NCBI GenBank assembly: GCA_905181615.1
Contig: CAJIYH010000004.1
Location: 124,001 to 188,000, forward strand
DNA from: an uncultured Flavobacteriaceae bacterium
Lineage (GTDB): Bacteria; Bacteroidota; Bacteroidia; Flavobacteriales; Flavobacteriaceae
Reading direction: 5' to 3'
Length of the DNA: 64,000 nucleotides
The notes below the pieces were generated by a model. That model saw nothing but the letters and a program-made list of their open reading frames with translations, ran no database searches and was not told the DNA's origin. The position numbers were made by a program, and so were the translations under genes. Positions 1 through 64,000 of the stretch are shown one piece after another (position 1 is the first letter of the stretch; the number at the start of each line of letters is the position of its first letter).

Positions 1-2
1 AT

Positions 3-410
3 GCTATTGAGGTAATAAGGAATAACGCGTCAAAATACAATATCAATCCTGATAAAATTGGACTGATGGGATTTTCTGCCGGTGGAGCTGTTACTATGGA
101 AGCTGCATATACTTCAATCTCCAAAAATCAACCAAATTTCATTGCGCCTATTTATCCTTGGATGGATATTGTTGGAGGACAAAAGGTTCCAAGTAATAAA
201 CCTCCTGCATTTATTACCTGTGCTAATAATGACGGATGGAAAGAGATTCCTACTTCAAGTGTTCAAATTTACCAGGACTGGATTCAAGCGGAAGCAAAAG
301 TAGAGCTTCATATGTTTAGTGAGGGGGGTCACGGATTTGGGATGAATAAAATAAATTCTCCAGTTGATAGATGGTCTCAATTATTGGTCGATTGGATATT
401 AGCTTTATAA
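3..410 (+). CDS. alpha/beta hydrolase (esterase-like), C-terminal part
   Basis: The frame is open from the left edge of the window, so the 5' end of the gene lies outside. The visible 135 residues carry the nucleophile elbow GFSAGG (serine encoded near position 75) and a late GGHGFG segment that fits the catalytic histidine. This is the pattern of the acetyl-xylan esterase / BD-FAE-like branch of alpha/beta hydrolases, which often act on acylated carbohydrates. Substrate and localisation cannot be judged without the N-terminus. If the tRNA-Thr fragment at 704-749 is the right end of an integrated element, this gene lies inside that element. Confidence 0.75.
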   Translation, partial: AIEVIRNNASKYNINPDKIGLMGFSAGGAVTMEAAYTSISKNQPNFIAPIYPWMDIVGGQKVPSNKPPAFITCANNDGWKEIPTSSVQIYQDWIQAEAKVELHMFSEGGHGFGMNKINSPVDRWSQLLVDWILAL

Positions 411-461
411 AAATAAAAAAACCACAGGCTTTAAAAAACCCCACCTAAGCGTCAAGCTAAA

Positions 462-656
462 GTGAGGGCTACAAAGCATCAATACCACTTTACCTTTATT
501 TATTCAATAACTGGCATATCCTCTTCAGTAAGTCCAGGGAATTGTGAATCTATTATAGTAGTAAACGGAAATATTCAGTACTTCGTTAAAGGACAGAGAG
601 TTAAGCCATGTGATTACTATAGATTAAGAAGTGAGATAAGAAAAAGGTTGCAATAA
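462..656 (+). CDS. small hypothetical protein, or tail of a broken gene, containing repeat copy A
   Basis: This 64-residue reading frame has no family I recognise. Its second half (IIVVNGNIQYFVKGQ and on to the end) is encoded by DNA almost identical to sequences downstream of the tRNA-Arg on the opposite strand, and the same peptide frame is largely kept there. The stretch GISSSVSPG is also recognisable upstream of the third copy. The first 17 residues look unrelated to the other copies, so the start is doubtful and this may be only the 3' part of an older gene. It ends 48 bases before the tRNA-Thr fragment. Confidence 0.35.
   Translation: MRATKHQYHFTFIYSITGISSSVSPGNCESIIVVNGNIQYFVKGQRVKPCDYYRLRSEIRKRLQ
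550..608 (+). repeat. dispersed repeat, copy A (59 bp)
   Basis: This segment matches the reverse complement of 4483-4541 at 58 of 59 positions by my reading. The single difference lies in the run GGAAATATTC versus GGAAAGATTC. It lies about 100 bp left of the tRNA-Thr fragment. Confidence 0.85.
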
Positions 657-703
657 GGGGACAAAAAAACTTGTAATATATTGATTTAATTGATAATAGT
701 TTT

Positions 704-749
704 ACTTGGTAAGGAAGAGGTCGGCAGTTCAAATCTGCTCGCTGGCTCA
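704..749 (+). other. 3'-half tRNA-Thr(GGT) fragment, probable attachment-site footprint
   Basis: The sequence reads as the 3' half of a tRNA. It has anticodon loop TTGGTAA with anticodon GGT at 708-710, anticodon 3' stem GGAAG, variable AGGTC, T-arm GGCAG/TTCAAAT/CTGCT, acceptor 3' strand CGCTGGC and discriminator T. The matching 5' half (D-arm, anticodon 5' stem CTTCC, acceptor GCCAGCG) is absent. Tyrosine-recombinase elements that insert into a tRNA leave exactly this kind of 3' duplicate at their far end, so the element would lie to the left and the intact tRNA-Thr outside the window. Confidence 0.75.
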
Positions 750-768
750 ATGATATCAGGGCATTCCG

Positions 769-788
769 AAAGGTTTTGCCTTTTTTTA
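769..788 (+). terminator. short intrinsic terminator after the tRNA-Thr fragment
   Basis: An AAAGG/CCTTT stem with loop TTTTG runs into a T tract. It is probably the former terminator of the tRNA-Thr gene carried along with the 3' duplicate. Confidence 0.5.
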
Positions 789-882
789 TTCTTTATAGCG
801 CACTTATTACGTTACTTTTTAAATCTTCTATTATTCCACACATAAGCCCCATTTCAGAACCAACTCTAAAATTATCAAGTTA

Positions 883-1809
883 TTAGGGTGAAAAATTAAT
901 TGACAAAATATCTTTTTCAATCAATGCTAACCATCGTGCATACATTTTACCACTAGGGTGTAAATTATCATTTGCTATGAGTGAAAGATCATTAAGTGCA
1001 TTTCTGGAAATATCAGTAATATTATAAAATTTTATATTTCGTTGATCAGCTTCATACTTAATAATATTATTAAACTCATTAATTTGTTTCGTTATTTCAT
1101 CTCTTTCTAAAGAATTAGCAAAGGGCGTAGCCCCCCAATCTGGAATTGATAAAACAAAAACCCTCTCTTTTATATTTCCACTTAATATAACGGCCTGATC
1201 AATAAGCTCAATGAAACTTGGTCTGAAATTCTCCGCCAATTGTCCTTGGAACTGATTATTTACTCCAATCAGAAGTGATACAAGTCCGTAAGGGGGTTCC
1301 AAAGTTGAATCTTCAATCGCAGCTATTAACTCTTGTGCTGTCCATCCAGTTTGAGCAATAACTTCTAGCTTATTAATTTCTGAATTGACTTTTGATAATT
1401 TAACTAAAAGCTGAACTGGCCAACTTTCTTTGACATCAACTGACTCTCCAATTGTATAGCTGTCACCTAAAGCCAAATATTTATTTTTATTATTAAATAT
1501 TTCACCTTGGACAAATACGGCAAACAAAGCATTTAAAGTTTGATTTGAATTTAGAAAAATAGTTAAATCGCTATTACTTGAATCATTTCCTTCCCAACCT
1601 ATAAATTCATACCCTTCATTTGGAGTTGCGGTTATAGTTACTTCCGTTCCTTCGTCATATGTTCCGCCATCATTTACACTTCCTCCTTCAGAAGCAGTTA
1701 CTGTTAACGTAAATTTGGTTACATCAGGAATAGGATTGTCCTTTGAGCAAGAGTTTATAAGAAGAAACAAAGAGAATATGAGTAGTAAACTTCTAAGAAG
1801 GATTTTCAT
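883..1809 (-). CDS. lipoprotein with InlB-type B-repeat and SGNH/GDSL hydrolase domain
   Basis: The 308-residue product starts with a lipoprotein signal (lipobox LINSC, Cys at residue 21), so it is probably anchored in the envelope. Residues about 32-95 form a divergent InlB B-repeat (GGSVNDGGTYDEGTEV, then GYEFIGW), an adhesion-type module. Residues about 105-305 are an SGNH hydrolase with the nucleophile block ALGDSYT and the late catalytic pair in DNLHPSGK. Family members remove acyl groups from lipids or carbohydrates; the substrate is unknown here. It stands alone between the tRNA-Thr fragment and a set of broken sugar genes. Confidence 0.85.
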   Translation of the reverse strand: MKILLRSLLLIFSLFLLINSCSKDNPIPDVTKFTLTVTASEGGSVNDGGTYDEGTEVTITATPNEGYEFIGWEGNDSSNSDLTIFLNSNQTLNALFAVFVQGEIFNNKNKYLALGDSYTIGESVDVKESWPVQLLVKLSKVNSEINKLEVIAQTGWTAQELIAAIEDSTLEPPYGLVSLLIGVNNQFQGQLAENFRPSFIELIDQAVILSGNIKERVFVLSIPDWGATPFANSLERDEITKQINEFNNIIKYEADQRNIKFYNITDISRNALNDLSLIANDNLHPSGKMYARWLALIEKDILSINFSP

Positions 1810-1918
1810 AAAATAAAAGTATAATTACTAAAGAGGATATGCTTACGGTTTAGTTAACTATTAGAGTGCAATTAGCCAATACTGAGAAGAGCGGTAGTAA
1901 TCTCCTGAAGAAATTAAT

Positions 1919-2134
1919 CTATTTTTTTGATTTAAAACGTAATTTGATATTTTCTTCTAAATCAAGTAATTGTAAAAAATAAGTAGCAGTTGAATTTGGA
2001 GTCGCTTTTATCTTAATTTTACGATCAATTGTGCCTGCAATTACAGGTAAATTTAGGTAGTCTTGGTGATCTCCAAAAAAGCAAATTCGCGCCGATGCTT
2101 CAGATGTAATGAATAAATGATTTTTTTTAATCAA
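1919..2134 (-). pseudogene. GHMP sugar kinase, N-terminal fragment
   Basis: Seventy-one residues remain of a protein family normally 330-390 long. The segment SEASARICFFGDHQDYLNLP aligns with the galactokinase/GHMP N-terminal signature (SPGRVNLIGEHTDY type), followed by TIDRKI. The frame stops just after a run of seven A. Removing one A would open a further stretch containing GDYYRSSQYW, which resembles the region after the first GHMP strand, but that frame also ends near 1858. The apparent start is TTG. It lies 13 bp downstream of the GH109 remnant on the same strand, suggesting a former operon. Confidence 0.6.
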
Positions 2135-2147
2135 AATTGTGTTTTAA

Positions 2148-2558
2148 TTAACTGATGATGTCTAAAGGTTTAGTGTTTTTCCAATTTCCTCTGGTAAAAT
2201 CAGGAAACTTTTGAGGGGCACCTTCTTGGGCGATTGATCTTCCACTGAGTTCAGTAACGGAACTCCAAAAACAACCTTCATAAAGATTTTGATCTAAGGG
2301 AAGTCCCTTCTGAAGACACTCAACAATGCGATACATCATAATCCCATCCATTCCACCATGACCACTACCTTTTGATTTTTCATTGAGTCTTTTGTATAAT
2401 GGGTGATCGTGTTTTTCATAAACCATTTCAAGTTGATCTCCTTGCGCCCATGTATGATGATTTTGGGTCATTCCTTCTACACCACCCTCTAAGGCAACTC
2501 GTGTGGGAAAACCCGCAAGAACTCCTTTTGACCCTTGAATTAGATTGTGTCTTGTGAG
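2148..2558 (-). pseudogene. GH109 / Gfo-Idh-MocA family protein, C-terminal fragment
   Basis: The frame is open from about 2558 down to the stop at 2148, although the first ATG is only at 2471. Residues GSKGVLAGFPTRVALEGG, GHGGMDGIMMYRIVECL and LPLDQNLYEG are typical of the C-terminal half of GH109-type NAD-dependent glycosidases. The Rossmann half with the NAD site is missing. At about 2555 homology stops abruptly and the galactokinase fragment begins on the other strand, so the 5' part was lost in a rearrangement. Confidence 0.8.
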
Positions 2559-3149
2559 AGCAAGAAATATCAGTTTATTGATGCTAATTTTTCACCTTAT
2601 AAGATTGTATTGCTAAATTCTAATCTTTCACACAACTTAGCATCTAGCGAGTATAATACTCGTGTTATAGAATGCGAACAAGCTCTTTCGGTTGTTCAAA
2701 ATCAATATCCTGAATATTCTTTTCTTGCTGATGTTCCTGAAAGTTTAATTAGATCTTTAAAAGGAAAAATGTCTGGAAAAATCTATCAAAGAGCTTTATA
2801 CGTAACTCGGGAAAACAAAAGAACGTTAAAAGCTACAGAACTTATTCAAAAAGGTAGTATTCAAGATTTTGGTAATTTAATGTATCAAACCCACCAAGAA
2901 TTATCAAAAAACTATGAGGTTAGTTGTGCTGAGTTAGACTTTTTAGTTGACTTAACCAAAGATATTGATCAAGTTGTGGGAAGTAGAATGATGGGAGGTG
3001 GTTTTGGTGGCTGCACCATAAGCTTAGTAAATGAAAATTTTGTAAACACCTTTTTAGCTTTAGCTAAAGAAAAGTACAAAAAGAAATTTGGTGCAGAATT
3101 AAATTCAATTTTGGTAGAGATTTCTAATGGTGTTGAAGTTTTTAAATAA
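2553..3149 (+). pseudogene. galK: galactokinase, C-terminal half
   Basis: About 200 of the usual 380-390 residues are present. They start at the segment equivalent to LLDCES and run to a natural-looking C-terminus. Recognisable blocks are LNSNLSHNLASSEYN and GSRMMGGGFGGCTISL, the third GHMP motif. The N-terminal substrate site and the ATP-binding GLSSS motif are missing, so it should be inactive. The 5' break coincides with the broken end of the GH109 remnant, and the 3' stop lies directly against the truncated phage-type gene. An intact galM lies far away at 35870-36772. Confidence 0.85.
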
Positions 3150-3445
3150 AGGTCAAGTGGTATTGATTCTGTTAATTCTAAGCTTTGTTTGACTGATCCA
3201 TAAGCTGAATCCATTAAAGCTTTATAGGCGCTTACGTCCCCTTGTTTGGCTTTAAATATAGTTGATAGTGTAATTATGTCTTCCATACTTAAAGTCTCTA
3301 TCTGGCCGCTTATAGGGTTTGTTTCTTCCTGGAGAAATGCAAGCCATTCTCTAGCTATTGTTTTTCTGTTTTTAGAACCTTTTGGTCGTCCACTAGGATT
3401 ACCTGATTCCCCCTTCTTAAACCTGTTTAAATTATCTCTACTCAT
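3150..3445 (-). pseudogene. DUF5681-like phage protein, N-terminal fragment
   Basis: The first about 97 codons encode an N-terminus FKKGESGNPSGRPKGSKN, the DUF5681 signature found in small proteins of prophages and mobile elements. An alpha-helical stretch follows. The reading frame continues past 3150 only as the antisense of galK, so the real gene is cut at that point. It lies 36 bp downstream of the Rep-like gene on the same strand, suggesting a two-gene remnant of one element. A terminase small-subunit-like role is often proposed for such proteins; nothing here proves it. Confidence 0.65.
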
Positions 3446-3481
3446 TCTCTGTTGTTTCTTTGTTATTGCCTGTTTTTAATT

Positions 3482-3862
3482 TTAATAAAAGATGTTATGA
3501 TGTGAGTCTTGATGCCACATTGATTTAGTGATGTAGTTTGTTATTTTCTTGACCCCTTTTATTTTCTCTACATCAATAACAGCTTTGGGATTAATGTTTA
3601 ATGATTTAGCTACATCATCTCTAGTTAAATTCCTTCCCTGAATAAGTAAATGGGCGTGATTTATTGTTGAGGTATTTGACCACTTATCCCTATCATTTTC
3701 TAGAGTGTAGAAGACTGCATTTACGTTGTTTGTTTTGACCATTTTACTAACTTTCTTATCCATTAGATGGTCTTTAAGCTTGTAATGTGTCCTGATGACT
3801 GTGGTGTAGTTCCATTTGAACATCTTGGAGATTGAGTCGGCATACTGTTTAATGTTAATCAT
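3482..3862 (-). CDS. short HUH-type replication initiator-like protein (Rep)
   Basis: The 126-residue product has three features in the order expected of rolling-circle Rep proteins. An N-terminal strand region (WNYTTVIRTHYKL) comes first, then a metal-binding HxH motif (NHAHLLIQG, residues about 68-76), and then a Y-x-x-K motif (NYITKS, residues about 108-113). Rep proteins nick one strand at an origin through the tyrosine. The chain is short and no helicase follows, which is usual for small ssDNA phages and mobilisable elements but also fits a truncated protein. It is followed by a cut DUF5681 gene and preceded by a 435-bp AT-rich region with inverted and direct repeats. Confidence 0.45.
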   Translation of the reverse strand: MINIKQYADSISKMFKWNYTTVIRTHYKLKDHLMDKKVSKMVKTNNVNAVFYTLENDRDKWSNTSTINHAHLLIQGRNLTRDDVAKSLNINPKAVIDVEKIKGVKKITNYITKSMWHQDSHHNIFY

Positions 3863-4025
3863 ATGATTGTCAGTTGTTTAGAGTTAGTGTTATGATACAG
3901 CGGGGATAATGCACTTTTGTGTTAATAATCGCTTCTAAAAAAGTCATAATTTATACCCCTGTATTAATACAATAGAATTGTCCTGAAAGTGTTATGTTTT
4001 CTGTAATTGACTTTTCCTTGTATAT

Positions 4026-4051
4026 ATAACAAGAAAAAATTCTTTTGTTAT
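4026..4051. repeat. imperfect inverted repeat ATAACAAGAA / TTCTTTTGTTAT
   Basis: Two arms of 10 and 12 bases flank four A residues; the right arm has two extra bases. The layout of about 11-6-11 recalls Xer/dif-like recombination sites or an operator. I cannot decide between these. Confidence 0.4.
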
Positions 4052-4184
4052 CATTAAACACAAAAAAGCATCAACAAATAAAGTGTGAAAGTTGAATTTT
4101 ATCAATAAAGACAGGGTGTTAAAGAGAAATAAAAAAAATCAACAAAATACTTCTTGGTCTGTAGGTTTTAATTAAAAGGGATGT

Positions 4185-4192
4185 TATATTTG
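4185..4192 (+). promoter_or_regulatory. flavobacterial -7 box TATATTTG upstream of tRNA-Arg
   Basis: The box matches TAnnTTTG and is followed by CACC. It lies 105 bp before the tRNA. I find no TTG at the usual distance upstream, so the -33 element is weak or absent. Confidence 0.45.
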
Positions 4193-4205
4193 CACCGATC
4201 TATAA

Positions 4206-4281
4206 GTAAGTTAAAGCCATAATGGTAACAACAGTGGTAACAATACTTTTTAATAAACACTATAATAATGATTTAACTTAC
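4206..4281. repeat. 10-bp inverted repeat enclosing two GGTAACAA direct repeats
   Basis: GTAAGTTAAA at 4206-4215 is the exact reverse complement of TTTAACTTAC at 4272-4281. Between them GGTAACAA occurs twice, about 13 bp apart. This could be an iteron-like or origin structure, or a hairpin in the tRNA leader. Confidence 0.5.
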
Positions 4282-4297
4282 AGTGAATCAACGATTA

Positions 4298-4371
4298 GGC
4301 CTCGTAGCATAACTGAATAGTGCACTTGATTACGGCTCAAGAGGTTGCAAGTTTGAATCTTGCCGAGGTCA
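4298..4371 (+). tRNA. tRNA-Arg(ACG)
   Basis: The cloverleaf folds fully. Acceptor GGCCTCG pairs with CGAGGTC, D-stem GCAT with GTGC, anticodon stem CTTGA with TCAAG, and T-stem GCAAG with CTTGC. The anticodon ACG is at 4332-4334 and the discriminator is A. No CCA is encoded. The D-loop lacks the usual GG pair (ACTGAAT instead of ACTGGAT), a small deviation. A strong terminator follows at once. Copies B and C of the dispersed repeat lie directly downstream. Confidence 0.9.
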
Positions 4372-4376
4372 CTAAG

Positions 4377-4408
4377 AACCAGCTCATTACAGAGCTGGTT
4401 TCTTTTTT
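4377..4408 (+). terminator. intrinsic terminator of tRNA-Arg
   Basis: A perfect 9-bp stem, AACCAGCTC/GAGCTGGTT with loop ATTACA, is followed by TTC and six T residues. Confidence 0.9.
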
Positions 4409-4440
4409 GGGGTACATTAGTAGGTTTACCCTATTTACTA

Positions 4441-4683
4441 CTATTTATTCACTATTTCACTTCTGAACTTGTAGTACTCATTTGGCTTAACTCTCTGTCC
4501 TTTAACGAAGTACTGAATCTTTCCGTTTACTACTATAATAGTTTACATTGCACCATTTTCGTTATTCCCAGTATTAATATTATTCAAATCAACGCCTGTT
4601 CGTTCCTTAAATTCCCTTCTAAATTTTATATTCCTATTTCTCCGTTCTTTAAGTTTAAGATATATTTTCTTTAACCAATTCAT
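4441..4683 (-). pseudogene. small basic hypothetical gene with in-frame stop, carrying repeat copy B
   Basis: Read from ATG at 4683, the frame gives a lysine/arginine-rich start (MNWLKKIYLKLKERR) and reaches TAA after NENGAM. In the same frame it then continues with TIIVVNGKIQYFVKGQRV to a stop at 4441. The peptide after the TAA is nearly that encoded by copy A. The simplest reading is an 80-codon gene broken by one nonsense change, but chance adjacency cannot be excluded. Confidence 0.4.
4483..4541 (-). repeat. dispersed repeat, copy B (59 bp)
   Basis: It matches copy A (550-608) in reverse orientation at 58 of 59 bases. It also matches copy C over its left part, and this B-C similarity extends further left (TTCTGAACTT near 4461 and 4911). 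Confidence 0.85.
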
Positions 4684-4814
4684 ACAATTTAATTTATAAA
4701 TACAATATACAAAACCGTTTTCAAAACTTCATTTAATAAATAATCAGTGGTAAATCCTAATAAGGTTTTATTATATTTCTGTACTTATAAGTTTCGGAAA
4801 AGCATATTGTAAGG

Positions 4815-5006
4815 CTAATTGAAGCGTCTTAATTCTTTGATTAGCATCTGCTCATTTAAGTCTAAAGAGCCTATTAAATCTTCTAATAAGTCTTGTAGTT
4901 TACTTCTTACTTCTGAACTTATAATACTCACTTGGCTTAACTCTCTGCCCTTTAACGAAGTACTGAATCTTTCCATAGACCACTTTAAGAGTTCTATTAA
5001 TTTCAA
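4815..5006 (-). CDS. hypothetical short reading frame over repeat copy C
   Basis: This 63-residue frame starts at TTG and shows no family I know. Its reading frame across the repeat differs from that of copies A and B, whose peptide (KIQYFVKGQRV) is also encoded here in another frame but stops soon after. The C-terminal LQDLLEDLIGSLDLNEQ is helical. I consider it a probable remnant rather than a functional gene. Confidence 0.2.
   Translation of the reverse strand: MKLIELLKWSMERFSTSLKGRELSQVSIISSEVRSKLQDLLEDLIGSLDLNEQMLIKELRRFN
4933..4974 (-). repeat. dispersed repeat, copy C (42-bp core)
   Basis: The core differs from copy B at one position (CTCTGCCC versus CTCTGTCC). Similarity with B continues left to about 4911. 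Weaker similarity with the upstream part of copy A is seen around 5010-5030 (ATATCTTCTTC versus ATATCCTCTTC). Confidence 0.8.
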
Positions 5007-5044
5007 ATAAGTTCCTAGAGTAACAGAAGAAGATATACCTGTGG

Positions 5045-5079
5045 TTTAAAAAAACCCCCAGTTTTAGCTGAAGGTTTTT
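5045..5079 (-). terminator. intrinsic terminator of the 5101-5868 gene
   Basis: On the minus strand AACCTTCAG pairs with CTGGGGGTT (two G-U pairs) around loop CTAAAA, followed by seven T. Confidence 0.7.
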
Positions 5080-5100
5080 AGTTATTAGGATTAAAAAAAT

Positions 5101-5868
5101 CTATTGAGCTGAAGCAGCAAAAGTAATTACATTAAAAATTGGAGAATATTTCCAACCATCTGGATTATACGAACCCATTTTAGATTTTTTTGCAACATCT
5201 GAGGGGAGTTCATATCCAACTCTATATTTCATTAAATCTTCAAGACTATCAAACATATCCCAAGTAGATACGCTTGATGTATTCATTCCGATTGGAGCAA
5301 TTTTTCTACCAACACCCCAATTAACCATTCCCATTTTAGACATATTTTTTGAAAAATGGTTCTTCCAAAGTGTTTTATTTTCTGATATAAATCCAGCTAG
5401 GTTTTTAGGAGTTGCAAAGTTAAATTGAATGTATTTCCCCATACTTTTTTGAATACTTACTTCATCTTTAAAAATATGTCTTGAGTCAGAAGTCCAAGTA
5501 AATTTTGAGCTTAATTCTCCTACAATTGCTTGTTCTTCTTTTGTTAAAAGGGAACTTGCATTATTCCACCATTGGTTCTTCGCACTAAGAATGGCTTCTA
5601 CATCTGAATTAGATTGAACGAACAGATAATTTTTTCTTTCTTCATCATCAATATTGTCCATTGTTACTCTTTTTAAAAAAGCCCAAAAAGAGATATCCCC
5701 CTTATTAACAGCATTTTGAGCTACTTTTTGCATATATGTTTTTTGAACTGTTTCAAAGGCTTCAAGGTCTCCCTCAACTCTTACAAAATGCATTGAATAG
5801 ATTTGAGATGCTTGAGCACTTAAAGAGATGCTTACAAATAATAGAAGTAGTGTAAATAGTTTTTTCAT
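5101..5868 (-). CDS. secreted hypothetical protein
   Basis: I place the start at 5868, where MKKLFTLLLLFVSISLSAQ forms a clean Sec signal peptide; the longer upstream frame adds an unlikely leader. The mature chain of about 236 residues is unknown to me. It contains Trp-rich stretches (ISFWAFLKR, NQWWNNA, DGWKYSP) and two halves with similar rhythm, which would suit a duplicated alpha/beta fold, though I cannot show that. It probably acts in the periplasm or outside. It is monocistronic, with its own terminator, and marks the return to ordinary chromosomal sequence. Confidence 0.75.
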   Translation of the reverse strand: MKKLFTLLLLFVSISLSAQASQIYSMHFVRVEGDLEAFETVQKTYMQKVAQNAVNKGDISFWAFLKRVTMDNIDDEERKNYLFVQSNSDVEAILSAKNQWWNNASSLLTKEEQAIVGELSSKFTWTSDSRHIFKDEVSIQKSMGKYIQFNFATPKNLAGFISENKTLWKNHFSKNMSKMGMVNWGVGRKIAPIGMNTSSVSTWDMFDSLEDLMKYRVGYELPSDVAKKSKMGSYNPDGWKYSPIFNVITFAASAQ

Positions 5869-5993
5869 TTTAAATTGATTTATGGTTAATAAGATTACAA
5901 TATAACACTTTCGTTTAACAACTAAAAATAGTAATAATAAAATCTTAATACTACTAAACAAAATACAACTTCAGCCTCTAGAACAGTTGGAGC

Positions 5994-6251
5994 TTAGCCT
6001 ATTAGTTTTAGTTTTTCTAATCTAGAAAGTTTCTTGATGCAATATTCTCTTTTTGATGCGGTTGATCGGTCTGGATGTATTTCTGAATATTCTAAATTAA
6101 CAGGTCTTTTGTTTCGTGTGTACTTGGCACCTTTTTTAGATTCGTTATGCTCAAAGATTCTTCTCTCTAAGTTTGTTGTGATTCCTGTATAAAGGGTTTC
6201 ATCTTCACATTTAATGACATAAACCCACCATATTTTATTTATTTTTTCCAT
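5994..6251 (-). CDS. GIY-YIG nuclease superfamily protein (UPF0213/YhbQ-like)
   Basis: At 85 residues this is a minimal single-domain member. WWVYVIKC followed by LYTGITTNLERRI gives the GIY-YIG core (VYV...YTG) with the conserved Arg, and HNESKKGAKYT and SKREYCIKKLS complete the fold. Such stand-alone proteins are thought to bind or cut DNA, but their cellular role is not established. The gene is divergent from the membrane protein at 6348, and a long inverted repeat lies between the two starts. Confidence 0.85.
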   Translation of the reverse strand: MEKINKIWWVYVIKCEDETLYTGITTNLERRIFEHNESKKGAKYTRNKRPVNLEYSEIHPDRSTASKREYCIKKLSRLEKLKLIG

Positions 6252-6277
6252 GACTAGCGATTACCAGATTCAGTTTA

Positions 6278-6330
6278 ACTAAGATATAAAAATCTGTTAG
6301 TTAACCCTTGATGATTTTTTATATCTTAGT
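6278..6330. repeat. 17-bp inverted repeat between divergent genes
   Basis: ACTAAGATATAAAAATC at 6278-6294 is mirrored by its reverse complement at 6313-6330 with one extra T. An 18-base spacer separates the arms. Both flanking genes start within 30 bp of the arms. Confidence 0.8.
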
Positions 6331-6347
6331 GAGTAATATAATGCTTT

Positions 6348-6758
6348 ATGAAAGTTAGTAAAGGAGTAATTACAAAAGGGTTTGTTTTTTCAGGAATAAT
6401 CAATATTGGGGGTGCTTTGATTTTTTCAAGGTTTTTCACAAATGAATTCATACCAAAAAACGACCCGGTGGTAATGTCTAATTTTGGTTTATTGATGATT
6501 GTCGTTTGGGGGTTAGTATTTTTATCTATTTCTCAAAAATACGAGCAATTAAATTGGCTGGTGGGAGTGTTTGCAATCGAAAAATTCATTTATGGATTTA
6601 ATTGGATCAATTGGATTTCGAACAACGATCTTTCTGCTGTATATAATCAAGATCAAATGGCAGGAATTTTTTATACCATATATGGGATTAACGACTGGTT
6701 CTTCTTCGCATTTTTCTTGTATGTTTTTATTAAGTCATTTAAATCTGTTAAAACTTGA
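6348..6758 (+). CDS. small integral membrane protein, unknown function
   Basis: The 136-residue product has four hydrophobic segments (about residues 10-30, 44-62, 70-88 and 105-130) and short loops, so it should be a four-helix inner-membrane protein. Aromatic residues cluster in the third and fourth segments (FNWINW, NDWFFFAFFLYVF). The size and layout resemble DoxX/DUF4345-like proteins, but I see no motif that settles this. The ATG at 6348 is the only good start. Confidence 0.7.
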   Translation: MKVSKGVITKGFVFSGIINIGGALIFSRFFTNEFIPKNDPVVMSNFGLLMIVVWGLVFLSISQKYEQLNWLVGVFAIEKFIYGFNWINWISNNDLSAVYNQDQMAGIFYTIYGINDWFFFAFFLYVFIKSFKSVKT

Positions 6759-6870
6759 TTTTTGTTTCGACTTATTATATGATCCTTTTTTCAGATAAAT
6801 AATCCGATTGGCTTTATAATTTTTAATTTGCAAGAAGGGTTTTCATACCTTGTTTTTAAATAATATACTT

Positions 6871-7095
6871 ATGAAATTAAATTTATTGTCTTGTGATACT
6901 CAGCGGCCAGATAGAAGGGCCATTTCCAAATGTATTCTGGAGATTTCTAGTAACATGACTCCGGCATTGTCAAATGACCTTACAGATATTCTTTTGGAAG
7001 GTGATCCTGTTGAAATTGAGATAGACGATAAAGGTTCAGGCTCAGCTCTTAGGGCTTTGCGAAAGTCAAGTATTGATTATGAGGTTGTTGAGTAA
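6871..7095 (+). CDS. small conserved-looking protein, unknown function
   Basis: I prefer the start at 6871 (MKLNLLSCDTQRPDRRA), giving 74 residues. The C-terminal half, ending GSALRALRKSSIDYEVVE after VEIEIDDKG, has the alternation of the ribosomal L7/L12 C-terminal fold. That is only an impression. It is acidic, soluble and has no signal peptide. It precedes the CaCA antiporter gene by 93 bp, with a separate promoter box between. Confidence 0.6.
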   Translation: MKLNLLSCDTQRPDRRAISKCILEISSNMTPALSNDLTDILLEGDPVEIEIDDKGSGSALRALRKSSIDYEVVE

Positions 7096-7166
7096 TCCAA
7101 TTTTTTATGAGCATTCAAAATAATTTTTTTAAAAGGATTTTACTTTCTCTGATTTGAAGGAAGCTG

Positions 7167-7174
7167 TATATTTG
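7167..7174 (+). promoter_or_regulatory. -7 box TATATTTG for the antiporter gene
   Basis: It matches TAnnTTTG and lies 15 bp before the ATG at 7189. No TTG is found at about 21 bp upstream, so only half the promoter is supported. Confidence 0.45.
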
Positions 7175-7188
7175 CTAAAATTTTATAA

Positions 7189-8127
7189 ATGTCATTAATT
7201 GCAATTGTAGTTGGTTTGTTGCTTTTGATTAAAGGGGGAGACTGGTTATTAAAGTCTTCTGTATCTCTATCGCTGATCTTATCCATTCCAAAAGCGGTTA
7301 TCGGAATGACCGTAGTGTCCTTTGCAACTTCTGCTCCTGAGCTAATTGTGAGTATCCAGGCAGCTCTTTCTGGACATTCTGATATTGCCCTAGGTAACGT
7401 TGTAGGCTCTAACATTGCCAACCTGGCTTTTGTACTTGCAATTACCATAATCATTACCCCCATTGCAGTTCCAAAAAGTTTTTTTAAAACGGATTGGCCT
7501 ATGATGATTTTTGCAACCTTACTTTTTATTGTAATGATTGCTTCTGATCAAATACTTTCTTCATTTGAAGGATTTATAATGATTCTCATATTGTTTGGTT
7601 TTATCTTTTACTTATTAAATAAAAATGTACAAAACGAATTAATACAACCAGCCTCAGCTGAATTTAAAGTATTAAATAAAAAGCAAACTTTTATATATCT
7701 ATTTGCGGGTGGTTTTGCGCTGTGGCTTGGGTCAGAGACTTTAGTGAAAGGAGCCGTTTCTTTAGCTACCTTAATGGGAGTCAGCGAGCGTGTAATTAGT
7801 GTTTCAATAATTTCAATAGGAACTAGTATTCCTGAGTTGTCGGCCTCAATAGTTGCAATAATTAGAAAAGAAAAGGCAATTTCTTTGGGTAATCTAATAG
7901 GTTCTAATGTCTTTAATATCCTGGCAGTTATGGGAGTTACCTCCATGATTCTTCCTATTCAAGTTCAAGATTTGGACCTGATATCAAACGATCTTGTTTG
8001 GATGTTTGTAATATCGATGCTGGTGCTGCTTATGGTATTTATTCCTAGAGACAGCCGCTTAAACCGATTCAATGGTATTGTATTGCTGGGCCTTTATATT
8101 TATTTTATTTACGGCCTCATAGGGTAA
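7189..8127 (+). CDS. yrbG: calcium/sodium antiporter, CaCA family
   Basis: The 312-residue membrane protein contains the duplicated CaCA alpha-repeats. The first has SFATSAPEL and GNVVGSNIAN (about residues 45-75); the second has SIGTSIPEL and GNLIGSNVFN (about 205-240). About ten transmembrane helices are arranged in two inverted halves. The family exchanges Ca2+ for Na+ or H+ across the inner membrane; ion preference cannot be read from sequence. The gene ends on a bidirectional terminator shared with glnII. Confidence 0.92.
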   Translation: MSLIAIVVGLLLLIKGGDWLLKSSVSLSLILSIPKAVIGMTVVSFATSAPELIVSIQAALSGHSDIALGNVVGSNIANLAFVLAITIIITPIAVPKSFFKTDWPMMIFATLLFIVMIASDQILSSFEGFIMILILFGFIFYLLNKNVQNELIQPASAEFKVLNKKQTFIYLFAGGFALWLGSETLVKGAVSLATLMGVSERVISVSIISIGTSIPELSASIVAIIRKEKAISLGNLIGSNVFNILAVMGVTSMILPIQVQDLDLISNDLVWMFVISMLVLLMVFIPRDSRLNRFNGIVLLGLYIYFIYGLIG

Positions 8128-8160
8128 AAAAAACACCTACATAAAGCAGGTGTTTTTTAA
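8127..8160. terminator. bidirectional terminator between yrbG and glnII
   Basis: AAAAAACACCT and AGGTGTTTTTT form a stem around ACATAAAGC, with T runs on both strands. It serves the two convergent genes. Confidence 0.9.
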
Positions 8161-8184
8161 ATTTATTTAACTTATTGTTTCGGA

Positions 8185-9195
8185 TTATATTTTAGCAGAT
8201 TTAACTGTTTTGATAATACGAGCAGCAATTCTATAAGGATCACCGTTTGAAGCAGGTCTTCTGTCTTCTAACCATCCTTTCCAACCTTGCTCTACAGTAA
8301 TAATAGGAATACGAATAGAAGCTCCACGATCCGAAACTCCGTAACTAAAGTCTGTAATCGATGCAGTTTCGTGTAAACCAGTTAAACGTTGATCGTTGAA
8401 TTGTCCGTAAACCGCAATGTGTTCTTTTGTTACCGGGCGGAATGCTTCACAAATAGTATTGTAAACATTTTCATCACCACAGGTTCTTAAAGTAGTATTT
8501 GAGAAGTTAGCATGCATACCAGAACCGTTCCAGTCTCCTTTTATGGGTTTTGGGTGGTATTCGATATAGTAACCATATTGTTCTGTAAGACGGTCAAGTA
8601 AGTAACGTGCAATCCAGATTTCATCTCCAGCTATCTTAGCTCCTTTTGCAAACAACTGAAATTCCCATTGTCCACTTGCAACTTCTTGGTTGATTCCTTC
8701 AAAGTTTAGACCTGCATCGATACAAAGATCTGCATGTTCTTCAACAAAGTCTCTTCCGTGTGTATTTTTTCCACCAACAGAACAGTAATACATTCCTTGT
8801 GGTCCTGGATATCCTCCAACAGGGAAACCTAAAGGTAGTTGTGTTTGTGTATCCATGATAAAGTACTCTTGCTCGAACCCGAACCAAAAGTCATTATCAT
8901 CATCATTAATTGTTGCTCGTGCATTGGATTCGTGTGCCGAACCATCTGCATTTAAAACCTCCGTCATTACTAAAAATCCATTTTTGCGAACAGGGTCAGG
9001 ATAAATAGCAACAGGCTTAAGTAAGCAGTCAGAAGAACCTCCTTCAGCTTGTTTTGTTGAAGAACCATCGAACGACCAAACAGGACACTCTTCTAATGTT
9101 CCATTAAAATTTTCAATTACCTTTGTTTTACTACGTAAATTGGAAGTTGGTTTGTAACCATCTAACCAGATATACTCTAATTTAGATTTGCTCAT
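8185..9195 (-). CDS. glnII: glutamine synthetase type II
   Basis: The product forms glutamine from glutamate, ammonia and ATP. The start is at 9195 (MSKSKLEYIWLDG), giving 336 residues, typical for the eukaryote-like GSII; the longer frame adds a leader not found in the family. Motifs in order are WSFDGSSTKQAEG (about 40-52), the ATP/glutamate region FGFEQEY, GDWNGSGMHANFS, and DRGASIRIP. The gene is divergent from glnN with 211 bp between starts. Two AACC-N11-GGGGT sites lie in that gap, one directly upstream of a TAAATTTG box for this gene. Confidence 0.95.
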   Translation of the reverse strand: MSKSKLEYIWLDGYKPTSNLRSKTKVIENFNGTLEECPVWSFDGSSTKQAEGGSSDCLLKPVAIYPDPVRKNGFLVMTEVLNADGSAHESNARATINDDDNDFWFGFEQEYFIMDTQTQLPLGFPVGGYPGPQGMYYCSVGGKNTHGRDFVEEHADLCIDAGLNFEGINQEVASGQWEFQLFAKGAKIAGDEIWIARYLLDRLTEQYGYYIEYHPKPIKGDWNGSGMHANFSNTTLRTCGDENVYNTICEAFRPVTKEHIAVYGQFNDQRLTGLHETASITDFSYGVSDRGASIRIPIITVEQGWKGWLEDRRPASNGDPYRIAARIIKTVKSAKI

Positions 9196-9219
9196 AATAT
9201 TTTTTTTAGCTTTATATAA

Positions 9220-9227
9220 CAAATTTA
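9220..9227 (-). promoter_or_regulatory. glnII -7 box TAAATTTG
   Basis: This TAnnTTTG match on the minus strand lies 24 bp before the glnII ATG. The half-site GGTTG (9241-9245) lies 13 bp upstream of it. The P-II promoter has almost the same layout. Confidence 0.55.
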
Positions 9228-9241
9228 ATTTTTTTGGATAC

Positions 9242-9261
9242 AACCTCGATTTTTATGGGGT
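9242..9261. promoter_or_regulatory. candidate nitrogen-control operator, site 1
   Basis: AACC at 9242-9245, eleven bases, then GGGGT at 9257-9261. It lies just upstream of the glnII -7 box. The same pattern recurs at 9296-9315 and in front of the P-II gene. Confidence 0.5.
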
Positions 9262-9295
9262 CTAAATCTTAACAGAGTTATTAACTTTTATTGAT

Positions 9296-9315
9296 AACCC
9301 ATTTTTATAAGGGGT
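9296..9315. promoter_or_regulatory. candidate nitrogen-control operator, site 2
   Basis: AACC at 9296-9299, eleven bases, then GGGGT at 9311-9315, followed by AAAT as in the P-II site. It lies 54 bp from site 1, about five helical turns, in the same orientation. Confidence 0.5.
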
Positions 9316-9371
9316 AAATTTAATTTTATGCAAAAAAATCAATGAAAAGACTGCAGATTTTAAAAATTAGA

Positions 9372-9379
9372 TAACTTTG
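9372..9379 (+). promoter_or_regulatory. glnN -7 box TAACTTTG
   Basis: This TAnnTTTG match lies 27 bp before the glnN ATG. No clear TTG is seen at the usual upstream distance, which would fit an activator-dependent promoter. Confidence 0.5.
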
Positions 9380-9406
9380 CTATAGAATTTTTAAACACCT
9401 TATGCC

Positions 9407-11593
9407 ATGAATTCTCTCCGATTTGAAGCTTTGAATAGCCTAGCAAAAAATAACAGACCAAGTACTTTCCAAGAATATAGTTCCGAAAATCATTATGCTC
9501 AGAATGTATTTAATGATATGGCACTTCAAAAGTCTTTAAATAAAGAAGCTTATGATGAAATTTCGAAAGTAATTTTTAAGGGTTCTAAAATATCAAAATC
9601 ACTAGCTGATCAAATTGCAGCAGCAATGAAATCATGGGCGCGTTCAAAAGGAACAACTCATTATACCCACTGGTTTCAGCCACTTACAGGGGCAACTGCC
9701 GAAAAGCACGAATCTTTTTTTGATTTATCAAGTGATTATCTAGCAATAGAGCGCTTCGATGGAAGTCAATTGGTACAACAAGATCCTGATGCCTCAAGCT
9801 TTCCAAGTGGTGGAATCAGAAACACTTTTGAGGCCAGAGGATATACTGCCTGGGACCCAACATCTCCAGCATTTATTTATGGAAAAACACTTTGTATCCC
9901 AACCATTTTTGTTTCCTATACTGGCGATGCACTAGACTATAAAACACCTCTATTACGATCTTTATCTGAATTGGATAAAGCCGCAACCGATATTGCAAAG
10001 TACTTTGATAAAAATACCCAAAAAGTTTACGCAACCTTAGGGTGGGAGCAAGAGTATTTTTTGGTCGATAGGAGCTTGGCTGCTTCTCGTCCCGATTTGA
10101 ACCTTACAGGCAGATCTTTAATGGGTCATGAGTCGTCAAAAGGGCAACAGTTAAATGACCATTACTTTGGATCTATCCCTAGACGAGTTTTAGCTTTTAT
10201 GCAAGAATTAGAGCACCAAAGTTTACTTTTAGGAATTCCGCTAAAAACAAGGCACAATGAAGTGGCACCTGGTCAGTTTGAATTAGCTCCAATTTTTGAA
10301 GAGGCAAATCTGTCTGTGGATCACAATGCTTTGCTTTTGGATGTTATAAATAAGATCGCAGAGAAGCATAATTTTATGGTACTCTTGCACGAAAAGCCTT
10401 TTAAGGGAATTAATGGCTCTGGAAAACACAACAATTGGTCTTTAAAAACCAATACGGGAATTAACTTGTTAAGTCCTGGAAAAACACCCATGAACAACCT
10501 GCAGTTTTTGACCTTTTTCATCAATACCATCGCTGCTGTTTTGAATCATGAATCTCTGTTACGAGCAAGTATTGTTTCGGCAAGTAATGAACTTAGATTA
10601 GGAACTGATGAAGCACCTCTTCCTATTATCTCTGTTTTTATAGGTGAGCAGCTGACCGAAGTTCTTAATAATCTGGAACAAGTTTCCGAAGGAAAATTAT
10701 CTCCAAAAGAAAAAACAGATCTTAAGCTTAATGTTATTGGTAAGATTCCAGAAATATTATTAGACAACACAGATCAAAATAGAACTTCTCCTTTTGCCTT
10801 TACTGGAAATAAATTTGAGTTTCGAGCGGTTGGATCCAAAACCAACTGTGCAAAACCCATAACCGTATTAAATTCGATTGTTGCAGAACAGTTAATTATT
10901 TTTAAAGGAAAGGTAGATGGGCGACTCGAAAACCCAAAAATGAAAAAGGATGATGCTATATTTAATGAATTAAGAGATTCAATAAAGCATATTCGAACCA
11001 TACTTTTTGAAGGAGATGGATATAGTGAGGCTTGGATTAAAAGCGCTAAAAAGAGAGGCTTAAGTCCTATGACATCAACTCCAGAAGCTATTAAAGCTTA
11101 TGTTTCTCCTAAAAGTATAACCCTATTCAAAACGTTAAAAGTATTTACCGAACGTGAGCTCGAATCTCGTGTTCAAGTAGACTTGCAACAATACACCCAC
11201 ACGCTGCAAATTGAGGGAAGAACTCTAGGCGACATTGCTCGAAATCATATCATCCCAACTGCAATTCAATATCAAAATACCTTAATAGATAATGTTAAAG
11301 GTTTAAAAGAAATTTATGGAAAAGGGTTTGAAGTTCATGCTAAAGAACAAATGTTATTAATAGAGCGTATTTCAGGACATATTTCTCAGATTAACTCGGG
11401 GGTAAATGCTATGATTTCTGAACGAAAGAATGCAAATTTGCTCGAAGATGATTATTTAAAAGCGACCACTTATTATGTTCAAGTAAAACCATACTTTGAC
11501 ACCATACGTTACCATTGTGATAAACTAGAATTATTGGTAGACAACTCCATATGGCCGCTTGCTAAATACCGAGAATTGCTCTTTTCTCGATAG
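9407..11593 (+). CDS. glnN: glutamine synthetase type III
   Basis: The 728-residue length is diagnostic for GSIII, found mainly in Bacteroidota and cyanobacteria. The N-terminal family region is followed by the catalytic core with GWEQEYFLVDR (about residues 215-225), KTRHNEVAPGQFELAP (about 281-296), GSGKHNNWS (about 344-352) and NRTSPFAFTGNKFEFR (about 457-472). It makes the same reaction as GSII with a dodecameric enzyme of different fold detail. Having both types back to back suggests that they are used under different nitrogen conditions. Confidence 0.96.
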   Translation: MNSLRFEALNSLAKNNRPSTFQEYSSENHYAQNVFNDMALQKSLNKEAYDEISKVIFKGSKISKSLADQIAAAMKSWARSKGTTHYTHWFQPLTGATAEKHESFFDLSSDYLAIERFDGSQLVQQDPDASSFPSGGIRNTFEARGYTAWDPTSPAFIYGKTLCIPTIFVSYTGDALDYKTPLLRSLSELDKAATDIAKYFDKNTQKVYATLGWEQEYFLVDRSLAASRPDLNLTGRSLMGHESSKGQQLNDHYFGSIPRRVLAFMQELEHQSLLLGIPLKTRHNEVAPGQFELAPIFEEANLSVDHNALLLDVINKIAEKHNFMVLLHEKPFKGINGSGKHNNWSLKTNTGINLLSPGKTPMNNLQFLTFFINTIAAVLNHESLLRASIVSASNELRLGTDEAPLPIISVFIGEQLTEVLNNLEQVSEGKLSPKEKTDLKLNVIGKIPEILLDNTDQNRTSPFAFTGNKFEFRAVGSKTNCAKPITVLNSIVAEQLIIFKGKVDGRLENPKMKKDDAIFNELRDSIKHIRTILFEGDGYSEAWIKSAKKRGLSPMTSTPEAIKAYVSPKSITLFKTLKVFTERELESRVQVDLQQYTHTLQIEGRTLGDIARNHIIPTAIQYQNTLIDNVKGLKEIYGKGFEVHAKEQMLLIERISGHISQINSGVNAMISERKNANLLEDDYLKATTYYVQVKPYFDTIRYHCDKLELLVDNSIWPLAKYRELLFSR

Positions 11594-11639
11594 CGTTTAT
11601 CGTTTAGAATTGATATATTTACTATATATATTATAATCT

Positions 11640-12488
11640 ATGAAAAATTCGAATGTAAAAGCTGGATTAAGATACTTGCTTTGTATCCAGTTTATTGTTT
11701 TTTTTGGTTGTGGAGGTGGAGGCGACGATGATATTCAAATTGTTAATACTCCAGAAGTAGTTGTTCCTGTAATTACAGCATCAAACTTATCTTCATCAAT
11801 TAACGAAAATCCAGAAGTAGGTTCTGCAATAGGAACTGTACAGGCCTCAGTCACATCGGGAAGTCTGCAGTATAGTTTAGTCTCCCAAAGTGTTAGTGGT
11901 GCATTAACAGTAAATGCGTCTACCGGTGAAGTTACTGTTGCAGATGCCAGTCTCTTTGACTTTGAAACTCTTCAGACTTTAACAGCTGTTATCCGTATTT
12001 CTTCTGGAAGTGTTTTTGAGAACATAAACGTTACAGTTTCAATTACAGATATTGATGAGATTGAAGCAGTTTATACCATTTGGGAAGGTACAACCATGAC
12101 CTTTACTAAAGAGGATGGTGGTGACCCAACAAGTTCTTCTCAACAAGATCATATTACCGATAATGTTAAAATTACACGAGGTAACAGCGGAGGTCAGATT
12201 TATAATATTGTTAACGAGTCTGTAGCTGTCAAAGAGACAAGTCCTGCGGGTACAGAATGGGCGCTTGGCACAATCGATCAAATTGCTGATTTAACTTTTG
12301 AGCCTTTTAGAGCAGCAACAAACGGTAAACCTAAAAATCAGCTTGGTAAAGACATGGTTCTGCATTTAATTACAGATGATATTTATATTTCTATACGATT
12401 TACATCTTGGAGTACAGGACAGGCTGGAGGATTTATATATGAGCGATCAACTACTAATGTTGGATCTTCTAAAAAACAGCCAAAGTAG
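11640..12488 (+). CDS. cadherin-repeat lipoprotein, unknown function
   Basis: The chain of 282 residues starts with a signal sequence ending in FFGCGGGGDDD, a lipobox with the glycine/aspartate sorting region typical of surface lipoproteins in this phylum. Residues about 45-140 form a cadherin-like domain (INENPEVGSAIGTV, SGALTVNASTGEV, FDFETLQTL). The C-terminal 130 residues (TIWEGTTMTFTKEDGGDP onward) are a beta-rich module I cannot name; similar tails occur in surface proteins. An 8-bp hairpin without a T run follows the stop. Confidence 0.75.
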   Translation: MKNSNVKAGLRYLLCIQFIVFFGCGGGGDDDIQIVNTPEVVVPVITASNLSSSINENPEVGSAIGTVQASVTSGSLQYSLVSQSVSGALTVNASTGEVTVADASLFDFETLQTLTAVIRISSGSVFENINVTVSITDIDEIEAVYTIWEGTTMTFTKEDGGDPTSSSQQDHITDNVKITRGNSGGQIYNIVNESVAVKETSPAGTEWALGTIDQIADLTFEPFRAATNGKPKNQLGKDMVLHLITDDIYISIRFTSWSTGQAGGFIYERSTTNVGSSKKQPK

Positions 12489-12508
12489 TTTTAGAGATTC
12501 CTCTAAAA
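12489..12508 (+). terminator. hairpin after the cadherin lipoprotein gene
   Basis: TTTTAGAG and CTCTAAAA form a perfect 8-bp stem around ATTC, overlapping the end of the stop codon. There is no T tract, so it may act as an mRNA 3' stabiliser or a weak terminator. Confidence 0.5.
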
Positions 12509-12563
12509 TTGATATAGTTAAAGGAAATAAATTGATGTATTTTTGTGTTAAATTATAACCAGT

Positions 12564-13742
12564 ATGAGTGAGTTGTCTAGTGATCGTTATCGTTTTCGCG
12601 GTGTTTCTGCACAAAAAGAAGATGTTCATAATGCTATTAAAAACATAAATAAAGGACTTTTCCCTAAGGCCTTTTGTAAAATAGTTCCCGATCATTTAAC
12701 AGGTAGCGAAGAACATTGTCTGGTAATGCATGCCGATGGTGCCGGTACAAAAACTTCTTTAGCCTATGCTTATTGGAAAGAAACTGGAGACTTGTCAGTA
12801 TGGAAAGGCGTGGCTCAAGATGCTTTGATTATGAATATAGATGACCTATTATGTGTGGGTGTATCTCAAGATATTTTGCTTTCTTCTACCATTGGCAGGA
12901 ATAAAAACAGAATTCCTGGTGAGGTTTTAGCAGCAATAATAAACGGTACAGAAGAAATAATTGAAGAGCTTAAAGGTTACGGAGTATCGATTCATAGTAC
13001 TGGAGGAGAAACTGCAGATGTTGGAGATTTAGTTCAAACTATAATCGTAGATTCTACAGTAACCGCAAGAATGAAACGTTCTGATGTTATTGATAACGCC
13101 AATATTCGACCCGGAGATGTTATTGTGGGATTAGCTTCTTTTGGTCAGGCTTCTTACGAAAAGGAATATAACGGTGGAATGGGAAGTAATGGACTTACTT
13201 CTGCTAGACACGATGTTTTTAATAAAAACCTCAAATCTAAATATCCTGAAACTTTTGATGCTAGCATGCCAGAGGATTTAATTTACTGCGGTTCTAAGAA
13301 CTTAACAGACGCTATTGAGGGTAGTCCAATAAATGCAGGTAAATTAGTATTGTCTCCTACTAGAACATACGCTCCGATTATTCAGGAAATAATGAATACA
13401 GTCGATAGGTCAATGCTTCATGGTATGGTTCATTGTAGTGGAGGAGCACAAACTAAAATTTTGCATTTTATAGATTCATTACATGTTATTAAAGATAATT
13501 TATTTGCACTACCTCCTTTGTTTAAGATGATACAAGAAGAATCTAAAACTTCTTGGAAAGAAATGTATGAAGTTTTTAACATGGGACATAGAATGGAACT
13601 TTATGTTGCTCCTGAACTTGCTAAACAAATCATTTCAATTTCAGAATCGTTTAGTGTACCAGCTCAAATTATTGGAAGAGTAGAAGCCTCTGATAAAAAA
13701 GAATTAACAATTAAAAGCACTCAAGGAACTTTTACTTATTAA
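12564..13742 (+). CDS. purM: phosphoribosylformylglycinamidine cyclo-ligase (AIR synthase)
   Basis: The product closes the imidazole ring in purine synthesis (FGAM + ATP to AIR). The N-terminus GVSAQKEDVHNAI, the block HADGAGTKTSLAY and the central MNIDDLLCVG are typical of the PurM/PurL ATP-grasp-like fold. GGETADVGD corresponds to the second conserved aspartate region. At 392 residues it matches the longer form usual in Bacteroidota rather than the 345-residue E. coli enzyme. It is not next to other purine genes. TATTTTTG at 12538-12545 is a plausible -7 box. Confidence 0.92.
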   Translation: MSELSSDRYRFRGVSAQKEDVHNAIKNINKGLFPKAFCKIVPDHLTGSEEHCLVMHADGAGTKTSLAYAYWKETGDLSVWKGVAQDALIMNIDDLLCVGVSQDILLSSTIGRNKNRIPGEVLAAIINGTEEIIEELKGYGVSIHSTGGETADVGDLVQTIIVDSTVTARMKRSDVIDNANIRPGDVIVGLASFGQASYEKEYNGGMGSNGLTSARHDVFNKNLKSKYPETFDASMPEDLIYCGSKNLTDAIEGSPINAGKLVLSPTRTYAPIIQEIMNTVDRSMLHGMVHCSGGAQTKILHFIDSLHVIKDNLFALPPLFKMIQEESKTSWKEMYEVFNMGHRMELYVAPELAKQIISISESFSVPAQIIGRVEASDKKELTIKSTQGTFTY

Positions 13743-13766
13743 AAAACTTTAAACCACATATTTTTA

Positions 13767-14207
13767 ATGAATAGATTTATTTTTCTCTCGATATTTACTT
13801 TATGTTCATTAAGTTCAACCGTTCTTTCTGCTCAAAATTGGCAAACAGATTGGGAGAAAACAAAACTTGAATCAAAACAAACGAATAAAAAAATCGTATT
13901 AGTTTTTTCAGGTTCAGACTGGTGTATTCCTTGTATCAAACTTGAAAAAGAAATCTGGATAACCCCAGAATTCATATCCTATGCGAGTGAAAATTATTTG
14001 CTCTTTAGAGCCGATTTTCCCAAAAGAAAAAAGAATAAATTACCTGATCAAATTCAAGAACGCAATGATTTACTAGCTAGCAAATACAATCCTAAAGGTT
14101 ACTTCCCACTGGTTGTTATCTTAAACTCCAACCACGAGGTTATTGGTAATCTAGGTTACGATAACCTTCCTGTAAAAAATTATATTGAAAAAATAGAACG
14201 ATTTTAA
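13767..14207 (+). CDS. periplasmic thioredoxin-like protein
   Basis: The 146-residue product begins with a Sec signal peptide (MNRFIFLSIFTLCSLSSTVLS...). It has a thioredoxin fold of the DsbD-gamma/thioredoxin_7 type with redox motif DWCIPC (about residues 51-56) and the cis-proline region GYFPLVV (about 111-117). It probably reduces or forms disulfides in the periplasm. The stop is one base from the start of apbE, and DUF4266 and DUF3570 genes follow, so the four genes form one operon. Cys-rich DUF4266 is a natural candidate client. Confidence 0.85.
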   Translation: MNRFIFLSIFTLCSLSSTVLSAQNWQTDWEKTKLESKQTNKKIVLVFSGSDWCIPCIKLEKEIWITPEFISYASENYLLFRADFPKRKKNKLPDQIQERNDLLASKYNPKGYFPLVVILNSNHEVIGNLGYDNLPVKNYIEKIERF

Positions 14208-14208
14208 A

Positions 14209-15192
14209 ATGAAAAACATACTAGTCTTAATGAGTTTGTTTTTGTCTAATTTCATTTTAAGTGCACAAAAATCATATTCAGAATCTAGTATTTTAATGGG
14301 GTCATCTTTTGAGATCACCGTTGTTGCCTTGGATGAAGATTTCGCAAAGGAGTCCCTAGCTATTGCAAAGAAAGAAATTATTCGTATTGAAAACTTGATT
14401 TCCTCTTGGGACCAAAAGTCTGAGACTTCAAGAATAAACAAAAATGCAGGGATTGGTGCTGTTGAGGTTTCAAAAGAACTTTTTGATTTAATTTTTCGAG
14501 CGCAACAGATTTCTAAATTGTCATCTGGAGCATTCGATTTAACGTTTGCAGCTGTCGATAAACTATGGAATTTTGACGGAAGGGAATCAGAAATGCCAAA
14601 TCCAGATGCTCTTAAGGCCTCTGTTTTTAATATTGGATACCAGCTAATTGAACTTAACGAACAATCTTTGACTGTTTTTCTCCCTAAAAAAGGGATGAAA
14701 ATAGGGTTTGGAGCTATAGGTAAAGGGTATGCTGCCGACAGTGCTAAGCAGCTGCTTGTTGAGCGGGGAGTTTTAGGTGGTATAATTAACGCGTCTGGAG
14801 ATATGAATACTTGGGGAACTAAACCCGATGGATCTTCTTGGACTATAGGAATAGTAAACCCAATGAATAACAAGAAAGTATTTTCTTGGTTTTCTTTAGA
14901 ACACAACGCCGTTGTTACTTCTGGTGATTACGAAAAATTCACCCAGATTAATGGAAGGCGTTACAGTCATATAATCGATCCAAGAACTGGGATTCCATCA
15001 CAAGGAATCGTAAGTTGTACTATATTTGCTGGTAAAGCAGAATTAGCAGATGCAATTGCTACTGCTATATTTGTAATGGGGGTTGAATCTGGACTATTTT
15101 TAATAGATCAGTTGCCCGACATAGAGGCTATTTTAATTGATGACTCAGGAATAATTCATTGCTCTAAAAATATTGAAATTGAAGAAAATTAA
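14209..15192 (+). CDS. apbE: FAD:protein FMN transferase
   Basis: The enzyme attaches FMN from FAD to a Ser/Thr of target proteins outside the cytoplasm. A signal peptide (LMSLFLSNFILSAQ) precedes the ApbE core: ILMGSSFEITV near the N-terminus, ISSWDQKSETSRIN, then GFGAIGKGYAAD (about 165-176), INASGDMNTWG, and RYSHIIDPRTG (about 255-265). Length (327) is typical. The gene overlaps the next one by 20 bp and follows the thioredoxin gene by one base. No Rnf/Nqr target is present in the window, so its client is probably within its operon. Confidence 0.93.
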   Translation: MKNILVLMSLFLSNFILSAQKSYSESSILMGSSFEITVVALDEDFAKESLAIAKKEIIRIENLISSWDQKSETSRINKNAGIGAVEVSKELFDLIFRAQQISKLSSGAFDLTFAAVDKLWNFDGRESEMPNPDALKASVFNIGYQLIELNEQSLTVFLPKKGMKIGFGAIGKGYAADSAKQLLVERGVLGGIINASGDMNTWGTKPDGSSWTIGIVNPMNNKKVFSWFSLEHNAVVTSGDYEKFTQINGRRYSHIIDPRTGIPSQGIVSCTIFAGKAELADAIATAIFVMGVESGLFLIDQLPDIEAILIDDSGIIHCSKNIEIEEN

Positions 15193-15397
15193 ATTTTTAT
15201 TAATCTTTATGGTTGTTCTTGTATCAGTTACAAGTTGTGTATCTGTAAAAGAGTACAATAGAGTTTATTTAAACGATGCTGATATGGCACTCAAAGCAGG
15301 TTTGTGTGAACGTTTTGAAACTACATATCATATTTATAGAGAAGCAGCTGCAGGTGCTAATGGAGGAAAAACAGGTGGAGGTTGTGGTTGTAATTAA
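15173..15397 (+). CDS. DUF4266 lipoprotein, small, Gly/Cys-rich tail
   Basis: The 74-residue protein has a signal sequence with lipobox VTSC (Cys at residue 22), then the family core EYNRVYLNDADMAL, and ends in a flexible tail GGKTGGGCGCN. The mature part has four cysteines: the lipidated one, one in AGLCERF, and two in the tail. The DUF4266 function is not known. The gene starts inside apbE, and the DUF3570 gene starts inside this one, so translation of the three is probably coupled. The tail could bind a metal or be a thiol client of the upstream thioredoxin; this is inference. Confidence 0.88.
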   Translation: MKLKKIKFLLIFMVVLVSVTSCVSVKEYNRVYLNDADMALKAGLCERFETTYHIYREAAAGANGGKTGGGCGCN

Positions 15398-16838
15398 AAA
15401 AATAACATTGATTCTTTTAATGAGTTTTGGATTTGTTTCCTTTGCTCAAAAAGATACTCTAAAGTCTTATAAGAAGAAAGTGTTAGAAACTGTAGAAGTA
15501 GATATGCTTCTTGGTTTTTATACACAAAAAGGCATCCATGCTTCAGTTACTGGTGGTATTGGAAATGAAGATTTACAAAATATAGCTCCAACTGTTGTAA
15601 TTAAAATACCATTAAACGAAGATGATGTTCTAACAGCAGACTTTGGTTTTTCTTCATACACCTCAGCGAGTTCAAGTAATGGAAATCCGTTTAATACTGG
15701 AGCTTCTACTGGGGAAGATCGCGAATATAGTGGTGGCGATGGAAGTGGAAGTGGCGGTCAAGGACCAAAAGGTTCTCCTTGGGTTGCTTCTTCAGGTGCC
15801 TCTAGAAAAGATGTGCTAACTGCTTTGAGCCTATCCTATGTTCATGCCACAGACGACAGAAACAGATATTGGTCCTCTAATATTGGTTCTTCTTATGAGT
15901 ACGACTACCAGTCTTTTGGTTTTGGGGGAGGCGTAACTCAGTTATGGAATGAAAAAAATACAGAACTTAATATAAAAGCTCAAGTATACTTAGATCAATG
16001 GATTCCAATAATTCCAACTGAAATAGATGAATACGAGCAATTCGGTTCAGATTTTTTAATTGATACTCAAAGTTATTTTTCAGGGGTAAGTGTCCTAAAT
16101 TCAAACGGGGCTAGTGTAGCAGAGTACCTTCCGTCAAAATTCACTCCTATAAACAATGTGAATAGAAATTCCTATTCCTTTTCTCTAGGGTTTTCTCAAA
16201 TATTAACCCCTAGAATGCAATTTTCTATAGCTCTTGATTTAGTAAAGCAAGAAGGTTGGCTAGCAAATCCTCTACAGCGGGTTTACTTTTCAGATAAATC
16301 AAATTATTATGTGGGGAATGCAAACAATATTTCTAATTATGAAAATCCTTCCAATACAGATGTCTTTCATCTAGCAGATGACATTGAGCGTCTTCCGAGT
16401 ACTCGTCTGAAGTACCCGCTAGGTATGCGATTAAATTACTATGTTAATGAATATTTAGTTATACGTTCTTATTTTAGGAAATATCTTGATGATTGGGGTG
16501 TAGATTCTAATACGTTTCAGGTAGAACTTCCTGTTAAATTTAATATGAGTTGGAGGATAATACCAAGCTTTAGATACTTTGATCAAACCGCTGCAGATTA
16601 TTTTGCACCATATAATCAGCATCTGTCTACTCAAGATTATTATACTTCGGATTATGATCTTTCTGCATTTTCGAGTTATCAAGTAGGAGGTGAGTTTGTT
16701 TTTACAGATGTCTTGTCTAATTATGGCGTATGGAAATTATCTTTAAAGAGAATTGGTTTACGTGTTCAGAATTATCAGAGATCAGATGGCCTTTCTGCGT
16801 TTAGTATCTCAACTAATTTCAGTTTTGTTTTAGATTAA
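15384..16838 (+). CDS. DUF3570 outer-membrane beta-barrel protein
   Basis: I choose GTG at 15384 because it gives a compact signal peptide (VVVIKKITLILLMSFGFVSFAQ region). ATG at 15360 would add eight residues, and frames starting at 15276 are unlikely. The mature chain of about 465 residues shows alternating amphipathic strands and ends in an aromatic-rich beta pattern closing on FVLD, as in outer-membrane barrels. Residues about 105-145 are a Gly/Ser-rich segment with SGASRKD (15792-15812), which resembles the SGAT-type motif flavinylated by ApbE. The start overlaps the end of the DUF4266 gene. Confidence 0.85.
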   Translation: MVVIKKITLILLMSFGFVSFAQKDTLKSYKKKVLETVEVDMLLGFYTQKGIHASVTGGIGNEDLQNIAPTVVIKIPLNEDDVLTADFGFSSYTSASSSNGNPFNTGASTGEDREYSGGDGSGSGGQGPKGSPWVASSGASRKDVLTALSLSYVHATDDRNRYWSSNIGSSYEYDYQSFGFGGGVTQLWNEKNTELNIKAQVYLDQWIPIIPTEIDEYEQFGSDFLIDTQSYFSGVSVLNSNGASVAEYLPSKFTPINNVNRNSYSFSLGFSQILTPRMQFSIALDLVKQEGWLANPLQRVYFSDKSNYYVGNANNISNYENPSNTDVFHLADDIERLPSTRLKYPLGMRLNYYVNEYLVIRSYFRKYLDDWGVDSNTFQVELPVKFNMSWRIIPSFRYFDQTAADYFAPYNQHLSTQDYYTSDYDLSAFSSYQVGGEFVFTDVLSNYGVWKLSLKRIGLRVQNYQRSDGLSAFSISTNFSFVLD

Positions 16839-16865
16839 TTAAGTTCATGTTTCCTTAAAAAGTAG

Positions 16866-16873
16866 TAATTTTG
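16866..16873 (+). promoter_or_regulatory. prfA -7 box TAATTTTG
   Basis: This TAnnTTTG match lies 19 bp before the prfA ATG. No good -33 TTG is visible. Confidence 0.45.
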
Positions 16874-16892
16874 CCACATAGATTACCAAGTT

Positions 16893-17969
16893 ATGATCGA
16901 AAAACTACAAATAATTCAGCAACGCTTTGATGAAGTCTCAGACTTGATTATACAACCGGACATTATATCGGATCAGAAGCGTTATATTCAGTTGAATAAA
17001 GAGTACAAAGACTTGAGGATTTTGACTGAAAAGGGTTATCAATACAAGGCTTTATTAGCAAATATTAGTGAAGCCGAAGAAATTATCAACGACACTTCAG
17101 ATCCTGAAATGGTTGAGATGGCTAAAATGCAGTTGGAGGAAGCAAAAGAACTTGTTCCTGAATTAGAAGAGGATATTAAATTCCTTTTAATTCCAAAAGA
17201 CCCTGAAGATTCTAAAAATATTGTTGTAGAAATTCGCGCCGGTACCGGTGGTGATGAAGCCAGTATTTTTGCAGGAGATTTATATCGTATGTACTCAAAA
17301 TTTTGTCAAGACAAAGGATGGAGTGTGAGTCTGGTTGATAGTAGTGAGGGAACTGCTGGTGGCTTTAAAGAGGTTATTTTTGAAGCTTCTGGAGAAGATT
17401 GTTACGGTGTTATGAAGTTTGAGTCTGGTGTTCACCGAGTTCAACGTGTTCCTCAAACAGAAACCCAAGGAAGGGTTCATACTTCTGCTGCAACCGTTAT
17501 GGTTTTGCCTGAAGCAGAAGAGTTTGACGTTGAGGTTAATATGAGTGATATACGTATAGATTATTTTTGTTCATCAGGACCTGGAGGGCAGTCGGTAAAT
17601 ACAACCTATTCTGCAGTTCGTTTAACGCATGAGCCAACCGGAATTGTTGCGCAATGTCAAGATCAAAAATCACAGCATAAGAATAAAGACAAAGCACTGA
17701 AAGTTCTTCGTTCTCGGTTATACGAAATGGAACTGGCTAAGAAACTAGAAGCAGATTCTCAAAAGAGAAATTCTTTAGTTTCTTCTGGAGATCGTTCTGC
17801 AAAAATAAGAACCTACAATTACCCACAGGGTAGAGTAACCGATCACCGAATTGGATTAACGTTATATGATCTTCAAAACATCATCAATGGAGATGTTCAA
17901 AAATTAATAGACGAATTGCAGTTATATCATAACACCGAAAAGCTTAAAGAGGCAGGAGAAGTATTTTAA
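16893..17969 (+). CDS. prfA: peptide chain release factor 1
   Basis: RF1 recognises UAA and UAG and triggers peptide release. The 358 residues match the family length. The catalytic GGQ loop is in [12 protein letters not shown] (about residues 228-239), preceded by the domain-2 region [12 protein letters not shown] (about 113-124) and [12 protein letters not shown]. The C-terminus [14 protein letters not shown] is also standard. pyrF follows after 3 bp, so the two are cotranscribed. Confidence 0.96.
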
Positions 17970-17972
17970 TTT

Positions 17973-18800
17973 ATGAGAATCGAAGCGTTAAAAAAGCAAA
18001 TCCTAGCTAAGAAGTCATTCTTATGTGTTGGTCTTGATGTTGATCTAGAAAAGGTTCCAGAACATATCAAGGCAATGGAAGATCCATTGTATGAATTTTC
18101 TAAAGCCATTATAGATTCTACTGCTGCTTATGCCGTTGCTTACAAACCTAACATTGCTTTTTTTGAAACATATGGGCCAGAAGGAATGGCTTCTTTAAAA
18201 CGAGTGATGGGTTATCTTAATAACAAACATCCAGAAATTTTCACTATTGCTGATGCAAAAAGAGGAGATATAGGTAATACTGCAACACGCTATGCTAAAG
18301 CTTACTTCAAAACTTATAATTTTGATTCCATTACTGTTGCCCCGTATATGGGTAAAGATTCAGTTGAGCCGTTTTTAAGTTTCGACGAAAAATACGCTAT
18401 ACTTCTTGCTCTTACATCAAACGGGGGATCGTCTGATTTTCAAACGCAAGAGGTTGGAGGACAAATGCTTTATGAAAAGGTAATCCAGACCAGTATTGAA
18501 TGGGAAGGTTCTGAACGTCTAATGTATGTAGTTGGAGCAACTAAAGCAAATGCATTGAGAAAAATACGAGAATTAATTCCGAATTCTTTTTTGTTGATTC
18601 CAGGGGTTGGAGCGCAAGGTGGTAGTTTGACAGAAGTTGCGGAAAATGGACTTTCGAGCGATGTAGGTATTTTGGTTAATTCTTCTAGAGGCATTATTTA
18701 TGCATCAACAGACGAGAATTTTGCTCGGGAGGCTAAAAAAGCGGCACGAGAATTGCAGTCACAAATGGAAAGTATCCTCAAAAATAAAAATTACATATAA
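17973..18800 (+). CDS. pyrF: orotidine 5'-phosphate decarboxylase
   Basis: The enzyme decarboxylates OMP to UMP, the last step of pyrimidine synthesis. LCVGLDVD at the N-terminus, the catalytic block DAKRGDIGNTA (about residues 90-100), TVAPYMGKD and the phosphate-binding LIPGVGAQGG place it in the longer type 2 group of about 275 residues. The stop codon overlaps the ATG of the next gene (TAATG). pyrD is also in this window, at 61805. Confidence 0.96.
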   Translation: MRIEALKKQILAKKSFLCVGLDVDLEKVPEHIKAMEDPLYEFSKAIIDSTAAYAVAYKPNIAFFETYGPEGMASLKRVMGYLNNKHPEIFTIADAKRGDIGNTATRYAKAYFKTYNFDSITVAPYMGKDSVEPFLSFDEKYAILLALTSNGGSSDFQTQEVGGQMLYEKVIQTSIEWEGSERLMYVVGATKANALRKIRELIPNSFLLIPGVGAQGGSLTEVAENGLSSDVGILVNSSRGIIYASTDENFAREAKKAARELQSQMESILKNKNYI

Positions 18801-19585
18801 TGTTGAACTATACTTTGTATGAGAATGATAAAAGCGCACCATGGGTAACTTTTGTTCATGGAGCTGGTGGAAGTTCATCCGTTTGGTTTAAGCAAATCCG
18901 AAGCTTTTCAAAAATATTCAACCTGCTACTTGTTGATCTTCGCGGACACGGCTCTTCAAGCGTAAAATTAATTTTACCGTCAAAAGATGCTTACACTTTC
19001 GATGCTATTGCTAAAGATATCATTGAGATATTAGATCATGAAAAAATTGATAAATCTCACTTTATAGGGATTTCTTTGGGCACAATTTTAATTCGCCAAA
19101 TTGCCGAAATGCAGCCCAAAAGAGTTTTGAGTATGACTTTAGGAGGTGCAATTTTGAAATTTAATTTTCGTTCCAGAATTCTTATTTTTGTCGGAAATTT
19201 AACAAAATCAATAATCCCATATATGTGGATTTATAAAGTATTTGCTTTTATTATTATGCCTCATCGTAACCATAGAGATTCTAGAATTATGTTTATTCGT
19301 GAGGCTAAGAAATTATATCAAAAGGAATTTGTCAGGTGGTTTAAGCTTACTGTTGAATTGGTTCCCTTACTCAAGATCTTTAGGCAAGAAGAGGTTAAAA
19401 TCCCAACCCTTTATGTTATGGGTTCTGAAGATTATATGTTCTTACCTTCTGTGAGGAATGTAGTTGGTGAGCATTTATCTTCCCAGTTGCAGGTAATTCA
19501 TAAATGTGGTCATGTTGTAAATATTGAACAACCAGAAAAGTTCAACAACATGACAATTGATTTTATAAAAAAACTTAAGTTTTAA
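18800..19585 (+). CDS. alpha/beta hydrolase, unknown substrate
   Basis: The 261 residues form a standard alpha/beta hydrolase: oxyanion region VHGAGGSS (about 19-26), LLVDLRGHGSS, nucleophile elbow FIGISLGT (about 92-99), late acid MGSEDYMFLP and catalytic His in IHKCGHVVNIEQPE. It has no signal peptide and a hydrophobic lid region. The start overlaps the pyrF stop, so it is the third gene of the prfA operon. It overlaps the end of convergent purU by four bases. The function cannot be inferred from the neighbours. Confidence 0.85.
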   Translation: MLNYTLYENDKSAPWVTFVHGAGGSSSVWFKQIRSFSKIFNLLLVDLRGHGSSSVKLILPSKDAYTFDAIAKDIIEILDHEKIDKSHFIGISLGTILIRQIAEMQPKRVLSMTLGGAILKFNFRSRILIFVGNLTKSIIPYMWIYKVFAFIIMPHRNHRDSRIMFIREAKKLYQKEFVRWFKLTVELVPLLKIFRQEEVKIPTLYVMGSEDYMFLPSVRNVVGEHLSSQLQVIHKCGHVVNIEQPEKFNNMTIDFIKKLKF

Positions 19586-20436
19586 GAAAACACAATAGTT
19601 TTATTCTTGTAAACCATTACTTTTCTGGCAACATGGAGTTGCAATGCCTTAGATAAAACAATTCGTTCCAAATCCCTTCCTTTAGCAATAAAATCATCAA
19701 TAGAATTTAGGTGAGAAACGTGGGTAGTGTTTTGTTCTATAATGGGTCCAGCATCGAGTTCTTTAGTCACGTAATGACTGGTTGCTCCAATAATTTTCAC
19801 GCCTCTCTCATATGCAGAATGATAGGGTTTTGCTCCTGGAAATGCAGGCAAGAATGAATGGTGAATGTTAATGATTTTATCCTTGAAATGCTCAATTAAC
19901 TTTCCTGAAATTATTTGCATATAGCGTGCAAGAACAATAAAATCTACTCCATGCTCTTGAAGTATTTGGAGCTGTTTTTCTTCTGCTTTTTTCTTATTTT
20001 CATTGGTTATAGGTATGTGATAAAAAGGAATTTCAAAGCGCTCAGCAATACTTTTTAAATCTAAATGATTACTTAGTATAAAAGGAATATGGACAGCCAA
20101 TTCACCAGATTGGTGACGGGCTAATATATCGTATAAACAGTGATCGTATTTAGAAACAAATAACGCCATTTTCGGAAATTCATCATTTAGGTAAATCTCT
20201 ACCTTTAGTTGAAATTGAGTTCCAATAGTGCGTTCAAAAGTTGACTTAAAATGTTCTATACTCTGACTGTCTTCAGAAATTTCACATTCAACCCGCATAA
20301 AGAAAATAGAATTTACTCGATCTACATATTGGTCTATGTAAACAATATTGCCATTGTTGTTGTGAATGAAGTTTGTGACTTCAGCAATTATTCCCTTTTG
20401 ATCAGGACAGTTCATGACTAAGGTAATTCTTTTCAT
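19582..20436 (-). CDS. purU: formyltetrahydrofolate deformylase
   Basis: The enzyme hydrolyses 10-formyl-THF to formate and THF, balancing one-carbon pools. An N-terminal ACT domain (CPDQKGIIAEVTNFI, about residues 9-23) is followed by a formyltransferase fold with INIHHSFLPAFPGAKPYH (about 222-239) and the conserved aspartate in ELDAGPI. Length 284 is typical. The start at 20436 directly precedes RITLVMNCPD. Confidence 0.94.
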   Translation of the reverse strand: MKRITLVMNCPDQKGIIAEVTNFIHNNNGNIVYIDQYVDRVNSIFFMRVECEISEDSQSIEHFKSTFERTIGTQFQLKVEIYLNDEFPKMALFVSKYDHCLYDILARHQSGELAVHIPFILSNHLDLKSIAERFEIPFYHIPITNENKKKAEEKQLQILQEHGVDFIVLARYMQIISGKLIEHFKDKIINIHHSFLPAFPGAKPYHSAYERGVKIIGATSHYVTKELDAGPIIEQNTTHVSHLNSIDDFIAKGRDLERIVLSKALQLHVARKVMVYKNKTIVFS

Positions 20437-20498
20437 TTCTATGCTTGATTTGGTTAAATATATTATTTAATAACGCTTTATATTTTTTTTTAGTGTAA

Positions 20499-20536
20499 AA
20501 AAACCCCTGAAAGCTTACCAAGACCTTCAGGGGGAA
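20499..20536 (-). terminator. terminator of the P-II/amt/porin operon
   Basis: On the minus strand CCCCTGAA and TTTCAGGGG form a stem around GGTCTTGGTAAGC and run into seven T. Confidence 0.85.
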
Positions 20537-20558
20537 ACCAAACAATTATATTTTTTAT

Positions 20559-21605
20559 TTAGAATGAATATATAGCAGCTACTACAAACGATGCTAAATT
20601 GTCTGAAAAGTCAGTTGCATTTTTAGAGTAGATATTTGCAGAAGCAGTATCGATTCTAAATTCTGGCTTTAAGATAAAATTCCCGTTGGTGTAACTTCCT
20701 GTTATAGTAAAAGAGGTATTGTCTGCGTCTTCAAAACTAGTGGCTAATTCACCAGAGTATAATGCTGCAGCTCCACCATCAGTTTCGTTAAAAATTTCTC
20801 CTCTAAGACCAACACTAAAGCTTTCCGATAAAGCTAGTTGAGGATATAAGGCTATTCCAGAGAATCCTGCATCGCCTTCAAGATCTGTTGAAGTTGCATT
20901 AACTCCTAAGAAAAAGCTATCCGTAAGATTAACACCACCTGTAAAGTCAATTTGTGTATAATTATCTCCTGCTAGAAGGTTGATGTACTGACCGTATAAA
21001 CCTAATTGTACTCCGTACATATAGCTATCAAACATTGCTCCGTCTTCACCGCCAAAGTTTCCTTCTGTGTAGTCTGTTTGGTTCAATACTGCAAGCATTA
21101 AAGAAACATCATCAGAAAGTGTAAAGTCTGCTTTTATACCTGTATGTGAGAATGGGCCGTATGAGAACATATAAGAAGTCGAGTAGTTGAAGTTAGCTAC
21201 TGGAGAAATAACCTCGTACCCAAGGAACGTATTAAAGTTTCCTAGGGTTAGGGTAAAACTATCGCTGAAGTTATAGTAAGCATACAATTGGTTGACAATA
21301 TTTGAAGAGCCTGAAGAGTTAAATACTGCTTCTGTTCCCCTAGGGCCGTATACAAAGTCTGCTACAAATCCATGTTTGTCACCTTCGTAAGAAAGTACAA
21401 TATTTGCCATTCCTAGTGCAAAACCAGGAAGATTAGCGAATGAAGTATAAGGTGCAAACTCTGCACTTCTAAAGTAGGTGTCTACAGACCCACTTACACT
21501 AAAAGTTGGAGCTGCTTCTTCTGTTGTTTCTTCTGTTTCTTGAGCAAATGAAACTGCTGATGCAAGAAATACTATTGATAAAATTGTTTTTTTGAAAATT
21601 TTCAT
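20559..21605 (-). CDS. outer-membrane porin of the ammonium operon
   Basis: The 348-residue product has a signal peptide (FKKTILSIVFLASAVSFAQ), a short acidic spacer rich in Glu/Thr, and alternating strands ending in VVAAIYSF, the C-terminal aromatic signature of outer-membrane barrels. Family members are annotated as putative porins. It is the last gene of the operon P-II, ammonium transporter, porin, 32 bp after the transporter. It may therefore admit nitrogenous solutes or ammonium across the outer membrane; this role is inferred from context only. Confidence 0.8.
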   Translation of the reverse strand: MKIFKKTILSIVFLASAVSFAQETEETTEEAAPTFSVSGSVDTYFRSAEFAPYTSFANLPGFALGMANIVLSYEGDKHGFVADFVYGPRGTEAVFNSSGSSNIVNQLYAYYNFSDSFTLTLGNFNTFLGYEVISPVANFNYSTSYMFSYGPFSHTGIKADFTLSDDVSLMLAVLNQTDYTEGNFGGEDGAMFDSYMYGVQLGLYGQYINLLAGDNYTQIDFTGGVNLTDSFFLGVNATSTDLEGDAGFSGIALYPQLALSESFSVGLRGEIFNETDGGAAALYSGELATSFEDADNTSFTITGSYTNGNFILKPEFRIDTASANIYSKNATDFSDNLASFVVAAIYSF

Positions 21606-21637
21606 AATGTAATTAATTTAATTATTGTTTTTATTTG

Positions 21638-22885
21638 TTAATGTTGATTTAGTCTAAAGTCTGGGTAAGCATCCATACCGTGTTCAGCTAAATCCAACCC
21701 TTTAAGTTCTTCTTCCTTTTTCACTCTAATACTTCCGCCTGAAATTAATTTCACTAGATAGAGAATTGCAAAGCTGCAGACTACACAGAAAGCTCCAACG
21801 ATCCCCACTCCAGCTAATTGAATTAAGAATTGTTCTAAACTTGCCATCGCTCCAAAGATTCCTACTGCAAGTGTTCCCCATATTCCACAGATTAAGTGAA
21901 CAGCAACTGCTCCAACAGGATCATCAAGTTTTAATTTATCTATTAAAGAAACTCCTAGGACAATAATTACTCCAGCAATTGCTCCAATTAAAATAGCATC
22001 CATTGGTCCCATTTGGTCAGCTCCAGCTGTAATACCAACTAAACCACCTAGCACACCATTCATAAACATAGTAAGGTCAAAGTTTTTGTATAGAATATTA
22101 GAAAAGATAGCAGAGGCTATACCACCAGCTGCTGCTGCTAAACAGGTTGTTACTAAAGTTAAAGAAGTTAGCGCGGGATCTGCAGACAATACAGACCCAC
22201 CATTAAATCCAAACCATCCTAACCAAAGGATCAATACACCAGCTGCTGCTAATGGTAAATTATGACCTGGAATTGCTCTAGAAGTTCCATCTGAATCAAA
22301 TTTACCAATACGTGCTCCTAGTAAATAGATTGAAATTAAAGCGGCCCATCCACCAACAGAGTGAACTAAAGTTGAACCAGCGAAGTCATAGAATCCCATT
22401 GAATCAAGAAATCCACCACCCCATTTCCAAGAACCTACAATAGGATAAACCAATCCTAAGTATATAATAGCGAAAATCATAAAGCTTCTAAGCTTCATAC
22501 GTTCTGCTACTGCTCCAGAAACTATAGTTGCTGCTGTTGCTGCAAACATTCCTTGGAATAAAAAGTCGGTCCACCAAGTGTAACCGCCATCTGCATAAGC
22601 AGTGGTCATTCCGTTTTCAGGAGCTGCGATACCCCATCCTGCAAACTTAAAGATGCCCATGGCGCCTTCCTCAAATCCAGGATACATAAGGTTAAATCCT
22701 CCTAATGCATAAAGTAGAAGCCCTACAGTTATTACAAAGAAGTTTTTGAATAATATATTGATCGTATTTTTTTGTCTAGTAAGGCCAATTTCTAAAAATG
22801 AAAATCCTAAGTGCATAAAAAAGACTAATGCTGTACAGATCATCATCCATAGATTGTTTGCTGTAAAAATTGCTGTTGATTCCAT
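21638..22885 (-). CDS. amt: ammonium transporter
   Basis: Amt proteins conduct ammonium across the inner membrane as trimers. The 415 residues have 11 expected helices, with FQGMFAATAATIVSGAVAER (about 110-129), the twin-His helices VHSVGGWAAL (first pore His, about 175) and VHLICGIWGT (second, about 330), and GWFGFNGGS. It starts with a helix and no signal peptide. The P-II gene is directly upstream in the same operon, matching the conserved Amt-GlnK pairing in which P-II plugs the pore. Confidence 0.96.
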   Translation of the reverse strand: MESTAIFTANNLWMMICTALVFFMHLGFSFLEIGLTRQKNTINILFKNFFVITVGLLLYALGGFNLMYPGFEEGAMGIFKFAGWGIAAPENGMTTAYADGGYTWWTDFLFQGMFAATAATIVSGAVAERMKLRSFMIFAIIYLGLVYPIVGSWKWGGGFLDSMGFYDFAGSTLVHSVGGWAALISIYLLGARIGKFDSDGTSRAIPGHNLPLAAAGVLILWLGWFGFNGGSVLSADPALTSLTLVTTCLAAAAGGIASAIFSNILYKNFDLTMFMNGVLGGLVGITAGADQMGPMDAILIGAIAGVIIVLGVSLIDKLKLDDPVGAVAVHLICGIWGTLAVGIFGAMASLEQFLIQLAGVGIVGAFCVVCSFAILYLVKLISGGSIRVKKEEELKGLDLAEHGMDAYPDFRLNQH

Positions 22886-22910
22886 AATAAATTATAGTTA
22901 TTTGTTTTTT

Positions 22911-23249
22911 TTAGTTAAGTGTTTCTCCTCCAGTTTCTCCTGTGCGAATTCTAATTGCTTCGTCTATTGTTGAAATAAAGATTTTTCCATCTCCAACTGC
23001 CCCTGTTCCTGCGGAACTTGAAATTGCTTCAAGAGTTCTTTCGAGAAATTGGTCATTAACAACTATCGAGAGGTATCTTCTCTGTATGTCTGAGGTGCTA
23101 TAGGATATCCCTCTATAAACATGTCCCTCTTTTTCATTTCCAACACCAGTAACGTCCCAGTAACTGAAAAAGTTAACCTCTACTTTATGAAGCGCATCTC
23201 TTACTTCTTCAAATTTTGATTTGCGAATAATCGCATCTACTTTTTTCAT
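22911..23249 (-). CDS. glnB: P-II nitrogen regulatory protein
   Basis: The 112-residue trimeric sensor of 2-oxoglutarate, ATP and ADP begins KKVDAIIRKSKFEEV. The T-loop segment VYRGISYSTSDI keeps the tyrosine used for uridylylation in other phyla, although the loop is diverged. The B-loop region is SSAGTGAVGDGKIFI. Linkage to amt argues for a GlnK-type role in transporter gating. Its promoter region carries two copies of the paired motif also found in front of glnII. Confidence 0.95.
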   Translation of the reverse strand: MKKVDAIIRKSKFEEVRDALHKVEVNFFSYWDVTGVGNEKEGHVYRGISYSTSDIQRRYLSIVVNDQFLERTLEAISSSAGTGAVGDGKIFISTIDEAIRIRTGETGGETLN

Positions 23250-23276
23250 ATTATTATTGTTTTAAATGATTTTGGA

Positions 23277-23284
23277 CAAATATA
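23277..23284 (-). promoter_or_regulatory. P-II operon -7 box TATATTTG
   Basis: This TAnnTTTG match on the minus strand lies 27 bp before the ATG. The motif GGTTG (23299-23303) is 14 bp upstream, the same arrangement as in glnII. Confidence 0.55.
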
Positions 23285-23299
23285 ATATTGGGTTCACAC

Positions 23300-23319
23300 A
23301 ACCATAAAATTTTTAGGGT
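23300..23319. promoter_or_regulatory. candidate nitrogen-control operator, site 3 (P-II proximal)
   Basis: AACC at 23300-23303, eleven AT-rich bases, then AGGGT at 23315-23319 followed by AAAT. It overlaps the expected -33 region of the P-II operon. Confidence 0.5.
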
Positions 23320-23404
23320 AAATATTTATATTTTTATATTATTTACAATAATTACCCCCAAAAATTAAGAGTATTAAAAAATAAAGTATATAATATTATT
23401 AAGT

Positions 23405-23424
23405 ACCCCTATTTTTTTAGGGGT
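23405..23424. promoter_or_regulatory. candidate nitrogen-control operator, site 4 (P-II distal)
   Basis: ACCC at 23405-23408, eleven bases, then GGGGT at 23420-23424; read as ACCCC-N10-GGGGT it is a perfect palindrome. It lies 105 bp from the proximal site, about ten helical turns. It could instead be a terminator hairpin downstream of crcB, since T residues fill the loop. Confidence 0.4.
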
Positions 23425-23527
23425 GTCCGAGAAGATATTTTATTTTATACTGGTTTCGGGTACAGTAAATCAATTACATATGATATTATGCTGATTATCA
23501 AGATATTAATTTTTTTATAATTAATTT

Positions 23528-23899
23528 CTAAAGGATTTTAGAGAGCCATAGTCCAGTTACAACCATAAGAATTCCCAAAATAACACTTCCAAGAGAATAT
23601 ATTAAAGGCTGAATAATGTAACCTTCACGGAATAGGTGTACGTTTTCTAAAGCAAAAGAGGAGAATGTTGTTAGACCTCCAGTGAACCCGACAATAAAAA
23701 AGAAATGCAGTTCTTCTTTTAGAATGTTAAATTTATGAAGTACCCCAAATAAGATTCCTATTAACAGACAACCGATGAGGTTTGCAGTAAAAGTACCGTA
23801 TGGGTATAAGCTTGTAGTGTTTTTAAATAGTAAATGGATTCCGTAACGTAAGCTACTTCCCAATCCTCCTCCTAAAAAAACCCATAATAATATTTTCAT
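23528..23899 (-). CDS. crcB: fluoride ion channel Fluc
   Basis: The 123-residue protein has four helices and the family motifs GGGLGSSLRYG near the N-terminus, GTFTANLIGC (about residues 35-44) and GFTGGLTTFSSFA (about 72-84). Fluc proteins form dual-topology dimers that export fluoride. A single gene is consistent with the dual-topology form. I looked for a fluoride riboswitch upstream of the start but the gap to the next gene is only about 30 bp. Confidence 0.93.
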   Translation of the reverse strand: MKILLWVFLGGGLGSSLRYGIHLLFKNTTSLYPYGTFTANLIGCLLIGILFGVLHKFNILKEELHFFFIVGFTGGLTTFSSFALENVHLFREGYIIQPLIYSLGSVILGILMVVTGLWLSKIL

Positions 23900-23932
23900 G
23901 TTTCTAAGTTAGTTGTTTTATGCCAATCATTT

Positions 23933-24923
23933 TTATTTATAAGGAAGCAGCAGTTGTGTTTCCCATGTCAAAGGATCTTTATCTGATTTTTTATTTACAA
24001 TATATATAGTCAAGGGGTAATACAGAAGTTTAGGATTTAATAATTCCATTTCGGTATTTAGCTTTTCCCAAGAACAGTTTATGTTATCATAAGGTCCATA
24101 ATGTACTCCTTTTAATACTTTTCTCTCCGGCATAACTTTAGATTTAATAAATGTGTCTTTAGCGAAGTGAGGTTTTTTAATCGGTAAGCCAAGTGTCCGA
24201 GCCATTGCGCCAGTAGTTGTTTTAGTGACTATTGAAAAAACAGAACCACTGATATCTAAATTGTTTTTATTGGCATATGCATAAAGTTCATTGGAGCCCT
24301 TACTTATAATAGAGTCCAAAGCTGATTTTTTTTTTGAAAGGTTAGGTATATATAAAATTGTTTTGAATTATAGATGAGCCCTTGATTTCAAAACGATAAT
24401 CATTCAAACGATCACTTAAAACACGGTCAATATTTTCAAGCCCTTTTTGATAATTCAGCCCAATTGATTTTTCCATCGAACCTTTAAATACCTTAAAAGC
24501 TTTAGCGAAAAAATTCATATTATCTTCCATAACCCATTTCAAGCTATCAGAGTCATTTTTAATATTCCACTGAACATTTGATGATTTAAATCCACCGAAG
24601 GTCATTTTTTGATTCAGAATATAAGGTGCTTGAACTGAGATTGTTTCCATAGACCCGATTCCATTTTTCCCATCCCAACTATACGAGGGATTTTCGGTAC
24701 CGATGTTTTTAAATTGAAGTTTCATTGTGGAATCTTCTTTAATCAAAGTATTCCATTCAGACCAATTTTCAAAATCTTTTATATAATTGTAAAGTGTTTC
24801 TGCGGGAACTGATGTTCTTAAGGCACATTCTACCCTATAAGTGTTTGGTAAGTTCTTTATGTGTAACAATAAAATTATAAACACAATAAATAGTAATCCA
24901 AAAATAAAACACAAGTAATGCAT
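23933..24923 (-). pseudogene. SRPBCC-GyrI two-domain protein split by a frameshift
   Basis: Two adjacent frames make one gene. The first (24923-24342, 193 residues) has an N-terminal membrane helix and an SRPBCC domain (NYIKDFENWSEWNTLI, GIGSMETISV). The second (about 24340-23933) is a GyrI/effector-binding-like domain with GVHYGPYDNINCSWEKLN. The break is at a TA microsatellite (24347-24354). One extra TA would join the frames as NNFIYIPNLSKKKSALDS, restoring a protein of about 330 residues of a common Bacteroidota type. It could be a true mutation, a phase-variable state or a sequencing error. Confidence 0.8.
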
Positions 24924-24958
24924 AAGTAACTTTATTTTAAAATGAGTTTATGAGTAAA

Positions 24959-25147
24959 CTAAGGTTTATTAAAATATTTAATCATAAAAAGAATAGCAAT
25001 CGCTGCTATGAAGCTAAGTAGAATTTTAAAACTTCCTTTATAGTGTACTTGATGACCTTTAAAATCTTTCTTGTAGGTAAAAATTAGTACTGCTGAAAAG
25101 GCAATAACAAAAAATACTGCGAAGTGTAGTTGTCCATTTGAAAACAT
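24959..25147 (-). CDS. small membrane protein, unknown function
   Basis: Sixty-two residues with two hydrophobic helices (about 8-26 and 42-58) separated by a basic loop (YKKDFKGHQVHYKG). There is no signal peptide or known motif. It lies 35 bp upstream of the SRPBCC gene on the same strand and may be cotranscribed with it. Confidence 0.7.
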   Translation of the reverse strand: MFSNGQLHFAVFFVIAFSAVLIFTYKKDFKGHQVHYKGSFKILLSFIAAIAILFMIKYFNKP

Positions 25148-25281
25148 AGCATTAATTTACTACGAAATTATAAAAAAATAGCGCCAATCCTTTTGGATTT
25201 AAAATTATGTTACAACTTAGTTTTTGACTTCAAATTTTATATCCCTCTTGTTGCTGTTTGTTAAACATTTAACCCAACCCT

Positions 25282-25671
25282 ATGATTAAAAATGAATTAG
25301 ATGCCGTTCAAGCTTTTCATGAAGCTTTTAAGATTAATGTTAACCATGAGCCAACCATTAATGTATCAGATCAAATAAAAGAACTTCGTTTCAATCTCAT
25401 GAAAGAAGAAAATGAAGAATATCAAGAAGCTATTCAGAACAATGACTTAATTGAAGTTGCAGACGCCTTAGGCGATATGCTATATATTTTGTGTGGAACA
25501 ATATTAACCCACGGGATGCAACATAAAATAACAGAAGTTTTTGAAGAAATACAGCGTTCTAACATGAGTAAACTTGGTGCAGATGGAAATCCAATTTATC
25601 GCGAAGATGGAAAAGTAATGAAAGGACCCAATTATTTTAAACCGGATATAAAAGCTATACTTAATAGGTAG
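25282..25671 (+). CDS. MazG-like nucleotide pyrophosphohydrolase
   Basis: The 129-residue all-helical protein carries the metal-binding pattern of the MazG/HisE superfamily: EENEEYQEA (about residues 36-44) followed by EVADALGDMLYIL (about 52-64). Enzymes of this group hydrolyse (d)NTPs or phosphoribosyl-ATP to the monophosphate and PPi. The single short domain and absence of his genes nearby favour a house-cleaning dNTPase over HisE. It ends one base from convergent ilvE. Confidence 0.85.
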   Translation: MIKNELDAVQAFHEAFKINVNHEPTINVSDQIKELRFNLMKEENEEYQEAIQNNDLIEVADALGDMLYILCGTILTHGMQHKITEVFEEIQRSNMSKLGADGNPIYREDGKVMKGPNYFKPDIKAILNR

Positions 25672-25672
25672 T

Positions 25673-26722
25673 TTATTTTACTTCATGGCGCCAGCCAAAA
25701 GGATCTTCGATTGCATTTCGTTGAATATCTATAATTTGCTCCTTCAATAAAGAAGCATAAGAATTGGCCAAATCATGAAGTATATAGCGTTTGTTTTGAT
25801 ATCCAAATCCTTTTATTGGGCTAACAACTACTGCAGTTCCAGCTCCAAAAATTTCTTTTAAACTACCGTTTTCTTTACTTGAAATAAGTTCATGGATTGT
25901 AACTGGACGTACTTCTGTTTTAATTCCAAGGTGTTCCGCAAGTTGTAAAATACTTTTTCTAGTTATCCCATCTAAAATTCGATCACTTGTTGGAGTAGTA
26001 ATTAAAGTATCATTAATTCGAAAGAAAATATTCATTGTACCAGCTTCTTCAAGATATTCATGCGTACTAGCATCTGTCCAGATGATTTGTTGAAAACCTT
26101 CTTCTAAAGCTAGTGAAGTAGGGTAGAATTGTGCAGCATAATTACCGGCTGCTTTAGCAAAACCAACCCCGCCAGATGCTGCTCTACTGAATTTTTCAGC
26201 AACTTGGACATGTACTTCGCCACCGCTATAATAACTGCTAACAGGGGAACATATAATCATGAATTTATAAGCATTTGATGCTGTAGCTTGAACTCCTGCT
26301 TGACTTGCAAAAACAAAAGGTCGTACGTAAAGTGAATTACCTGTTCCTTTCTTAATCCATTCTTTATCAAGCATTAATAACTTCTCAAGTCCCTCGAAAA
26401 AGAATTTTTCTGGAAATGCAGGCATTGACAAACGTTCAGATGATTTGTTAATTCTATTGAAATTCTGATCAGGTCTAAACAGCCAAACCCCATCAGCATC
26501 GTCTTTATATGCTTTCATTCCTTCAAAAACAGCTTGACCATAATGAAATACACTTGAAGAGGGATCCATTTGAATGGGTTGGTAAGGAAGTATTTCTGGA
26601 GTCTTCCATTTTCCATCGGCATAGTCACAAACAAACATATGATCTGTGAAAATTTCTCCAAACTCTAAATTGTCAAAATCTACAGTATTTATTTTTGATT
26701 CTTGTGCAGCAATTATCTTCAT
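25673..26722 (-). CDS. ilvE: branched-chain amino acid aminotransferase
   Basis: This PLP enzyme interconverts Leu/Ile/Val and their keto acids. At 349 residues it belongs to the longer BCAT type II, with FHYGQAVFEGMKAY (about 60-73), RPFVFASQAGV, the lysine that binds PLP in FAKAAGNYAAQF (about 195-206), and EEAGTMNIFF (about 230-239). No other branched-chain genes are adjacent. It is divergent from mnmD with about 90 bp between. Confidence 0.95.
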   Translation of the reverse strand: MKIIAAQESKINTVDFDNLEFGEIFTDHMFVCDYADGKWKTPEILPYQPIQMDPSSSVFHYGQAVFEGMKAYKDDADGVWLFRPDQNFNRINKSSERLSMPAFPEKFFFEGLEKLLMLDKEWIKKGTGNSLYVRPFVFASQAGVQATASNAYKFMIICSPVSSYYSGGEVHVQVAEKFSRAASGGVGFAKAAGNYAAQFYPTSLALEEGFQQIIWTDASTHEYLEEAGTMNIFFRINDTLITTPTSDRILDGITRKSILQLAEHLGIKTEVRPVTIHELISSKENGSLKEIFGAGTAVVVSPIKGFGYQNKRYILHDLANSYASLLKEQIIDIQRNAIEDPFGWRHEVK

Positions 26723-26812
26723 CTTTTAGGGCTTATAGTACGAAATTAAAGATTAATTTTTTAAAAACACGTCTTTTTATTCTATCAATATTCATTTTTT
26801 TATCTTTAAAGA

Positions 26813-27493
26813 ATCAAAAGAGAAAAAGTTATTACCGCCGATGGAAGTTCTACATTATACATGGAGGAATGGGATGAATATTATCATTCTATGCACGGAG
26901 CATATAATGAAGCAATGCATGTATATGTTGAATCAGGCTTGGCCTTCTGGTCTGCACAAGATTCATCTAAAAACAAACCTTGCTCAATCTTCGAAATGGG
27001 CTTTGGAACTGGACTTAATGCGCTGATGACATTAGAATACGCTCACTTGCATAATTTGGATATCGTTTATAATACTATAGAGGCTTTCCCTTTGCAATAT
27101 CGTGAAATTCAAGAACTGGATTTTGATTCTTTTTTTAAACTAGAAAATTCAAAAAACTACCTTCGAGAACTTCATCTTTCCCCATGGGATCAAAACATAC
27201 GTCTTAGTCCAAATTTTAGCTTTCTAAAAAACAAAATGCTACTTAAAAACTTTAAACCTATTATATCTTATGATCTAATTTATTATGATGCTTTTGGTTT
27301 TAGAGTTCAACCCGAAATGTGGAGTTTAGAAGCATTACGCCCTATAGTTCATGCTTTAGCTCCTCACGGTGTTTTTGTAACATATTCTGCCAAAGGCAGT
27401 GTACGAAGATCTTTAGAGGCTTTAGGTTTAAAAGTTTTCAGAATAGAAGGGCCACCTGGAAAACGCGAAATGTTACGTGCAATTAGAGCTTAA
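26813..27493 (+). CDS. mnmD: tRNA (5-methylaminomethyl-2-thiouridine) methyltransferase, MnmD type
   Basis: The product methylates nm5s2U at the wobble position of certain tRNAs, the C-terminal-less equivalent of MnmC domain 1. SAM-site FEMGFGTGLNALM and YDAFGFRVQPEMWS are characteristic. The first ATG (26861) would remove a conserved start. The frame is open back to 26810, and IKREKVITADGSSTLY aligns with the usual MKRE...TxDGS N-terminus, with ATC at 26813 standing where ATG is expected. I therefore annotate from 26813 (226 residues), noting the non-canonical start. Confidence 0.8.
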   Translation: MKREKVITADGSSTLYMEEWDEYYHSMHGAYNEAMHVYVESGLAFWSAQDSSKNKPCSIFEMGFGTGLNALMTLEYAHLHNLDIVYNTIEAFPLQYREIQELDFDSFFKLENSKNYLRELHLSPWDQNIRLSPNFSFLKNKMLLKNFKPIISYDLIYYDAFGFRVQPEMWSLEALRPIVHALAPHGVFVTYSAKGSVRRSLEALGLKVFRIEGPPGKREMLRAIRA

Positions 27494-27515
27494 TTATATT
27501 ATTTTTACAAAAAAA

Positions 27516-28418
27516 ATGAAGATTTTAATTAGTGGTGCAACAGGGTTAGTAGGGAATGTTCTCATTCAAGAAGCATTGCTAAAGGGAATTGAAATTCATT
27601 TCTTAACTCGAAATAAATCTAAACTTGGTTCTCATGATGGAGTTACTGCATTTTATTGGAATCCAAGAGAAAATGAAATTGACACAGCTTGCTTTAAAGG
27701 AGTAGATTCTATTATTCATTTGGCAGGAGCAACAGTCTCCAAACGCTGGACAAAGAAATATAAAGAAGAGATTTTATCTAGTCGAATTCAATCGACTTCT
27801 CTTTTAGTTGAAAGTCTAAAAAACAAGGAACATCAGATAAAAACAGTTGTTTCTGCCTCGGCTATTGGAGTATACCCATCTTCCATGGATAAAATTCACA
27901 ACGAAGAAGATCCGGTTAAATCGGATTCATTTATAGAAGAAGTTGTGGTTGAGTGGGAGCGGACAGTAGACCGATTTTTGGAATTAAACCTTAAGGTGTC
28001 TAAACTTAGGATCGGACTTGTCTTGGCTTCTAATGGAGGTGTATTGGAAACTTTAAAAATCCCAACCCAATTTGGTTTAGGAGCTGCTTTTGGTTCAGGT
28101 AAGCAATGGCAATCATGGATTCATATTTCTGACTTGGCACATCTTTTCATAACTGCTGCATCTGATCAGTGGGAAGGAGTTTATAATGCTACAGCTCCAG
28201 AAGTGGTATCTCAAAAAAAATTCATTAAACATCTTGCAAGTTCTATTAACAGACCATTTTTCATGCCACCATTGCCTAAATTTTTAATTAAATTATTGGT
28301 AGGCGAAATGAGTGCTTTGGTTTTAAACAGTCACTATATTAGTAATCAAAAAGTAACAGACACAGGATTTAAGTATCAATTTTCTACTTTAAAAGAAGCA
28401 TTAGAAGATTTGTTGTAA
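27516..28418 (+). CDS. TIGR01777 family NAD-dependent epimerase-like protein
   Basis: I use ATG at 27516 (MKILISGATGLVG), giving 300 residues; the upstream frame overlaps mnmD. The Rossmann motif GATGLVG at the start, GVDSIIHLAGATVSKRW (about 65-81), SASAIGVYPS with Y of an SDR active site, and the C-terminal KLLVGEMSALVLNS are typical of the YfcH/SulA-like family. The substrate is not established for this family. It lies 22 bp downstream of mnmD. Confidence 0.88.
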   Translation: MKILISGATGLVGNVLIQEALLKGIEIHFLTRNKSKLGSHDGVTAFYWNPRENEIDTACFKGVDSIIHLAGATVSKRWTKKYKEEILSSRIQSTSLLVESLKNKEHQIKTVVSASAIGVYPSSMDKIHNEEDPVKSDSFIEEVVVEWERTVDRFLELNLKVSKLRIGLVLASNGGVLETLKIPTQFGLGAAFGSGKQWQSWIHISDLAHLFITAASDQWEGVYNATAPEVVSQKKFIKHLASSINRPFFMPPLPKFLIKLLVGEMSALVLNSHYISNQKVTDTGFKYQFSTLKEALEDLL

Positions 28419-28435
28419 TTTTTTAATGTGACATT

Positions 28436-28467
28436 TTGACAATTTCCATGAAATGGCAGTACTTTTG
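28436..28467 (+). promoter_or_regulatory. promoter of grpE-dnaJ
   Basis: TTG at 28436-28438 and TACTTTTG at 28460-28467 are separated by 21 bases, the flavobacterial housekeeping layout. Between them CCATGAAATGG forms a small inverted repeat (28447-28457) that might be an operator. No CIRCE element is seen. Confidence 0.65.
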
Positions 28468-28490
28468 CAGTCAAATGGAAAAATAATTTA

Positions 28491-29024
28491 ATGAGTACGT
28501 CAGAAGAATCAAAAGATAAATCTAAAAAAGCAGCACAAAAAAAAGTTGCTTCTAAGAAAGGGCCTTCTAAAGAAGCAAAAGAACTAACTTCTATAAAAGA
28601 GTCTTTTGAATTAGAAAAGGATAAATATTTGCGTTTATTCGCAGAATTTGAAAATTTCAAAAAGCGAACTTCTAAAGAACGCATTGAATTATTTAAGACT
28701 GCTGGTCAGGACGTTATTGTTGACCTATTACCAGTTCTTGATGATTTTGAGCGCGCTTTAAAAGAAGTCGAAAAGTCAGAAAACCGTACAGAATTTGATG
28801 GTTTTAAGCTTATAAGTAATAAACTCAGAGAATCCCTTAAGTCCAAAGGGTTAGACTTTGTTGTTGTGGAAGCTGGTGATGCCTTCGATTCAGAAATACA
28901 TGAAGCAATTACTCAAATTCCAGCAGGCGATGACCAGAAAGGGAATGTTATTGATGTAATTGAAAAAGGCTACATGTTAGGTGATAAAATCCTACGTTAC
29001 CCTAAGGTTGTTGTGGGTCAATAG
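28491..29024 (+). CDS. grpE: nucleotide exchange factor GrpE
   Basis: GrpE releases ADP from DnaK. The 177-residue product has a lysine-rich disordered N-terminus (about 1-45), a long coiled coil with LRLFAEFENFKKRTSKER (about 46-63), and the beta-domain ending EKGYMLGDKILRYPKVVV. dnaJ follows after 32 bp; dnaK is not in the window. Confidence 0.95.
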   Translation: MSTSEESKDKSKKAAQKKVASKKGPSKEAKELTSIKESFELEKDKYLRLFAEFENFKKRTSKERIELFKTAGQDVIVDLLPVLDDFERALKEVEKSENRTEFDGFKLISNKLRESLKSKGLDFVVVEAGDAFDSEIHEAITQIPAGDDQKGNVIDVIEKGYMLGDKILRYPKVVVGQ

Positions 29025-29056
29025 AACACTTATGCTAGTAGTCTAAAAAATAAAAT

Positions 29057-30157
29057 ATGAAACAAGATTATTATGATATTTTAGGAGTCTCCAAAGGAGC
29101 GACTAATTCTGAAATAAAAAAGGCTTACAGAAAAAAGGCAATAGAATTTCATCCGGATAAAAATCCTGGAGATTCTAGTTCTGAAGAAAAGTTCAAGAAT
29201 GCTGCAGAGGCTTATGAGGTTTTAGGTGATCCAGATAAAAAAGCAAAATACGATCAATACGGTCACAGTGCATTCGATGGAAACCAGGGTTTTGGTGGAG
29301 GTGGAATGAACATGGATGATATTTTTAGTCAGTTTGGAGATATTTTCGGTGGCGGTTTTGGCGGAGGCGGAGGCGGAAGAGGCCAACGCAGAGTTAAAGG
29401 AAGTAACTTAAGAATCCGAGTAAAATTAACGCTAGAAGAAATTGCTTCGGGTGTTGAGAAGAAAGTTAAAGTAAAACGTAAAGTTCAGGCTAAAAATGTA
29501 TCCTATTCAACCTGTGGTTCTTGTAATGGTTCTGGTCAAACAGTTCGTATAACGAATACTATATTAGGAAGAATGCAAACTGCTGCAACCTGTCCAACAT
29601 GCTCAGGTTCCGGTCAAACAATATCTAATAGACCATCAGGAAGTGATTCCCAGGGGATGGTTCAAGAGGAAGAAACTGTTTCGATACAAATTCCAGGGGG
29701 AGTTGAGGATGGAATGCAATTGAAGGTCTCTGGAAAAGGAAACGCTGCACCAGGTAATGGTGTTTCGGGAGATTTAATTGTTCTGATTGAAGAGCACATT
29801 CATGATCATTTTATGCGCGAGGGCAACCACCTTCATTATGATCTATATGTTTCTATCTCAGAGGCTGCTCTTGGAATATCAAAAGAATTTGATATGCTTG
29901 AAGGTAAGGTGAGAATTAAGTTAGAGCCTGGAATTCAATCAGGAAAAACCCTTCGTCTTAGAGGCAAAGGTTTGCCTGATGTTAATCGATATGGAACTGG
30001 TGATTTATTAGTTCATATTAATGTTTGGACTCCCAAAACTCTTAACAGAGAACAAAAACAGTTTTTTCAAAAGATGATGGACGATGAAAACTTCACTCCT
30101 AGGCCTGAAAAATCTGATAAATCCTTTTTTGAAAAGGTTAAAGACATGTTTGCCTAA
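29057..30157 (+). CDS. dnaJ: chaperone DnaJ
   Basis: The J domain (YYDILGVSKGA, HPD in EFHPDKNPGD) is followed by a Gly/Phe-rich linker (about 72-105) and the substrate domain. The zinc region has only two CxxCxGxG motifs (CGSCNGSG, about 153, and CPTCSGSG, about 180) instead of the four of E. coli DnaJ. This reduced form is usual in flavobacteria. The C-terminal dimer part is complete at 366 residues. Confidence 0.95.
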   Translation: MKQDYYDILGVSKGATNSEIKKAYRKKAIEFHPDKNPGDSSSEEKFKNAAEAYEVLGDPDKKAKYDQYGHSAFDGNQGFGGGGMNMDDIFSQFGDIFGGGFGGGGGGRGQRRVKGSNLRIRVKLTLEEIASGVEKKVKVKRKVQAKNVSYSTCGSCNGSGQTVRITNTILGRMQTAATCPTCSGSGQTISNRPSGSDSQGMVQEEETVSIQIPGGVEDGMQLKVSGKGNAAPGNGVSGDLIVLIEEHIHDHFMREGNHLHYDLYVSISEAALGISKEFDMLEGKVRIKLEPGIQSGKTLRLRGKGLPDVNRYGTGDLLVHINVWTPKTLNREQKQFFQKMMDDENFTPRPEKSDKSFFEKVKDMFA

Positions 30158-30234
30158 TGTTATAGCATAAATATAATTGTGTGTATTTCTTAATAAGTCC
30201 TTTATGGGTTTGTATTTGTTTTCACACCATTTTT

Positions 30235-30262
30235 CCCATCCTTTTTTAAGGGTGGGTTTTAT
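30235..30262 (+). terminator. terminator after dnaJ
   Basis: CCCATCC and GGGTGGG (one G-U pair) flank TTTTTTAA and are followed by TTTTATTTTTT. Confidence 0.75.
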
Positions 30263-30311
30263 TTTTTAGCCCTTTTTTTGTTCTATATTTGAGTATATTT
30301 TCTTTTTTACT

Positions 30312-31154
30312 ATGCAAAAGCTATTGGATTTTTTCAACTATCAAATTAAATTAGGATCCTCGATTTCCTTTTCAGTGAAATCTACTCTTATCATTTTAAT
30401 CGTATTTATTTTTACGAGGTATTTTTTAAAATTAATTCGTCGTATAGTTTTCAGAACTCTAAATAAACAAGCTCAATATACTTTTAAAAGTATTTTCTCC
30501 TTCTTCAATTATTTTGTTTATATCATTGTTATCTTAATCACCTTCGAGAATATTGGGGTAAATGTTACAGCAATTTTTGCTGCTTCAGCAGCCTTACTAG
30601 TTGGTGTTGGTTTAGCACTTCAAACTTTCATACAAGACATCATCTCGGGTGTTTTTATTATTGCAGACCAAACAGTTCATGTCGGAGATATTATTCAGTT
30701 AGATGGTCAGGTTGGGAAAATAGAGAACATAACTTTAAGAACAACAAGAGCGGTAACCATCGATAACAAGGTGTTAATTATTCCAAACCATAAATTTTTA
30801 ACTTCAATTTTATATAATTGGACAGAAAATGGAACTTTAACCCGAGAAAATATTCATGTGGGAGTTGCTTATGGTACAGATCTAGAGCAGGTTAAGAAAC
30901 TTTTAATTGATTTGACTCTAGAATTTGCAGAGGTAATGAAAGAACCAGAGCCAGATGTTCTTTTTAATGATTTTGGAGACAATTCTTTAGACCTTAAACT
31001 CAGTTTTACAATCAATAATAGTTTTGCATCGGGAAAGGTTAAAAGTTCTATTCGATATAAGATTTATGAGGTTTTTAATGCAAATTCAATTGACATTCCT
31101 TTTCCGCAGCGTACGGTATGGCTTAATCAAGTAGAATCTAAAAGTAATGACTAA
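30312..31154 (+). CDS. mscS: small-conductance mechanosensitive channel
   Basis: The 280-residue protein has three transmembrane helices, the last being the Gly/Ala-rich pore helix (FAASAALLVGVGLALQTF, about 91-108), then the MscS beta-domain (GVFIIADQTVHVGDII, about 116-131, and FLTSILYNW). The family opens under membrane tension to release osmolytes. Its end overlaps the start of the response-regulator gene by 8 bp, so the two are coexpressed. Confidence 0.92.
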   Translation: MQKLLDFFNYQIKLGSSISFSVKSTLIILIVFIFTRYFLKLIRRIVFRTLNKQAQYTFKSIFSFFNYFVYIIVILITFENIGVNVTAIFAASAALLVGVGLALQTFIQDIISGVFIIADQTVHVGDIIQLDGQVGKIENITLRTTRAVTIDNKVLIIPNHKFLTSILYNWTENGTLTRENIHVGVAYGTDLEQVKKLLIDLTLEFAEVMKEPEPDVLFNDFGDNSLDLKLSFTINNSFASGKVKSSIRYKIYEVFNANSIDIPFPQRTVWLNQVESKSND

Positions 31155-32310
31155 AATATTAATTATAGAAGATGAAGAACCCATTCGTCGTGTTCTTGTA
31201 AAAATCTTAGGTGAAGAAAACGACCAATTTGTTATTTCTCAAGCTGAAGACGGAAAGCAAGGAACGAAGATGATTTATGAAGACGAATTTGACCTTATCC
31301 TTTGTGACATTAAAATGCCAAAAATGGATGGGCTTGAGGTTCTTGACAAGGCAAATAAAAAAGGTGTAACTACCCCTTTTATTATGTTAACTGGTCATGG
31401 AAATATTGAAACTGCAGTGCATGCGATGAAAATCGGTGCTTATGATTTTATACCCAAACCTCCAGACTTAAACCGACTCTTAATTTCGATTCGAAATGCG
31501 ATTGAAAGCAAACATTTGATAAAAGAAAATGTTCGTTTAAAAAAGAAAATTGCTAAAAAGTATGACATTATTGGGTCAGCTCCTAAAATCAAAAAAGTAA
31601 CCGAATTGATTGACAAAGTTGCACCGACACAAGCACGAATTTTAATAACGGGCCCAAATGGAACCGGTAAAGAATTGGTTGCTCATCAAATTCATCAGAA
31701 AAGTGATCGATACCATCACCCACTGATAGAGGTTAACTGTGCCGCAATTCCCTCGGAATTAATTGAAAGTGAGTTGTTTGGTCATCTAAAAGGGGCTTTT
31801 ACCTCTGCTGTAAAAGACAGAAAGGGTAAATTCGAAGCAGCTACTCAAGGAACACTTTTTCTAGACGAAATAGGAGATTTAAGTCTAAGTGCACAAGCAA
31901 AAGTACTTCGAGCTCTTCAAGAAAATAAGGTTCAGCGAGTTGGTAGCGATAAGGATATTTCTGTCGACGTTAGAATATTAGCCGCAACCAACAAGAATTT
32001 AAAAGAAGAAATTAAAGCAGGAAGATTTAGAGAAGATTTATACCACAGACTTGCAGTGATTTTAATTGAAGTACCACCACTTTCAGATCGAAAAGTGGAC
32101 ATTCCTATTCTTGTAGAACACTTTATAAGCCAGATTTCTAAAAAAGATGGTATTCCAATAAAAAAAATAGACACTGCTGCTTTGGTTTTGCTAAAGCAAT
32201 ACCCATGGTCAGGTAATGTTCGTGAGTTAAGAAATGTCATTGAGCGCCTTATGATTCTTGGAGATAATCCAATTACTAAAAAAAACATTGTGCAGTTTGC
32301 ACCAAAATAA
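31147..32310 (+). CDS. NtrC-type response regulator without Fis HTH
   Basis: Residues 1-120 are a receiver (phospho-acceptor D in LILCDIKMPKMDG, Thr in MLTGHG, Lys in FIPKPP). Residues about 140-370 are a sigma-54 AAA+ domain with Walker A TGPNGTGKE, the sigma-54 contact loop GAFTSA, Walker B LFLDEIGDL and NVRELRNVIERL. The chain ends at 387 with NIVQFAPK, leaving no room for the usual Fis-type DNA-binding domain. It may act from solution or without enhancer DNA. No histidine kinase is adjacent. Confidence 0.92.
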   Translation: MTKILIIEDEEPIRRVLVKILGEENDQFVISQAEDGKQGTKMIYEDEFDLILCDIKMPKMDGLEVLDKANKKGVTTPFIMLTGHGNIETAVHAMKIGAYDFIPKPPDLNRLLISIRNAIESKHLIKENVRLKKKIAKKYDIIGSAPKIKKVTELIDKVAPTQARILITGPNGTGKELVAHQIHQKSDRYHHPLIEVNCAAIPSELIESELFGHLKGAFTSAVKDRKGKFEAATQGTLFLDEIGDLSLSAQAKVLRALQENKVQRVGSDKDISVDVRILAATNKNLKEEIKAGRFREDLYHRLAVILIEVPPLSDRKVDIPILVEHFISQISKKDGIPIKKIDTAALVLLKQYPWSGNVRELRNVIERLMILGDNPITKKNIVQFAPK

Positions 32311-32317
32311 TTTAAAT

Positions 32318-33694
32318 ATGAAAAAAATAAGTATTTTCTTGCTTCTTTTCTGTGGAGTTCTTAACGCTCAACCCAATGCAGAAGTAGACAAACAACTAAA
32401 ATCAATTTATTCAGCCGCTCTTTTAGAAGGACAAAGTTATTCCTGGTTAGATCACTTATCAAATCAGATTGGAGGACGTCTATCTGGTTCTCTTAACGCA
32501 GAGCGAGCTGTTGAATGGGGTAAAGAAGAATTGGAGACTCTTGGTCTAGATCGTGTTTGGTTACAGCCTGTAATGGTTCCTAAATGGATTCGTGGAACCT
32601 TCGAATATGCTCATATTGAAACCAGTCCAGGAAATACAGTAAATATGCCTATTTGCGCTCTAGGAGGATCAGTAGCTACACCATTAACGGGTATTCGAGC
32701 TGAAGTAATAGAAGTTATTGATTTTGAAGAACTCCAAAGTTTAAATAAAAGTGATGTTTCAGGAAAAATTGTGTTTTTCAATAGACCAATGCAAGCAGAT
32801 TTGATAAATACTTTTGAATCTTATTCTGGTTGTGTAGATCAACGATATTCCGGAGCAGAAGTTGCAGCAAATATGGGAGCTATTGCTGTAATTGTACGTT
32901 CTGTTAATTTAAGGCTTGATGATTACCCTCACACAGGTTCTATGAGTTATGGAAAACTACCTCTGAGAAAACGCATACCTGCAGCTGCTATTAGCACCAA
33001 TGGTGCTGAGTTATTGAGTTCTATGATTTCTTTAAATCCAAAACTTCGGTTTTATTTAAAGCAAAACTGTAAAAACTTACCTGATGTTCAGTCTTATAAT
33101 GTAATAGGTGAAATTACAGGTTCAGAAAAACCAGATGAAATTATGGTTGTAGGGGGTCATCTAGATTCCTGGGATCTTGGAGATGGAGCACATGATGATG
33201 GGGCAGGAGTAGTTCAGTCTATGGAAGTATTGCGTTTATTCAAAAAAATAAATTACCAACCTAAAAGAACTTTGAGAGTAGTTCTTTTTATGAATGAAGA
33301 AAATGGAATGCGCGGAGCTACTAAATATGCTTCCGTATCTAGATCTAAGAAAGAGAATCATGTTTTTGCTTTAGAATCTGATGCTGGTGGTTTTAGCCCA
33401 AGAGGTTTTTCAATAGATACTACCCCGAAAAAGTTAGCTGCAATTCAAAGTTGGGGATCTTATTTTGAACCCTACTTGATTCACATGTTTGTTAAAGGAG
33501 GAAGCGGAGCTGATGTAGGGCATTTAAAAACCGACGCTAATATTCTTGCGGGTCTTAGACCAGATTCTCAACGTTATTTTGATTATCATCATGCCGAGAG
33601 TGATACCTTTGAAGCAATTAATAAAAGAGAATTAGAACTAGGAGCAGCAACAATGGCATCACTGGTTTATCTAGTTGATTATTTTGGCCTTTAA
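32318..33694 (+). CDS. M28 family metallopeptidase, secreted
   Basis: The start at 32318 gives a good signal peptide (MKKISIFLLLFCGVLNA). Residues about 110-260 form a protease-associated insert, and the M28 catalytic domain follows with zinc ligands in GGHLDSWDLGDGAHDDGAG (His and Asp), catalytic Glu pair in MNEENGMRG, ESDAGG, and a late His in HHAESDTFE. It resembles carboxypeptidase Q / aminopeptidases and should release N-terminal residues from peptides outside the cytoplasm. It begins 8 bp after the regulator gene. Confidence 0.92.
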   Translation: MKKISIFLLLFCGVLNAQPNAEVDKQLKSIYSAALLEGQSYSWLDHLSNQIGGRLSGSLNAERAVEWGKEELETLGLDRVWLQPVMVPKWIRGTFEYAHIETSPGNTVNMPICALGGSVATPLTGIRAEVIEVIDFEELQSLNKSDVSGKIVFFNRPMQADLINTFESYSGCVDQRYSGAEVAANMGAIAVIVRSVNLRLDDYPHTGSMSYGKLPLRKRIPAAAISTNGAELLSSMISLNPKLRFYLKQNCKNLPDVQSYNVIGEITGSEKPDEIMVVGGHLDSWDLGDGAHDDGAGVVQSMEVLRLFKKINYQPKRTLRVVLFMNEENGMRGATKYASVSRSKKENHVFALESDAGGFSPRGFSIDTTPKKLAAIQSWGSYFEPYLIHMFVKGGSGADVGHLKTDANILAGLRPDSQRYFDYHHAESDTFEAINKRELELGAATMASLVYLVDYFGL

Positions 33695-33706
33695 TTTTAT
33701 AAGCTA

Positions 33707-35074
33707 TTGAATTTATATACAAGAGAGTTTAAAAAAAACCTAAGCATTGCTTTTCCCGTAATGCTAGGTCTATTAGGTCATACCGTAGTTCAATTGATCG
33801 ACAACATCATGGTAGGTCAGTTAGGAACAACTGAGTTGGCATCTATATCCTTAGGTAATAGTTTTGTTTTTATAGCGATGTCTTTGGGAATTGGCTTTTC
33901 TACAGCACTAACCCCTCTGGTGGCCCAGGCAGATGGTAGTTCTGATTTAAAAAGAGTAGCCGAAGTATTTATGCACGGTGTTTTTTTGTGTATATTTTTA
34001 GGTGTTATTTTGTTTTTGGGTGTTTATTTATCTCGAACACAAATGTTTTATATGGGACAACCTAAAGAGGTAGTTCTTTTGGCTTTTCCTTACCTTAATT
34101 GGGTAGCCGCTTCTCTTGTTCCATTGATTATATTTCAGGCTTTCAAACAGTTTTCTGATGGACTCTCATTGACACGGCCCGCAATGTATGCAACCTTATT
34201 TGCTAATATAATCAATATAATTTTGAATTATTTATTAATTTTCGGACATTTTGGATTCCCTAAAATGGGAGTAGAAGGAGCAGCAATTGGAACTTTTATT
34301 GCTCGGGTAATGATGTTGATTTACATCATGTTTTACATCAAATATCACAAGCAATTTAAAAAGTATAAACTGTCTTTAAATTTTAATCAAATCAAGGTTT
34401 TTTTAATTAAAAAAATACTTAAGTTAGGCTTGCCATCTTCACTTCAAATGTTTTTTGAAGTTGCTTTTTTTGTTATTGCTGTGTGGATGTCTGGTGTTTT
34501 AGGAACCAACGCACAAGCAGCAAATCAAATAGCTCTAAACTTAACCTCTATGACCTTTATGGTAGCAATGGGGTTAAGCGCTACAGCAATGATTCGTGTT
34601 GGTAATCAATTTGGTAAAAAGGATTATAAAGAACTTAAAAGGATTGCTTTTTCAATTTTCTTTTTAATAGTAATTATTGATATATTTTTCTGTGCCTTTT
34701 ATTTGATTTTCAGTAACGATTTACCATGGATTTATCTTGAAGATAAAGGAACTCTAACTTCTTCAGATACACTTGAGGTTATCAAAATAGCGGCATCATT
34801 ACTTGTAGTTTCAGGCTTTTTTCAAATAACAGACGGACTTCAAGTGGTTGTTCTTGGAGCTTTAAGAGGTCTACAAGATGTTAATGTTCCAACTACATTA
34901 ATTTTTATTTCTTATTGGATTGTTGGCTTTCCAGTATCTTACTACCTTTCCTATTATACTTCATTAGGTGCAACAGGAATTTGGATTGGTTTGCTTACAG
35001 GACTTTCTTGTTCAGCAATTTTACTATTTTTACGCTTTCAGCACCAAACAAACAAGCTCATTTTAACTAAATAA
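33707..35074 (+). CDS. norM: MATE family efflux transporter
   Basis: The 455-residue protein has 12 predicted helices in two halves. Family marks include FPVMLGLLGHTVVQLIDNIM near the N-terminus and QAANQIALNLTSMTFM in the second half. The family exports cationic drugs and metabolites with Na+ or H+. The start codon is TTG (33707), only 12 bp after the previous stop, and no ATG lies close by. The symbol is by family resemblance. Confidence 0.88.
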   Translation: MNLYTREFKKNLSIAFPVMLGLLGHTVVQLIDNIMVGQLGTTELASISLGNSFVFIAMSLGIGFSTALTPLVAQADGSSDLKRVAEVFMHGVFLCIFLGVILFLGVYLSRTQMFYMGQPKEVVLLAFPYLNWVAASLVPLIIFQAFKQFSDGLSLTRPAMYATLFANIINIILNYLLIFGHFGFPKMGVEGAAIGTFIARVMMLIYIMFYIKYHKQFKKYKLSLNFNQIKVFLIKKILKLGLPSSLQMFFEVAFFVIAVWMSGVLGTNAQAANQIALNLTSMTFMVAMGLSATAMIRVGNQFGKKDYKELKRIAFSIFFLIVIIDIFFCAFYLIFSNDLPWIYLEDKGTLTSSDTLEVIKIAASLLVVSGFFQITDGLQVVVLGALRGLQDVNVPTTLIFISYWIVGFPVSYYLSYYTSLGATGIWIGLLTGLSCSAILLFLRFQHQTNKLILTK

Positions 35075-35081
35075 AATCATT

Positions 35082-35306
35082 ATGGAAGTACCAAAATTCT
35101 TAATTGCGGACAGTTCAACACTACAAGACGAAATCTTTGTACTCCACACTGATTATCCTCGCTTTCTTTTAAACGTTTCTAATGATGAAATTTCATGGTT
35201 TGAAGAGTTTAGCAAAGAGGATGAAGACGAACTTGGAAAAGTAACGGAGGAGCTTATCGAACAAGCTTTAACCTTTTTTGATTCAGAAATTGAATCTTTG
35301 GAGTAA
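35082..35306 (+). CDS. small acidic hypothetical protein
   Basis: Seventy-four residues, strongly acidic, with a helical C-terminus (EEFSKEDEDELGKVTEELIEQ region). There is no signal peptide. Its short distance from the MATE gene (7 bp) and the TAATG overlap with the PAP2 gene support it as a real gene of an operon. I recognise similar uncharacterised proteins in flavobacteria but no function. Confidence 0.75.
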   Translation: MEVPKFLIADSSTLQDEIFVLHTDYPRFLLNVSNDEISWFEEFSKEDEDELGKVTEELIEQALTFFDSEIESLE

Positions 35307-35893
35307 TGCTAGATCAACTTTTAGACTGGGATAACTCTTTATTCCTTTTTTTTAATGGATTGGGAACCCCTTTTTTCGATCCATTTTGGATGCTTATAAC
35401 TCATAAAGCAACTAACTTCTTTGTTTATATTGGTTTCTTGTTTTTATTTTACAGTTTTAAAGGGGGTAAATCTACTTTATTTTTGCTTTTGAGTGTAGGT
35501 TTTTTAATTTTAGTTACAGATCAAGTTACTAATCTGTTTAAATATGGTTTTGAACGTTTAAGACCATGTCATAATCCAGACATTCAAAGTATTATGAGAA
35601 TTGTTAAAGAAGGCTGTGGCGGTTTGTATAGTTACTTTTCAGGGCACTCTTCTAATTCTTTTGCATTAGCAACCTTTTTTTCTGCTCTGTTTTCTACTCG
35701 ATTTCCGAAGTTAAAATACATCTTTTTTTTAATTGCAATACTTATTGCTTACAGTAGGGTCTATATCGGAGTTCATTATCCATTAGACATACTTTCAGGA
35801 GCTGTTTTTGGAACTATTTGGGCACTAGTTTTTTATAAAATTAGTTCTAATTTATACGCTCGAATTTTCTCAAATACTACTTTTGAAATTTGA
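35306..35893 (+). CDS. PAP2 family membrane phosphatase
   Basis: The 195 residues contain the tripartite acid-phosphatase motif: KYGFERLRP (Lys/Arg part), YFSGHSSNSF (PSGH-like, with S for P) and SRVYIGVHYPLDIL (SRxxxxxHxxxD). Five to six helices place it in the inner membrane. Likely substrates are undecaprenyl-pyrophosphate or phosphatidic/PGP lipids. It overlaps convergent galM by 24 bp. Confidence 0.9.
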   Translation: MLDQLLDWDNSLFLFFNGLGTPFFDPFWMLITHKATNFFVYIGFLFLFYSFKGGKSTLFLLLSVGFLILVTDQVTNLFKYGFERLRPCHNPDIQSIMRIVKEGCGGLYSYFSGHSSNSFALATFFSALFSTRFPKLKYIFFLIAILIAYSRVYIGVHYPLDILSGAVFGTIWALVFYKISSNLYARIFSNTTFEI

Positions 35894-36772
35894 AAATGAG
35901 TATTTTGTTTTCTGAATGTATTTTTCTCCTGGATGTAAAATTGTACTAGGGAAATGCGAAATGTTTGGAGCGTTTGAAAATTTTTGAGTTTCCAATGAAA
36001 TCCCATTCAATTCTTTTGGATTAAACACAACAACCCCTGGCTGATCTGTAACTACATCCATCTGAATTTTAGTGGTTAAAGCCCTTAGGCTTGCATTTAT
36101 ATCATTATTATTATTAAGAACAAAGCAATCGTCATATCTCGAATATCCAAGAGCTTTCATTTTATTAAAATCAAAGTCAGTTCCAGAAACTTCAACAAAC
36201 TTACCTGTGGGTAGAAGATTATCGTCTAAATCAAGGGTTTTAGTTGAATTTATCAAGAGTTCGTGATCCTCAAGATTTGGGGCTCCGCTTAAATTAAAAT
36301 AGCTGTGATTAGTAATGTTTAATGGGCATGTTTTACTTGTTGATGCTTTATACTCGATTAATAGGGAGCTTTCGTGAAGACAATATTTTATAGATGTTTT
36401 TATATTCCCAGGATGACCACTTCTGTTTTGTCCAGGGCATTTATGTTCTAATATGATTTGTGGACTATTCCCATGAAATATATCGACTACTTTCCAGGTT
36501 ACCTTATCCCATCCACTAGCCCCTCCATGAAGCTGAATTCCGTCTTCATGATCTATAGAATAGACCTCACTGTTAATCGTATAACTTGAGGATAGTCTTC
36601 CTGCATATCGTCCAATACAAGCACCTAAATACCAAGGGTTTTTTAAATATTTTTCAGAGTCATCATTTCCCAAAACTACATTTATCCCATCATACCATAA
36701 TTCTTTAATGATACCTCCATAGGGAAGAACCACTATTTTTAAAAAACGGTTAGAGAGGGTTATTTCTTTCAC
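35870..36772 (-). CDS. galM: aldose 1-epimerase (galactose mutarotase)
   Basis: The 300-residue enzyme interconverts alpha and beta anomers of hexoses. IQLHGGASGWDKV (first catalytic His region, about 78-90), NITNHSYFNLSG (second His, about 149-160) and a late acidic segment define the family; it is shorter than the E. coli enzyme (346). msrA is two bases upstream on the same strand. The only galactokinase in the window is broken, so its physiological substrate may be another sugar. Confidence 0.88.
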   Translation of the reverse strand: MKEITLSNRFLKIVVLPYGGIIKELWYDGINVVLGNDDSEKYLKNPWYLGACIGRYAGRLSSSYTINSEVYSIDHEDGIQLHGGASGWDKVTWKVVDIFHGNSPQIILEHKCPGQNRSGHPGNIKTSIKYCLHESSLLIEYKASTSKTCPLNITNHSYFNLSGAPNLEDHELLINSTKTLDLDDNLLPTGKFVEVSGTDFDFNKMKALGYSRYDDCFVLNNNNDINASLRALTTKIQMDVVTDQPGVVVFNPKELNGISLETQKFSNAPNISHFPSTILHPGEKYIQKTKYSFSNFKSSI

Positions 36773-36774
36773 TA

Positions 36775-37434
36775 CTAATGTTTGTTGCTTTTTAATAATT
36801 CTGGATACGCTTTTTGGAATTTTCTTAAACGTGGAATGGATACGTTTTTAACATAAGGGTTGTTTGGGTTTAAACGTTCAAAATCTTGATGATATTCTTC
36901 GGCGTAATAGAATTTTTTTAAGGGCTTTACTTCGGTTACAATTCCCTTAGAGAAAATTTCTTTTTCAACTAATAGTGCAACGTATTGTTGGATCGTTTCT
37001 CTTTCACTAGCATTACTATAAAAAGCAATTGAACGGTATTGAGAACCTCGATCTGGACCTTGCCTGAATGGTGTAGTCGGGTCGTGGGATCCAAAAAACA
37101 CTTGAACTAAAGTTCCAAAAGAAACAACTTTAGGGTCATATAAGATTTCAACAGCTTCTGCGTGACCTGTTTTACCAGTGCCAATTTGATTATAATTTGG
37201 ATTTTTTGTTTTTCCTCCTGAATATCCTGAGTAAACCTCATGAACGCCTTCAACACTTTCATAAATTGCTTCTACACACCAAAAGCATCCCCCAGCAAAA
37301 TAGGCTTTTTTTATTTTTTTTTGATTTGTTATTGGTGGATTCCATAAGGAATCATTCCGATTTATTGGCTTAGATCCACTTGATAAACAGGTCTGAAAAA
37401 TGATGAAGCTAATTAGAGTTAGAGTACTTTTCAT
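36775..37434 (-). CDS. msrA: peptide-methionine (S)-S-oxide reductase
   Basis: The active site GCFWCVEAIYE (about residues 49-59) is complete, followed by VYSGYSGGKTKNPNY, GHAEAVEILYDP and a FFGSHDPTT block. The first about 25 residues are hydrophobic and end near QTCLSSG, so the protein is probably exported, perhaps as a lipoprotein, and repairs oxidised envelope proteins. Length 219 fits MsrA plus signal. galM follows on the same strand. Confidence 0.93.
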   Translation of the reverse strand: MKSTLTLISFIIFQTCLSSGSKPINRNDSLWNPPITNQKKIKKAYFAGGCFWCVEAIYESVEGVHEVYSGYSGGKTKNPNYNQIGTGKTGHAEAVEILYDPKVVSFGTLVQVFFGSHDPTTPFRQGPDRGSQYRSIAFYSNASERETIQQYVALLVEKEIFSKGIVTEVKPLKKFYYAEEYHQDFERLNPNNPYVKNVSIPRLRKFQKAYPELLKSNKH

Positions 37435-37800
37435 AGATTTTATTTAACGTTTGTTTTTTTCGATTGGATTAAAGGTAAAAAAGGATGGAATCAATTTATA
37501 ACCTTAAAATTTCGACTAAGATAATTTCTTTTAATGCAATGTCTTTTTAAAAGACTGTTAAACTTAGTTTTTGAATTAACACTTTATTTAAAATTTGTTG
37601 TAATTTATTTGACGGTGTTTCTTTCCAACTTTTTTTTACGATTTTAAGTCCCTCTTAATAACCCTATGGAACCTGATTTTATGTGAATTAACAGGATGAT
37701 TTTATAAATCAATGCCATTTCAGGTTGTATTATGTTTGTCTTGGGCTTTTTTTTCGGAAAATTACTATAACTAAATTACATTTAAATTTAGTTATTTATA
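37435..37800. other. 366-bp gene-free region upstream of msrA
   Basis: I see no reading frame of interest. It contains a palindrome GTCTTTTTAAAAGAC at 37541-37555 and an inverted repeat at 37767-37795 (ATAACTAAATT/AATTTAGTTAT, 7-base loop) directly after the glycosyltransferase stop, which may end that operon. No convincing -7 box for msrA was found. Confidence 0.5.
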
Positions 37801-38940
37801 CTAAAATACACAAGCCTGCGCTTTAACAAAATCAATCCACTCTACAACAAAGGAATGCCAACTATATTTCGATTTAGTTTTTCGAATATTTTTTTTGGCT
37901 AAATTAAGATTTTTGGGAATCAAAAGTTTTTCAATCGCAGCCGCTATGAGTTTAGGAGTCTGAGAGCATGTAGCTCCAGTACCATCTTTCAATATAGGTA
38001 TTTTAAGACCTTTTAAATCGGTAGTAACTAATGGTACCTCATAATGATAGGCTAGGGGAGTTACGCCGCTTTGTGTTGCAGTTCTATAGGGCTGAACTAC
38101 AATGTCTGAAGCACTAAAATAATCTCGGGCTACTTTAAAAGACACAAATTCGTTTACAATATGAATTCTAGACTCCAGCCCTAAGCGTTTTATCTGCATT
38201 TTATAGGGTTCTATTTTATCATAAAATTCACCTACAACTAAGAGTTCTACTTTGGAGTTAAATAGGGAAGAATCAGCTAGTGCATCGATTAGAAGGTCTA
38301 AGCCCTTATATTTTCGAATCAAACCAAAAAACAAGAGAAGAGGAATGTTTTTATCAAGATTTAGTTTCTTTCTCGCTTCTTCTTTCGAAATAAGCACGGG
38401 TAAATTATTATTTATGGGATGAAATCCTTTGCTAACGGGAAGGTTTACTTCTTTTATAATTTGAGAATAGACATTTTCAGATAGAGTTGTTAAGCAATGC
38501 ATTGAATTAGATAAATAGCGGTTTAAAAACCGATCCCATGGTTTTGGTTCATGTGGATTCCAATTATCAATTAAAGCAATTTTCTTAATTTTGGGCTTTA
38601 ATTTCCTTGCAATACTTCCCCAGGCAAATGCCAGCATAGGGGTCCAATAGCGGAATACTACTTTTTTTGGTTTAAGTGTGTTTATTTCTTTTGCTAATGC
38701 GCTCCATCCAAAAGGATTATAAGCATGAATTTTTCTTTGGATTTGAAATGGAAACTCTTTTTTCACTGAATCTAGTTGTGATGTACCTGGAAATAAAAAT
38801 CTAGGGTAAAGTTTTGTGAATGTCCAAACCTGTACTGATATTCCCTGATTTTTTAATTCATTTGCAAATTCTTGATTTGTATCTGCAATACCCCCTCGAT
38901 AGGGATAAGCAGGCCCAAGAATTAGACAGTCAATTACCAT
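37801..38940 (-). CDS. glycosyltransferase, GT4-like
   Basis: The 379-residue product has two Rossmann domains. GPAYPYRGGIAD at the N-terminus is the usual Gly-rich loop, and LLLFFGLIRKYKGLDLLIDAL (in part) with SASDIVVQPYRTATQSGVTPLAY gives the nucleotide-sugar binding half with the E/Q-rich motif. GT-B retaining transferases of this group build polysaccharides or glycolipids. It lies 3 bp after the sterol desaturase-like gene, so the sugar acceptor may be a lipid, but this is speculation. Confidence 0.85.
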   Translation of the reverse strand: MVIDCLILGPAYPYRGGIADTNQEFANELKNQGISVQVWTFTKLYPRFLFPGTSQLDSVKKEFPFQIQRKIHAYNPFGWSALAKEINTLKPKKVVFRYWTPMLAFAWGSIARKLKPKIKKIALIDNWNPHEPKPWDRFLNRYLSNSMHCLTTLSENVYSQIIKEVNLPVSKGFHPINNNLPVLISKEEARKKLNLDKNIPLLLFFGLIRKYKGLDLLIDALADSSLFNSKVELLVVGEFYDKIEPYKMQIKRLGLESRIHIVNEFVSFKVARDYFSASDIVVQPYRTATQSGVTPLAYHYEVPLVTTDLKGLKIPILKDGTGATCSQTPKLIAAAIEKLLIPKNLNLAKKNIRKTKSKYSWHSFVVEWIDFVKAQACVF

Positions 38941-38943
38941 TGC

Positions 38944-40200
38944 CTATACACTTTGTGTTTGGGATGAAGCATTAGGAATACTCCAATAGATTAAAATTAA
39001 ACTTATAGTGAAGTACAAGGATAGTCCAATTTGAAGAAAATCTAATGAAACAAAATAGGCTTGTGTATTAGGGATCCAAATAATAAATAGACCAATACAA
39101 CTCCAAAGCGCTTGGAATTTATTTGCCCAAGAAAGCAAATCCATCAAAGAGGTATAGCTAAAAATACTTATAAAAATTATTACGCCTAAGAATATTCTAG
39201 GCTGTAAATTTAATTCTGAAAAATTTGAAAGAAAGTAAAGCAGCATCAAATTCACAGAGATGAAATGAAAAATACCAATCGCTTTTTGAGAAAAAGTATA
39301 TTGAGGGTTGTATTTCTTTAGATGATAAACATTCTCTATAATCTTTCTAGGAAATCGTTCTGCTACATCTGCAGGCCTCCATCCAGTTGGCATGAACCAA
39401 ACTCTAAGTTTGTCGATCCAGCTTTTAGCATACCAAGCATCAGTAGTAATAGCCCATGCGTGTTGAAAATTAATCCAAATGGGATTCCAACTGTTAACAG
39501 GTTTTAGCACTCCGTATACTGGAGGTTCCTCATCTAATTCTTCTTGAAATGTTCCAAAAATTCGATCCCAAACACAAAATATTGCTGATAAATTTTTATC
39601 AATATAAATCGGATTAATGGCGTGATGCACTCTATGTTGTGATGGGGTGACTAATATGTATTCTAGCCATCCGAGTTTACCTATATGTCTGGTATGATAC
39701 CAGAATTGCCCAAAAAGATGCAAAGGAGCTAGAATGATTATTATTTCGTGAGGAACACCTAATACTGCTGCTGGAATTAAAAACAAAGCTCCAAACCCGA
39801 TGAGCGAAGAAATACTTTGTCTTAGTGCGCAAGCTAGATTAAATTCTTCACTACTGTGATGTATGATATGTAGGTTCCAAAATATATTAATTTTATGATT
39901 GAGTCTATGATTCCAATAACTAGCAAAATCTATGCATATAAAAGCTACAAAGTATAAACTTAAAGAACTTTCTAATTCAAGTACAGCTAAATTTTTTAAA
40001 ACAAAAGGATAGGATATTAATATAACAACAATTTTGAGAGAGTCTTTAAGGATATTAGTCATTCCGGAGCTAAGACTAGCGAGTGTATCCATTAAAGTAT
40101 AGGTTTGTTTATTTGTCAAATGACCATAAACTATTTCTATAATAACAAGTACTAGAAAACTAGGTATGGCCCATAAAAGAATTGCTGCATATTGATCCAT
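38944..40200 (-). CDS. sterol desaturase / fatty acid hydroxylase family protein
   Basis: The 418-residue membrane protein has the diiron histidine boxes HRLNH (about 97-101), HIIHHSS (about 110-116) and QHRVHHAIN (about 190-198). A second block of four helices follows to the C-terminus. The architecture resembles alkylglycerol monooxygenase-like (TMEM195) proteins, which oxidise lipids. It lies between secA (28 bp upstream) and a glycosyltransferase (3 bp downstream). The substrate is unknown. Confidence 0.87.
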   Translation of the reverse strand: MDQYAAILLWAIPSFLVLVIIEIVYGHLTNKQTYTLMDTLASLSSGMTNILKDSLKIVVILISYPFVLKNLAVLELESSLSLYFVAFICIDFASYWNHRLNHKINIFWNLHIIHHSSEEFNLACALRQSISSLIGFGALFLIPAAVLGVPHEIIIILAPLHLFGQFWYHTRHIGKLGWLEYILVTPSQHRVHHAINPIYIDKNLSAIFCVWDRIFGTFQEELDEEPPVYGVLKPVNSWNPIWINFQHAWAITTDAWYAKSWIDKLRVWFMPTGWRPADVAERFPRKIIENVYHLKKYNPQYTFSQKAIGIFHFISVNLMLLYFLSNFSELNLQPRIFLGVIIFISIFSYTSLMDLLSWANKFQALWSCIGLFIIWIPNTQAYFVSLDFLQIGLSLYFTISLILIYWSIPNASSQTQSV

Positions 40201-40228
40201 AAAATAAAATATACTTTAAAAGTACAAA

Positions 40229-43200
40229 TTAATTTTTTCCTATTAACACCCATTGACCATTAGAAATATGTGGTTCGGCTTGCTTATATTTTAAAATCTT
40301 GCTTTCTCCGGTTTTAACATTCTTGATTGTTACTCGATCGTTACGCCCAATTTTCGGGAGGTTTCTAACTACGGTCTCAACAGTTGGTCTTGCTTGTTGC
40401 CCTGCTCCAGATCCAACAGCTCTTCTTTTTGCTGCTAATTCCTCTGTGTTTAAAACATCATCTTTGCTGGTCTTTAGAATGTCTTTTTTCCTAGGTTTTT
40501 TTGCTTCTTTAATTGAATCATCCTCGTTTGAAGGTATAGAACCTTTCAGTAAAAATGAGATTAATTCCTTGTTTAAACGTACGATCATTCCTTGAAACAA
40601 TTCAAAAGCTTCAAACTTGTAGATTAATAAGGGATCTTTTTGCTCGTGAACTGCCAGCTGAACTGATTGCTTAAGTTCGTCCATTTTACGAAGATGATTT
40701 TTCCATGTTTCATCAATTATTGCTAATGAGATGTTGCGTTCAAAATCTTCGATTAAGTTTTTACCTTTCGTTAAATATGCTGTTTCTAGATGCGTTACAA
40801 CTTTTAATGTTTTTTCACCATCTGTAAAAGGAACTACAATTTTTTCGTATTTGTTGTTTGGATTTTCAAAAACCTGTTTAATTACAGGGAAAGTGAGGGT
40901 TGCATTGATTTCAGTTTTTTGTTGGTAGTAATTGAAAACTGTATCATAAAGTTTATCGGTCAATGTTCGTTCTTCTAAAGCAGAAAATTCTTCTTCTAAA
41001 ACAGGGGATGAAATCGAAAAGTTACTGATAATTTCAAACTCAAAGTTTTTAAAGTCATCATTTTGTTTATTGTTAATTACAATCTCTTCACACACTTCAA
41101 ACAGCATATTTGCAATGTCTACTTTTAGTCGGTCTCCTTGTAATGCATGTTTCCTACGTTTATAAATAACCTCTCTTTGGGCATTCATTACATCATCGTA
41201 TTCCAAAAGTCGTTTTCGAATTCCAAAGTTATTTTCTTCAACTTTCTTTTGAGCTCTTTCAATAGATTTTGTCATCAAAGAATGTTGAATAACTTCTCCT
41301 TCTTCAAGTCCCATTTTGTCCATTACTTTAGCAACACGATCAGAACCAAATAAGCGCATTAGGTTGTCTTCAAGAGAAACAAAAAACTGGGAGCTTCCAG
41401 TATCTCCTTGTCTTCCAGATCTTCCTCTTAACTGTCTATCTACTCTTCTGGAGTCATGTCGTTCAGTACCTACAATTGCAAGTCCACCGGCGGCTTTTAC
41501 TTCATCTGATAACTTGATGTCTGTTCCACGTCCTGCCATGTTGGTAGCAATTGTTACAATCCCAGGGTTTCCTGCTTCGGCAACAATATCGGCCTCCCTC
41601 TTATGAAGTTTTGCATTTAGTACGTTGTGCTTAACTTTTCTTAGATTAAGCATTTTACTCAGTAATTCTGAAATTTCAACTGAAGTAGTACCTATCAAAA
41701 CAGGTCTACCTGCTGCAGAAAGTTTAGAAACCTCTTCAATTACCGCATTATATTTTTCTCTTTTAGTTTTATAAATCAGATCGTCAACATCTTCTCGAGC
41801 AATTGGTCTGTTAGTAGGTATTTCAACAACGTCTAGTTTATAAATTTCCCAAAATTCTCCCGCTTCTGTAATTGCGGTTCCAGTCATACCAGAAAGTTTA
41901 TGGTACATTCTGAAATAATTCTGTAGGGTCACTGTAGCAAAGGTTTGAGTCGCGGCCTCAATTTTCACATCTTCCTTAGCTTCAATAGCTTGGTGGAGAC
42001 CGTCAGAATACCTTCTTCCGTCCATGATCCTTCCAGTTTGTTCATCGACAATCATAACCTTATTATCCATAACTACATATTCCGTGTCTTTTTCAAAAAG
42101 AGTATACGCTTTGAAGAGCTGGGTCATGGTATGGATCCTTTCACTTTTAATTCCAAAGTCTTTGAAAAGAATTTCTTTTTGAACAGTTTCTTTTTCAGGA
42201 GATATGCCTGATTTTTCAATTTTAGCTATTTCCATCCCAATATCCGGAAGTATAAAAAAATTATCTTCTTGGACACTTTTTGAAAGATATTCTACTCCTT
42301 TTTCGGTTAGATCTACTTGATTGTTTTTTTCATCAATAACAAAATAGAGTTCAGCATCAATAATGTGCATTTCTCTGTTATTATCTTGCATGTAGTTGTT
42401 TTCGGTTTTTTGAAGTAATTGTTTAATTCCTTCTTCACTCAAAAACTTTATTAATGCTTTATTTTTTGGTAAACCACGATAGGCTCTTAGTAATAAAATC
42501 GCACCATCTGTAGTGTCTCCAGAAGTAATTTTCTTTTTAGCGTCAACGAGTACACTGGCTAGTAATGTTTTTTGTTTGTTAAATAAGTCCGCAACTTTTG
42601 GTTTTAATTGATCAAACTCATGAAGATCTCCCTGTGGAACGGGGCCTGAAATAATTAAGGGTGTTCTTGCGTCGTCTACTAAAACTGAATCTACTTCGTC
42701 TACGATTGCATAATGATGCTTTCGCTGAACTAAATCTTCGGGTGTATGTGACATATTGTCCCGTAAATAGTCAAACCCAAATTCATTATTGGTTCCGTAA
42801 GTAATGTCAGCTAAGTAAGCTTTTCTTCTAGCTGCACTATTGGATGGGTGATGATCAATACAATCTAGGGTTAAACCATGGAACTCAAATAGAGGAGCCA
42901 TCCAGGCACTATCCCTTTTTGCTAGATAATCATTTACAGTAACTAGATGAACTCCTTTACCAGTTAATGCATTTAAGTAAACGGGTAGGGTAGCTACCAG
43001 TGTTTTTCCTTCTCCAGTTTGCATTTCTGCTATCTTTCCTTGGTGAAGTGTAATCCCTCCGATCAATTGAACGTCATAATGAATCATATCCCAAGTAATT
43101 GGCTTTCCTGCTGCATCCCAACTGTTTGCCCAAAGTGCATCATCGCCTTCTAGAACCACATAGTTCTTTTCCTGGGCAAATTCTCTGTCCTTTGGAGAGG

Positions 43201-43597
43201 CTTTTACGCGTAACTGCTCATTGTGAACAAAGCGTCGGGCTGTTTCTTTAACAACTGCAAAAGCTTCAGGTAAAATTTCATTCAAACAGTCTTCAGTAAC
43301 TTTCAGACCATCAGCTTCTAAAATATCAACTCTATTATAAATATCTTCTCTTTGGTCAATATCTGTAATCTCTTTAAGTTGAGTATTTAAGTCACGTATT
43401 TCGGTATCAATTGCTATACGAGAATCTTGAATTTTAGATTTAAAAATTGAAGTTTTTTCTCTCAGTTCATCGTTTGAGATAGCTTCAAAGCCAAGGAAAT
43501 GTTCGTTAATTTGATCCACAAGATATTGGATGGCACGTATATCTTTTTTCGACTTATCGCCGACGAAAGTTTTTAATATTGTATTTAAGATACTCAT
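40229..43597 (-). CDS. secA: protein translocase ATPase SecA
   Basis: SecA drives secretory proteins through SecYEG. The 1122-residue form with inserts is typical of Bacteroidota. Walker A MQTGEGKTLVATLP (about 188-201), VDEVDSVLVDDARTPLI, KLSGMTGTA (about 570) and MAGRGTDIKL are all present, followed by the scaffold and wing domains. The C-terminus (NGQWVLIGKN) lacks the CxCxxxxxxxxHC zinc tail of E. coli. The start at 43597 is the first ATG of the block MSILNTIL. Confidence 0.97.
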   Translation of the reverse strand: MSILNTILKTFVGDKSKKDIRAIQYLVDQINEHFLGFEAISNDELREKTSIFKSKIQDSRIAIDTEIRDLNTQLKEITDIDQREDIYNRVDILEADGLKVTEDCLNEILPEAFAVVKETARRFVHNEQLRVKASPKDREFAQEKNYVVLEGDDALWANSWDAAGKPITWDMIHYDVQLIGGITLHQGKIAEMQTGEGKTLVATLPVYLNALTGKGVHLVTVNDYLAKRDSAWMAPLFEFHGLTLDCIDHHPSNSAARRKAYLADITYGTNNEFGFDYLRDNMSHTPEDLVQRKHHYAIVDEVDSVLVDDARTPLIISGPVPQGDLHEFDQLKPKVADLFNKQKTLLASVLVDAKKKITSGDTTDGAILLLRAYRGLPKNKALIKFLSEEGIKQLLQKTENNYMQDNNREMHIIDAELYFVIDEKNNQVDLTEKGVEYLSKSVQEDNFFILPDIGMEIAKIEKSGISPEKETVQKEILFKDFGIKSERIHTMTQLFKAYTLFEKDTEYVVMDNKVMIVDEQTGRIMDGRRYSDGLHQAIEAKEDVKIEAATQTFATVTLQNYFRMYHKLSGMTGTAITEAGEFWEIYKLDVVEIPTNRPIAREDVDDLIYKTKREKYNAVIEEVSKLSAAGRPVLIGTTSVEISELLSKMLNLRKVKHNVLNAKLHKREADIVAEAGNPGIVTIATNMAGRGTDIKLSDEVKAAGGLAIVGTERHDSRRVDRQLRGRSGRQGDTGSSQFFVSLEDNLMRLFGSDRVAKVMDKMGLEEGEVIQHSLMTKSIERAQKKVEENNFGIRKRLLEYDDVMNAQREVIYKRRKHALQGDRLKVDIANMLFEVCEEIVINNKQNDDFKNFEFEIISNFSISSPVLEEEFSALEERTLTDKLYDTVFNYYQQKTEINATLTFPVIKQVFENPNNKYEKIVVPFTDGEKTLKVVTHLETAYLTKGKNLIEDFERNISLAIIDETWKNHLRKMDELKQSVQLAVHEQKDPLLIYKFEAFELFQGMIVRLNKELISFLLKGSIPSNEDDSIKEAKKPRKKDILKTSKDDVLNTEELAAKRRAVGSGAGQQARPTVETVVRNLPKIGRNDRVTIKNVKTGESKILKYKQAEPHISNGQWVLIGKN

Positions 43598-43629
43598 AGG
43601 GCTTCTAAATTAAGCAATCAAATTTAAGT

Positions 43630-43654
43630 AAAAAAAAAGCCTCCGAAGAGACTT
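43630..43654 (-). terminator. terminator with UUCG loop between DUF2795 gene and secA
   Basis: On the minus strand AAGTCTC and GAGGCTT (one G-U pair) enclose TTCG, followed by nine T. Since secA starts only about 35 bp further, it may be an attenuator in the secA leader. Confidence 0.75.
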
Positions 43655-43669
43655 TGTCAAGATAGTTAT

Positions 43670-43891
43670 TTAGTATTCGTCTTCATTCCAAAGATAATCT
43701 TCATCTGATGGAAAATCAGGCCATATTTCTTCAATGGATTCGTATACATCACCTTCGTCTTCCATTGATTGTAAATTTTCTACAACCTCTAATGGTGCTC
43801 CAGTTCGAATTGAAAAATCAATTAATTCATCTTTCGATGCAGGCCAAGGTGCATCACTAAGGTAGGAAGCTAGTTCTAATGTCCAGTACAT
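43670..43891 (-). CDS. DUF2795 domain protein
   Basis: I start at 43891 (MYWTLELASYLSDAPWPAS), giving 73 residues. The helix pattern with APWPASKDELIDFSIRTG matches DUF2795, a short domain of unknown role. The tail is very acidic (YESIEEIWPDFPSDEDYLWNEDEY in part). It lies between the adenosyltransferase gene and secA. Confidence 0.8.
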   Translation of the reverse strand: MYWTLELASYLSDAPWPASKDELIDFSIRTGAPLEVVENLQSMEDEGDVYESIEEIWPDFPSDEDYLWNEDEY

Positions 43892-43943
43892 GAATATATT
43901 TTTTCGCAAAAATAAATTTTTATATCTAACTGACAAGTAAAAA

Positions 43944-44510
43944 TTACTTTTTTTGCTTGGGAGTCCACTTTATTTCCTCAATTTCGAAGTCTAGTCCGAA
44001 TTTTCGCGATAATGTGAATAAATAATCCGAAAGTCTATTGATATAAAAAATGATGACAGGATTTGTTTTAGAATCTTGATTTAGCTCTGTAATAATGCGT
44101 TCTGCTCTTCTACAAACACATCGTGCAAGATGTGTGCTTGCAACACTTGGCTGACCGCCAGGGATAACAAAATTCTTTAACGTTGGCAGTTCTTCTGTCA
44201 TTCGATCAATCCACTTCTCAAGTGTATCTACATCTTTTTTGTCAATTAAATCGATTCCTGATGTTTTGTTGTTAGCTGAATCATTTGCTAACTCAGACCC
44301 AATGTACATAAGGTCATGCTGAATTTTAATGAGTTCATCAGCTTGTTCTTGCTTAATTTTTTGACTTCTAATTATACCAATCCAACTGTTTAGTTCATCA
44401 ACAGTTCCATATGCTTTGATTCGGATGTGATGCTTTGGTACTCTTTCACCTGAGAATAGGCCAGTTGTTCCGTTATCTCCAGTTTTAGTATAGACTTTAA
44501 TTTTTGTCAT
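43944..44510 (-). CDS. ATP:cob(I)alamin adenosyltransferase, PduO type
   Basis: The enzyme makes adenosylcobalamin. The 188 residues contain the ATP-binding N-terminus KVYTKTGDNGTTGLFSGER (about 4-22), AYGTVDELNSWIG (about 32-44) and the C-terminal helix with CVCRRAERIITEL and NRLSDYLFTLSR. It forms trimers. The start overlaps the end of a 47-codon gene by 14 bp. Confidence 0.93.
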   Translation of the reverse strand: MTKIKVYTKTGDNGTTGLFSGERVPKHHIRIKAYGTVDELNSWIGIIRSQKIKQEQADELIKIQHDLMYIGSELANDSANNKTSGIDLIDKKDVDTLEKWIDRMTEELPTLKNFVIPGGQPSVASTHLARCVCRRAERIITELNQDSKTNPVIIFYINRLSDYLFTLSRKFGLDFEIEEIKWTPKQKK

Positions 44511-44640
44511 TTTTCTTTTTTCTTAAGTCATAGCGTTTACGAAAGCTCAGTTTCTTTTCTTTTTTTTTCTTGAACAAAATTTTTTTAATTAAAAAATAAC
44601 TTACAACTAGTCCAATAACATATGAAACATTTTCATCCAT
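44497..44640 (-). CDS. 47-residue single-helix basic protein
   Basis: Translation from ATG at 44640 gives MDENVSYVIGLVVSYFLI followed by a Lys/Arg-rich tail (KKILFKKKKEKK, RKRYDLRKKK). The design is one membrane helix with a positive cytoplasmic tail. Its stop lies within the adenosyltransferase gene. Overlap and codon order suggest a true small gene, but length makes this uncertain. Confidence 0.45.
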   Translation of the reverse strand: MDENVSYVIGLVVSYFLIKKILFKKKKEKKLSFRKRYDLRKKKNDKN

Positions 44641-44672
44641 TATGTAAAATTAGTAGATTTTAAAGAGTTCAC

Positions 44673-45134
44673 TTAGAAAACTTTAAGAAAAATTAATTCA
44701 GCTCCTTGTTGAGGTCTTTGAATTACAATTCCAAAAAAATATAAATCAACAATTATATATTTAGAGGTTGAAGCAAACGATTCCCATGTTTTTCTCTGAT
44801 TATGAAGATCCCCCACCATAGTAATCTGAGGTTCTTTTCTTTCTTTAATTTCAGATATATTTTGCTTTAAACTTTTATCTTTTTGATATATAATTTTATC
44901 TTTTTCAATTTTAAATTCAGCTCCAATCTGCTGGTTAAATAGCATAAGCTGTTCTAAGAAATAAGTAGCCATAATATCTTGAGCACTAGAATTCCATGGA
45001 GTTACTCTTATTTTATTGAACTTTGAATTATAAAAACACGAGCATACAAGTGCATATAAATATGGAGAATGTACTCCATGCTCTGTGGTAGCTTTTCTTT
45101 TAAAAAACCAATATTTTAAATAATGATGTATCAT
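44673..45134 (-). CDS. degenerate methyltransferase-like protein lacking the SAM core
   Basis: The N-terminus (LKYWFFKRKATTEHGVHSPYLY) and the C-terminus (VDLYFFGIVIQRPQQ) both resemble a flavobacterial O-methyltransferase-like family of about 230-250 residues. In between, the glycine-rich SAM-binding segment (GTSLGLAT type) is missing and the length is only 153. The gene overlaps the end of lnt by 4 bp and has no internal stop. It may be a shortened paralogue kept for another role or an internal deletion. Confidence 0.55.
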   Translation of the reverse strand: MIHHYLKYWFFKRKATTEHGVHSPYLYALVCSCFYNSKFNKIRVTPWNSSAQDIMATYFLEQLMLFNQQIGAEFKIEKDKIIYQKDKSLKQNISEIKERKEPQITMVGDLHNQRKTWESFASTSKYIIVDLYFFGIVIQRPQQGAELIFLKVF

Positions 45135-46732
45135 TTCTTTCTTCGAAAAAAATTTCCAAAAGCAGCTAGAATAAGTAAGAAAAAGGTAAAGTTTGATATT
45201 CGTGCTATATAATCTCCATATTGCGTATAGAATGTTAGCTCACTGTTTAGGCCTACAGAGCTTTTCAAGGCTCCTTTTTCATTATAAGCTATAGAGCTTG
45301 TTATTTTTCCTTGAGCGTCTATAAAAGCGCTAATTCCAGTATTTGCACTTCGAGCAATTGCACGTCTATTTTCAATTGCTCGAAGTCGCGCATAACTTAG
45401 AAGTTGTTTGTGCCCTTGAGTATTTCCCCACCAAGCATCGTTAGTAAGTATGCTGAAAAATTGAGCTCCATTAAGTGTGTATTGGGTAACAAATTCTCCA
45501 TAAATAGATTCGTAACAAATAATAGGTGCTGTTAAAGTTCCTTGAGTTGAATGCTTGAAAACAGTACGTATTTTTTGAGTAGACCTGCTAGAAACTGTAC
45601 CTCCTAAGTTAAGCAGAAATTCTCCAAGTAAAGGTTTGAAAAAACTTTTGTAAGGCATGTTTTCCACCCCAACAACCAGTTTTGATTTATGGTAGATAGG
45701 GGATTTTTGGTTTGAATCAATTTGAATTGCGGAGTTATAGTAGTCAACCCAAAAACCATCACGAATTTTATTTGCGGTTTCGGTTGGCTCTTTTTCACTC
45801 CGATGAATTTTATAGAATTGAGTTCCCGCTAGGAGGGTTAAGTTTTCAAATGAACTAATATAATTCTTTAAGGAGTTATTAAATTGAGAATTTTCAAAGG
45901 TATCAATATCAAAACCAGCCCCTTGTGAGAAAAATGTTTCGGGAGTAATCAGATAGAATGTTTTGGGACTTATTTTTTTTGATGAAAGATCAATAAGTGT
46001 GTTTCGAAAGTCATCATTAGTTAGTTGATATTTTTCATTGTAGGGGTCTATGTTAGGCTGAATAACAATAACTTCAGTATACTCTTGTGGAGTATCTTGA
46101 TTTGCAAAAATAATTAAAGAAAAAGCTATGGGAAGTGCAATACCCAGTAACCCTGGAATGGAATTTTTTAATAGACTTTTTATTGATTTACTTTCTTTAT
46201 ATTTTTGATATTGAAAAAGAAAAAAGAAATTAAGAACCAAAACCCAAAGTGTTCCTCCAAAAACTCCTGTGTATTCATACCATTGAATCCAGTAAATGTA
46301 TTCAGAAAAAGCATTTCCTAAATTTAGCCATGGCCAGGAAAAGTCCCATATTAGGTGAAATTTTTCAAAAGATATCCAAGTGGCTATTAAAAACACGGAA
46401 GCTCCCGTTTTAGAAAACCTACTTAATGACCAATGATAAAGAGTTATTAAAATTGCATAAAAACTACTGTTACAAATTATTGCAAAAGCTCCACCAAAAG
46501 GAGAAGAATTAAATATCCACCAAGTTGTACAAATATTCCAAATCAAAAAGGCTAAATAAGAGTAGCCAAAAACAGTTATATTTTTATTTTTTATAGAAGA
46601 GTTTTTTACCTGATGAACAAAATCAAATAAAGGAACTAAGGCAATGAATAGAAAGATAGGGGATCCATAAGTTGGCCATCCTAAACTTAATAAAACTCCG
46701 GTAAGTAAAATAAGTATGTAGTTTTGCTTCAA
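45131..46732 (-). CDS. lnt: apolipoprotein N-acyltransferase
   Basis: Lnt adds the third acyl chain to lipoproteins in the inner membrane. The 533 residues have about seven helices and a periplasmic nitrilase domain with the triad Glu (LITPETFFSQG, about 255), Lys (KSKLVVGVENMP, about 345) and Cys (IICYESIYGEF, about 402). The family is complete. A degenerate methyltransferase gene overlaps its 3' end. Confidence 0.94.
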   Translation of the reverse strand: MKQNYILILLTGVLLSLGWPTYGSPIFLFIALVPLFDFVHQVKNSSIKNKNITVFGYSYLAFLIWNICTTWWIFNSSPFGGAFAIICNSSFYAILITLYHWSLSRFSKTGASVFLIATWISFEKFHLIWDFSWPWLNLGNAFSEYIYWIQWYEYTGVFGGTLWVLVLNFFFLFQYQKYKESKSIKSLLKNSIPGLLGIALPIAFSLIIFANQDTPQEYTEVIVIQPNIDPYNEKYQLTNDDFRNTLIDLSSKKISPKTFYLITPETFFSQGAGFDIDTFENSQFNNSLKNYISSFENLTLLAGTQFYKIHRSEKEPTETANKIRDGFWVDYYNSAIQIDSNQKSPIYHKSKLVVGVENMPYKSFFKPLLGEFLLNLGGTVSSRSTQKIRTVFKHSTQGTLTAPIICYESIYGEFVTQYTLNGAQFFSILTNDAWWGNTQGHKQLLSYARLRAIENRRAIARSANTGISAFIDAQGKITSSIAYNEKGALKSSVGLNSELTFYTQYGDYIARISNFTFFLLILAAFGNFFRRKK

Positions 46733-46895
46733 AATATTAATTTTCCTAAAGTTAATTTTTAGTTTTTAATTCCAAATCGCTTTCGGTGCTTTTTTTTCCT
46801 TGAATCCAAAATAGAATAATTAAATTTTAAAATTATATATTGAGGATAGATTAATCTAAAAATAAAACTATTATTTTAGTATATTATTATCAATT

Positions 46896-47642
46896 ATGAT
46901 CAAAAAAAGCATCCCGCATATTTTTACCCTTCTTAATTTGTTTTTTGGATGTGTCGCAATTTTTTTAGCATTTTCTCACTTTTTTGAAGCAGCTTTAATT
47001 GCTATAATTCTTGGAGTTATTTGTGATTTTTTTGATGGTTTTTTAGCAAGGCTTTTACACGTGGAAAGTCAACTCGGAGTTCAGCTCGATTCTCTTGCAG
47101 ATATGGTAACCAGCGGTCTAGTTCCAGGAGTGATAATGTATCAAATGTTTGTTATTTCAGGTATTCACAGTACTGATTTTTCTTTGGAGTTTAAACAGTA
47201 TTCGTTGATTTTTACTATTGTACCTATTGCTCTAGTAGGATTTATAATTACCTTAGGAGCCGCTTTTAGATTAGCGAAATTTAATTTAATAACTGAAAAA
47301 GTTTCATTTTTTAGAGGATTACCCACTCCTGCCAATGCCTTGTTTATTGGAGCACTTCCTTTATTTGTTCAGCATCCTTTGTTGACCGATCTTAAAGCTT
47401 TTCTCTTAACCCCGTTTGCATTAATAGTTATAGCGATATTGTCTGTTTTCTTTATGAATATTCATTGGAAAATGATTGCTCTCAAGGGATTTGATCAATC
47501 TAATGTTTGGGGAATTATCTTTTTGATTCTTATCCTATTATTAGCAATACCGATGTTTTATTTTTTAGGACTAGCTGCTTTTGTTGGGATAATAATGTCC
47601 TACATAGTATTGAGTCTTTTAAAAAATGTACTTGGATTTTAA
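46896..47642 (+). CDS. pssA: CDP-diacylglycerol--serine O-phosphatidyltransferase
   Basis: The enzyme forms phosphatidylserine, precursor of phosphatidylethanolamine. The CDP-alcohol phosphotransferase signature DGxxARx8Gx3Dx3D is intact from [10 protein letters not shown] to QLDSLAD (about residues 47-69). Eight helices are expected in 248 residues. It overlaps the end of convergent lptB by 4 bp. Confidence 0.94.
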
Positions 47643-48379
47643 AACTCTAGCTTAGTTTTTCTCAACTCAAAATTTTGACCTAGATAAACTTTTCTTACCA
47701 TCGGATCTGCTGCTAATTCTTCAGGTACTCCAGCTTTCAAGATACCACCTTCAAACATCAAATAGGTTTTGTCTGTTATGGCTAGCGTTTCTTGAACATT
47801 ATGATCGGTTATAAGAATACCGATATTCTTATCCTTAAGATGTGCTATAATTCGCTGAATATCTTCTACTGCTACTGGGTCAACTCCCGCAAAGGGTTCG
47901 TCGAGTAAAACAAACTTAGGGTCTGTTGCAAGTGCTCTTGCAATTTCTGTTCGTCTTCGTTCTCCACCTGATAATAAATCACCTCGGTTTTTTCGGATAT
48001 GGGTTAATCCAAATTCTTCCAAAAGAGATTCCATCTTTTCTTTTTGTTGCTTTTTTCTTAAAGAAGTTAATTGCAATACGCTAAGAATGTTGTCTTCTAC
48101 GCTTAGTTTTCTAAACACAGAGGCTTCTTGGGCTAGATAACCAATTCCGTTTTGAGCACGCTGATACATTGGATAAGTCGTTATGTCTTTATCATCAAGA
48201 TAAATCGATCCTTCATTGGGCTTTACTAAGCCTACAATCATGTAAAAAGAGGTAGTTTTACCCGCTCCATTTGGACCCAATAAACCAACTATTTCTCCTT
48301 GATTAACTTCAATCGAAATTTCTTTTACAACCTTTCGTCCTTTGTATGATTTTACAATTTTTTCTGCTCTCAACTGCAT
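47639..48379 (-). CDS. lptB: lipopolysaccharide export ABC transporter ATPase
   Basis: LptB powers LPS extraction by LptFG. I start at 48379 ([18 protein letters not shown]), 246 residues, the family length. Walker [13 protein letters not shown] (about 38-49), signature [15 protein letters not shown] (about 140-154), Walker [13 protein letters not shown] and the switch His in LITDHNVQE are intact. It follows the AhpD-like gene by 2 bp in the operon with tatC and the sugar-phosphate isomerase. Confidence 0.95.
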
Positions 48380-48381
48380 AA

Positions 48382-48729
48382 TTATTTCTTGTTTTCTGGT
48401 GCTTCCCAATATTCAAAAGCTCTTCTAAGATTAGGGATTACTATTGTTCCGCCAACCAAAGTAGCTATTTCTAAACTTTCCATTACTTCATTTTTAGAAA
48501 TGTTTTCTTTATGACATTGCTCAAGATGATATTGAACACAATCATCACAACGAGGAACAGTTGGAGCTACAAGCCCCAGCAATTCTTTTGTTTTACGATC
48601 TAATGCTCCTGGTTTGAATGCATTTGAATCCAAATTAAAAATCCTGTTTAAAACTTTAGATTTTTCATTTAAAATTATATCATTCATATTAGAACGACAG
48701 GAATTGAAGTCAACTACGATATCAGACAT
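48382..48729 (-). CDS. AhpD-like / carboxymuconolactone decarboxylase family protein
   Basis: The 115-residue all-helical protein carries the CxxC redox pair in [18 protein letters not shown] (about residues 62-79) with the downstream His of the AhpD proton relay. Such proteins act as alkylhydroperoxidase-type antioxidants or have unknown redox roles. It overlaps the tatC stop by 8 bp and precedes lptB by 2 bp. Confidence 0.88.
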
Positions 48730-49540
48730 TTTGAAGTTCTTTTTGTTGACGTTTATATACTACTTTAGAAATAAAAATACTTACCTCATACAAAATCAAT
48801 ATGGGAATGGTAACAATTACTTGACTGGCAATGTCTGGAGGAGTAATTACCGCAGATAAAATTAACACAATAACAATCGCAAACTTTCTGTTTTTCCTTA
48901 GGAATTTGGGGGTCACTAATCCGATTTTAGTTAAAAAATAAATCAGAATGGGTAGTTCAAATATAAGTCCAGAAGAAAGAACCGATGCCCTTAAAAGGCT
49001 TATGTAGCTGCTTAAATCAAAATCGTTAAACACTTCAGAACTTACGGAGTAGTTTCCTAAAAAGTTAATTGAAAGTGGGGTAACTATGTAATATCCAAAA
49101 AATACACCCATAAAAAACAATAAAGAAGCAACTAAAATAAAACCTCTTGCATTTTTCCGTTCATTAAGATTTAGACCTGGGCTAATGAATTTCCAGAATT
49201 CATAAAGTATATAGGGGAATGCGATTATAAATCCTGTAGTTATTGAAGTCCATAAGTGAGCAGAAAATTGACCAGACATGGTTCTACTTTGAATTCTAAA
49301 AGGCATTTCTTCAATACACAGACTGTTTCCTTGTCCCAAAGTCTGAGACAGTTCACAGAACAAACGGTAAGTGAAGAAGTCAGTTTTTTTTGGCCCAAAA
49401 AGAAGGGTGTCAAAAATAAAATCTTTTGCTATAAATGCGGCAGTAGCAACAATGACTATGGCTAAAGTAGATCGGATTAAATGCCATCTTAATTCTTCAA
49501 GATGGTCTAAAAAAGACATTTCATTAGATTCATCAGCCAT
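48722..49540 (-). CDS. tatC: Sec-independent translocase subunit TatC
   Basis: TatC is the receptor of the twin-arginine translocase. The 272 residues have six helices, the N-terminal cytoplasmic motif FLDHLEELRWHLIRS (about 10-24), the periplasmic loop, and LNLNERK. tatA is not seen in the window. The start overlaps the stop of the sugar-phosphate isomerase gene by one base. Confidence 0.94.
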   Translation of the reverse strand: MADESNEMSFLDHLEELRWHLIRSTLAIVIVATAAFIAKDFIFDTLLFGPKKTDFFTYRLFCELSQTLGQGNSLCIEEMPFRIQSRTMSGQFSAHLWTSITTGFIIAFPYILYEFWKFISPGLNLNERKNARGFILVASLLFFMGVFFGYYIVTPLSINFLGNYSVSSEVFNDFDLSSYISLLRASVLSSGLIFELPILIYFLTKIGLVTPKFLRKNRKFAIVIVLILSAVITPPDIASQVIVTIPILILYEVSIFISKVVYKRQQKELQNV

Positions 49541-50508
49541 TATTCAATTCCTTCTTTAATTAAATCTAAGATATGAATCATTCCAATATAAGTTCCAGAA
49601 AGATTCTGAACAATAAGCTGCCCGATTCCTTTGGTTTTTAGTGTAGCCATTACATCATATGCTAGAAGTTCTGGGTCAACTACAATTGGTTTGGATGACA
49701 TTATGTCTATTGCCGTCAAGTCTCCTATGTCATCATGCTTTTCAAGCATTCTTCTAACGTCGCCATCGGTTATTATTCCAACTATTTTATTGTTTTCTAG
49801 AACAGCAGTAGCACCCAATCTTTTTTTGCTGATTTCTGAAATTACAAGTTTTACTGGAGTATTAAGATTTACAGCTGGTCGTTCGTGTTTTTTTGCTAAT
49901 TCACCAACGGTTAGATATAGTTTTTTACCAAGAGCACCACCTGGATGATGTTGGGCAAAATCTTCTGCATTGAATTTTTTTAATTTCAACAAACAAACAG
50001 CAAGTGCATCCCCAACGGCTAGCTGAACTGTTGTACTTGTTGTTGGAGCTAAATTATTTGGGCAAGCCTCTTTTTCGACATAAGTACTGATTACTTTGTC
50101 TGCTGTTTTTCCAAGGTACGAGTCCAAATTTGCAGTAAAGGCAATTACTAAATTACCGCGTTTTTTAATGAAAGGGATTAAAGCCTGAATTTCTGGTGAA
50201 TTTCCACTTTTAGAAATACATATTACAGCATCCTTTTTTTGGATGATCCCTAAATCTCCGTGAATGGCATCAGCAGCATGCATAAATACAGCAGCAGTAC
50301 CTGTTGAATTTAATGTTGCTACTATTTTCATTGCAATAACAGCACTTTTTCCAATTCCAGTTATAATAACCCTGCCTTCAAAATTCGATAAATATTCTAC
50401 AGTAGAAACAAATTGATCGTCAAGTGTTGCTATTAAATCACGAATTGCTTTTGATTCAAGTTCAAGAGTTGTTTTTGCATTTTCTAAAATATGCTCTTTA
50501 TTTAACAA
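49540..50508 (-). CDS. kdsD: arabinose-5-phosphate isomerase, KpsF/GutQ family
   Basis: The enzyme makes D-arabinose 5-phosphate, precursor of Kdo in LPS. A SIS domain (GRVIITGIGKSAVIAMKI, about 46-63; ISKSGNSPE) is followed by the active-site TTSTTVQLAVGDAL and two CBS domains (about 210-322). Linkage with lptB supports a role in LPS supply. Confidence 0.92.
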   Translation of the reverse strand: MLNKEHILENAKTTLELESKAIRDLIATLDDQFVSTVEYLSNFEGRVIITGIGKSAVIAMKIVATLNSTGTAAVFMHAADAIHGDLGIIQKKDAVICISKSGNSPEIQALIPFIKKRGNLVIAFTANLDSYLGKTADKVISTYVEKEACPNNLAPTTSTTVQLAVGDALAVCLLKLKKFNAEDFAQHHPGGALGKKLYLTVGELAKKHERPAVNLNTPVKLVISEISKKRLGATAVLENNKIVGIITDGDVRRMLEKHDDIGDLTAIDIMSSKPIVVDPELLAYDVMATLKTKGIGQLIVQNLSGTYIGMIHILDLIKEGIE

Positions 50509-50560
50509 TAGTTTGATATATTATATTAAGTTAATTAAGTAAGTGTTATATTTATTGATA

Positions 50561-50579
50561 CAAATGTAAAATAATTTTG
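50561..50579. promoter_or_regulatory. divergent -7 boxes between kdsD and recQ
   Basis: TACATTTG on the minus strand (50561-50568) and TAATTTTG on the plus strand (50572-50579) both match TAnnTTTG and lie 4 bp apart in an 89-bp gap. Upstream TTG sequences are 14 bp away on each strand, closer than the usual spacing. Confidence 0.4.
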
Positions 50580-50597
50580 ATTCAAAGAGGTAATTAA

Positions 50598-52784
50598 ATG
50601 TCGCATACTCCACTTCAAAAAGAACTTAAAAAACATTTCGGCTTTTCTAAATTTAAAGGCTTACAAGAACCCGTTATTGAAAACCTTATGGAAGGTAAGG
50701 ATTCTTTTGTTATTATGCCTACTGGAGGAGGAAAGTCACTTTGTTATCAACTACCTGCATTAATTTCTAGAGGAACAGCAATTGTTGTCTCACCATTGAT
50801 TGCCTTAATGAAAAATCAGGTTGATGCAATTCGCGGAATTTCTTCCACAGAGGGAATTGCTCATGTTTTGAACTCATCGCTTACTAAAACAGCAATTCAA
50901 CAAGTAAAGCAAGATATTGTTGACGGAGTAACTAAGCTGCTATATATTGCTCCTGAATCGCTTGTAAAAGAAGATACTCTAACATTTCTAAAAACAGTTG
51001 ATTTGTCTTTTCTCGCTATAGACGAAGCACATTGTATATCTGAATGGGGACATGACTTTAGACCTGAATATAGGAATTTGAGGGTAATGCTTGAAAAAAT
51101 AGAAAAAGACCTTCCAATTATTGCCCTAACGGCAACAGCCACACCTAAAGTTCAGGAAGATATTCTTAAAAATCTTAAAGTGCCCAATGCTAAACTTTTT
51201 AAAGCATCCTTTAACAGACCAAACCTCTATTACGAGGTTCAACCAAAAACAGATCAAATCGAATCTGGCATTATTCGTTTCGTTAAACAGAACGAAGGCA
51301 AATCAGGAATTATTTATTGCCTCTCTAGAAAAAAGGTCGAGCAACTTGCGCAAACACTTCAGGTAAATAATATTAAAGCAATCCCTTATCATGCAGGTTT
51401 AGATAATAAAACCAGAGTGAAGAATCAGGATATGTTTCTAAAAGAAGATTGTGACGTAGTTGTTGCTACCATAGCTTTTGGAATGGGGATTGATAAACCC
51501 GACGTTCGTTTTGTGGTTCATCACGATATACCTAAAAGTATTGAAAGCTATTACCAAGAAACTGGAAGAGCAGGGCGTGATGGTGGAGAAGGTCATTGTT
51601 TAGCTTATTACTCTCACAAAGACATAGAAAAGCTCGAAAAATTTATGGCTGGGAAACCAGTTGCGGAACAAGAAATTGGTTTTGCTCTTTTAAATGAAAT
51701 GGTAGCTTTTGCTGAAACATCAATATCACGAAGAAAATTTATTCTTCATTACTTCGGAGAAGAATTCGATAATGAAACTGGTCTAGGCGGGGATATGGAC
51801 GACAATATGCGTTTCCCTAAAAAAAGATCAGAAGCTCAAGACCAGTTGATGTTGCTCATCGAAACCATCAAACAAACAAGAGAACAATTTAAATCAAAAG
51901 AGATTATAAAAACTCTTTTAGGAGAATCAAATGCAATAATTAACAGTCATAAAACATCAGAATTAGAGGTATTTGGTAAAGGTAAAAATGAGCGCGCTTC
52001 ATACTGGATGGCATTAATTAGGCAGGCTATTGTTGCTAAATTTATCTCCAAAGAAATAGAAACCTATGGGGTTGTTAAGGTAGCTGAGAAGGGTAAGGAA
52101 TTTAATGAAAATCCCTATTCTTTTTTGATGACAGAAGATCATGACTTTGCATCTTATAGAAATGCCTCAACACCAATTATAAAAGAAGCAGAAGCAGACG
52201 AAAAACTTCTCAATCTGCTTAAAAGCTTAAGAAAAAATGTTGCAGATAAGGCAGGAGTTCCGCCTTATACAGTTTTTCAGGAGAATTCTTTAAAGGAGAT
52301 TGCTTATAAGTATCCAACATCCCTTGAAGAACTTAAAAATATTAATGGTGTAGGAGAAGGGAAAGCAGTCAAATATGGAAAGCAGTTTCTAATATCAATT
52401 AAAGAATATGTTGAAGAAAATAAAATCCTCAGACCTGATGATTTGATTGTTAAAAGCACAGGAGCCAATTCAGCCCTTAAATTATATATGATTCAAAACG
52501 TGGATCGAAAATTACCACTTGACGATATTGCAGCTGCTAAAGGAATGAGCATGATTAAGTTTGTTGGGGAAATGGAAACAATTGTTTTCTCGGGCACAAA
52601 ACTTAATATAAGTTATTGGATAGATGAAATTCTTGATGAAGATCAACAAGAGGAATTGAATGACTATTTTATGGATGCGACGTCCGATGACATATCACTC
52701 GCTCTTGAAGAGTTCGAAGGAGATTACGATGAAGAAGAGATTAGACTTTTTCGAATCAAGTTCATGAGTGAAGTAGCAAATTAA
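50598..52784 (+). CDS. recQ: ATP-dependent DNA helicase RecQ
   Basis: The 3'-5' helicase acts in recombination and repair. Motif I MPTGGGKSLCYQLP (about 39-52), DEAH in AIDEAHCISEWGHDFRPEY, motif VI QETGRAGRDG, an RQC domain and an HRDC domain (LKNINGVGEGKAVKYG, about 578-593) are present. The 728 residues include a C-terminal extension rich in acidic residues, as in other flavobacteria. The usual RQC zinc cysteines are not evident. Confidence 0.94.
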   Translation: MSHTPLQKELKKHFGFSKFKGLQEPVIENLMEGKDSFVIMPTGGGKSLCYQLPALISRGTAIVVSPLIALMKNQVDAIRGISSTEGIAHVLNSSLTKTAIQQVKQDIVDGVTKLLYIAPESLVKEDTLTFLKTVDLSFLAIDEAHCISEWGHDFRPEYRNLRVMLEKIEKDLPIIALTATATPKVQEDILKNLKVPNAKLFKASFNRPNLYYEVQPKTDQIESGIIRFVKQNEGKSGIIYCLSRKKVEQLAQTLQVNNIKAIPYHAGLDNKTRVKNQDMFLKEDCDVVVATIAFGMGIDKPDVRFVVHHDIPKSIESYYQETGRAGRDGGEGHCLAYYSHKDIEKLEKFMAGKPVAEQEIGFALLNEMVAFAETSISRRKFILHYFGEEFDNETGLGGDMDDNMRFPKKRSEAQDQLMLLIETIKQTREQFKSKEIIKTLLGESNAIINSHKTSELEVFGKGKNERASYWMALIRQAIVAKFISKEIETYGVVKVAEKGKEFNENPYSFLMTEDHDFASYRNASTPIIKEAEADEKLLNLLKSLRKNVADKAGVPPYTVFQENSLKEIAYKYPTSLEELKNINGVGEGKAVKYGKQFLISIKEYVEENKILRPDDLIVKSTGANSALKLYMIQNVDRKLPLDDIAAAKGMSMIKFVGEMETIVFSGTKLNISYWIDEILDEDQQEELNDYFMDATSDDISLALEEFEGDYDEEEIRLFRIKFMSEVAN

Positions 52785-52823
52785 TTTGTTTCTTTTTTAT
52801 CGAATTACTCAAATACACTTCTT

Positions 52824-52831
52824 TATCTTTG
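52824..52831 (+). promoter_or_regulatory. -7 box TATCTTTG for the immunophilin gene
   Basis: This TAnnTTTG match lies 29 bp upstream of the ATG. No TTG is found at about 21 bp upstream. Confidence 0.45.
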
Positions 52832-52859
52832 TGGCTCATAAACAAACAATATAACACAA

Positions 52860-53792
52860 ATGAAAGACGGTCTTTACGCTAAATTTTCAACTCCCAAAGG
52901 AGCTATTTTATTATCATTAACTTTTGCCGAAACTCCAGGAACAGTTGGAAACTTTGTAGGTCTTGCAGAAGGAACTATTAAAAATGAGGTTAAGGAAGAA
53001 GGTACACCATATTACAATGGTTTAAAATTTCATAGGGTCATCGAGGATTTTATGGTTCAAGGTGGTTGTCCACAAGGATCAGGAACTGGAGGTCCAGGAT
53101 ATCAATTCAATGATGAATTTCATCCTGATTTAAAACACGATAAGCCAGGTGTTTTATCTATGGCTAATGCAGGTCCAGGTTCAAATGGGAGTCAGTTTTT
53201 TATTACTCATATACCAACTCCTTGGTTAGACGGGAAGCATACTGTTTTTGGTTTTGTTGAAGAAGGACAAGATGTTGTAGATGAACTAGCTCAAAACGAC
53301 ACTATTAATTCTCTAGAGATTATTCGGATAGGTGCTGATGCAGAGGCTTTTGATGCTCCAAATGCATTCACTGATTTTGAAATGAATCGATTAAAAAAAA
53401 TAGTTGAACAACAAAAAGCTAAGGCTGAGGCATTGGCTGGTATTACCGAAGGATTTGATAAAACAGATTCGGGACTGTTCTACAAAACAGAAACAGCGGG
53501 AACTGGTACTAAACCTTCTCAAGGACAAAATGTATCTGTTCATTATGAAGGAAGTTTGTTAGACGGAACTGTTTTTGATTCCTCATACAAAAGAAACGCA
53601 CCAATTGATTTTACTTTAGGGGAAGGTCAGGTAATTAAAGGATGGGACGAAGGAATCGCTTTGTTGTCCAAAGGAGCAAAGGCTACTTTTATTATTCCTT
53701 CGGATTTAGGATATGGTTCTGCTGGTGCAGGAGGAGTTATTCCTCCAAATGCAACTCTAAAGTTTGAAGTTGAACTCGTAGACTTTAAGTAA
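52860..53792 (+). CDS. cyclophilin-FKBP dual peptidyl-prolyl isomerase
   Basis: Two unrelated isomerase folds are fused. Residues about 8-160 are a cyclophilin ([25 protein letters not shown], in part; [17 protein letters not shown]). Residues about 205-310 are an FKBP ([44 protein letters not shown]). There is no signal peptide, so it should work in the cytoplasm. Such dual immunophilins are known from flavobacteria and protists. Confidence 0.95.
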
Positions 53793-53795
53793 GAA

Positions 53796-54350
53796 CTATT
53801 TCCATTTAATATTACAACCCATACTCGGAAACTGATTTTCGGATATGGGTTTTTTGTTGACTAGGTTTAATGCAGCATTTCTTATATCTTCACCAGTAAT
53901 GGGTGTCACTAGTTGAGGTCTTGATGTGTCATATCGGCCTCTATACACTAACTTATTTTGGTCATTAAAAAGGTAAAAGTCTGGAGTACAAGCCGCATCA
54001 TATGCCTTAGCTATTTTTTGAGTTGGGTCGTATAAGTAAGGAAATGAAAAATTATATTCTTTTGATAGCTCAATCATGTGATCCGGATTATCCTTCGGAT
54101 AATTATCTATATCGTTACTTGATATAGCAATAGTTGAAATCCCCTTTGGTTTGAGCTCAAGTGCAAACTTAGTAAAGTGTGATAAAAGGTGTATCACAAA
54201 GGGGCAGTGGTTACACATAAAAACAATCAGTGTTCCTTTTTTACCTCTAAGCTCTTGCAGACTACTTTCCTGATGCAGGTTAACATCCAGTAAATTAAAT
54301 TCTGGAGCAACTGTATAAAGCGGAAACATTTTTGAAGTTGTAAGTGCCAT
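53796..54350 (-). CDS. thioredoxin-like redoxin family protein
   Basis: The start at 54350 (MALTTSKMFPLYTVAPEF) removes an upstream stretch that overlaps the neighbouring gene. The 184 residues have an AhpC/TSA-like fold with CNHCPFV (CxxC, about 49-55) and PDFYLFNDQNKLVYRG. There is no signal peptide. Members are often called thioredoxin-family proteins of unknown partner. It converges on the immunophilin gene with a 3-bp gap. Confidence 0.88.
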   Translation of the reverse strand: MALTTSKMFPLYTVAPEFNLLDVNLHQESSLQELRGKKGTLIVFMCNHCPFVIHLLSHFTKFALELKPKGISTIAISSNDIDNYPKDNPDHMIELSKEYNFSFPYLYDPTQKIAKAYDAACTPDFYLFNDQNKLVYRGRYDTSRPQLVTPITGEDIRNAALNLVNKKPISENQFPSMGCNIKWK

Positions 54351-54398
54351 GTTTTTTTTTAAACAAATTATGTGTAATTTCATTAAAAATTTCAAACC

Positions 54399-54866
54399 AT
54401 GCAAACATTACAACAACTGCTTGATAAATATGCGGAAAGTCATCAAAACAAAACCAATAAGATAATTCATTATTTTTGTGTACCAGCGATCTTCTTTTCG
54501 GTAATTGGATTATTAATGTCAATTCCATCTAATTTAATTCAAAATTTAACAGGAATTTCAGATTCTTTATATGCCAATTGGGGAGTAGTGGCTTTAATAC
54601 CAGTTTTGCTTTTTTACATTCGATTATCTTTAAAAATGACTTTTTTGATTTTAGGCTTTTCAATTCTATGCATCCTTGGGAATTTTCAAATGAAAGTATT
54701 TGTTGAATTATGGCAAGTCTCAGTTGTCATTTTTGTAATCGCCTGGATTATTCAGTTTTATGGACATAAAATTGAGGGTAAAAAGCCTTCATTTTTAGAT
54801 GATATTAAATTCTTAATGATTGGACCGGCTTGGATTTTAGATGATATATTTAAAAGTAAAAAATAA
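54399..54866 (+). CDS. DUF962 / Mpo1-like membrane protein
   Basis: The 155-residue protein begins QTLQQLLDKYAESHQNKTNK and continues HYFCVPAIFFSVIG, the conserved N-terminal His region of the DUF962 family, then three more helices with FYGHKIEGKKPS. The yeast member Mpo1 is an iron-dependent 2-hydroxy fatty acid dioxygenase; the bacterial role is not proven. A terminator follows. Confidence 0.88.
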   Translation: MQTLQQLLDKYAESHQNKTNKIIHYFCVPAIFFSVIGLLMSIPSNLIQNLTGISDSLYANWGVVALIPVLLFYIRLSLKMTFLILGFSILCILGNFQMKVFVELWQVSVVIFVIAWIIQFYGHKIEGKKPSFLDDIKFLMIGPAWILDDIFKSKK

Positions 54867-54890
54867 GTGTTTTTTTAGGTTAATAAAAAA

Positions 54891-54925
54891 TCCCAAAGAG
54901 TTATTATTCTTGGGAGTTTTGTTTT
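54891..54925. terminator. terminator between DUF962 and M14 peptidase genes
   Basis: TCCCAA and TTGGGA form a stem around a 13-base loop, followed by GTTTTGTTTT on the plus strand. The minus strand has a T run too, so it may serve both convergent genes. Confidence 0.65.
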
Positions 54926-54938
54926 ACTGTATTTTAAG

Positions 54939-57461
54939 CTATCTCATGAAGTTAGAATAAAACAAGGCGTTAGCAAACACTTTATTAGTTCCATACCAGT
55001 ATGCTCTAAAGTTTGTATTATCTGTTAAAAGAAGAATATTTCCTCTTCCTTTTCTGAGGTGCTTAAATGGGACACTACCTTTTAATAGGCTCAGTTGTTC
55101 TTTGGATATATAACCACTTAATAATGGATTTTCTGTATAACGAATAGGGTTGTTATAACTCTGCTTATCAGCTTCCATGAAAATTCTTGAGTTTCTGAAA
55201 ATAGGTAAGGTGCTTTGCTCAATACCAAAGTTAATTGGATGACTTCTGTCAATATCAGTATTGAAAATAGCCCCACCAATATTTTGAGCCCCTTGATAAT
55301 TTTCTCTTTGGTCAAAAGCAACATCAGAAGCTTCTCTTTTAAATGATTTAAAATCAACAGCAGCTAATTTATTTTCGCTCACCCATTTAATTGCATCTCT
55401 GTAAGCAACTAAAGAACCACCAGCTTTTATCCAGTTTTCGATTTTATCTTTACTGGAGTTTAATAAACCTCCGCTGTAGCTAGGAATGATAAAGTGTGTA
55501 TAGCGACTTAAATCAACACGACTAAGTTGACGTATATCAATTTTGGTTATTGGAATTTCATACTGAGTATCCATTAAGTGCCATATTTCTCCGGCATCAT
55601 AGCTTCTTATTCCATCGCCTATCAAAACTGCAGCTTTAGGTTTTTTGATAGTTTTAAAGTTATTAGATCCCAAATCAATTCCTTCAGTTAAACCTGTACT
55701 TACCGATTTTATTTCTAACATTAATTCAGAGGAAGCGTCTCTGATTAGTCCATAAAGCGCTTTTGAATCCATATTTTGATTCGCAACAGGAATCATTAAA
55801 CTTCCATAGTCATAAGAATTACCTTCGATTGAGAAAGGTTTTAATCCTACTTTAACCCGAACTCCTGTATCCAATAGGTGGTATAGAAATTTCGGAGTAT
55901 AATAACCATGTCCCTCGAGAAGATATGCATATGAAGATTCTTTAATAAGGTCATCTTTAGGATGCTCTAGAACTTCAATTTGAGATCCTGCAAGGTCAAC
56001 CGATTTTTCAAAAGAATAATTTAAGTTAAATGCTAGGGGAAAGGTCCAAGCAGAAATGTCATAAAATAAGCTGTCCTGAAATTTAGTTTGAGTGTCAAAC
56101 ATTGCATGAATTAGCTTGTTTTTCTTTTGATTTAAAGGGACAACATAACTTGCCTCTTTTGCATATTTTTTACCCTTTATGGTAGTGTTTTTATTTAGAT
56201 TATGTACTTTGATTTGGTGCCGCTTTAATATTTCAGCTAAACGATAGGAAGTAGCAGGATCTTTAGCATTTCCAAATACAATTGATTTTTGTTTACTCTG
56301 CTTAGCTTCTCGTAATGCGTCACTATAAAAAGTTCTTTGGTAATCTAGCAATTTAACACGCATTTTTTTTGCTGCCTTAAGAGTTGAAAGCGCAGTATTA
56401 AATTGATTTCTAATTGTAAAAGGAAAAGTTAGTATCCCATTATCACTTTCTTGAATATGGCCTCTTGAACTTGCCTGCTCAAAAAGAATTCCAATACTTC
56501 CATTTATATCTGGATAGGTAGATCCTTTACCATAATAGAAATCATCATAACTCTCTTCTGTATAATAAAGAGAGCCAATTTTATTTAAAGCTTCTGCGTG
56601 AAATTCTCCTATTTCACGGGTGAGTGTTTGGTTCATTTTAGGAGTCAATGGATTTACTCGAGATTGAATTCCAGGCTGGAAAAAGAATGTTGCATTAGTT
56701 CCCATTTCGTGATGGTCAGTAAGTATGTTTGGTAACCATTCTGTGAAACTTTTAATTCGCACATTAGATTCGGGTAATTGAACTGGTAACCAATCTCTAT
56801 TCATGTCAAACCAGTAGTGATTTGTTCTTCCCCTTGGCCAAGCTTCGTTATACTCTCGATCGTTAGGGTCAGGGTTTAAGATATTACTCTTGTGAGTATT
56901 TGCCCATTGAGAAAAACGTTGTAACCCATCTGGGTTAAAGCTGGGATCAAATAATATAACAACATCTTCAAGAAGTTCTATAACGCTTGCATCTTCTGAA
57001 GCTGCTAGGTGGTAGGCAACCATTAATCCGGAATTTGCACCGCTTGGTTCATTTCCATGTATAGAAAAACCTTGATAAACAATAGCAGGCATTGAGCTGA
57101 GGTCTAGATTTTGTCCTTCGGGCTCGGACAACTGCATATGTTGTTTTTTGATTTCATCGATATTTTGATGATTTTTAGGACTTGTAATAGTTAATAACAA
57201 CAAAGGGCGTCCCTCGTATGTATTTCCTCTATTTTTTATTGAAATCCTATCAGAGGAACTAGCTAAAACCCGCATGTACTCTGAAAGTTTGTCATGACTA
57301 ACATGCCAATCCCCAACATTAAAGCCTAAAATGCTTTGAGGTGTTGGTATTTCGGAATCATATTGATGACCATCAGGAAGATAATAAGATGCATCAGTAG
57401 TTTGAGCGAGACCGGTTAGGCTGGTTGCTAAAAAAACGAGTAAACAGATAATTTTTTTCAC
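54939..57461 (-). CDS. M14 family zinc carboxypeptidase, secreted
   Basis: The 840-residue product has a signal peptide (MKKIICLLVFLATSLTGLAQ). Residues about 40-380 are the M14 domain with the zinc HxxE in SIHGNEPSG (about 134-142), FNPDGLQRFSQW, third ligand region LTDHHEMGTN and catalytic Glu in GILFEQASS. The C-terminal 450 residues include a glutamine-amidotransferase-like region (THFIIPSYSGGLLN). It probably degrades peptides in the periplasm or outside. Confidence 0.92.
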   Translation of the reverse strand: MKKIICLLVFLATSLTGLAQTTDASYYLPDGHQYDSEIPTPQSILGFNVGDWHVSHDKLSEYMRVLASSSDRISIKNRGNTYEGRPLLLLTITSPKNHQNIDEIKKQHMQLSEPEGQNLDLSSMPAIVYQGFSIHGNEPSGANSGLMVAYHLAASEDASVIELLEDVVILFDPSFNPDGLQRFSQWANTHKSNILNPDPNDREYNEAWPRGRTNHYWFDMNRDWLPVQLPESNVRIKSFTEWLPNILTDHHEMGTNATFFFQPGIQSRVNPLTPKMNQTLTREIGEFHAEALNKIGSLYYTEESYDDFYYGKGSTYPDINGSIGILFEQASSRGHIQESDNGILTFPFTIRNQFNTALSTLKAAKKMRVKLLDYQRTFYSDALREAKQSKQKSIVFGNAKDPATSYRLAEILKRHQIKVHNLNKNTTIKGKKYAKEASYVVPLNQKKNKLIHAMFDTQTKFQDSLFYDISAWTFPLAFNLNYSFEKSVDLAGSQIEVLEHPKDDLIKESSYAYLLEGHGYYTPKFLYHLLDTGVRVKVGLKPFSIEGNSYDYGSLMIPVANQNMDSKALYGLIRDASSELMLEIKSVSTGLTEGIDLGSNNFKTIKKPKAAVLIGDGIRSYDAGEIWHLMDTQYEIPITKIDIRQLSRVDLSRYTHFIIPSYSGGLLNSSKDKIENWIKAGGSLVAYRDAIKWVSENKLAAVDFKSFKREASDVAFDQRENYQGAQNIGGAIFNTDIDRSHPINFGIEQSTLPIFRNSRIFMEADKQSYNNPIRYTENPLLSGYISKEQLSLLKGSVPFKHLRKGRGNILLLTDNTNFRAYWYGTNKVFANALFYSNFMR

Positions 57462-57615
57462 AGCTATAGTTTTTTTAAAAATAAATATAATTTTATATTA
57501 TAATTAAATCTTAACACAGGTATTATTGTGTCTAGTTTAAAAAGAATAAACATTTATTTTAAAGATATAAAAAATATCATGACATCTAATTAGCAGTCAC
57601 CTTAGGAACTTGAAT

Positions 57616-57972
57616 CTAAATATCTTCAAAATTCAAATCAGTAAAGCTTTTAGATTCATTCGAAACAACATCTTTATATTCCTCCGGTTTAAATTCTTTT
57701 TGATGGCGATCGCTAATGACCTCCTCACCCCTTTGTTTTATTACAAAGTCTATCATCTCACCTAATATGCCATGAAACTCAGAAAAATCTTCTTTATAAA
57801 GATATATCTTGTGTTTTTTGTAAAAAAAAGTACCGTCGTCATTGGTAAACTTTTTACTCTCCGTTATAGTTAAAAAATAATCAGAAGCCTTGGTTTCTCT
57901 AACATCAAAGAAGTAAGTTCTTCTTCCTGCTCGCAGTATTTTTGAAAATATTTCTTCTTGCTTGATTTCCAT
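57616..57972 (-). CDS. DUF3276 / PUR-domain nucleic-acid-binding protein
   Basis: The 118 residues show the PUR-type fold: FSKILRAGRRTYFFDVRET (about 9-27) followed by LTITESKK and IYLYKEDFSEF. PUR proteins bind single-stranded DNA or RNA. The family is restricted mostly to Bacteroidota and spirochaetes. The gene is downstream of the ABC exporter on the same strand, about 70 bp apart. Confidence 0.9.
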   Translation of the reverse strand: MEIKQEEIFSKILRAGRRTYFFDVRETKASDYFLTITESKKFTNDDGTFFYKKHKIYLYKEDFSEFHGILGEMIDFVIKQRGEEVISDRHQKEFKPEEYKDVVSNESKSFTDLNFEDI

Positions 57973-58044
57973 CCCTATTTTATTATGTTTAACAAAAGCC
58001 TTTTAATAACTGTAAAAATGGCGAAAATATTAAACAAAAAAAAA

Positions 58045-59799
58045 TTATTGATTTTTTTCCGTGTTTTGTTTGAGATATAATCTATTGTAAAACCCATCTT
58101 CCTTAATGAGATCAGAATGTGTCCCCTGTTCAATAATCTCGCCTTGTTCAATAACAATAATACAATCAGCTTCTTTTACTGATGTTATTCTGTGGCTAAC
58201 AATGAGTGTTGTTTTTTCTTTAGAACTTACGTTGAGGTTTTTAAGGATTTCTTCTTCTGTGTCTGCATCTACAGCAGATAGGCAATCATCAAATAATAAT
58301 ATTTTAGGGTCTTTTATTAGTGCGCGGGCAATAGATATTCTTTGAATTTGCCCTCCCGAAAGGGTAACGCCACGTTCTCCTAATATAGTTTTATAGCCCT
58401 CATTGAAACGTTCAATATTTCCTGAAACAGCACTACTTTTAGCTGCAGCTTCAATTTCTTCGAAACTTGCATCAGATTTTCCAAAACGAATGTTACTTTC
58501 TATAGTTTCTGAAAATAAAAATGGATTTTGTGGAACATACCCAATTTCAGAGCGAAGCGCTGCCAGGTTATAGTTTTGAATTGGAATTCCATCGATTAAT
58601 ATCTCCCCTTCATCTACATCATATAGTCTACTAATTAAATCAAGAATTGTGGATTTTCCAGAACCAGTTTTTCCAATAATACCTAGGGTTTCCCCTAGTT
58701 TCAGTTTAAAATTGATGTTCTTTGCTGCTTGTATTTTAGTTTCTTTAAAAGTAAAACTTACATTTTTAAATTCGATGGTTCCGATTTTAATTGTCTCATC
58801 AATCGTTCCACTAGTTATTTTGGGAACCTCTTTCAAAAAGTCATTGATTCTTTTCTGAGAGGCTTCAGCTTGTTGGATTATGGATGTTACCCATCCTACT
58901 GTCGCTACAGGCCATGTAAGCATATTCACATATATAATGAATTCAGCTAAAACACCAATCTCTAAGCTACCATCGATGTATTGTTTTCCTCCAATAAAAA
59001 TAACTAGAAGATTACTGAATCCAATAAGTAATACCATTAGAGGGAAAAACCAAGCCTGAATTTTAGCTAAATCTACATTTTTCTCTTTACTCAAATAGGT
59101 TAACTCTTTAAAGTCTTTATTAACTTTTGATTGAATAGCATAAGATTTAATTACCGCAATTCCGCTAAAAGATTCTTGAGTAAAAGTTGATAAATCTGAA
59201 AGAATTTCTTGTACCGCAGTACTCCTTATATTAATCGCTTTACTTAATTTATAAATAGTAACCGATAGAATAGGTAAAGGTAAGAGCGTATAAACAGTTA
59301 AAACAGGAGCAATACTAACCATGTAAGAAATCACAATAACAAATAGTGACACCGTATTAATGCTATACATTATCGCTGGGCCAAAATACATGCGAACTTT
59401 TCCTACGTCTTCACTAATTCGATTCATTAAGTCACCAGTTCGATTGTTTTTATAAAAACTCAAACTCAATTTTTGATAATGCTCAAAGATTTCATTCTTT
59501 AAGTCAAACTCAATATACCTAGAAACATTAATGATGGTTTGTCGCATTAGAAAAGTAAAAAACCCTGATACTATTGCTGCAGAAATAATGATCACAATAT
59601 TCCAAAAAAGTTCTTCTTTAATTACTTCAATTGGTGTAGTCTCTGATTTTATAAAGCGCTCCACAGCAGTAAGGGAATTACCTATTAAACGTGGTGCGAA
59701 AAGCGAAAAAATTCGAGCTATGATCGTTATGAGGACACCAAAGAGTAGTCGGACACGATATTTATATAGGTATTTATTGAGGTATTTTAATTCTTTCAT
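58045..59799 (-). CDS. ABC exporter, fused membrane and ATPase domains
   Basis: Residues about 1-310 contain six helices, and about 335-575 the ATPase with Walker A GKTGSGKSTIL, signature LSGGQIQRISIARAL and H-loop LIVSHRI. Walker B reads LLFDDCLSAVD, so the catalytic Glu is Asp, as in one half of heterodimeric exporters such as MdlA/YheI. No partner gene is beside it. Lipids or drugs are typical substrates of MsbA-like exporters. Confidence 0.92.
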   Translation of the reverse strand: MKELKYLNKYLYKYRVRLLFGVLITIIARIFSLFAPRLIGNSLTAVERFIKSETTPIEVIKEELFWNIVIIISAAIVSGFFTFLMRQTIINVSRYIEFDLKNEIFEHYQKLSLSFYKNNRTGDLMNRISEDVGKVRMYFGPAIMYSINTVSLFVIVISYMVSIAPVLTVYTLLPLPILSVTIYKLSKAINIRSTAVQEILSDLSTFTQESFSGIAVIKSYAIQSKVNKDFKELTYLSKEKNVDLAKIQAWFFPLMVLLIGFSNLLVIFIGGKQYIDGSLEIGVLAEFIIYVNMLTWPVATVGWVTSIIQQAEASQKRINDFLKEVPKITSGTIDETIKIGTIEFKNVSFTFKETKIQAAKNINFKLKLGETLGIIGKTGSGKSTILDLISRLYDVDEGEILIDGIPIQNYNLAALRSEIGYVPQNPFLFSETIESNIRFGKSDASFEEIEAAAKSSAVSGNIERFNEGYKTILGERGVTLSGGQIQRISIARALIKDPKILLFDDCLSAVDADTEEEILKNLNVSSKEKTTLIVSHRITSVKEADCIIVIEQGEIIEQGTHSDLIKEDGFYNRLYLKQNTEKNQ

Positions 59800-59878
59800 A
59801 AACTTTCAAGATGTTCAAAGGTACGTAAATGCAAGGCTAGAAAAAAGTAAAATTAATTTGCAAAAAATTAATAGAAGT

Positions 59879-59910
59879 TTGGTGCAGTACTTTTCAAAAC
59901 ACTATTTTTG
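59879..59910 (+). promoter_or_regulatory. nusB promoter
   Basis: TTG at 59879-59881 and TATTTTTG at 59903-59910 are separated by 21 bases, exactly as in the grpE promoter. Confidence 0.65.
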
Positions 59911-59934
59911 TAGCCTAAACAAAAGTTCTTATAC

Positions 59935-60879
59935 ATGTTAACAAGAAGACACATTCGAATTAAAATTATGCAATCGGTTTATGCACTTTCGAATGGAAAC
60001 CAAAATTCTTTATCTGAGGAAGTTAATTTCATCAAGAACAGTTTAACAGGTGTTTTTGATTTGTATTTAATTAAGCTTGCTTTCTTCAAACAACTTCAGA
60101 AACATGCAGCAAGTCAACACGAAATTAATAGGACACGAGTAAGAATCAAAGACTCCTTTGCAGAATTGCATCAGGCTATTGCTAATAATAAAAGCTTGTT
60201 GTTCATTTCGAACAACAAAAAGCTAATCCAGTTTATTTCTAATAAAAAACTTAATCATTGGGAGTTAGAGTTTGACTATATAAAAAAAATATACAATTCT
60301 ATATTGACAAGTGAGGTTTTTGAAACGTATAATAAAATTGAATCTCCTTCTGACGAAGAAGACATTCGTTTTGTAGTTTCCATTTTTAAAAACATCATTG
60401 CTCCAGATGATTCTTTATATCATTATTTTGAAGATTTGAACATGACTTGGATTGATGATTTACCTTTAGTGAACACCTTTTTGTTAAAACAACTTAAAAG
60501 ACTTGATTTGAATTCTGAAAGTTCTTTAGAATTTCCAGATCACAATGAAAGTATTGAAGATGTGAAATTTGGAATTGAATTATTCGAAAAAGCAATAGTA
60601 AATGAGGAAGAGTTGCAAAAGGAATTAGATGGAAAAACGCCTAACTGGGATTCTGAGCGAATTGCTAACCTCGATGCAATCCTAATAAAGTTGGCAATTG
60701 CTGAACTTTTTTACTTTTCAAACATTCCTCCAAAGGTAACACTAAACGAATATTTGGAAATTGCTAAAGAATATTCTACTCCGAAAAGCAATTTATTTAT
60801 TAACGGAGTTTTGGACAGTCTTGTAAAAGAGTATGAGAAATCTAACCGAATGAATAAACAAGGTAGAGGATTATTGTAA
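59935..60879 (+). CDS. nusB: transcription antitermination factor NusB
   Basis: NusB joins NusE/S10 at boxA in rRNA transcription. The C-terminal part (about 170-305) has the NusB helical bundle with RIANLDAILIKLAIAEL and PPKVTLNEYLEIAKEYSTP. The N-terminus RRHIRIKIMQSVYAL is also recognisable. At 314 residues it is twice the E. coli length, the long form found in Bacteroidota. The DUF1573 lipoprotein and yajC genes follow. Confidence 0.93.
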   Translation: MLTRRHIRIKIMQSVYALSNGNQNSLSEEVNFIKNSLTGVFDLYLIKLAFFKQLQKHAASQHEINRTRVRIKDSFAELHQAIANNKSLLFISNNKKLIQFISNKKLNHWELEFDYIKKIYNSILTSEVFETYNKIESPSDEEDIRFVVSIFKNIIAPDDSLYHYFEDLNMTWIDDLPLVNTFLLKQLKRLDLNSESSLEFPDHNESIEDVKFGIELFEKAIVNEEELQKELDGKTPNWDSERIANLDAILIKLAIAELFYFSNIPPKVTLNEYLEIAKEYSTPKSNLFINGVLDSLVKEYEKSNRMNKQGRGLL

Positions 60880-60920
60880 TTTTTTCCTTAATTTTGAAAT
60901 TTAATGAACTAAAAAATATT

Positions 60921-61427
60921 ATGAAAAAATTATTATTACCAATTTTAGCAATTGTATCATTCACTTTAGTTTCTTGTGGTGATACCGAAACAAAGAAATC
61001 TGCACCCGAGACTTCGGCTGATCAAGCTATTGTATCTAAAGCTGTTTCAGACTTAGCTGTTCTCTCTTTTGACAAAGGAATCCATGATTTTGGAGTTATT
61101 ACAGAAGGTGATCGTGTCGAAACTATCTTCACTTTTACTAATACGGGTAAATCAGAACTTATTATCTCAGATGCAAGAGGAAGTTGTGGATGTACAGTTC
61201 CAGAATACCCCAAGAATTTACCTATTGCTCCCGGAGCAACTGGAGAAATCCGTGTTAGCTTTGACTCAAGTAATAAACCTAATTTGCAGCAAAAAACAGT
61301 TACTCTTACAACAAATACAAGTACAGGTAGAGAAACTATTCGTATTAAAGCAATGGTTACAGCAGACCCAGTTAAACAACAACAACGTGATGCTGCTCAA
61401 GCTGCACGATTACAACAAACTAATTAA
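60921..61427 (+). CDS. DUF1573 lipoprotein
   Basis: I use the ATG at 60921 (MKKLLLPILAIVSFTLVSCGD), a lipoprotein signal with lipobox LVSC. The 168-residue product has one DUF1573 Ig-like domain with FDKGIHDFGVITEGD, FTNTGKSELII and GSCGCTVPEYP. The Cys pair GCT is conserved in the family, whose function is unknown. A Gln-rich tail (QQQRDAAQAARLQQ) ends the chain. Confidence 0.9.
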   Translation: MKKLLLPILAIVSFTLVSCGDTETKKSAPETSADQAIVSKAVSDLAVLSFDKGIHDFGVITEGDRVETIFTFTNTGKSELIISDARGSCGCTVPEYPKNLPIAPGATGEIRVSFDSSNKPNLQQKTVTLTTNTSTGRETIRIKAMVTADPVKQQQRDAAQAARLQQTN

Positions 61428-61439
61428 TATATAACTTCA

Positions 61440-61718
61440 ATGGAAGGATTTTCTGCTCAGGTACCTTTTTTATTATTGATGCTCGTCATCTTTGTTTTCT
61501 TTATTATTTTACCTCAGCAAAGGAGACAAAAAAAAGAAAAAGCATTTATGAATGATCTTAAAAAAGGAGATCGTATAATCACTAAAAGCGGTATTCATGG
61601 TAAAATTGCTGAGTTAAATGATAAAGACAACACTTGTGTTGTTGAAACACTGGCAGGTAAAATCAAAATGGAGCGTTCTTCAATTTCTTTAGAAATGAGC
61701 GCTAAGCTGAATGCTTAG
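61440..61718 (+). CDS. yajC: preprotein translocase subunit YajC
   Basis: The 92-residue protein has one helix (FLLLMLVIFVFFIILP, about 10-25) and the cytoplasmic domain KKGDRIITKSGIHGKIAEL typical of YajC, accessory to SecDF. It lies 12 bp after the DUF1573 gene and is followed by a terminator. Confidence 0.94.
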   Translation: MEGFSAQVPFLLLMLVIFVFFIILPQQRRQKKEKAFMNDLKKGDRIITKSGIHGKIAELNDKDNTCVVETLAGKIKMERSSISLEMSAKLNA

Positions 61719-61753
61719 TACTAAAAATTCCAATTTTATTATATTATAATTAA

Positions 61754-61782
61754 AACCAACTCTTATCGAGTTGGTTTTTTTA
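61754..61782 (+). terminator. terminator after yajC
   Basis: AACCAACTC and GAGTTGGTT pair perfectly around TTATC, followed by T6. Confidence 0.92.
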
Positions 61783-61804
61783 TTTTTGTATAAAATCAAA
61801 CTAT

Positions 61805-62830
61805 ATGTATCAAAGTATTATTAAAAAATTTCTTTTTCTTTTTGATCCAGAAAAAATTCATCATTTTTCTTTTGCGATGATTTGGTGGAGCTCTAAGCTT
61901 CCTGGAGTCTCCTTTTTGATACGTAAAATGTATTGTGTTGAACATCCTACTTTGGAGCGTTCTGTTTTTGGTTTGACATTTAAAAATCCTGTTGGTCTAG
62001 CTGCTGGTTTTGATAAAGATGCAAAGCTTTATAATGAACTTTCGAACTTTGGATTTGGTTTCATTGAAATAGGGACCTTAACACCAAAAGGTCAAGAAGG
62101 AAATCCAAAGAAACGTTTGTTCCGTTTAAAAGAAGATCACGCCATTATAAACAGAATGGGCTTCAATAACGAAGGGGTTGATGCTGCCGTTAAGCGATTA
62201 AAGAAAAACTCAAATGTTCTCATAGGAGGTAACATTGGTAAGAATAAGATAACTCCCAACGAAAATGCTGTAGACGATTATATTTATTGTTTTGAAGCAT
62301 TATTTAATTATGTAGACTATTTTGTTGTTAATGTGAGCTCTCCAAACACTCCTAATCTAAGATCACTTCAAGATAAAGAGCCTTTAACACATTTATTGAA
62401 TGTTTTGAAAAAGAGAAACGATCAAAAAAGCAAGCCCAAGCCAATTTTACTTAAAATAGCACCTGATTTATCTGACGAACAGCTGCTAGATATTGTTAGC
62501 ATTATAGAGGAAGTAAAAATTGAAGGGGTGATTGCAACAAACACTACGCTAAGTAGAGCTGATCTAAAGGCTCCCAAAAAGCTTTCAGATCAGGCGGGTG
62601 GATTAAGTGGAAAACCCTTGAGGGATAGAAGTACAGAAGTTATTCGTTTTTTAAATGAGAAAAGTAAAGGCTCTTTTTCAATCATTGGAGTAGGAGGTAT
62701 TCATACCGCAGAGGACGCTTTAGAAAAACTAAAAGCCGGCGCAAACTTGGTTCAGCTTTATACCGGCTTTATATATGAAGGCCCTGCTATTATTAAGCGA
62801 ATTAATAAAGCATTGATTAAAAACGTCTAA
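61805..62830 (+). CDS. pyrD: dihydroorotate dehydrogenase (quinone), class 2
   Basis: The membrane-associated flavoenzyme oxidises dihydroorotate with quinone. An N-terminal helix (about 1-35) precedes the FMN barrel with [14 protein letters not shown] (about 60-73), [20 protein letters not shown], the catalytic serine in [12 protein letters not shown] (class 2), and [12 protein letters not shown]. Length 341 is standard. It overlaps convergent M42 peptidase by 4 bp. Confidence 0.96.
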
Positions 62831-63906
62831 TCAAAATAACTTAAAGAGTCCTCAGGATTAATCGTTAGTAATGTTTCGTATATCAAACGAATTACGTTTT
62901 CAATATCTTCCTTTTGAACCATCTCTACAGTTGTATGCATATAACGTAAAGGGAGTGAGATTAAAGCAGAAGGAATTCCACCGTTACTGTATGCAAATGC
63001 ATCAGTATCGGTTCCTGTTACTCTTGAAGAAGCTAATCGCTGAAACGGGATGTTGTTTTTTTCTGCAGTTTCAACAATTTTTTCTCGAATTAAGTTATGA
63101 ACCGCTGGAGCATAAGAAATTACGGGACCGTCTCCTATTTTTGTTAAACCCTCTTGTTTTTTATTGATCATAGGGGTGGTTGTATCATGACATACATCGG
63201 TCACAATAGCAATGTTTGGCTTTAATCGCTGAGTTATCATTTCTGCACCACGCAATCCAACTTCCTCTTGTACCGAATTTGTGATATATAATCCAAAAGG
63301 TAATGTCTTTTTATTTTCATGTAAAAGGCGTGCAACTTCAGCAATCATAAATCCACCAGCGCGATTATCTATGGCGCGACACACAAATTTATTCCCATTA
63401 AGAATTTGAAACTGATCCGGGTAAGTAATAACACAGCCTACATGAACACCCATTTTTGAAACTTCTTCCTTATCTTTTGCGCCAATATCAATAAAAATAT
63501 TATCCAGTTTTGGAATTTCTTCTTTCCCATTTTTTCGCGTATGAATAGCAGGCCACCCAAAAACACCTCTTACCAATTCTTTTTTAGTATGAATATTAAC
63601 CCATTTAGATGGTGCAATTTGATGATCACTCCCCCCATTTCGAATTACATAAATTAACCCTTCGTCTGTTATGTAATTAACATACCAAGATATTTCATCA
63701 GAATGTCCTTCTATTACTACTTTAAAAGGAGCATCTGGATTAATAACTCCTACTGCAGTTCCGTATGAGTCTGTAATAAATTCATCTACATACGGACTTA
63801 AGTATTTCATCCATATTTTTTGTCCTTCAGCTTCATATCCAGTAGGAGCTGCGTTGTTTAAATATTCTTCTAAAAACTTCAGAGAAGCATCATTTATTAT
63901 TTTCAT
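62827..63906 (-). CDS. M42 family aminopeptidase
   Basis: I start at 63906 ([16 protein letters not shown]), giving 359 residues. The co-catalytic metal ligands are seen in EGHSDEISW (His, about 66), [10 protein letters not shown] (Asp, about 178), [11 protein letters not shown] (Glu pair, about 212) and [10 protein letters not shown]. The late His of the family lies near [13 protein letters not shown]42 enzymes form large tetrahedral assemblies that trim peptides in the cytoplasm. There is no signal peptide. Confidence 0.94.
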
Positions 63907-64000
63907 TTTATTTATTTTAAGTGAGGCTAATTTAAGATTATTCATCAGATTTCTCTGGATCATAGCCCGTTAATATTTTGTATTTTTGATATCGATGAAA

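Follow-up and report, generated by a model that had tools for sequence, protein, structure and literature searches.

Palindromic sites upstream of nitrogen-assimilation genes are predicted to act as the operators of one nitrogen-assimilation regulon in the Flavobacteriaceae and several related families, probably read by a dimeric activator under nitrogen shortage (probability about 0.65). The window, which is the whole 64,000-nucleotide stretch of flavobacterial DNA that was analyzed, holds such sites in the glnII/glnN region and upstream of the operon for P-II, an ammonium transporter and a porin. The genes, predicted promoter boxes and candidate operators are as follows, with matrix scores and ranks for the latter.

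8185-9195, minus strand: glnII, glutamine synthetase type II (Pfam Gln-synt_N and Gln-synt_C)
9220-9227, minus strand: predicted glnII -7 box TAAATTTG (by sequence and position relative to the site)
9242-9261: candidate glnII-proximal operator, weak; core 9245-9259, centre 9252; 12.3 bits, rank 6
9296-9315: second candidate operator of the glnII/glnN region, strong; core 9298-9313, centre 9305.5; 21.6 bits, rank 2
9372-9379, plus strand: predicted glnN -7 box TAACTTTG (by sequence)
9407-11593, plus strand: glnN, glutamine synthetase type III (Pfam GSIII_N and Gln-synt_C-ter)
20559-21605, minus strand: outer-membrane porin gene, BBP2 family (Pfam BBP2)
21638-22885, minus strand: ammonium transporter gene (Pfam Ammonium_transp)
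22911-23249, minus strand: P-II signalling protein gene (Pfam P-II)
23277-23284, minus strand: predicted -7 box TATATTTG of the P-II/amt/porin operon (by sequence and position relative to the site)
23300-23319: candidate P-II-proximal operator; core 23302-23318, centre 23310; 14.6 bits, rank 4
23355-23373: candidate middle operator of the P-II promoter; core 23357-23371, centre 23364; 14.3 bits, rank 5
23405-23424: candidate distal operator of the P-II promoter; core 23407-23422, centre 23414.5; 26.8 bits, rank 1

The glnII product matches the NCBIfam GlnII model over its full length, yet below the cut-off (393.5 of 500 bits). The distal P-II site is a near-perfect palindrome and the sole place in its own genome with an exact ACCCC-N10-GGGGT, while the middle site is weak, with one good half-site. 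The original prediction had described four copies of AACC-N11-RGGGT, and all four are where it placed them, those at 9242, 9296 and 23300 exactly and that at 23405 with one mismatch; the pattern itself is a local approximation of a true core CCC-N9..11-GGG. The copies had been put 54 and 105 bp apart, but the longer gap contains the middle P-II site, whose centre is 54 and 50.5 bp from those of its two neighbours. In the glnII/glnN region the strong and weak centres are 53.5 bp apart. A constant distance from the half-site GGTTG to the promoter box, also proposed, gives way to a constant distance from the site centre to the -7 box, 26 bp at P-II and 25 bp, to the first base of the box, at glnII, where genus relatives share the geometry. 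The strong site is 66.5 bp from the predicted glnN -7 box, a distance that varies among relatives. Within the genus, neighbouring sites 50.5-54 bp apart occur in 9 of the 14 P-II regions and in 8 of the 13 glnII/glnN regions. One relative has a clearer three-site array than the P-II promoter of the window, with spacings of 51 and 52 bp.

The scoring matrix draws on 121 sites found next to nitrogen genes in other genera, and no such locus from the genus of the window went into it. Twenty random windows matched for dinucleotide statistics gave best scores of 10.6 to 19.6, so that the two strongest sites (23407-23422 and 9298-9313) exceed chance on score alone. The three weaker sites are not beyond chance by score, and their support comes from position and conservation. 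Rank 3 in the window, with 20.7 bits, falls at 19407-19422 within a hydrolase gene (18800-19585). The stricter CCC-NN-W6-NN-GGG occurs at exactly two places in the 64 kb, one per promoter, with 0.20 expected and two reached in 2 of 100 shuffles. The originally proposed pattern, allowing up to one mismatch, shows no enrichment there: it has 19 matches versus 13.3 expected, and 11 of 100 shuffles give at least as many. Across the own genome, ACCCC-N10-GGGGT with two mismatches gives 324 forward matches versus 287 in the control. Two other good hits in that genome were set aside, C2:683064 as inside coding sequence and C5:27207 as terminator-like, being followed by a run of T. A genome-wide search for the single-site pattern in five genomes of the genus returned 53 matches versus 59 in the reversed control, suggesting that the regulon is small in this genus.

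A search of 249 family genomes with the paired motif only gave 425 matches versus 162 for the reversed control pattern (totals are sums of separate counts, which cover 187 genomes). Among the matches listed, 90 loci were read. The search tool itself selected 30 of them; we chose the other 60, mostly for an A+T-rich centre, so that the 30 tool-picked loci form the unbiased sample. Of these, 23 flank glnII/glnN, gltB/porin, P-II or alanine dehydrogenase genes, six lie inside coding sequence and one is in another intergenic place. The full 90 include 26 divergent gltB/porin and 23 glnII/glnN loci. Starting instead from the protein, of 78 named loci in GenBank/RefSeq, 31 have a site upstream of glnN versus 7 of 1560 shuffles, and one above 11 bits is found in 35 of 43 genomes of relatives versus 4 of 940 shuffled regions. 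The glnN regions below 11 bits include those of two of the 30 relatives with complete upstream sequence and of four other genomes. No site was present in five genomes of the order that have glnII only. Single genomes such as G032 carry sites at three of the promoter types (glnII/glnN, gltB/porin and that of alanine dehydrogenase, ald). Thus several nitrogen genes of one genome share the same site above background, and other genera have kept it at the orthologous promoters. A scan of 392 genomes of the phylum found a paired match in 85; by hand count these are 25 of the 44 family members and 60 of the 348 genomes from outside the family, where matches were tallied regardless of gene context. 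The nitrogen regulon that the original prediction offered as an inference is supported by both the glnN conservation and the motif-first search, which address its two conditions of conservation at orthologous promoters and of frequency above background. Because many flavobacteria have the sites in front of the same genes, they are candidate docking sites of a nitrogen-control protein.

The consensus among relatives is the palindrome CCCTA-W5..7-TAGGG, frequently ACCCC...GGGGT, with a core of 15-17 bp. It stands before glnII/glnN, P-II-amt, a porin-P-II-amt operon divergent from gltB, and ald, usually as two sites five helical turns apart, with three at P-II in the window. Identical site sequences were entered once in the site counts and in the spacing and box measurements. 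In 46 of 46 cases measured (76 distinct loci, among the matches listed) neighbours are 51.5-54.5 bp apart, most often 52.5 bp (23 cases), a range narrower than the roughly 47-61 bp that the search pattern admitted. The -7 box TAnnTTTG usually begins 24-27 bp downstream of the centre of the gene-proximal site. Among 79 promoters, each with a second site 49-56 bp away, a box with at most one mismatch lies at this distance for porin (23/23), P-II (11/12), glnII (6/7) and amt (2/2), for ald in 2/4, for glnN in 3/8 and for gltB in 6/23; the glnN and gltB boxes are mostly off the fixed distance. When glnN has no adjacent glnII, the sites are 25.5-27 bp from the glnN box in three of four loci read. 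When the two genes are side by side, the sites hold that position for glnII and glnN is farther off. Few promoters (6 of 79) have a TTTG where the -33 element would be expected. Its rarity does not prove an activator, because in Flavobacterium johnsoniae the -33 element could not be identified globally (PMC7366714).

From the palindromic form of the sites, each would be bound by a dimeric transcription factor, as the original prediction proposed for both promoters. Adjacent dimers would share a face of the DNA and cooperate, the proximal one covering the -33 region at roughly -36 to -41, depending on the start counted, and the next lying near -90. The bound factor would then activate the promoter under nitrogen shortage, and both genes of a divergent pair are probably served by a single array. 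We prefer, and infer, activation under nitrogen limitation as the mechanism. The sites take the fixed position for glnN where it stands alone and for glnII where the two adjoin, with glnN then reached from farther away, an arrangement that fits activation better than repression. Counted against the model as a whole were the weak sites at glnII in the window, the lack of single-site enrichment in five genomes of the genus, the low-scoring glnN regions and the gltB and glnN boxes off the fixed distance. The gene set matches that of Prevotella ruminicola 23, another member of the Bacteroidota, in which ammonium limitation jointly induces glnN, gltBD, glnK and amtB; the available part of that report names no operator or regulator, and the word "promoter" is absent from its main text (PMC5552732).

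The same operators and regulon could instead be used by a repressor that covers the -33 region at nitrogen excess, with the second site for cooperative binding, although this is rather unlikely. GlnR of Bacillus is the model for repression under nitrogen excess, and the MerR family includes GlnR and TnrA. The proximal site does overlie the -33 region, a small MerR-family protein is present in 23 of 23 genomes examined, including 14 with the motif, and CCCTA-N7-TAGGG has the layout of the TnrA/GlnR site TGTNA-N7-TNACA. However, the distal P-II site is strong and the proximal one weak, in the window and in most genus relatives read, and in divergent pairs glnN is reached over a further 45-102 bp from the site, a distance at which RNA polymerase would hardly be blocked by a bound protein. 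A role of the palindromes as RNA hairpins or in transcription termination can practically be dismissed: the 23405 palindrome can pair with itself and follows the crcB stop at a distance of about 100 bp, and the similar match at C5:27207 precedes a T run, but most loci are divergent gene pairs with no place for a terminator, the sites keep fixed spacing to each other and to the -7 box, and there is no Rfam match within 9000-23700.

Several well-described systems invite comparison with the preferred reading of an activated regulon. NtcA of cyanobacteria governs a global nitrogen regulon of glutamine synthetase, P-II and amt genes from a site GTA-N8-TAC near -41. The flavobacterial sites likewise cover these genes, with a palindrome near -41 before a -10/-7 box. 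They differ in reading CCC-N9..11-GGG, in their pairing five turns apart, and in that the one Crp protein tested does not follow the motif distribution. The half-sites of GTA-N8-TAC and TGTGA-N6-TCACA are absent from the position counts, which have CCC/GGG instead. The GlnR/TnrA operators of Firmicutes are also paired at nitrogen genes and have the same distance from half-site to dyad (core 17 bp), but the bases differ from TGTNA-N7-TNACA, which does not appear in the position counts of the sites, and the spacing of the glnRA pair is far shorter than 52.5 bp; no GlnR was identified in the present analysis. Paired palindromes upstream of glutamine synthetase and amt genes are shared with NtrC/sigma-54 systems, unlike which the flavobacterial promoters have an ordinary Bacteroidota -7 box TAnnTTTG at a fixed distance (the only box type looked for), with the proximal site over -33.

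It can be proposed tentatively, at somewhat less than even odds, that the Flavobacteriales have a master nitrogen regulator of their own, unrelated to NtrC, NtcA, AmtR and GlnR, which would read CCCTA-W5..7-TAGGG arrays with a fixed spacing of five turns, placed 24-27 bp ahead of the -7 box, and would jointly control glnII, glnN, gltB, P-II-amt, porin and alanine dehydrogenase genes. No published description of the motif was recognized in the literature searched, and neither there nor to our knowledge is there a named operator or regulator of nitrogen control in Bacteroidota. Marine flavobacteria lead a nitrogen-limited life, so such a switch may be ecologically relevant. The 23405-23424 palindrome offers a defined probe for isolating the putative regulator, and the motif points to target promoters across hundreds of genomes and to a promoter geometry open to direct test.

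As for the protein, a small MerR-type regulator of about 110 aa (G000:C6:185530-185733 and orthologues), acting like TnrA/GlnR, is an improbable candidate. Of the four families tested, it is the sole one present in all 14 motif-bearing genomes searched, and the site layout resembles that of TnrA/GlnR. Its presence is uninformative, however, because it is also found in 9 of 9 genomes without type III glutamine synthetase, most of which share the recognition-helix sequence in the small form. In addition, the CCC-N9..11-GGG site is absent from the 200 bp before the gene in 20 of 20 recovered cases, and the match in one genome, G013, is split across two short frames.

Still less probable is a Crp/Fnr protein at a class II position, as for NtcA. 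A position near -40 with a second site about 52 bp upstream is typical of Crp-type tandem promoters and fits the sites. However, L301, the one Crp protein of the window's genome to exceed the Pfam cut-off, has no match in motif-bearing G008, G044, G045 and G057 and is 50-52% identical to proteins of G046, G050 and G058, all without type III glutamine synthetase. No orthologue group was common to all motif-bearing genomes seen, in a presence test that used L301 alone as query.

An Lrp/AsnC protein is very improbable as the regulator. In G032, G216 and G255 a member of one orthologue group is encoded 2-3 kb away from the site-bearing ald promoter, and Lrp sites too have a W-rich centre. Nevertheless, no match to this protein exceeds 44% identity in G025, G028 and G030, which are complete and carry the motif, and none reaches E <= 0.001 in G042, G045 and G048, which carry it as well; this contradicts Lrp as the common regulator unless it has been replaced there; the Pfam Lrp model was run on ten genomes other than these six. 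The LuxR/NarL (GerE) family was rejected, with no match in motif-bearing G008 and G045 and only weak matches (best E 1.4e-5) in G000, G010 and G013, to frames of 191, 573-577 and 934-947 aa.

A scan for a regulator gene beside glnN, over twelve named loci and 34 neighbouring proteins, found no recurrent DNA-binding family. HTH_3 and Response_reg occur in one member each, among the 25 of 34 families listed, and two NUDIX proteins are encoded near glnN.

The suggestion that the paired motif AACC-N11-RGGGT marks a nitrogen regulon is supported and sharpened by a motif-first scan and by tests of the regions upstream of glnN. All four copies that it lists are present in the window, between the divergent glnII and glnN genes and before the P-II-amt-porin operon of the minus strand. 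Within the window, the pattern with one mismatch is not enriched (19 matches vs 13.3 expected), so the case for the motif had to come from comparison.

Upstream of glnN and of P-II among relatives, the same palindrome, CCCTA-W5..7-TAGGG, recurs repeatedly. Tallying bases by position over 76 distinct nitrogen loci from other genera yields the consensus CCC-N9..11-GGG, with T/A beside the C, an A/T centre, and an outer A or extra C. At these loci the inner gap is 10 in 58 sites, 11 in 35 and 9 in 18; gaps of 8 (5 sites) and 12 (6 sites) are rarer. Because the outer Cs shift, all share contacts some 6-8 bp away from the dyad, suggesting that one half-site geometry may underlie them all. A strong palindrome, AACCCTTTATGTTATGGGTT, also lies at window 19405-19424 within a hydrolase gene (18800-19585); it has matrix rank 3 in the window, and a promoter role is not evident. 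Elsewhere in the same genome, downstream of a 487-aa frame, ACCCCCTTTTTTCAAGGGGGT (G000:C5:27207-27227; positions 1708-1728 of locus L389) precedes a T run and looks like an intrinsic terminator, hence a source of false matches.

A gene-independent scan of 249 family genomes matched the paired pattern in 187 genomes, versus 109 for a reversed control; the pattern gave 212 matches on the forward and 213 on the reverse strand, the control 74 and 88. Among 30 automatically picked loci, 23 are at nitrogen genes (11 gltB/porin, 4 glnII/glnN, 4 glnN, 3 P-II and 1 alanine dehydrogenase), 6 are coding and 1 is another intergenic region. In a protein-first approach, a site scoring above 11 bits was found in 31/78 named glnN upstream regions across Bacteroidota versus 7/1560 shuffles. 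Among relatives, 35/43 glnN regions pass, namely 26/30 in a first set, whose four misses include regions of only 16 bp and of 140 bp, and 9/13 in a later one; 4/940 shuffled regions do. Both counts show conservation at orthologous promoters of other genera. None of five glnII-only genomes has such a site. Outside the family, the glnN site occurs in groups f5, f7, f9, f10 and one of two f13 genomes; scores in f2, f3 and f14 do not exceed the threshold. A phylum scan matched 85/392 genomes, by hand count 25/44 in the family and 60/348 outside; most of the latter are presumably chance, because few resemble the palindrome. Across five genomes of the window's genus, genome-wide counts of the single-site pattern show no enrichment (forward 27 vs 28 for the control, reverse 26 vs 31), so the regulon there may be just these two promoters.

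Neighbouring sites lie 51.5-54.5 bp apart, centre to centre, in 46/46 measured pairs (52.5 in 23), under a search pattern that permitted about 47-61 bp. The sites in the window are:

9242-9261 and 9296-9315, glnII/glnN pair, spacing 53.5 bp
23300-23319 and 23405-23424, outer P-II sites
23355-23373, third, degenerate P-II site, midway between the outer two

The 105-bp distance noted at P-II holds, but not as one gap, because the weak middle site divides it into 54 and 50.5 bp. Within the genus, G004 has three clearer P-II sites, 51 and 52 bp apart, and G006 has two, 105.5 bp apart, resembling the outer two of the window. A recurrent A/T-rich stretch lies between paired sites, such as TATCAATATT or ATAAAAAT (L032, L216, L222, L224, L247 and other loci), and could be a bend or the site of a second factor.

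A TAnnTTTG box (at most one mismatch) begins 24-27 bp from the proximal site centre in 23/23 porin, 11/12 P-II, 6/7 glnII, 2/2 amt, 2/4 ald, 3/8 glnN and 6/23 gltB promoters; the window distances are 26 bp (P-II) and 25 bp (glnII). In Bacteroides this box is the published -7 element for the primary sigma factor, and it has been confirmed for Flavobacterium johnsoniae (PMC7366714). A TTTG at -33 is rare (6/79 promoters), which proves little, given that according to the same paper a -33 element could not be identified in F. johnsoniae.

Beside the observed site, spacing, position and gene set, we infer a dimer, cooperation, a sign of control and a signal. One dimer would bind each palindrome, two or three would stack on the same DNA face, and the proximal dimer, over the -33 region, would aid RNA polymerase under nitrogen shortage where the promoter has no element other than the -7 box. 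An activating sign is hinted at by the weak proximal and strong distal sites at P-II, by glnN being served from a distance, and by the finding that in Prevotella ruminicola ammonium limitation induces this gene set too (PMC5552732). The regulon is new; the type of system is already known.

The literature searched gave no named nitrogen regulator for the phylum, and candidates from the Lrp, GerE, Crp and MerR families were assessed by presence across motif-bearing genomes. In three genomes (loci L365, L366, L367), the alanine dehydrogenase promoter with the paired sites has an Lrp/AsnC gene 2-3 kb away. The Lrp protein linked to ald has no counterpart above 44% identity in the complete motif-bearing genomes G025, G028 and G030, and no match at E <= 0.001 in G042, G045 and G048. 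GerE proteins are missing from G008 and G045, with only weak matches, to long frames, in the genus. The sole Crp protein above cut-off in the window's genome has no match in G008, G044, G045 and G057, and is retained in three genomes that lack type III glutamine synthetase. With a completeness of 89% for G008 and 92% for G045, absences from these two count for less. A small MerR protein is present in 23/23 genomes, and its candidacy is therefore neither supported nor excluded.

At the P-II locus, a CrcB-type gene (window 23528-23899) immediately precedes P-II-amt on the same strand, as in L196, L217, L221, L233, L243 and other loci; such neighbours form a cluster of 15 among 90 regulon loci, 60 of them hand-chosen. 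The P-II protein (22911-23249), with the loop EGHVYRGISY, scores 77.2 of 181 bits, far short of what NCBIfam requires for classical P-II, and appears by its sequence to be an unusual P-II type.
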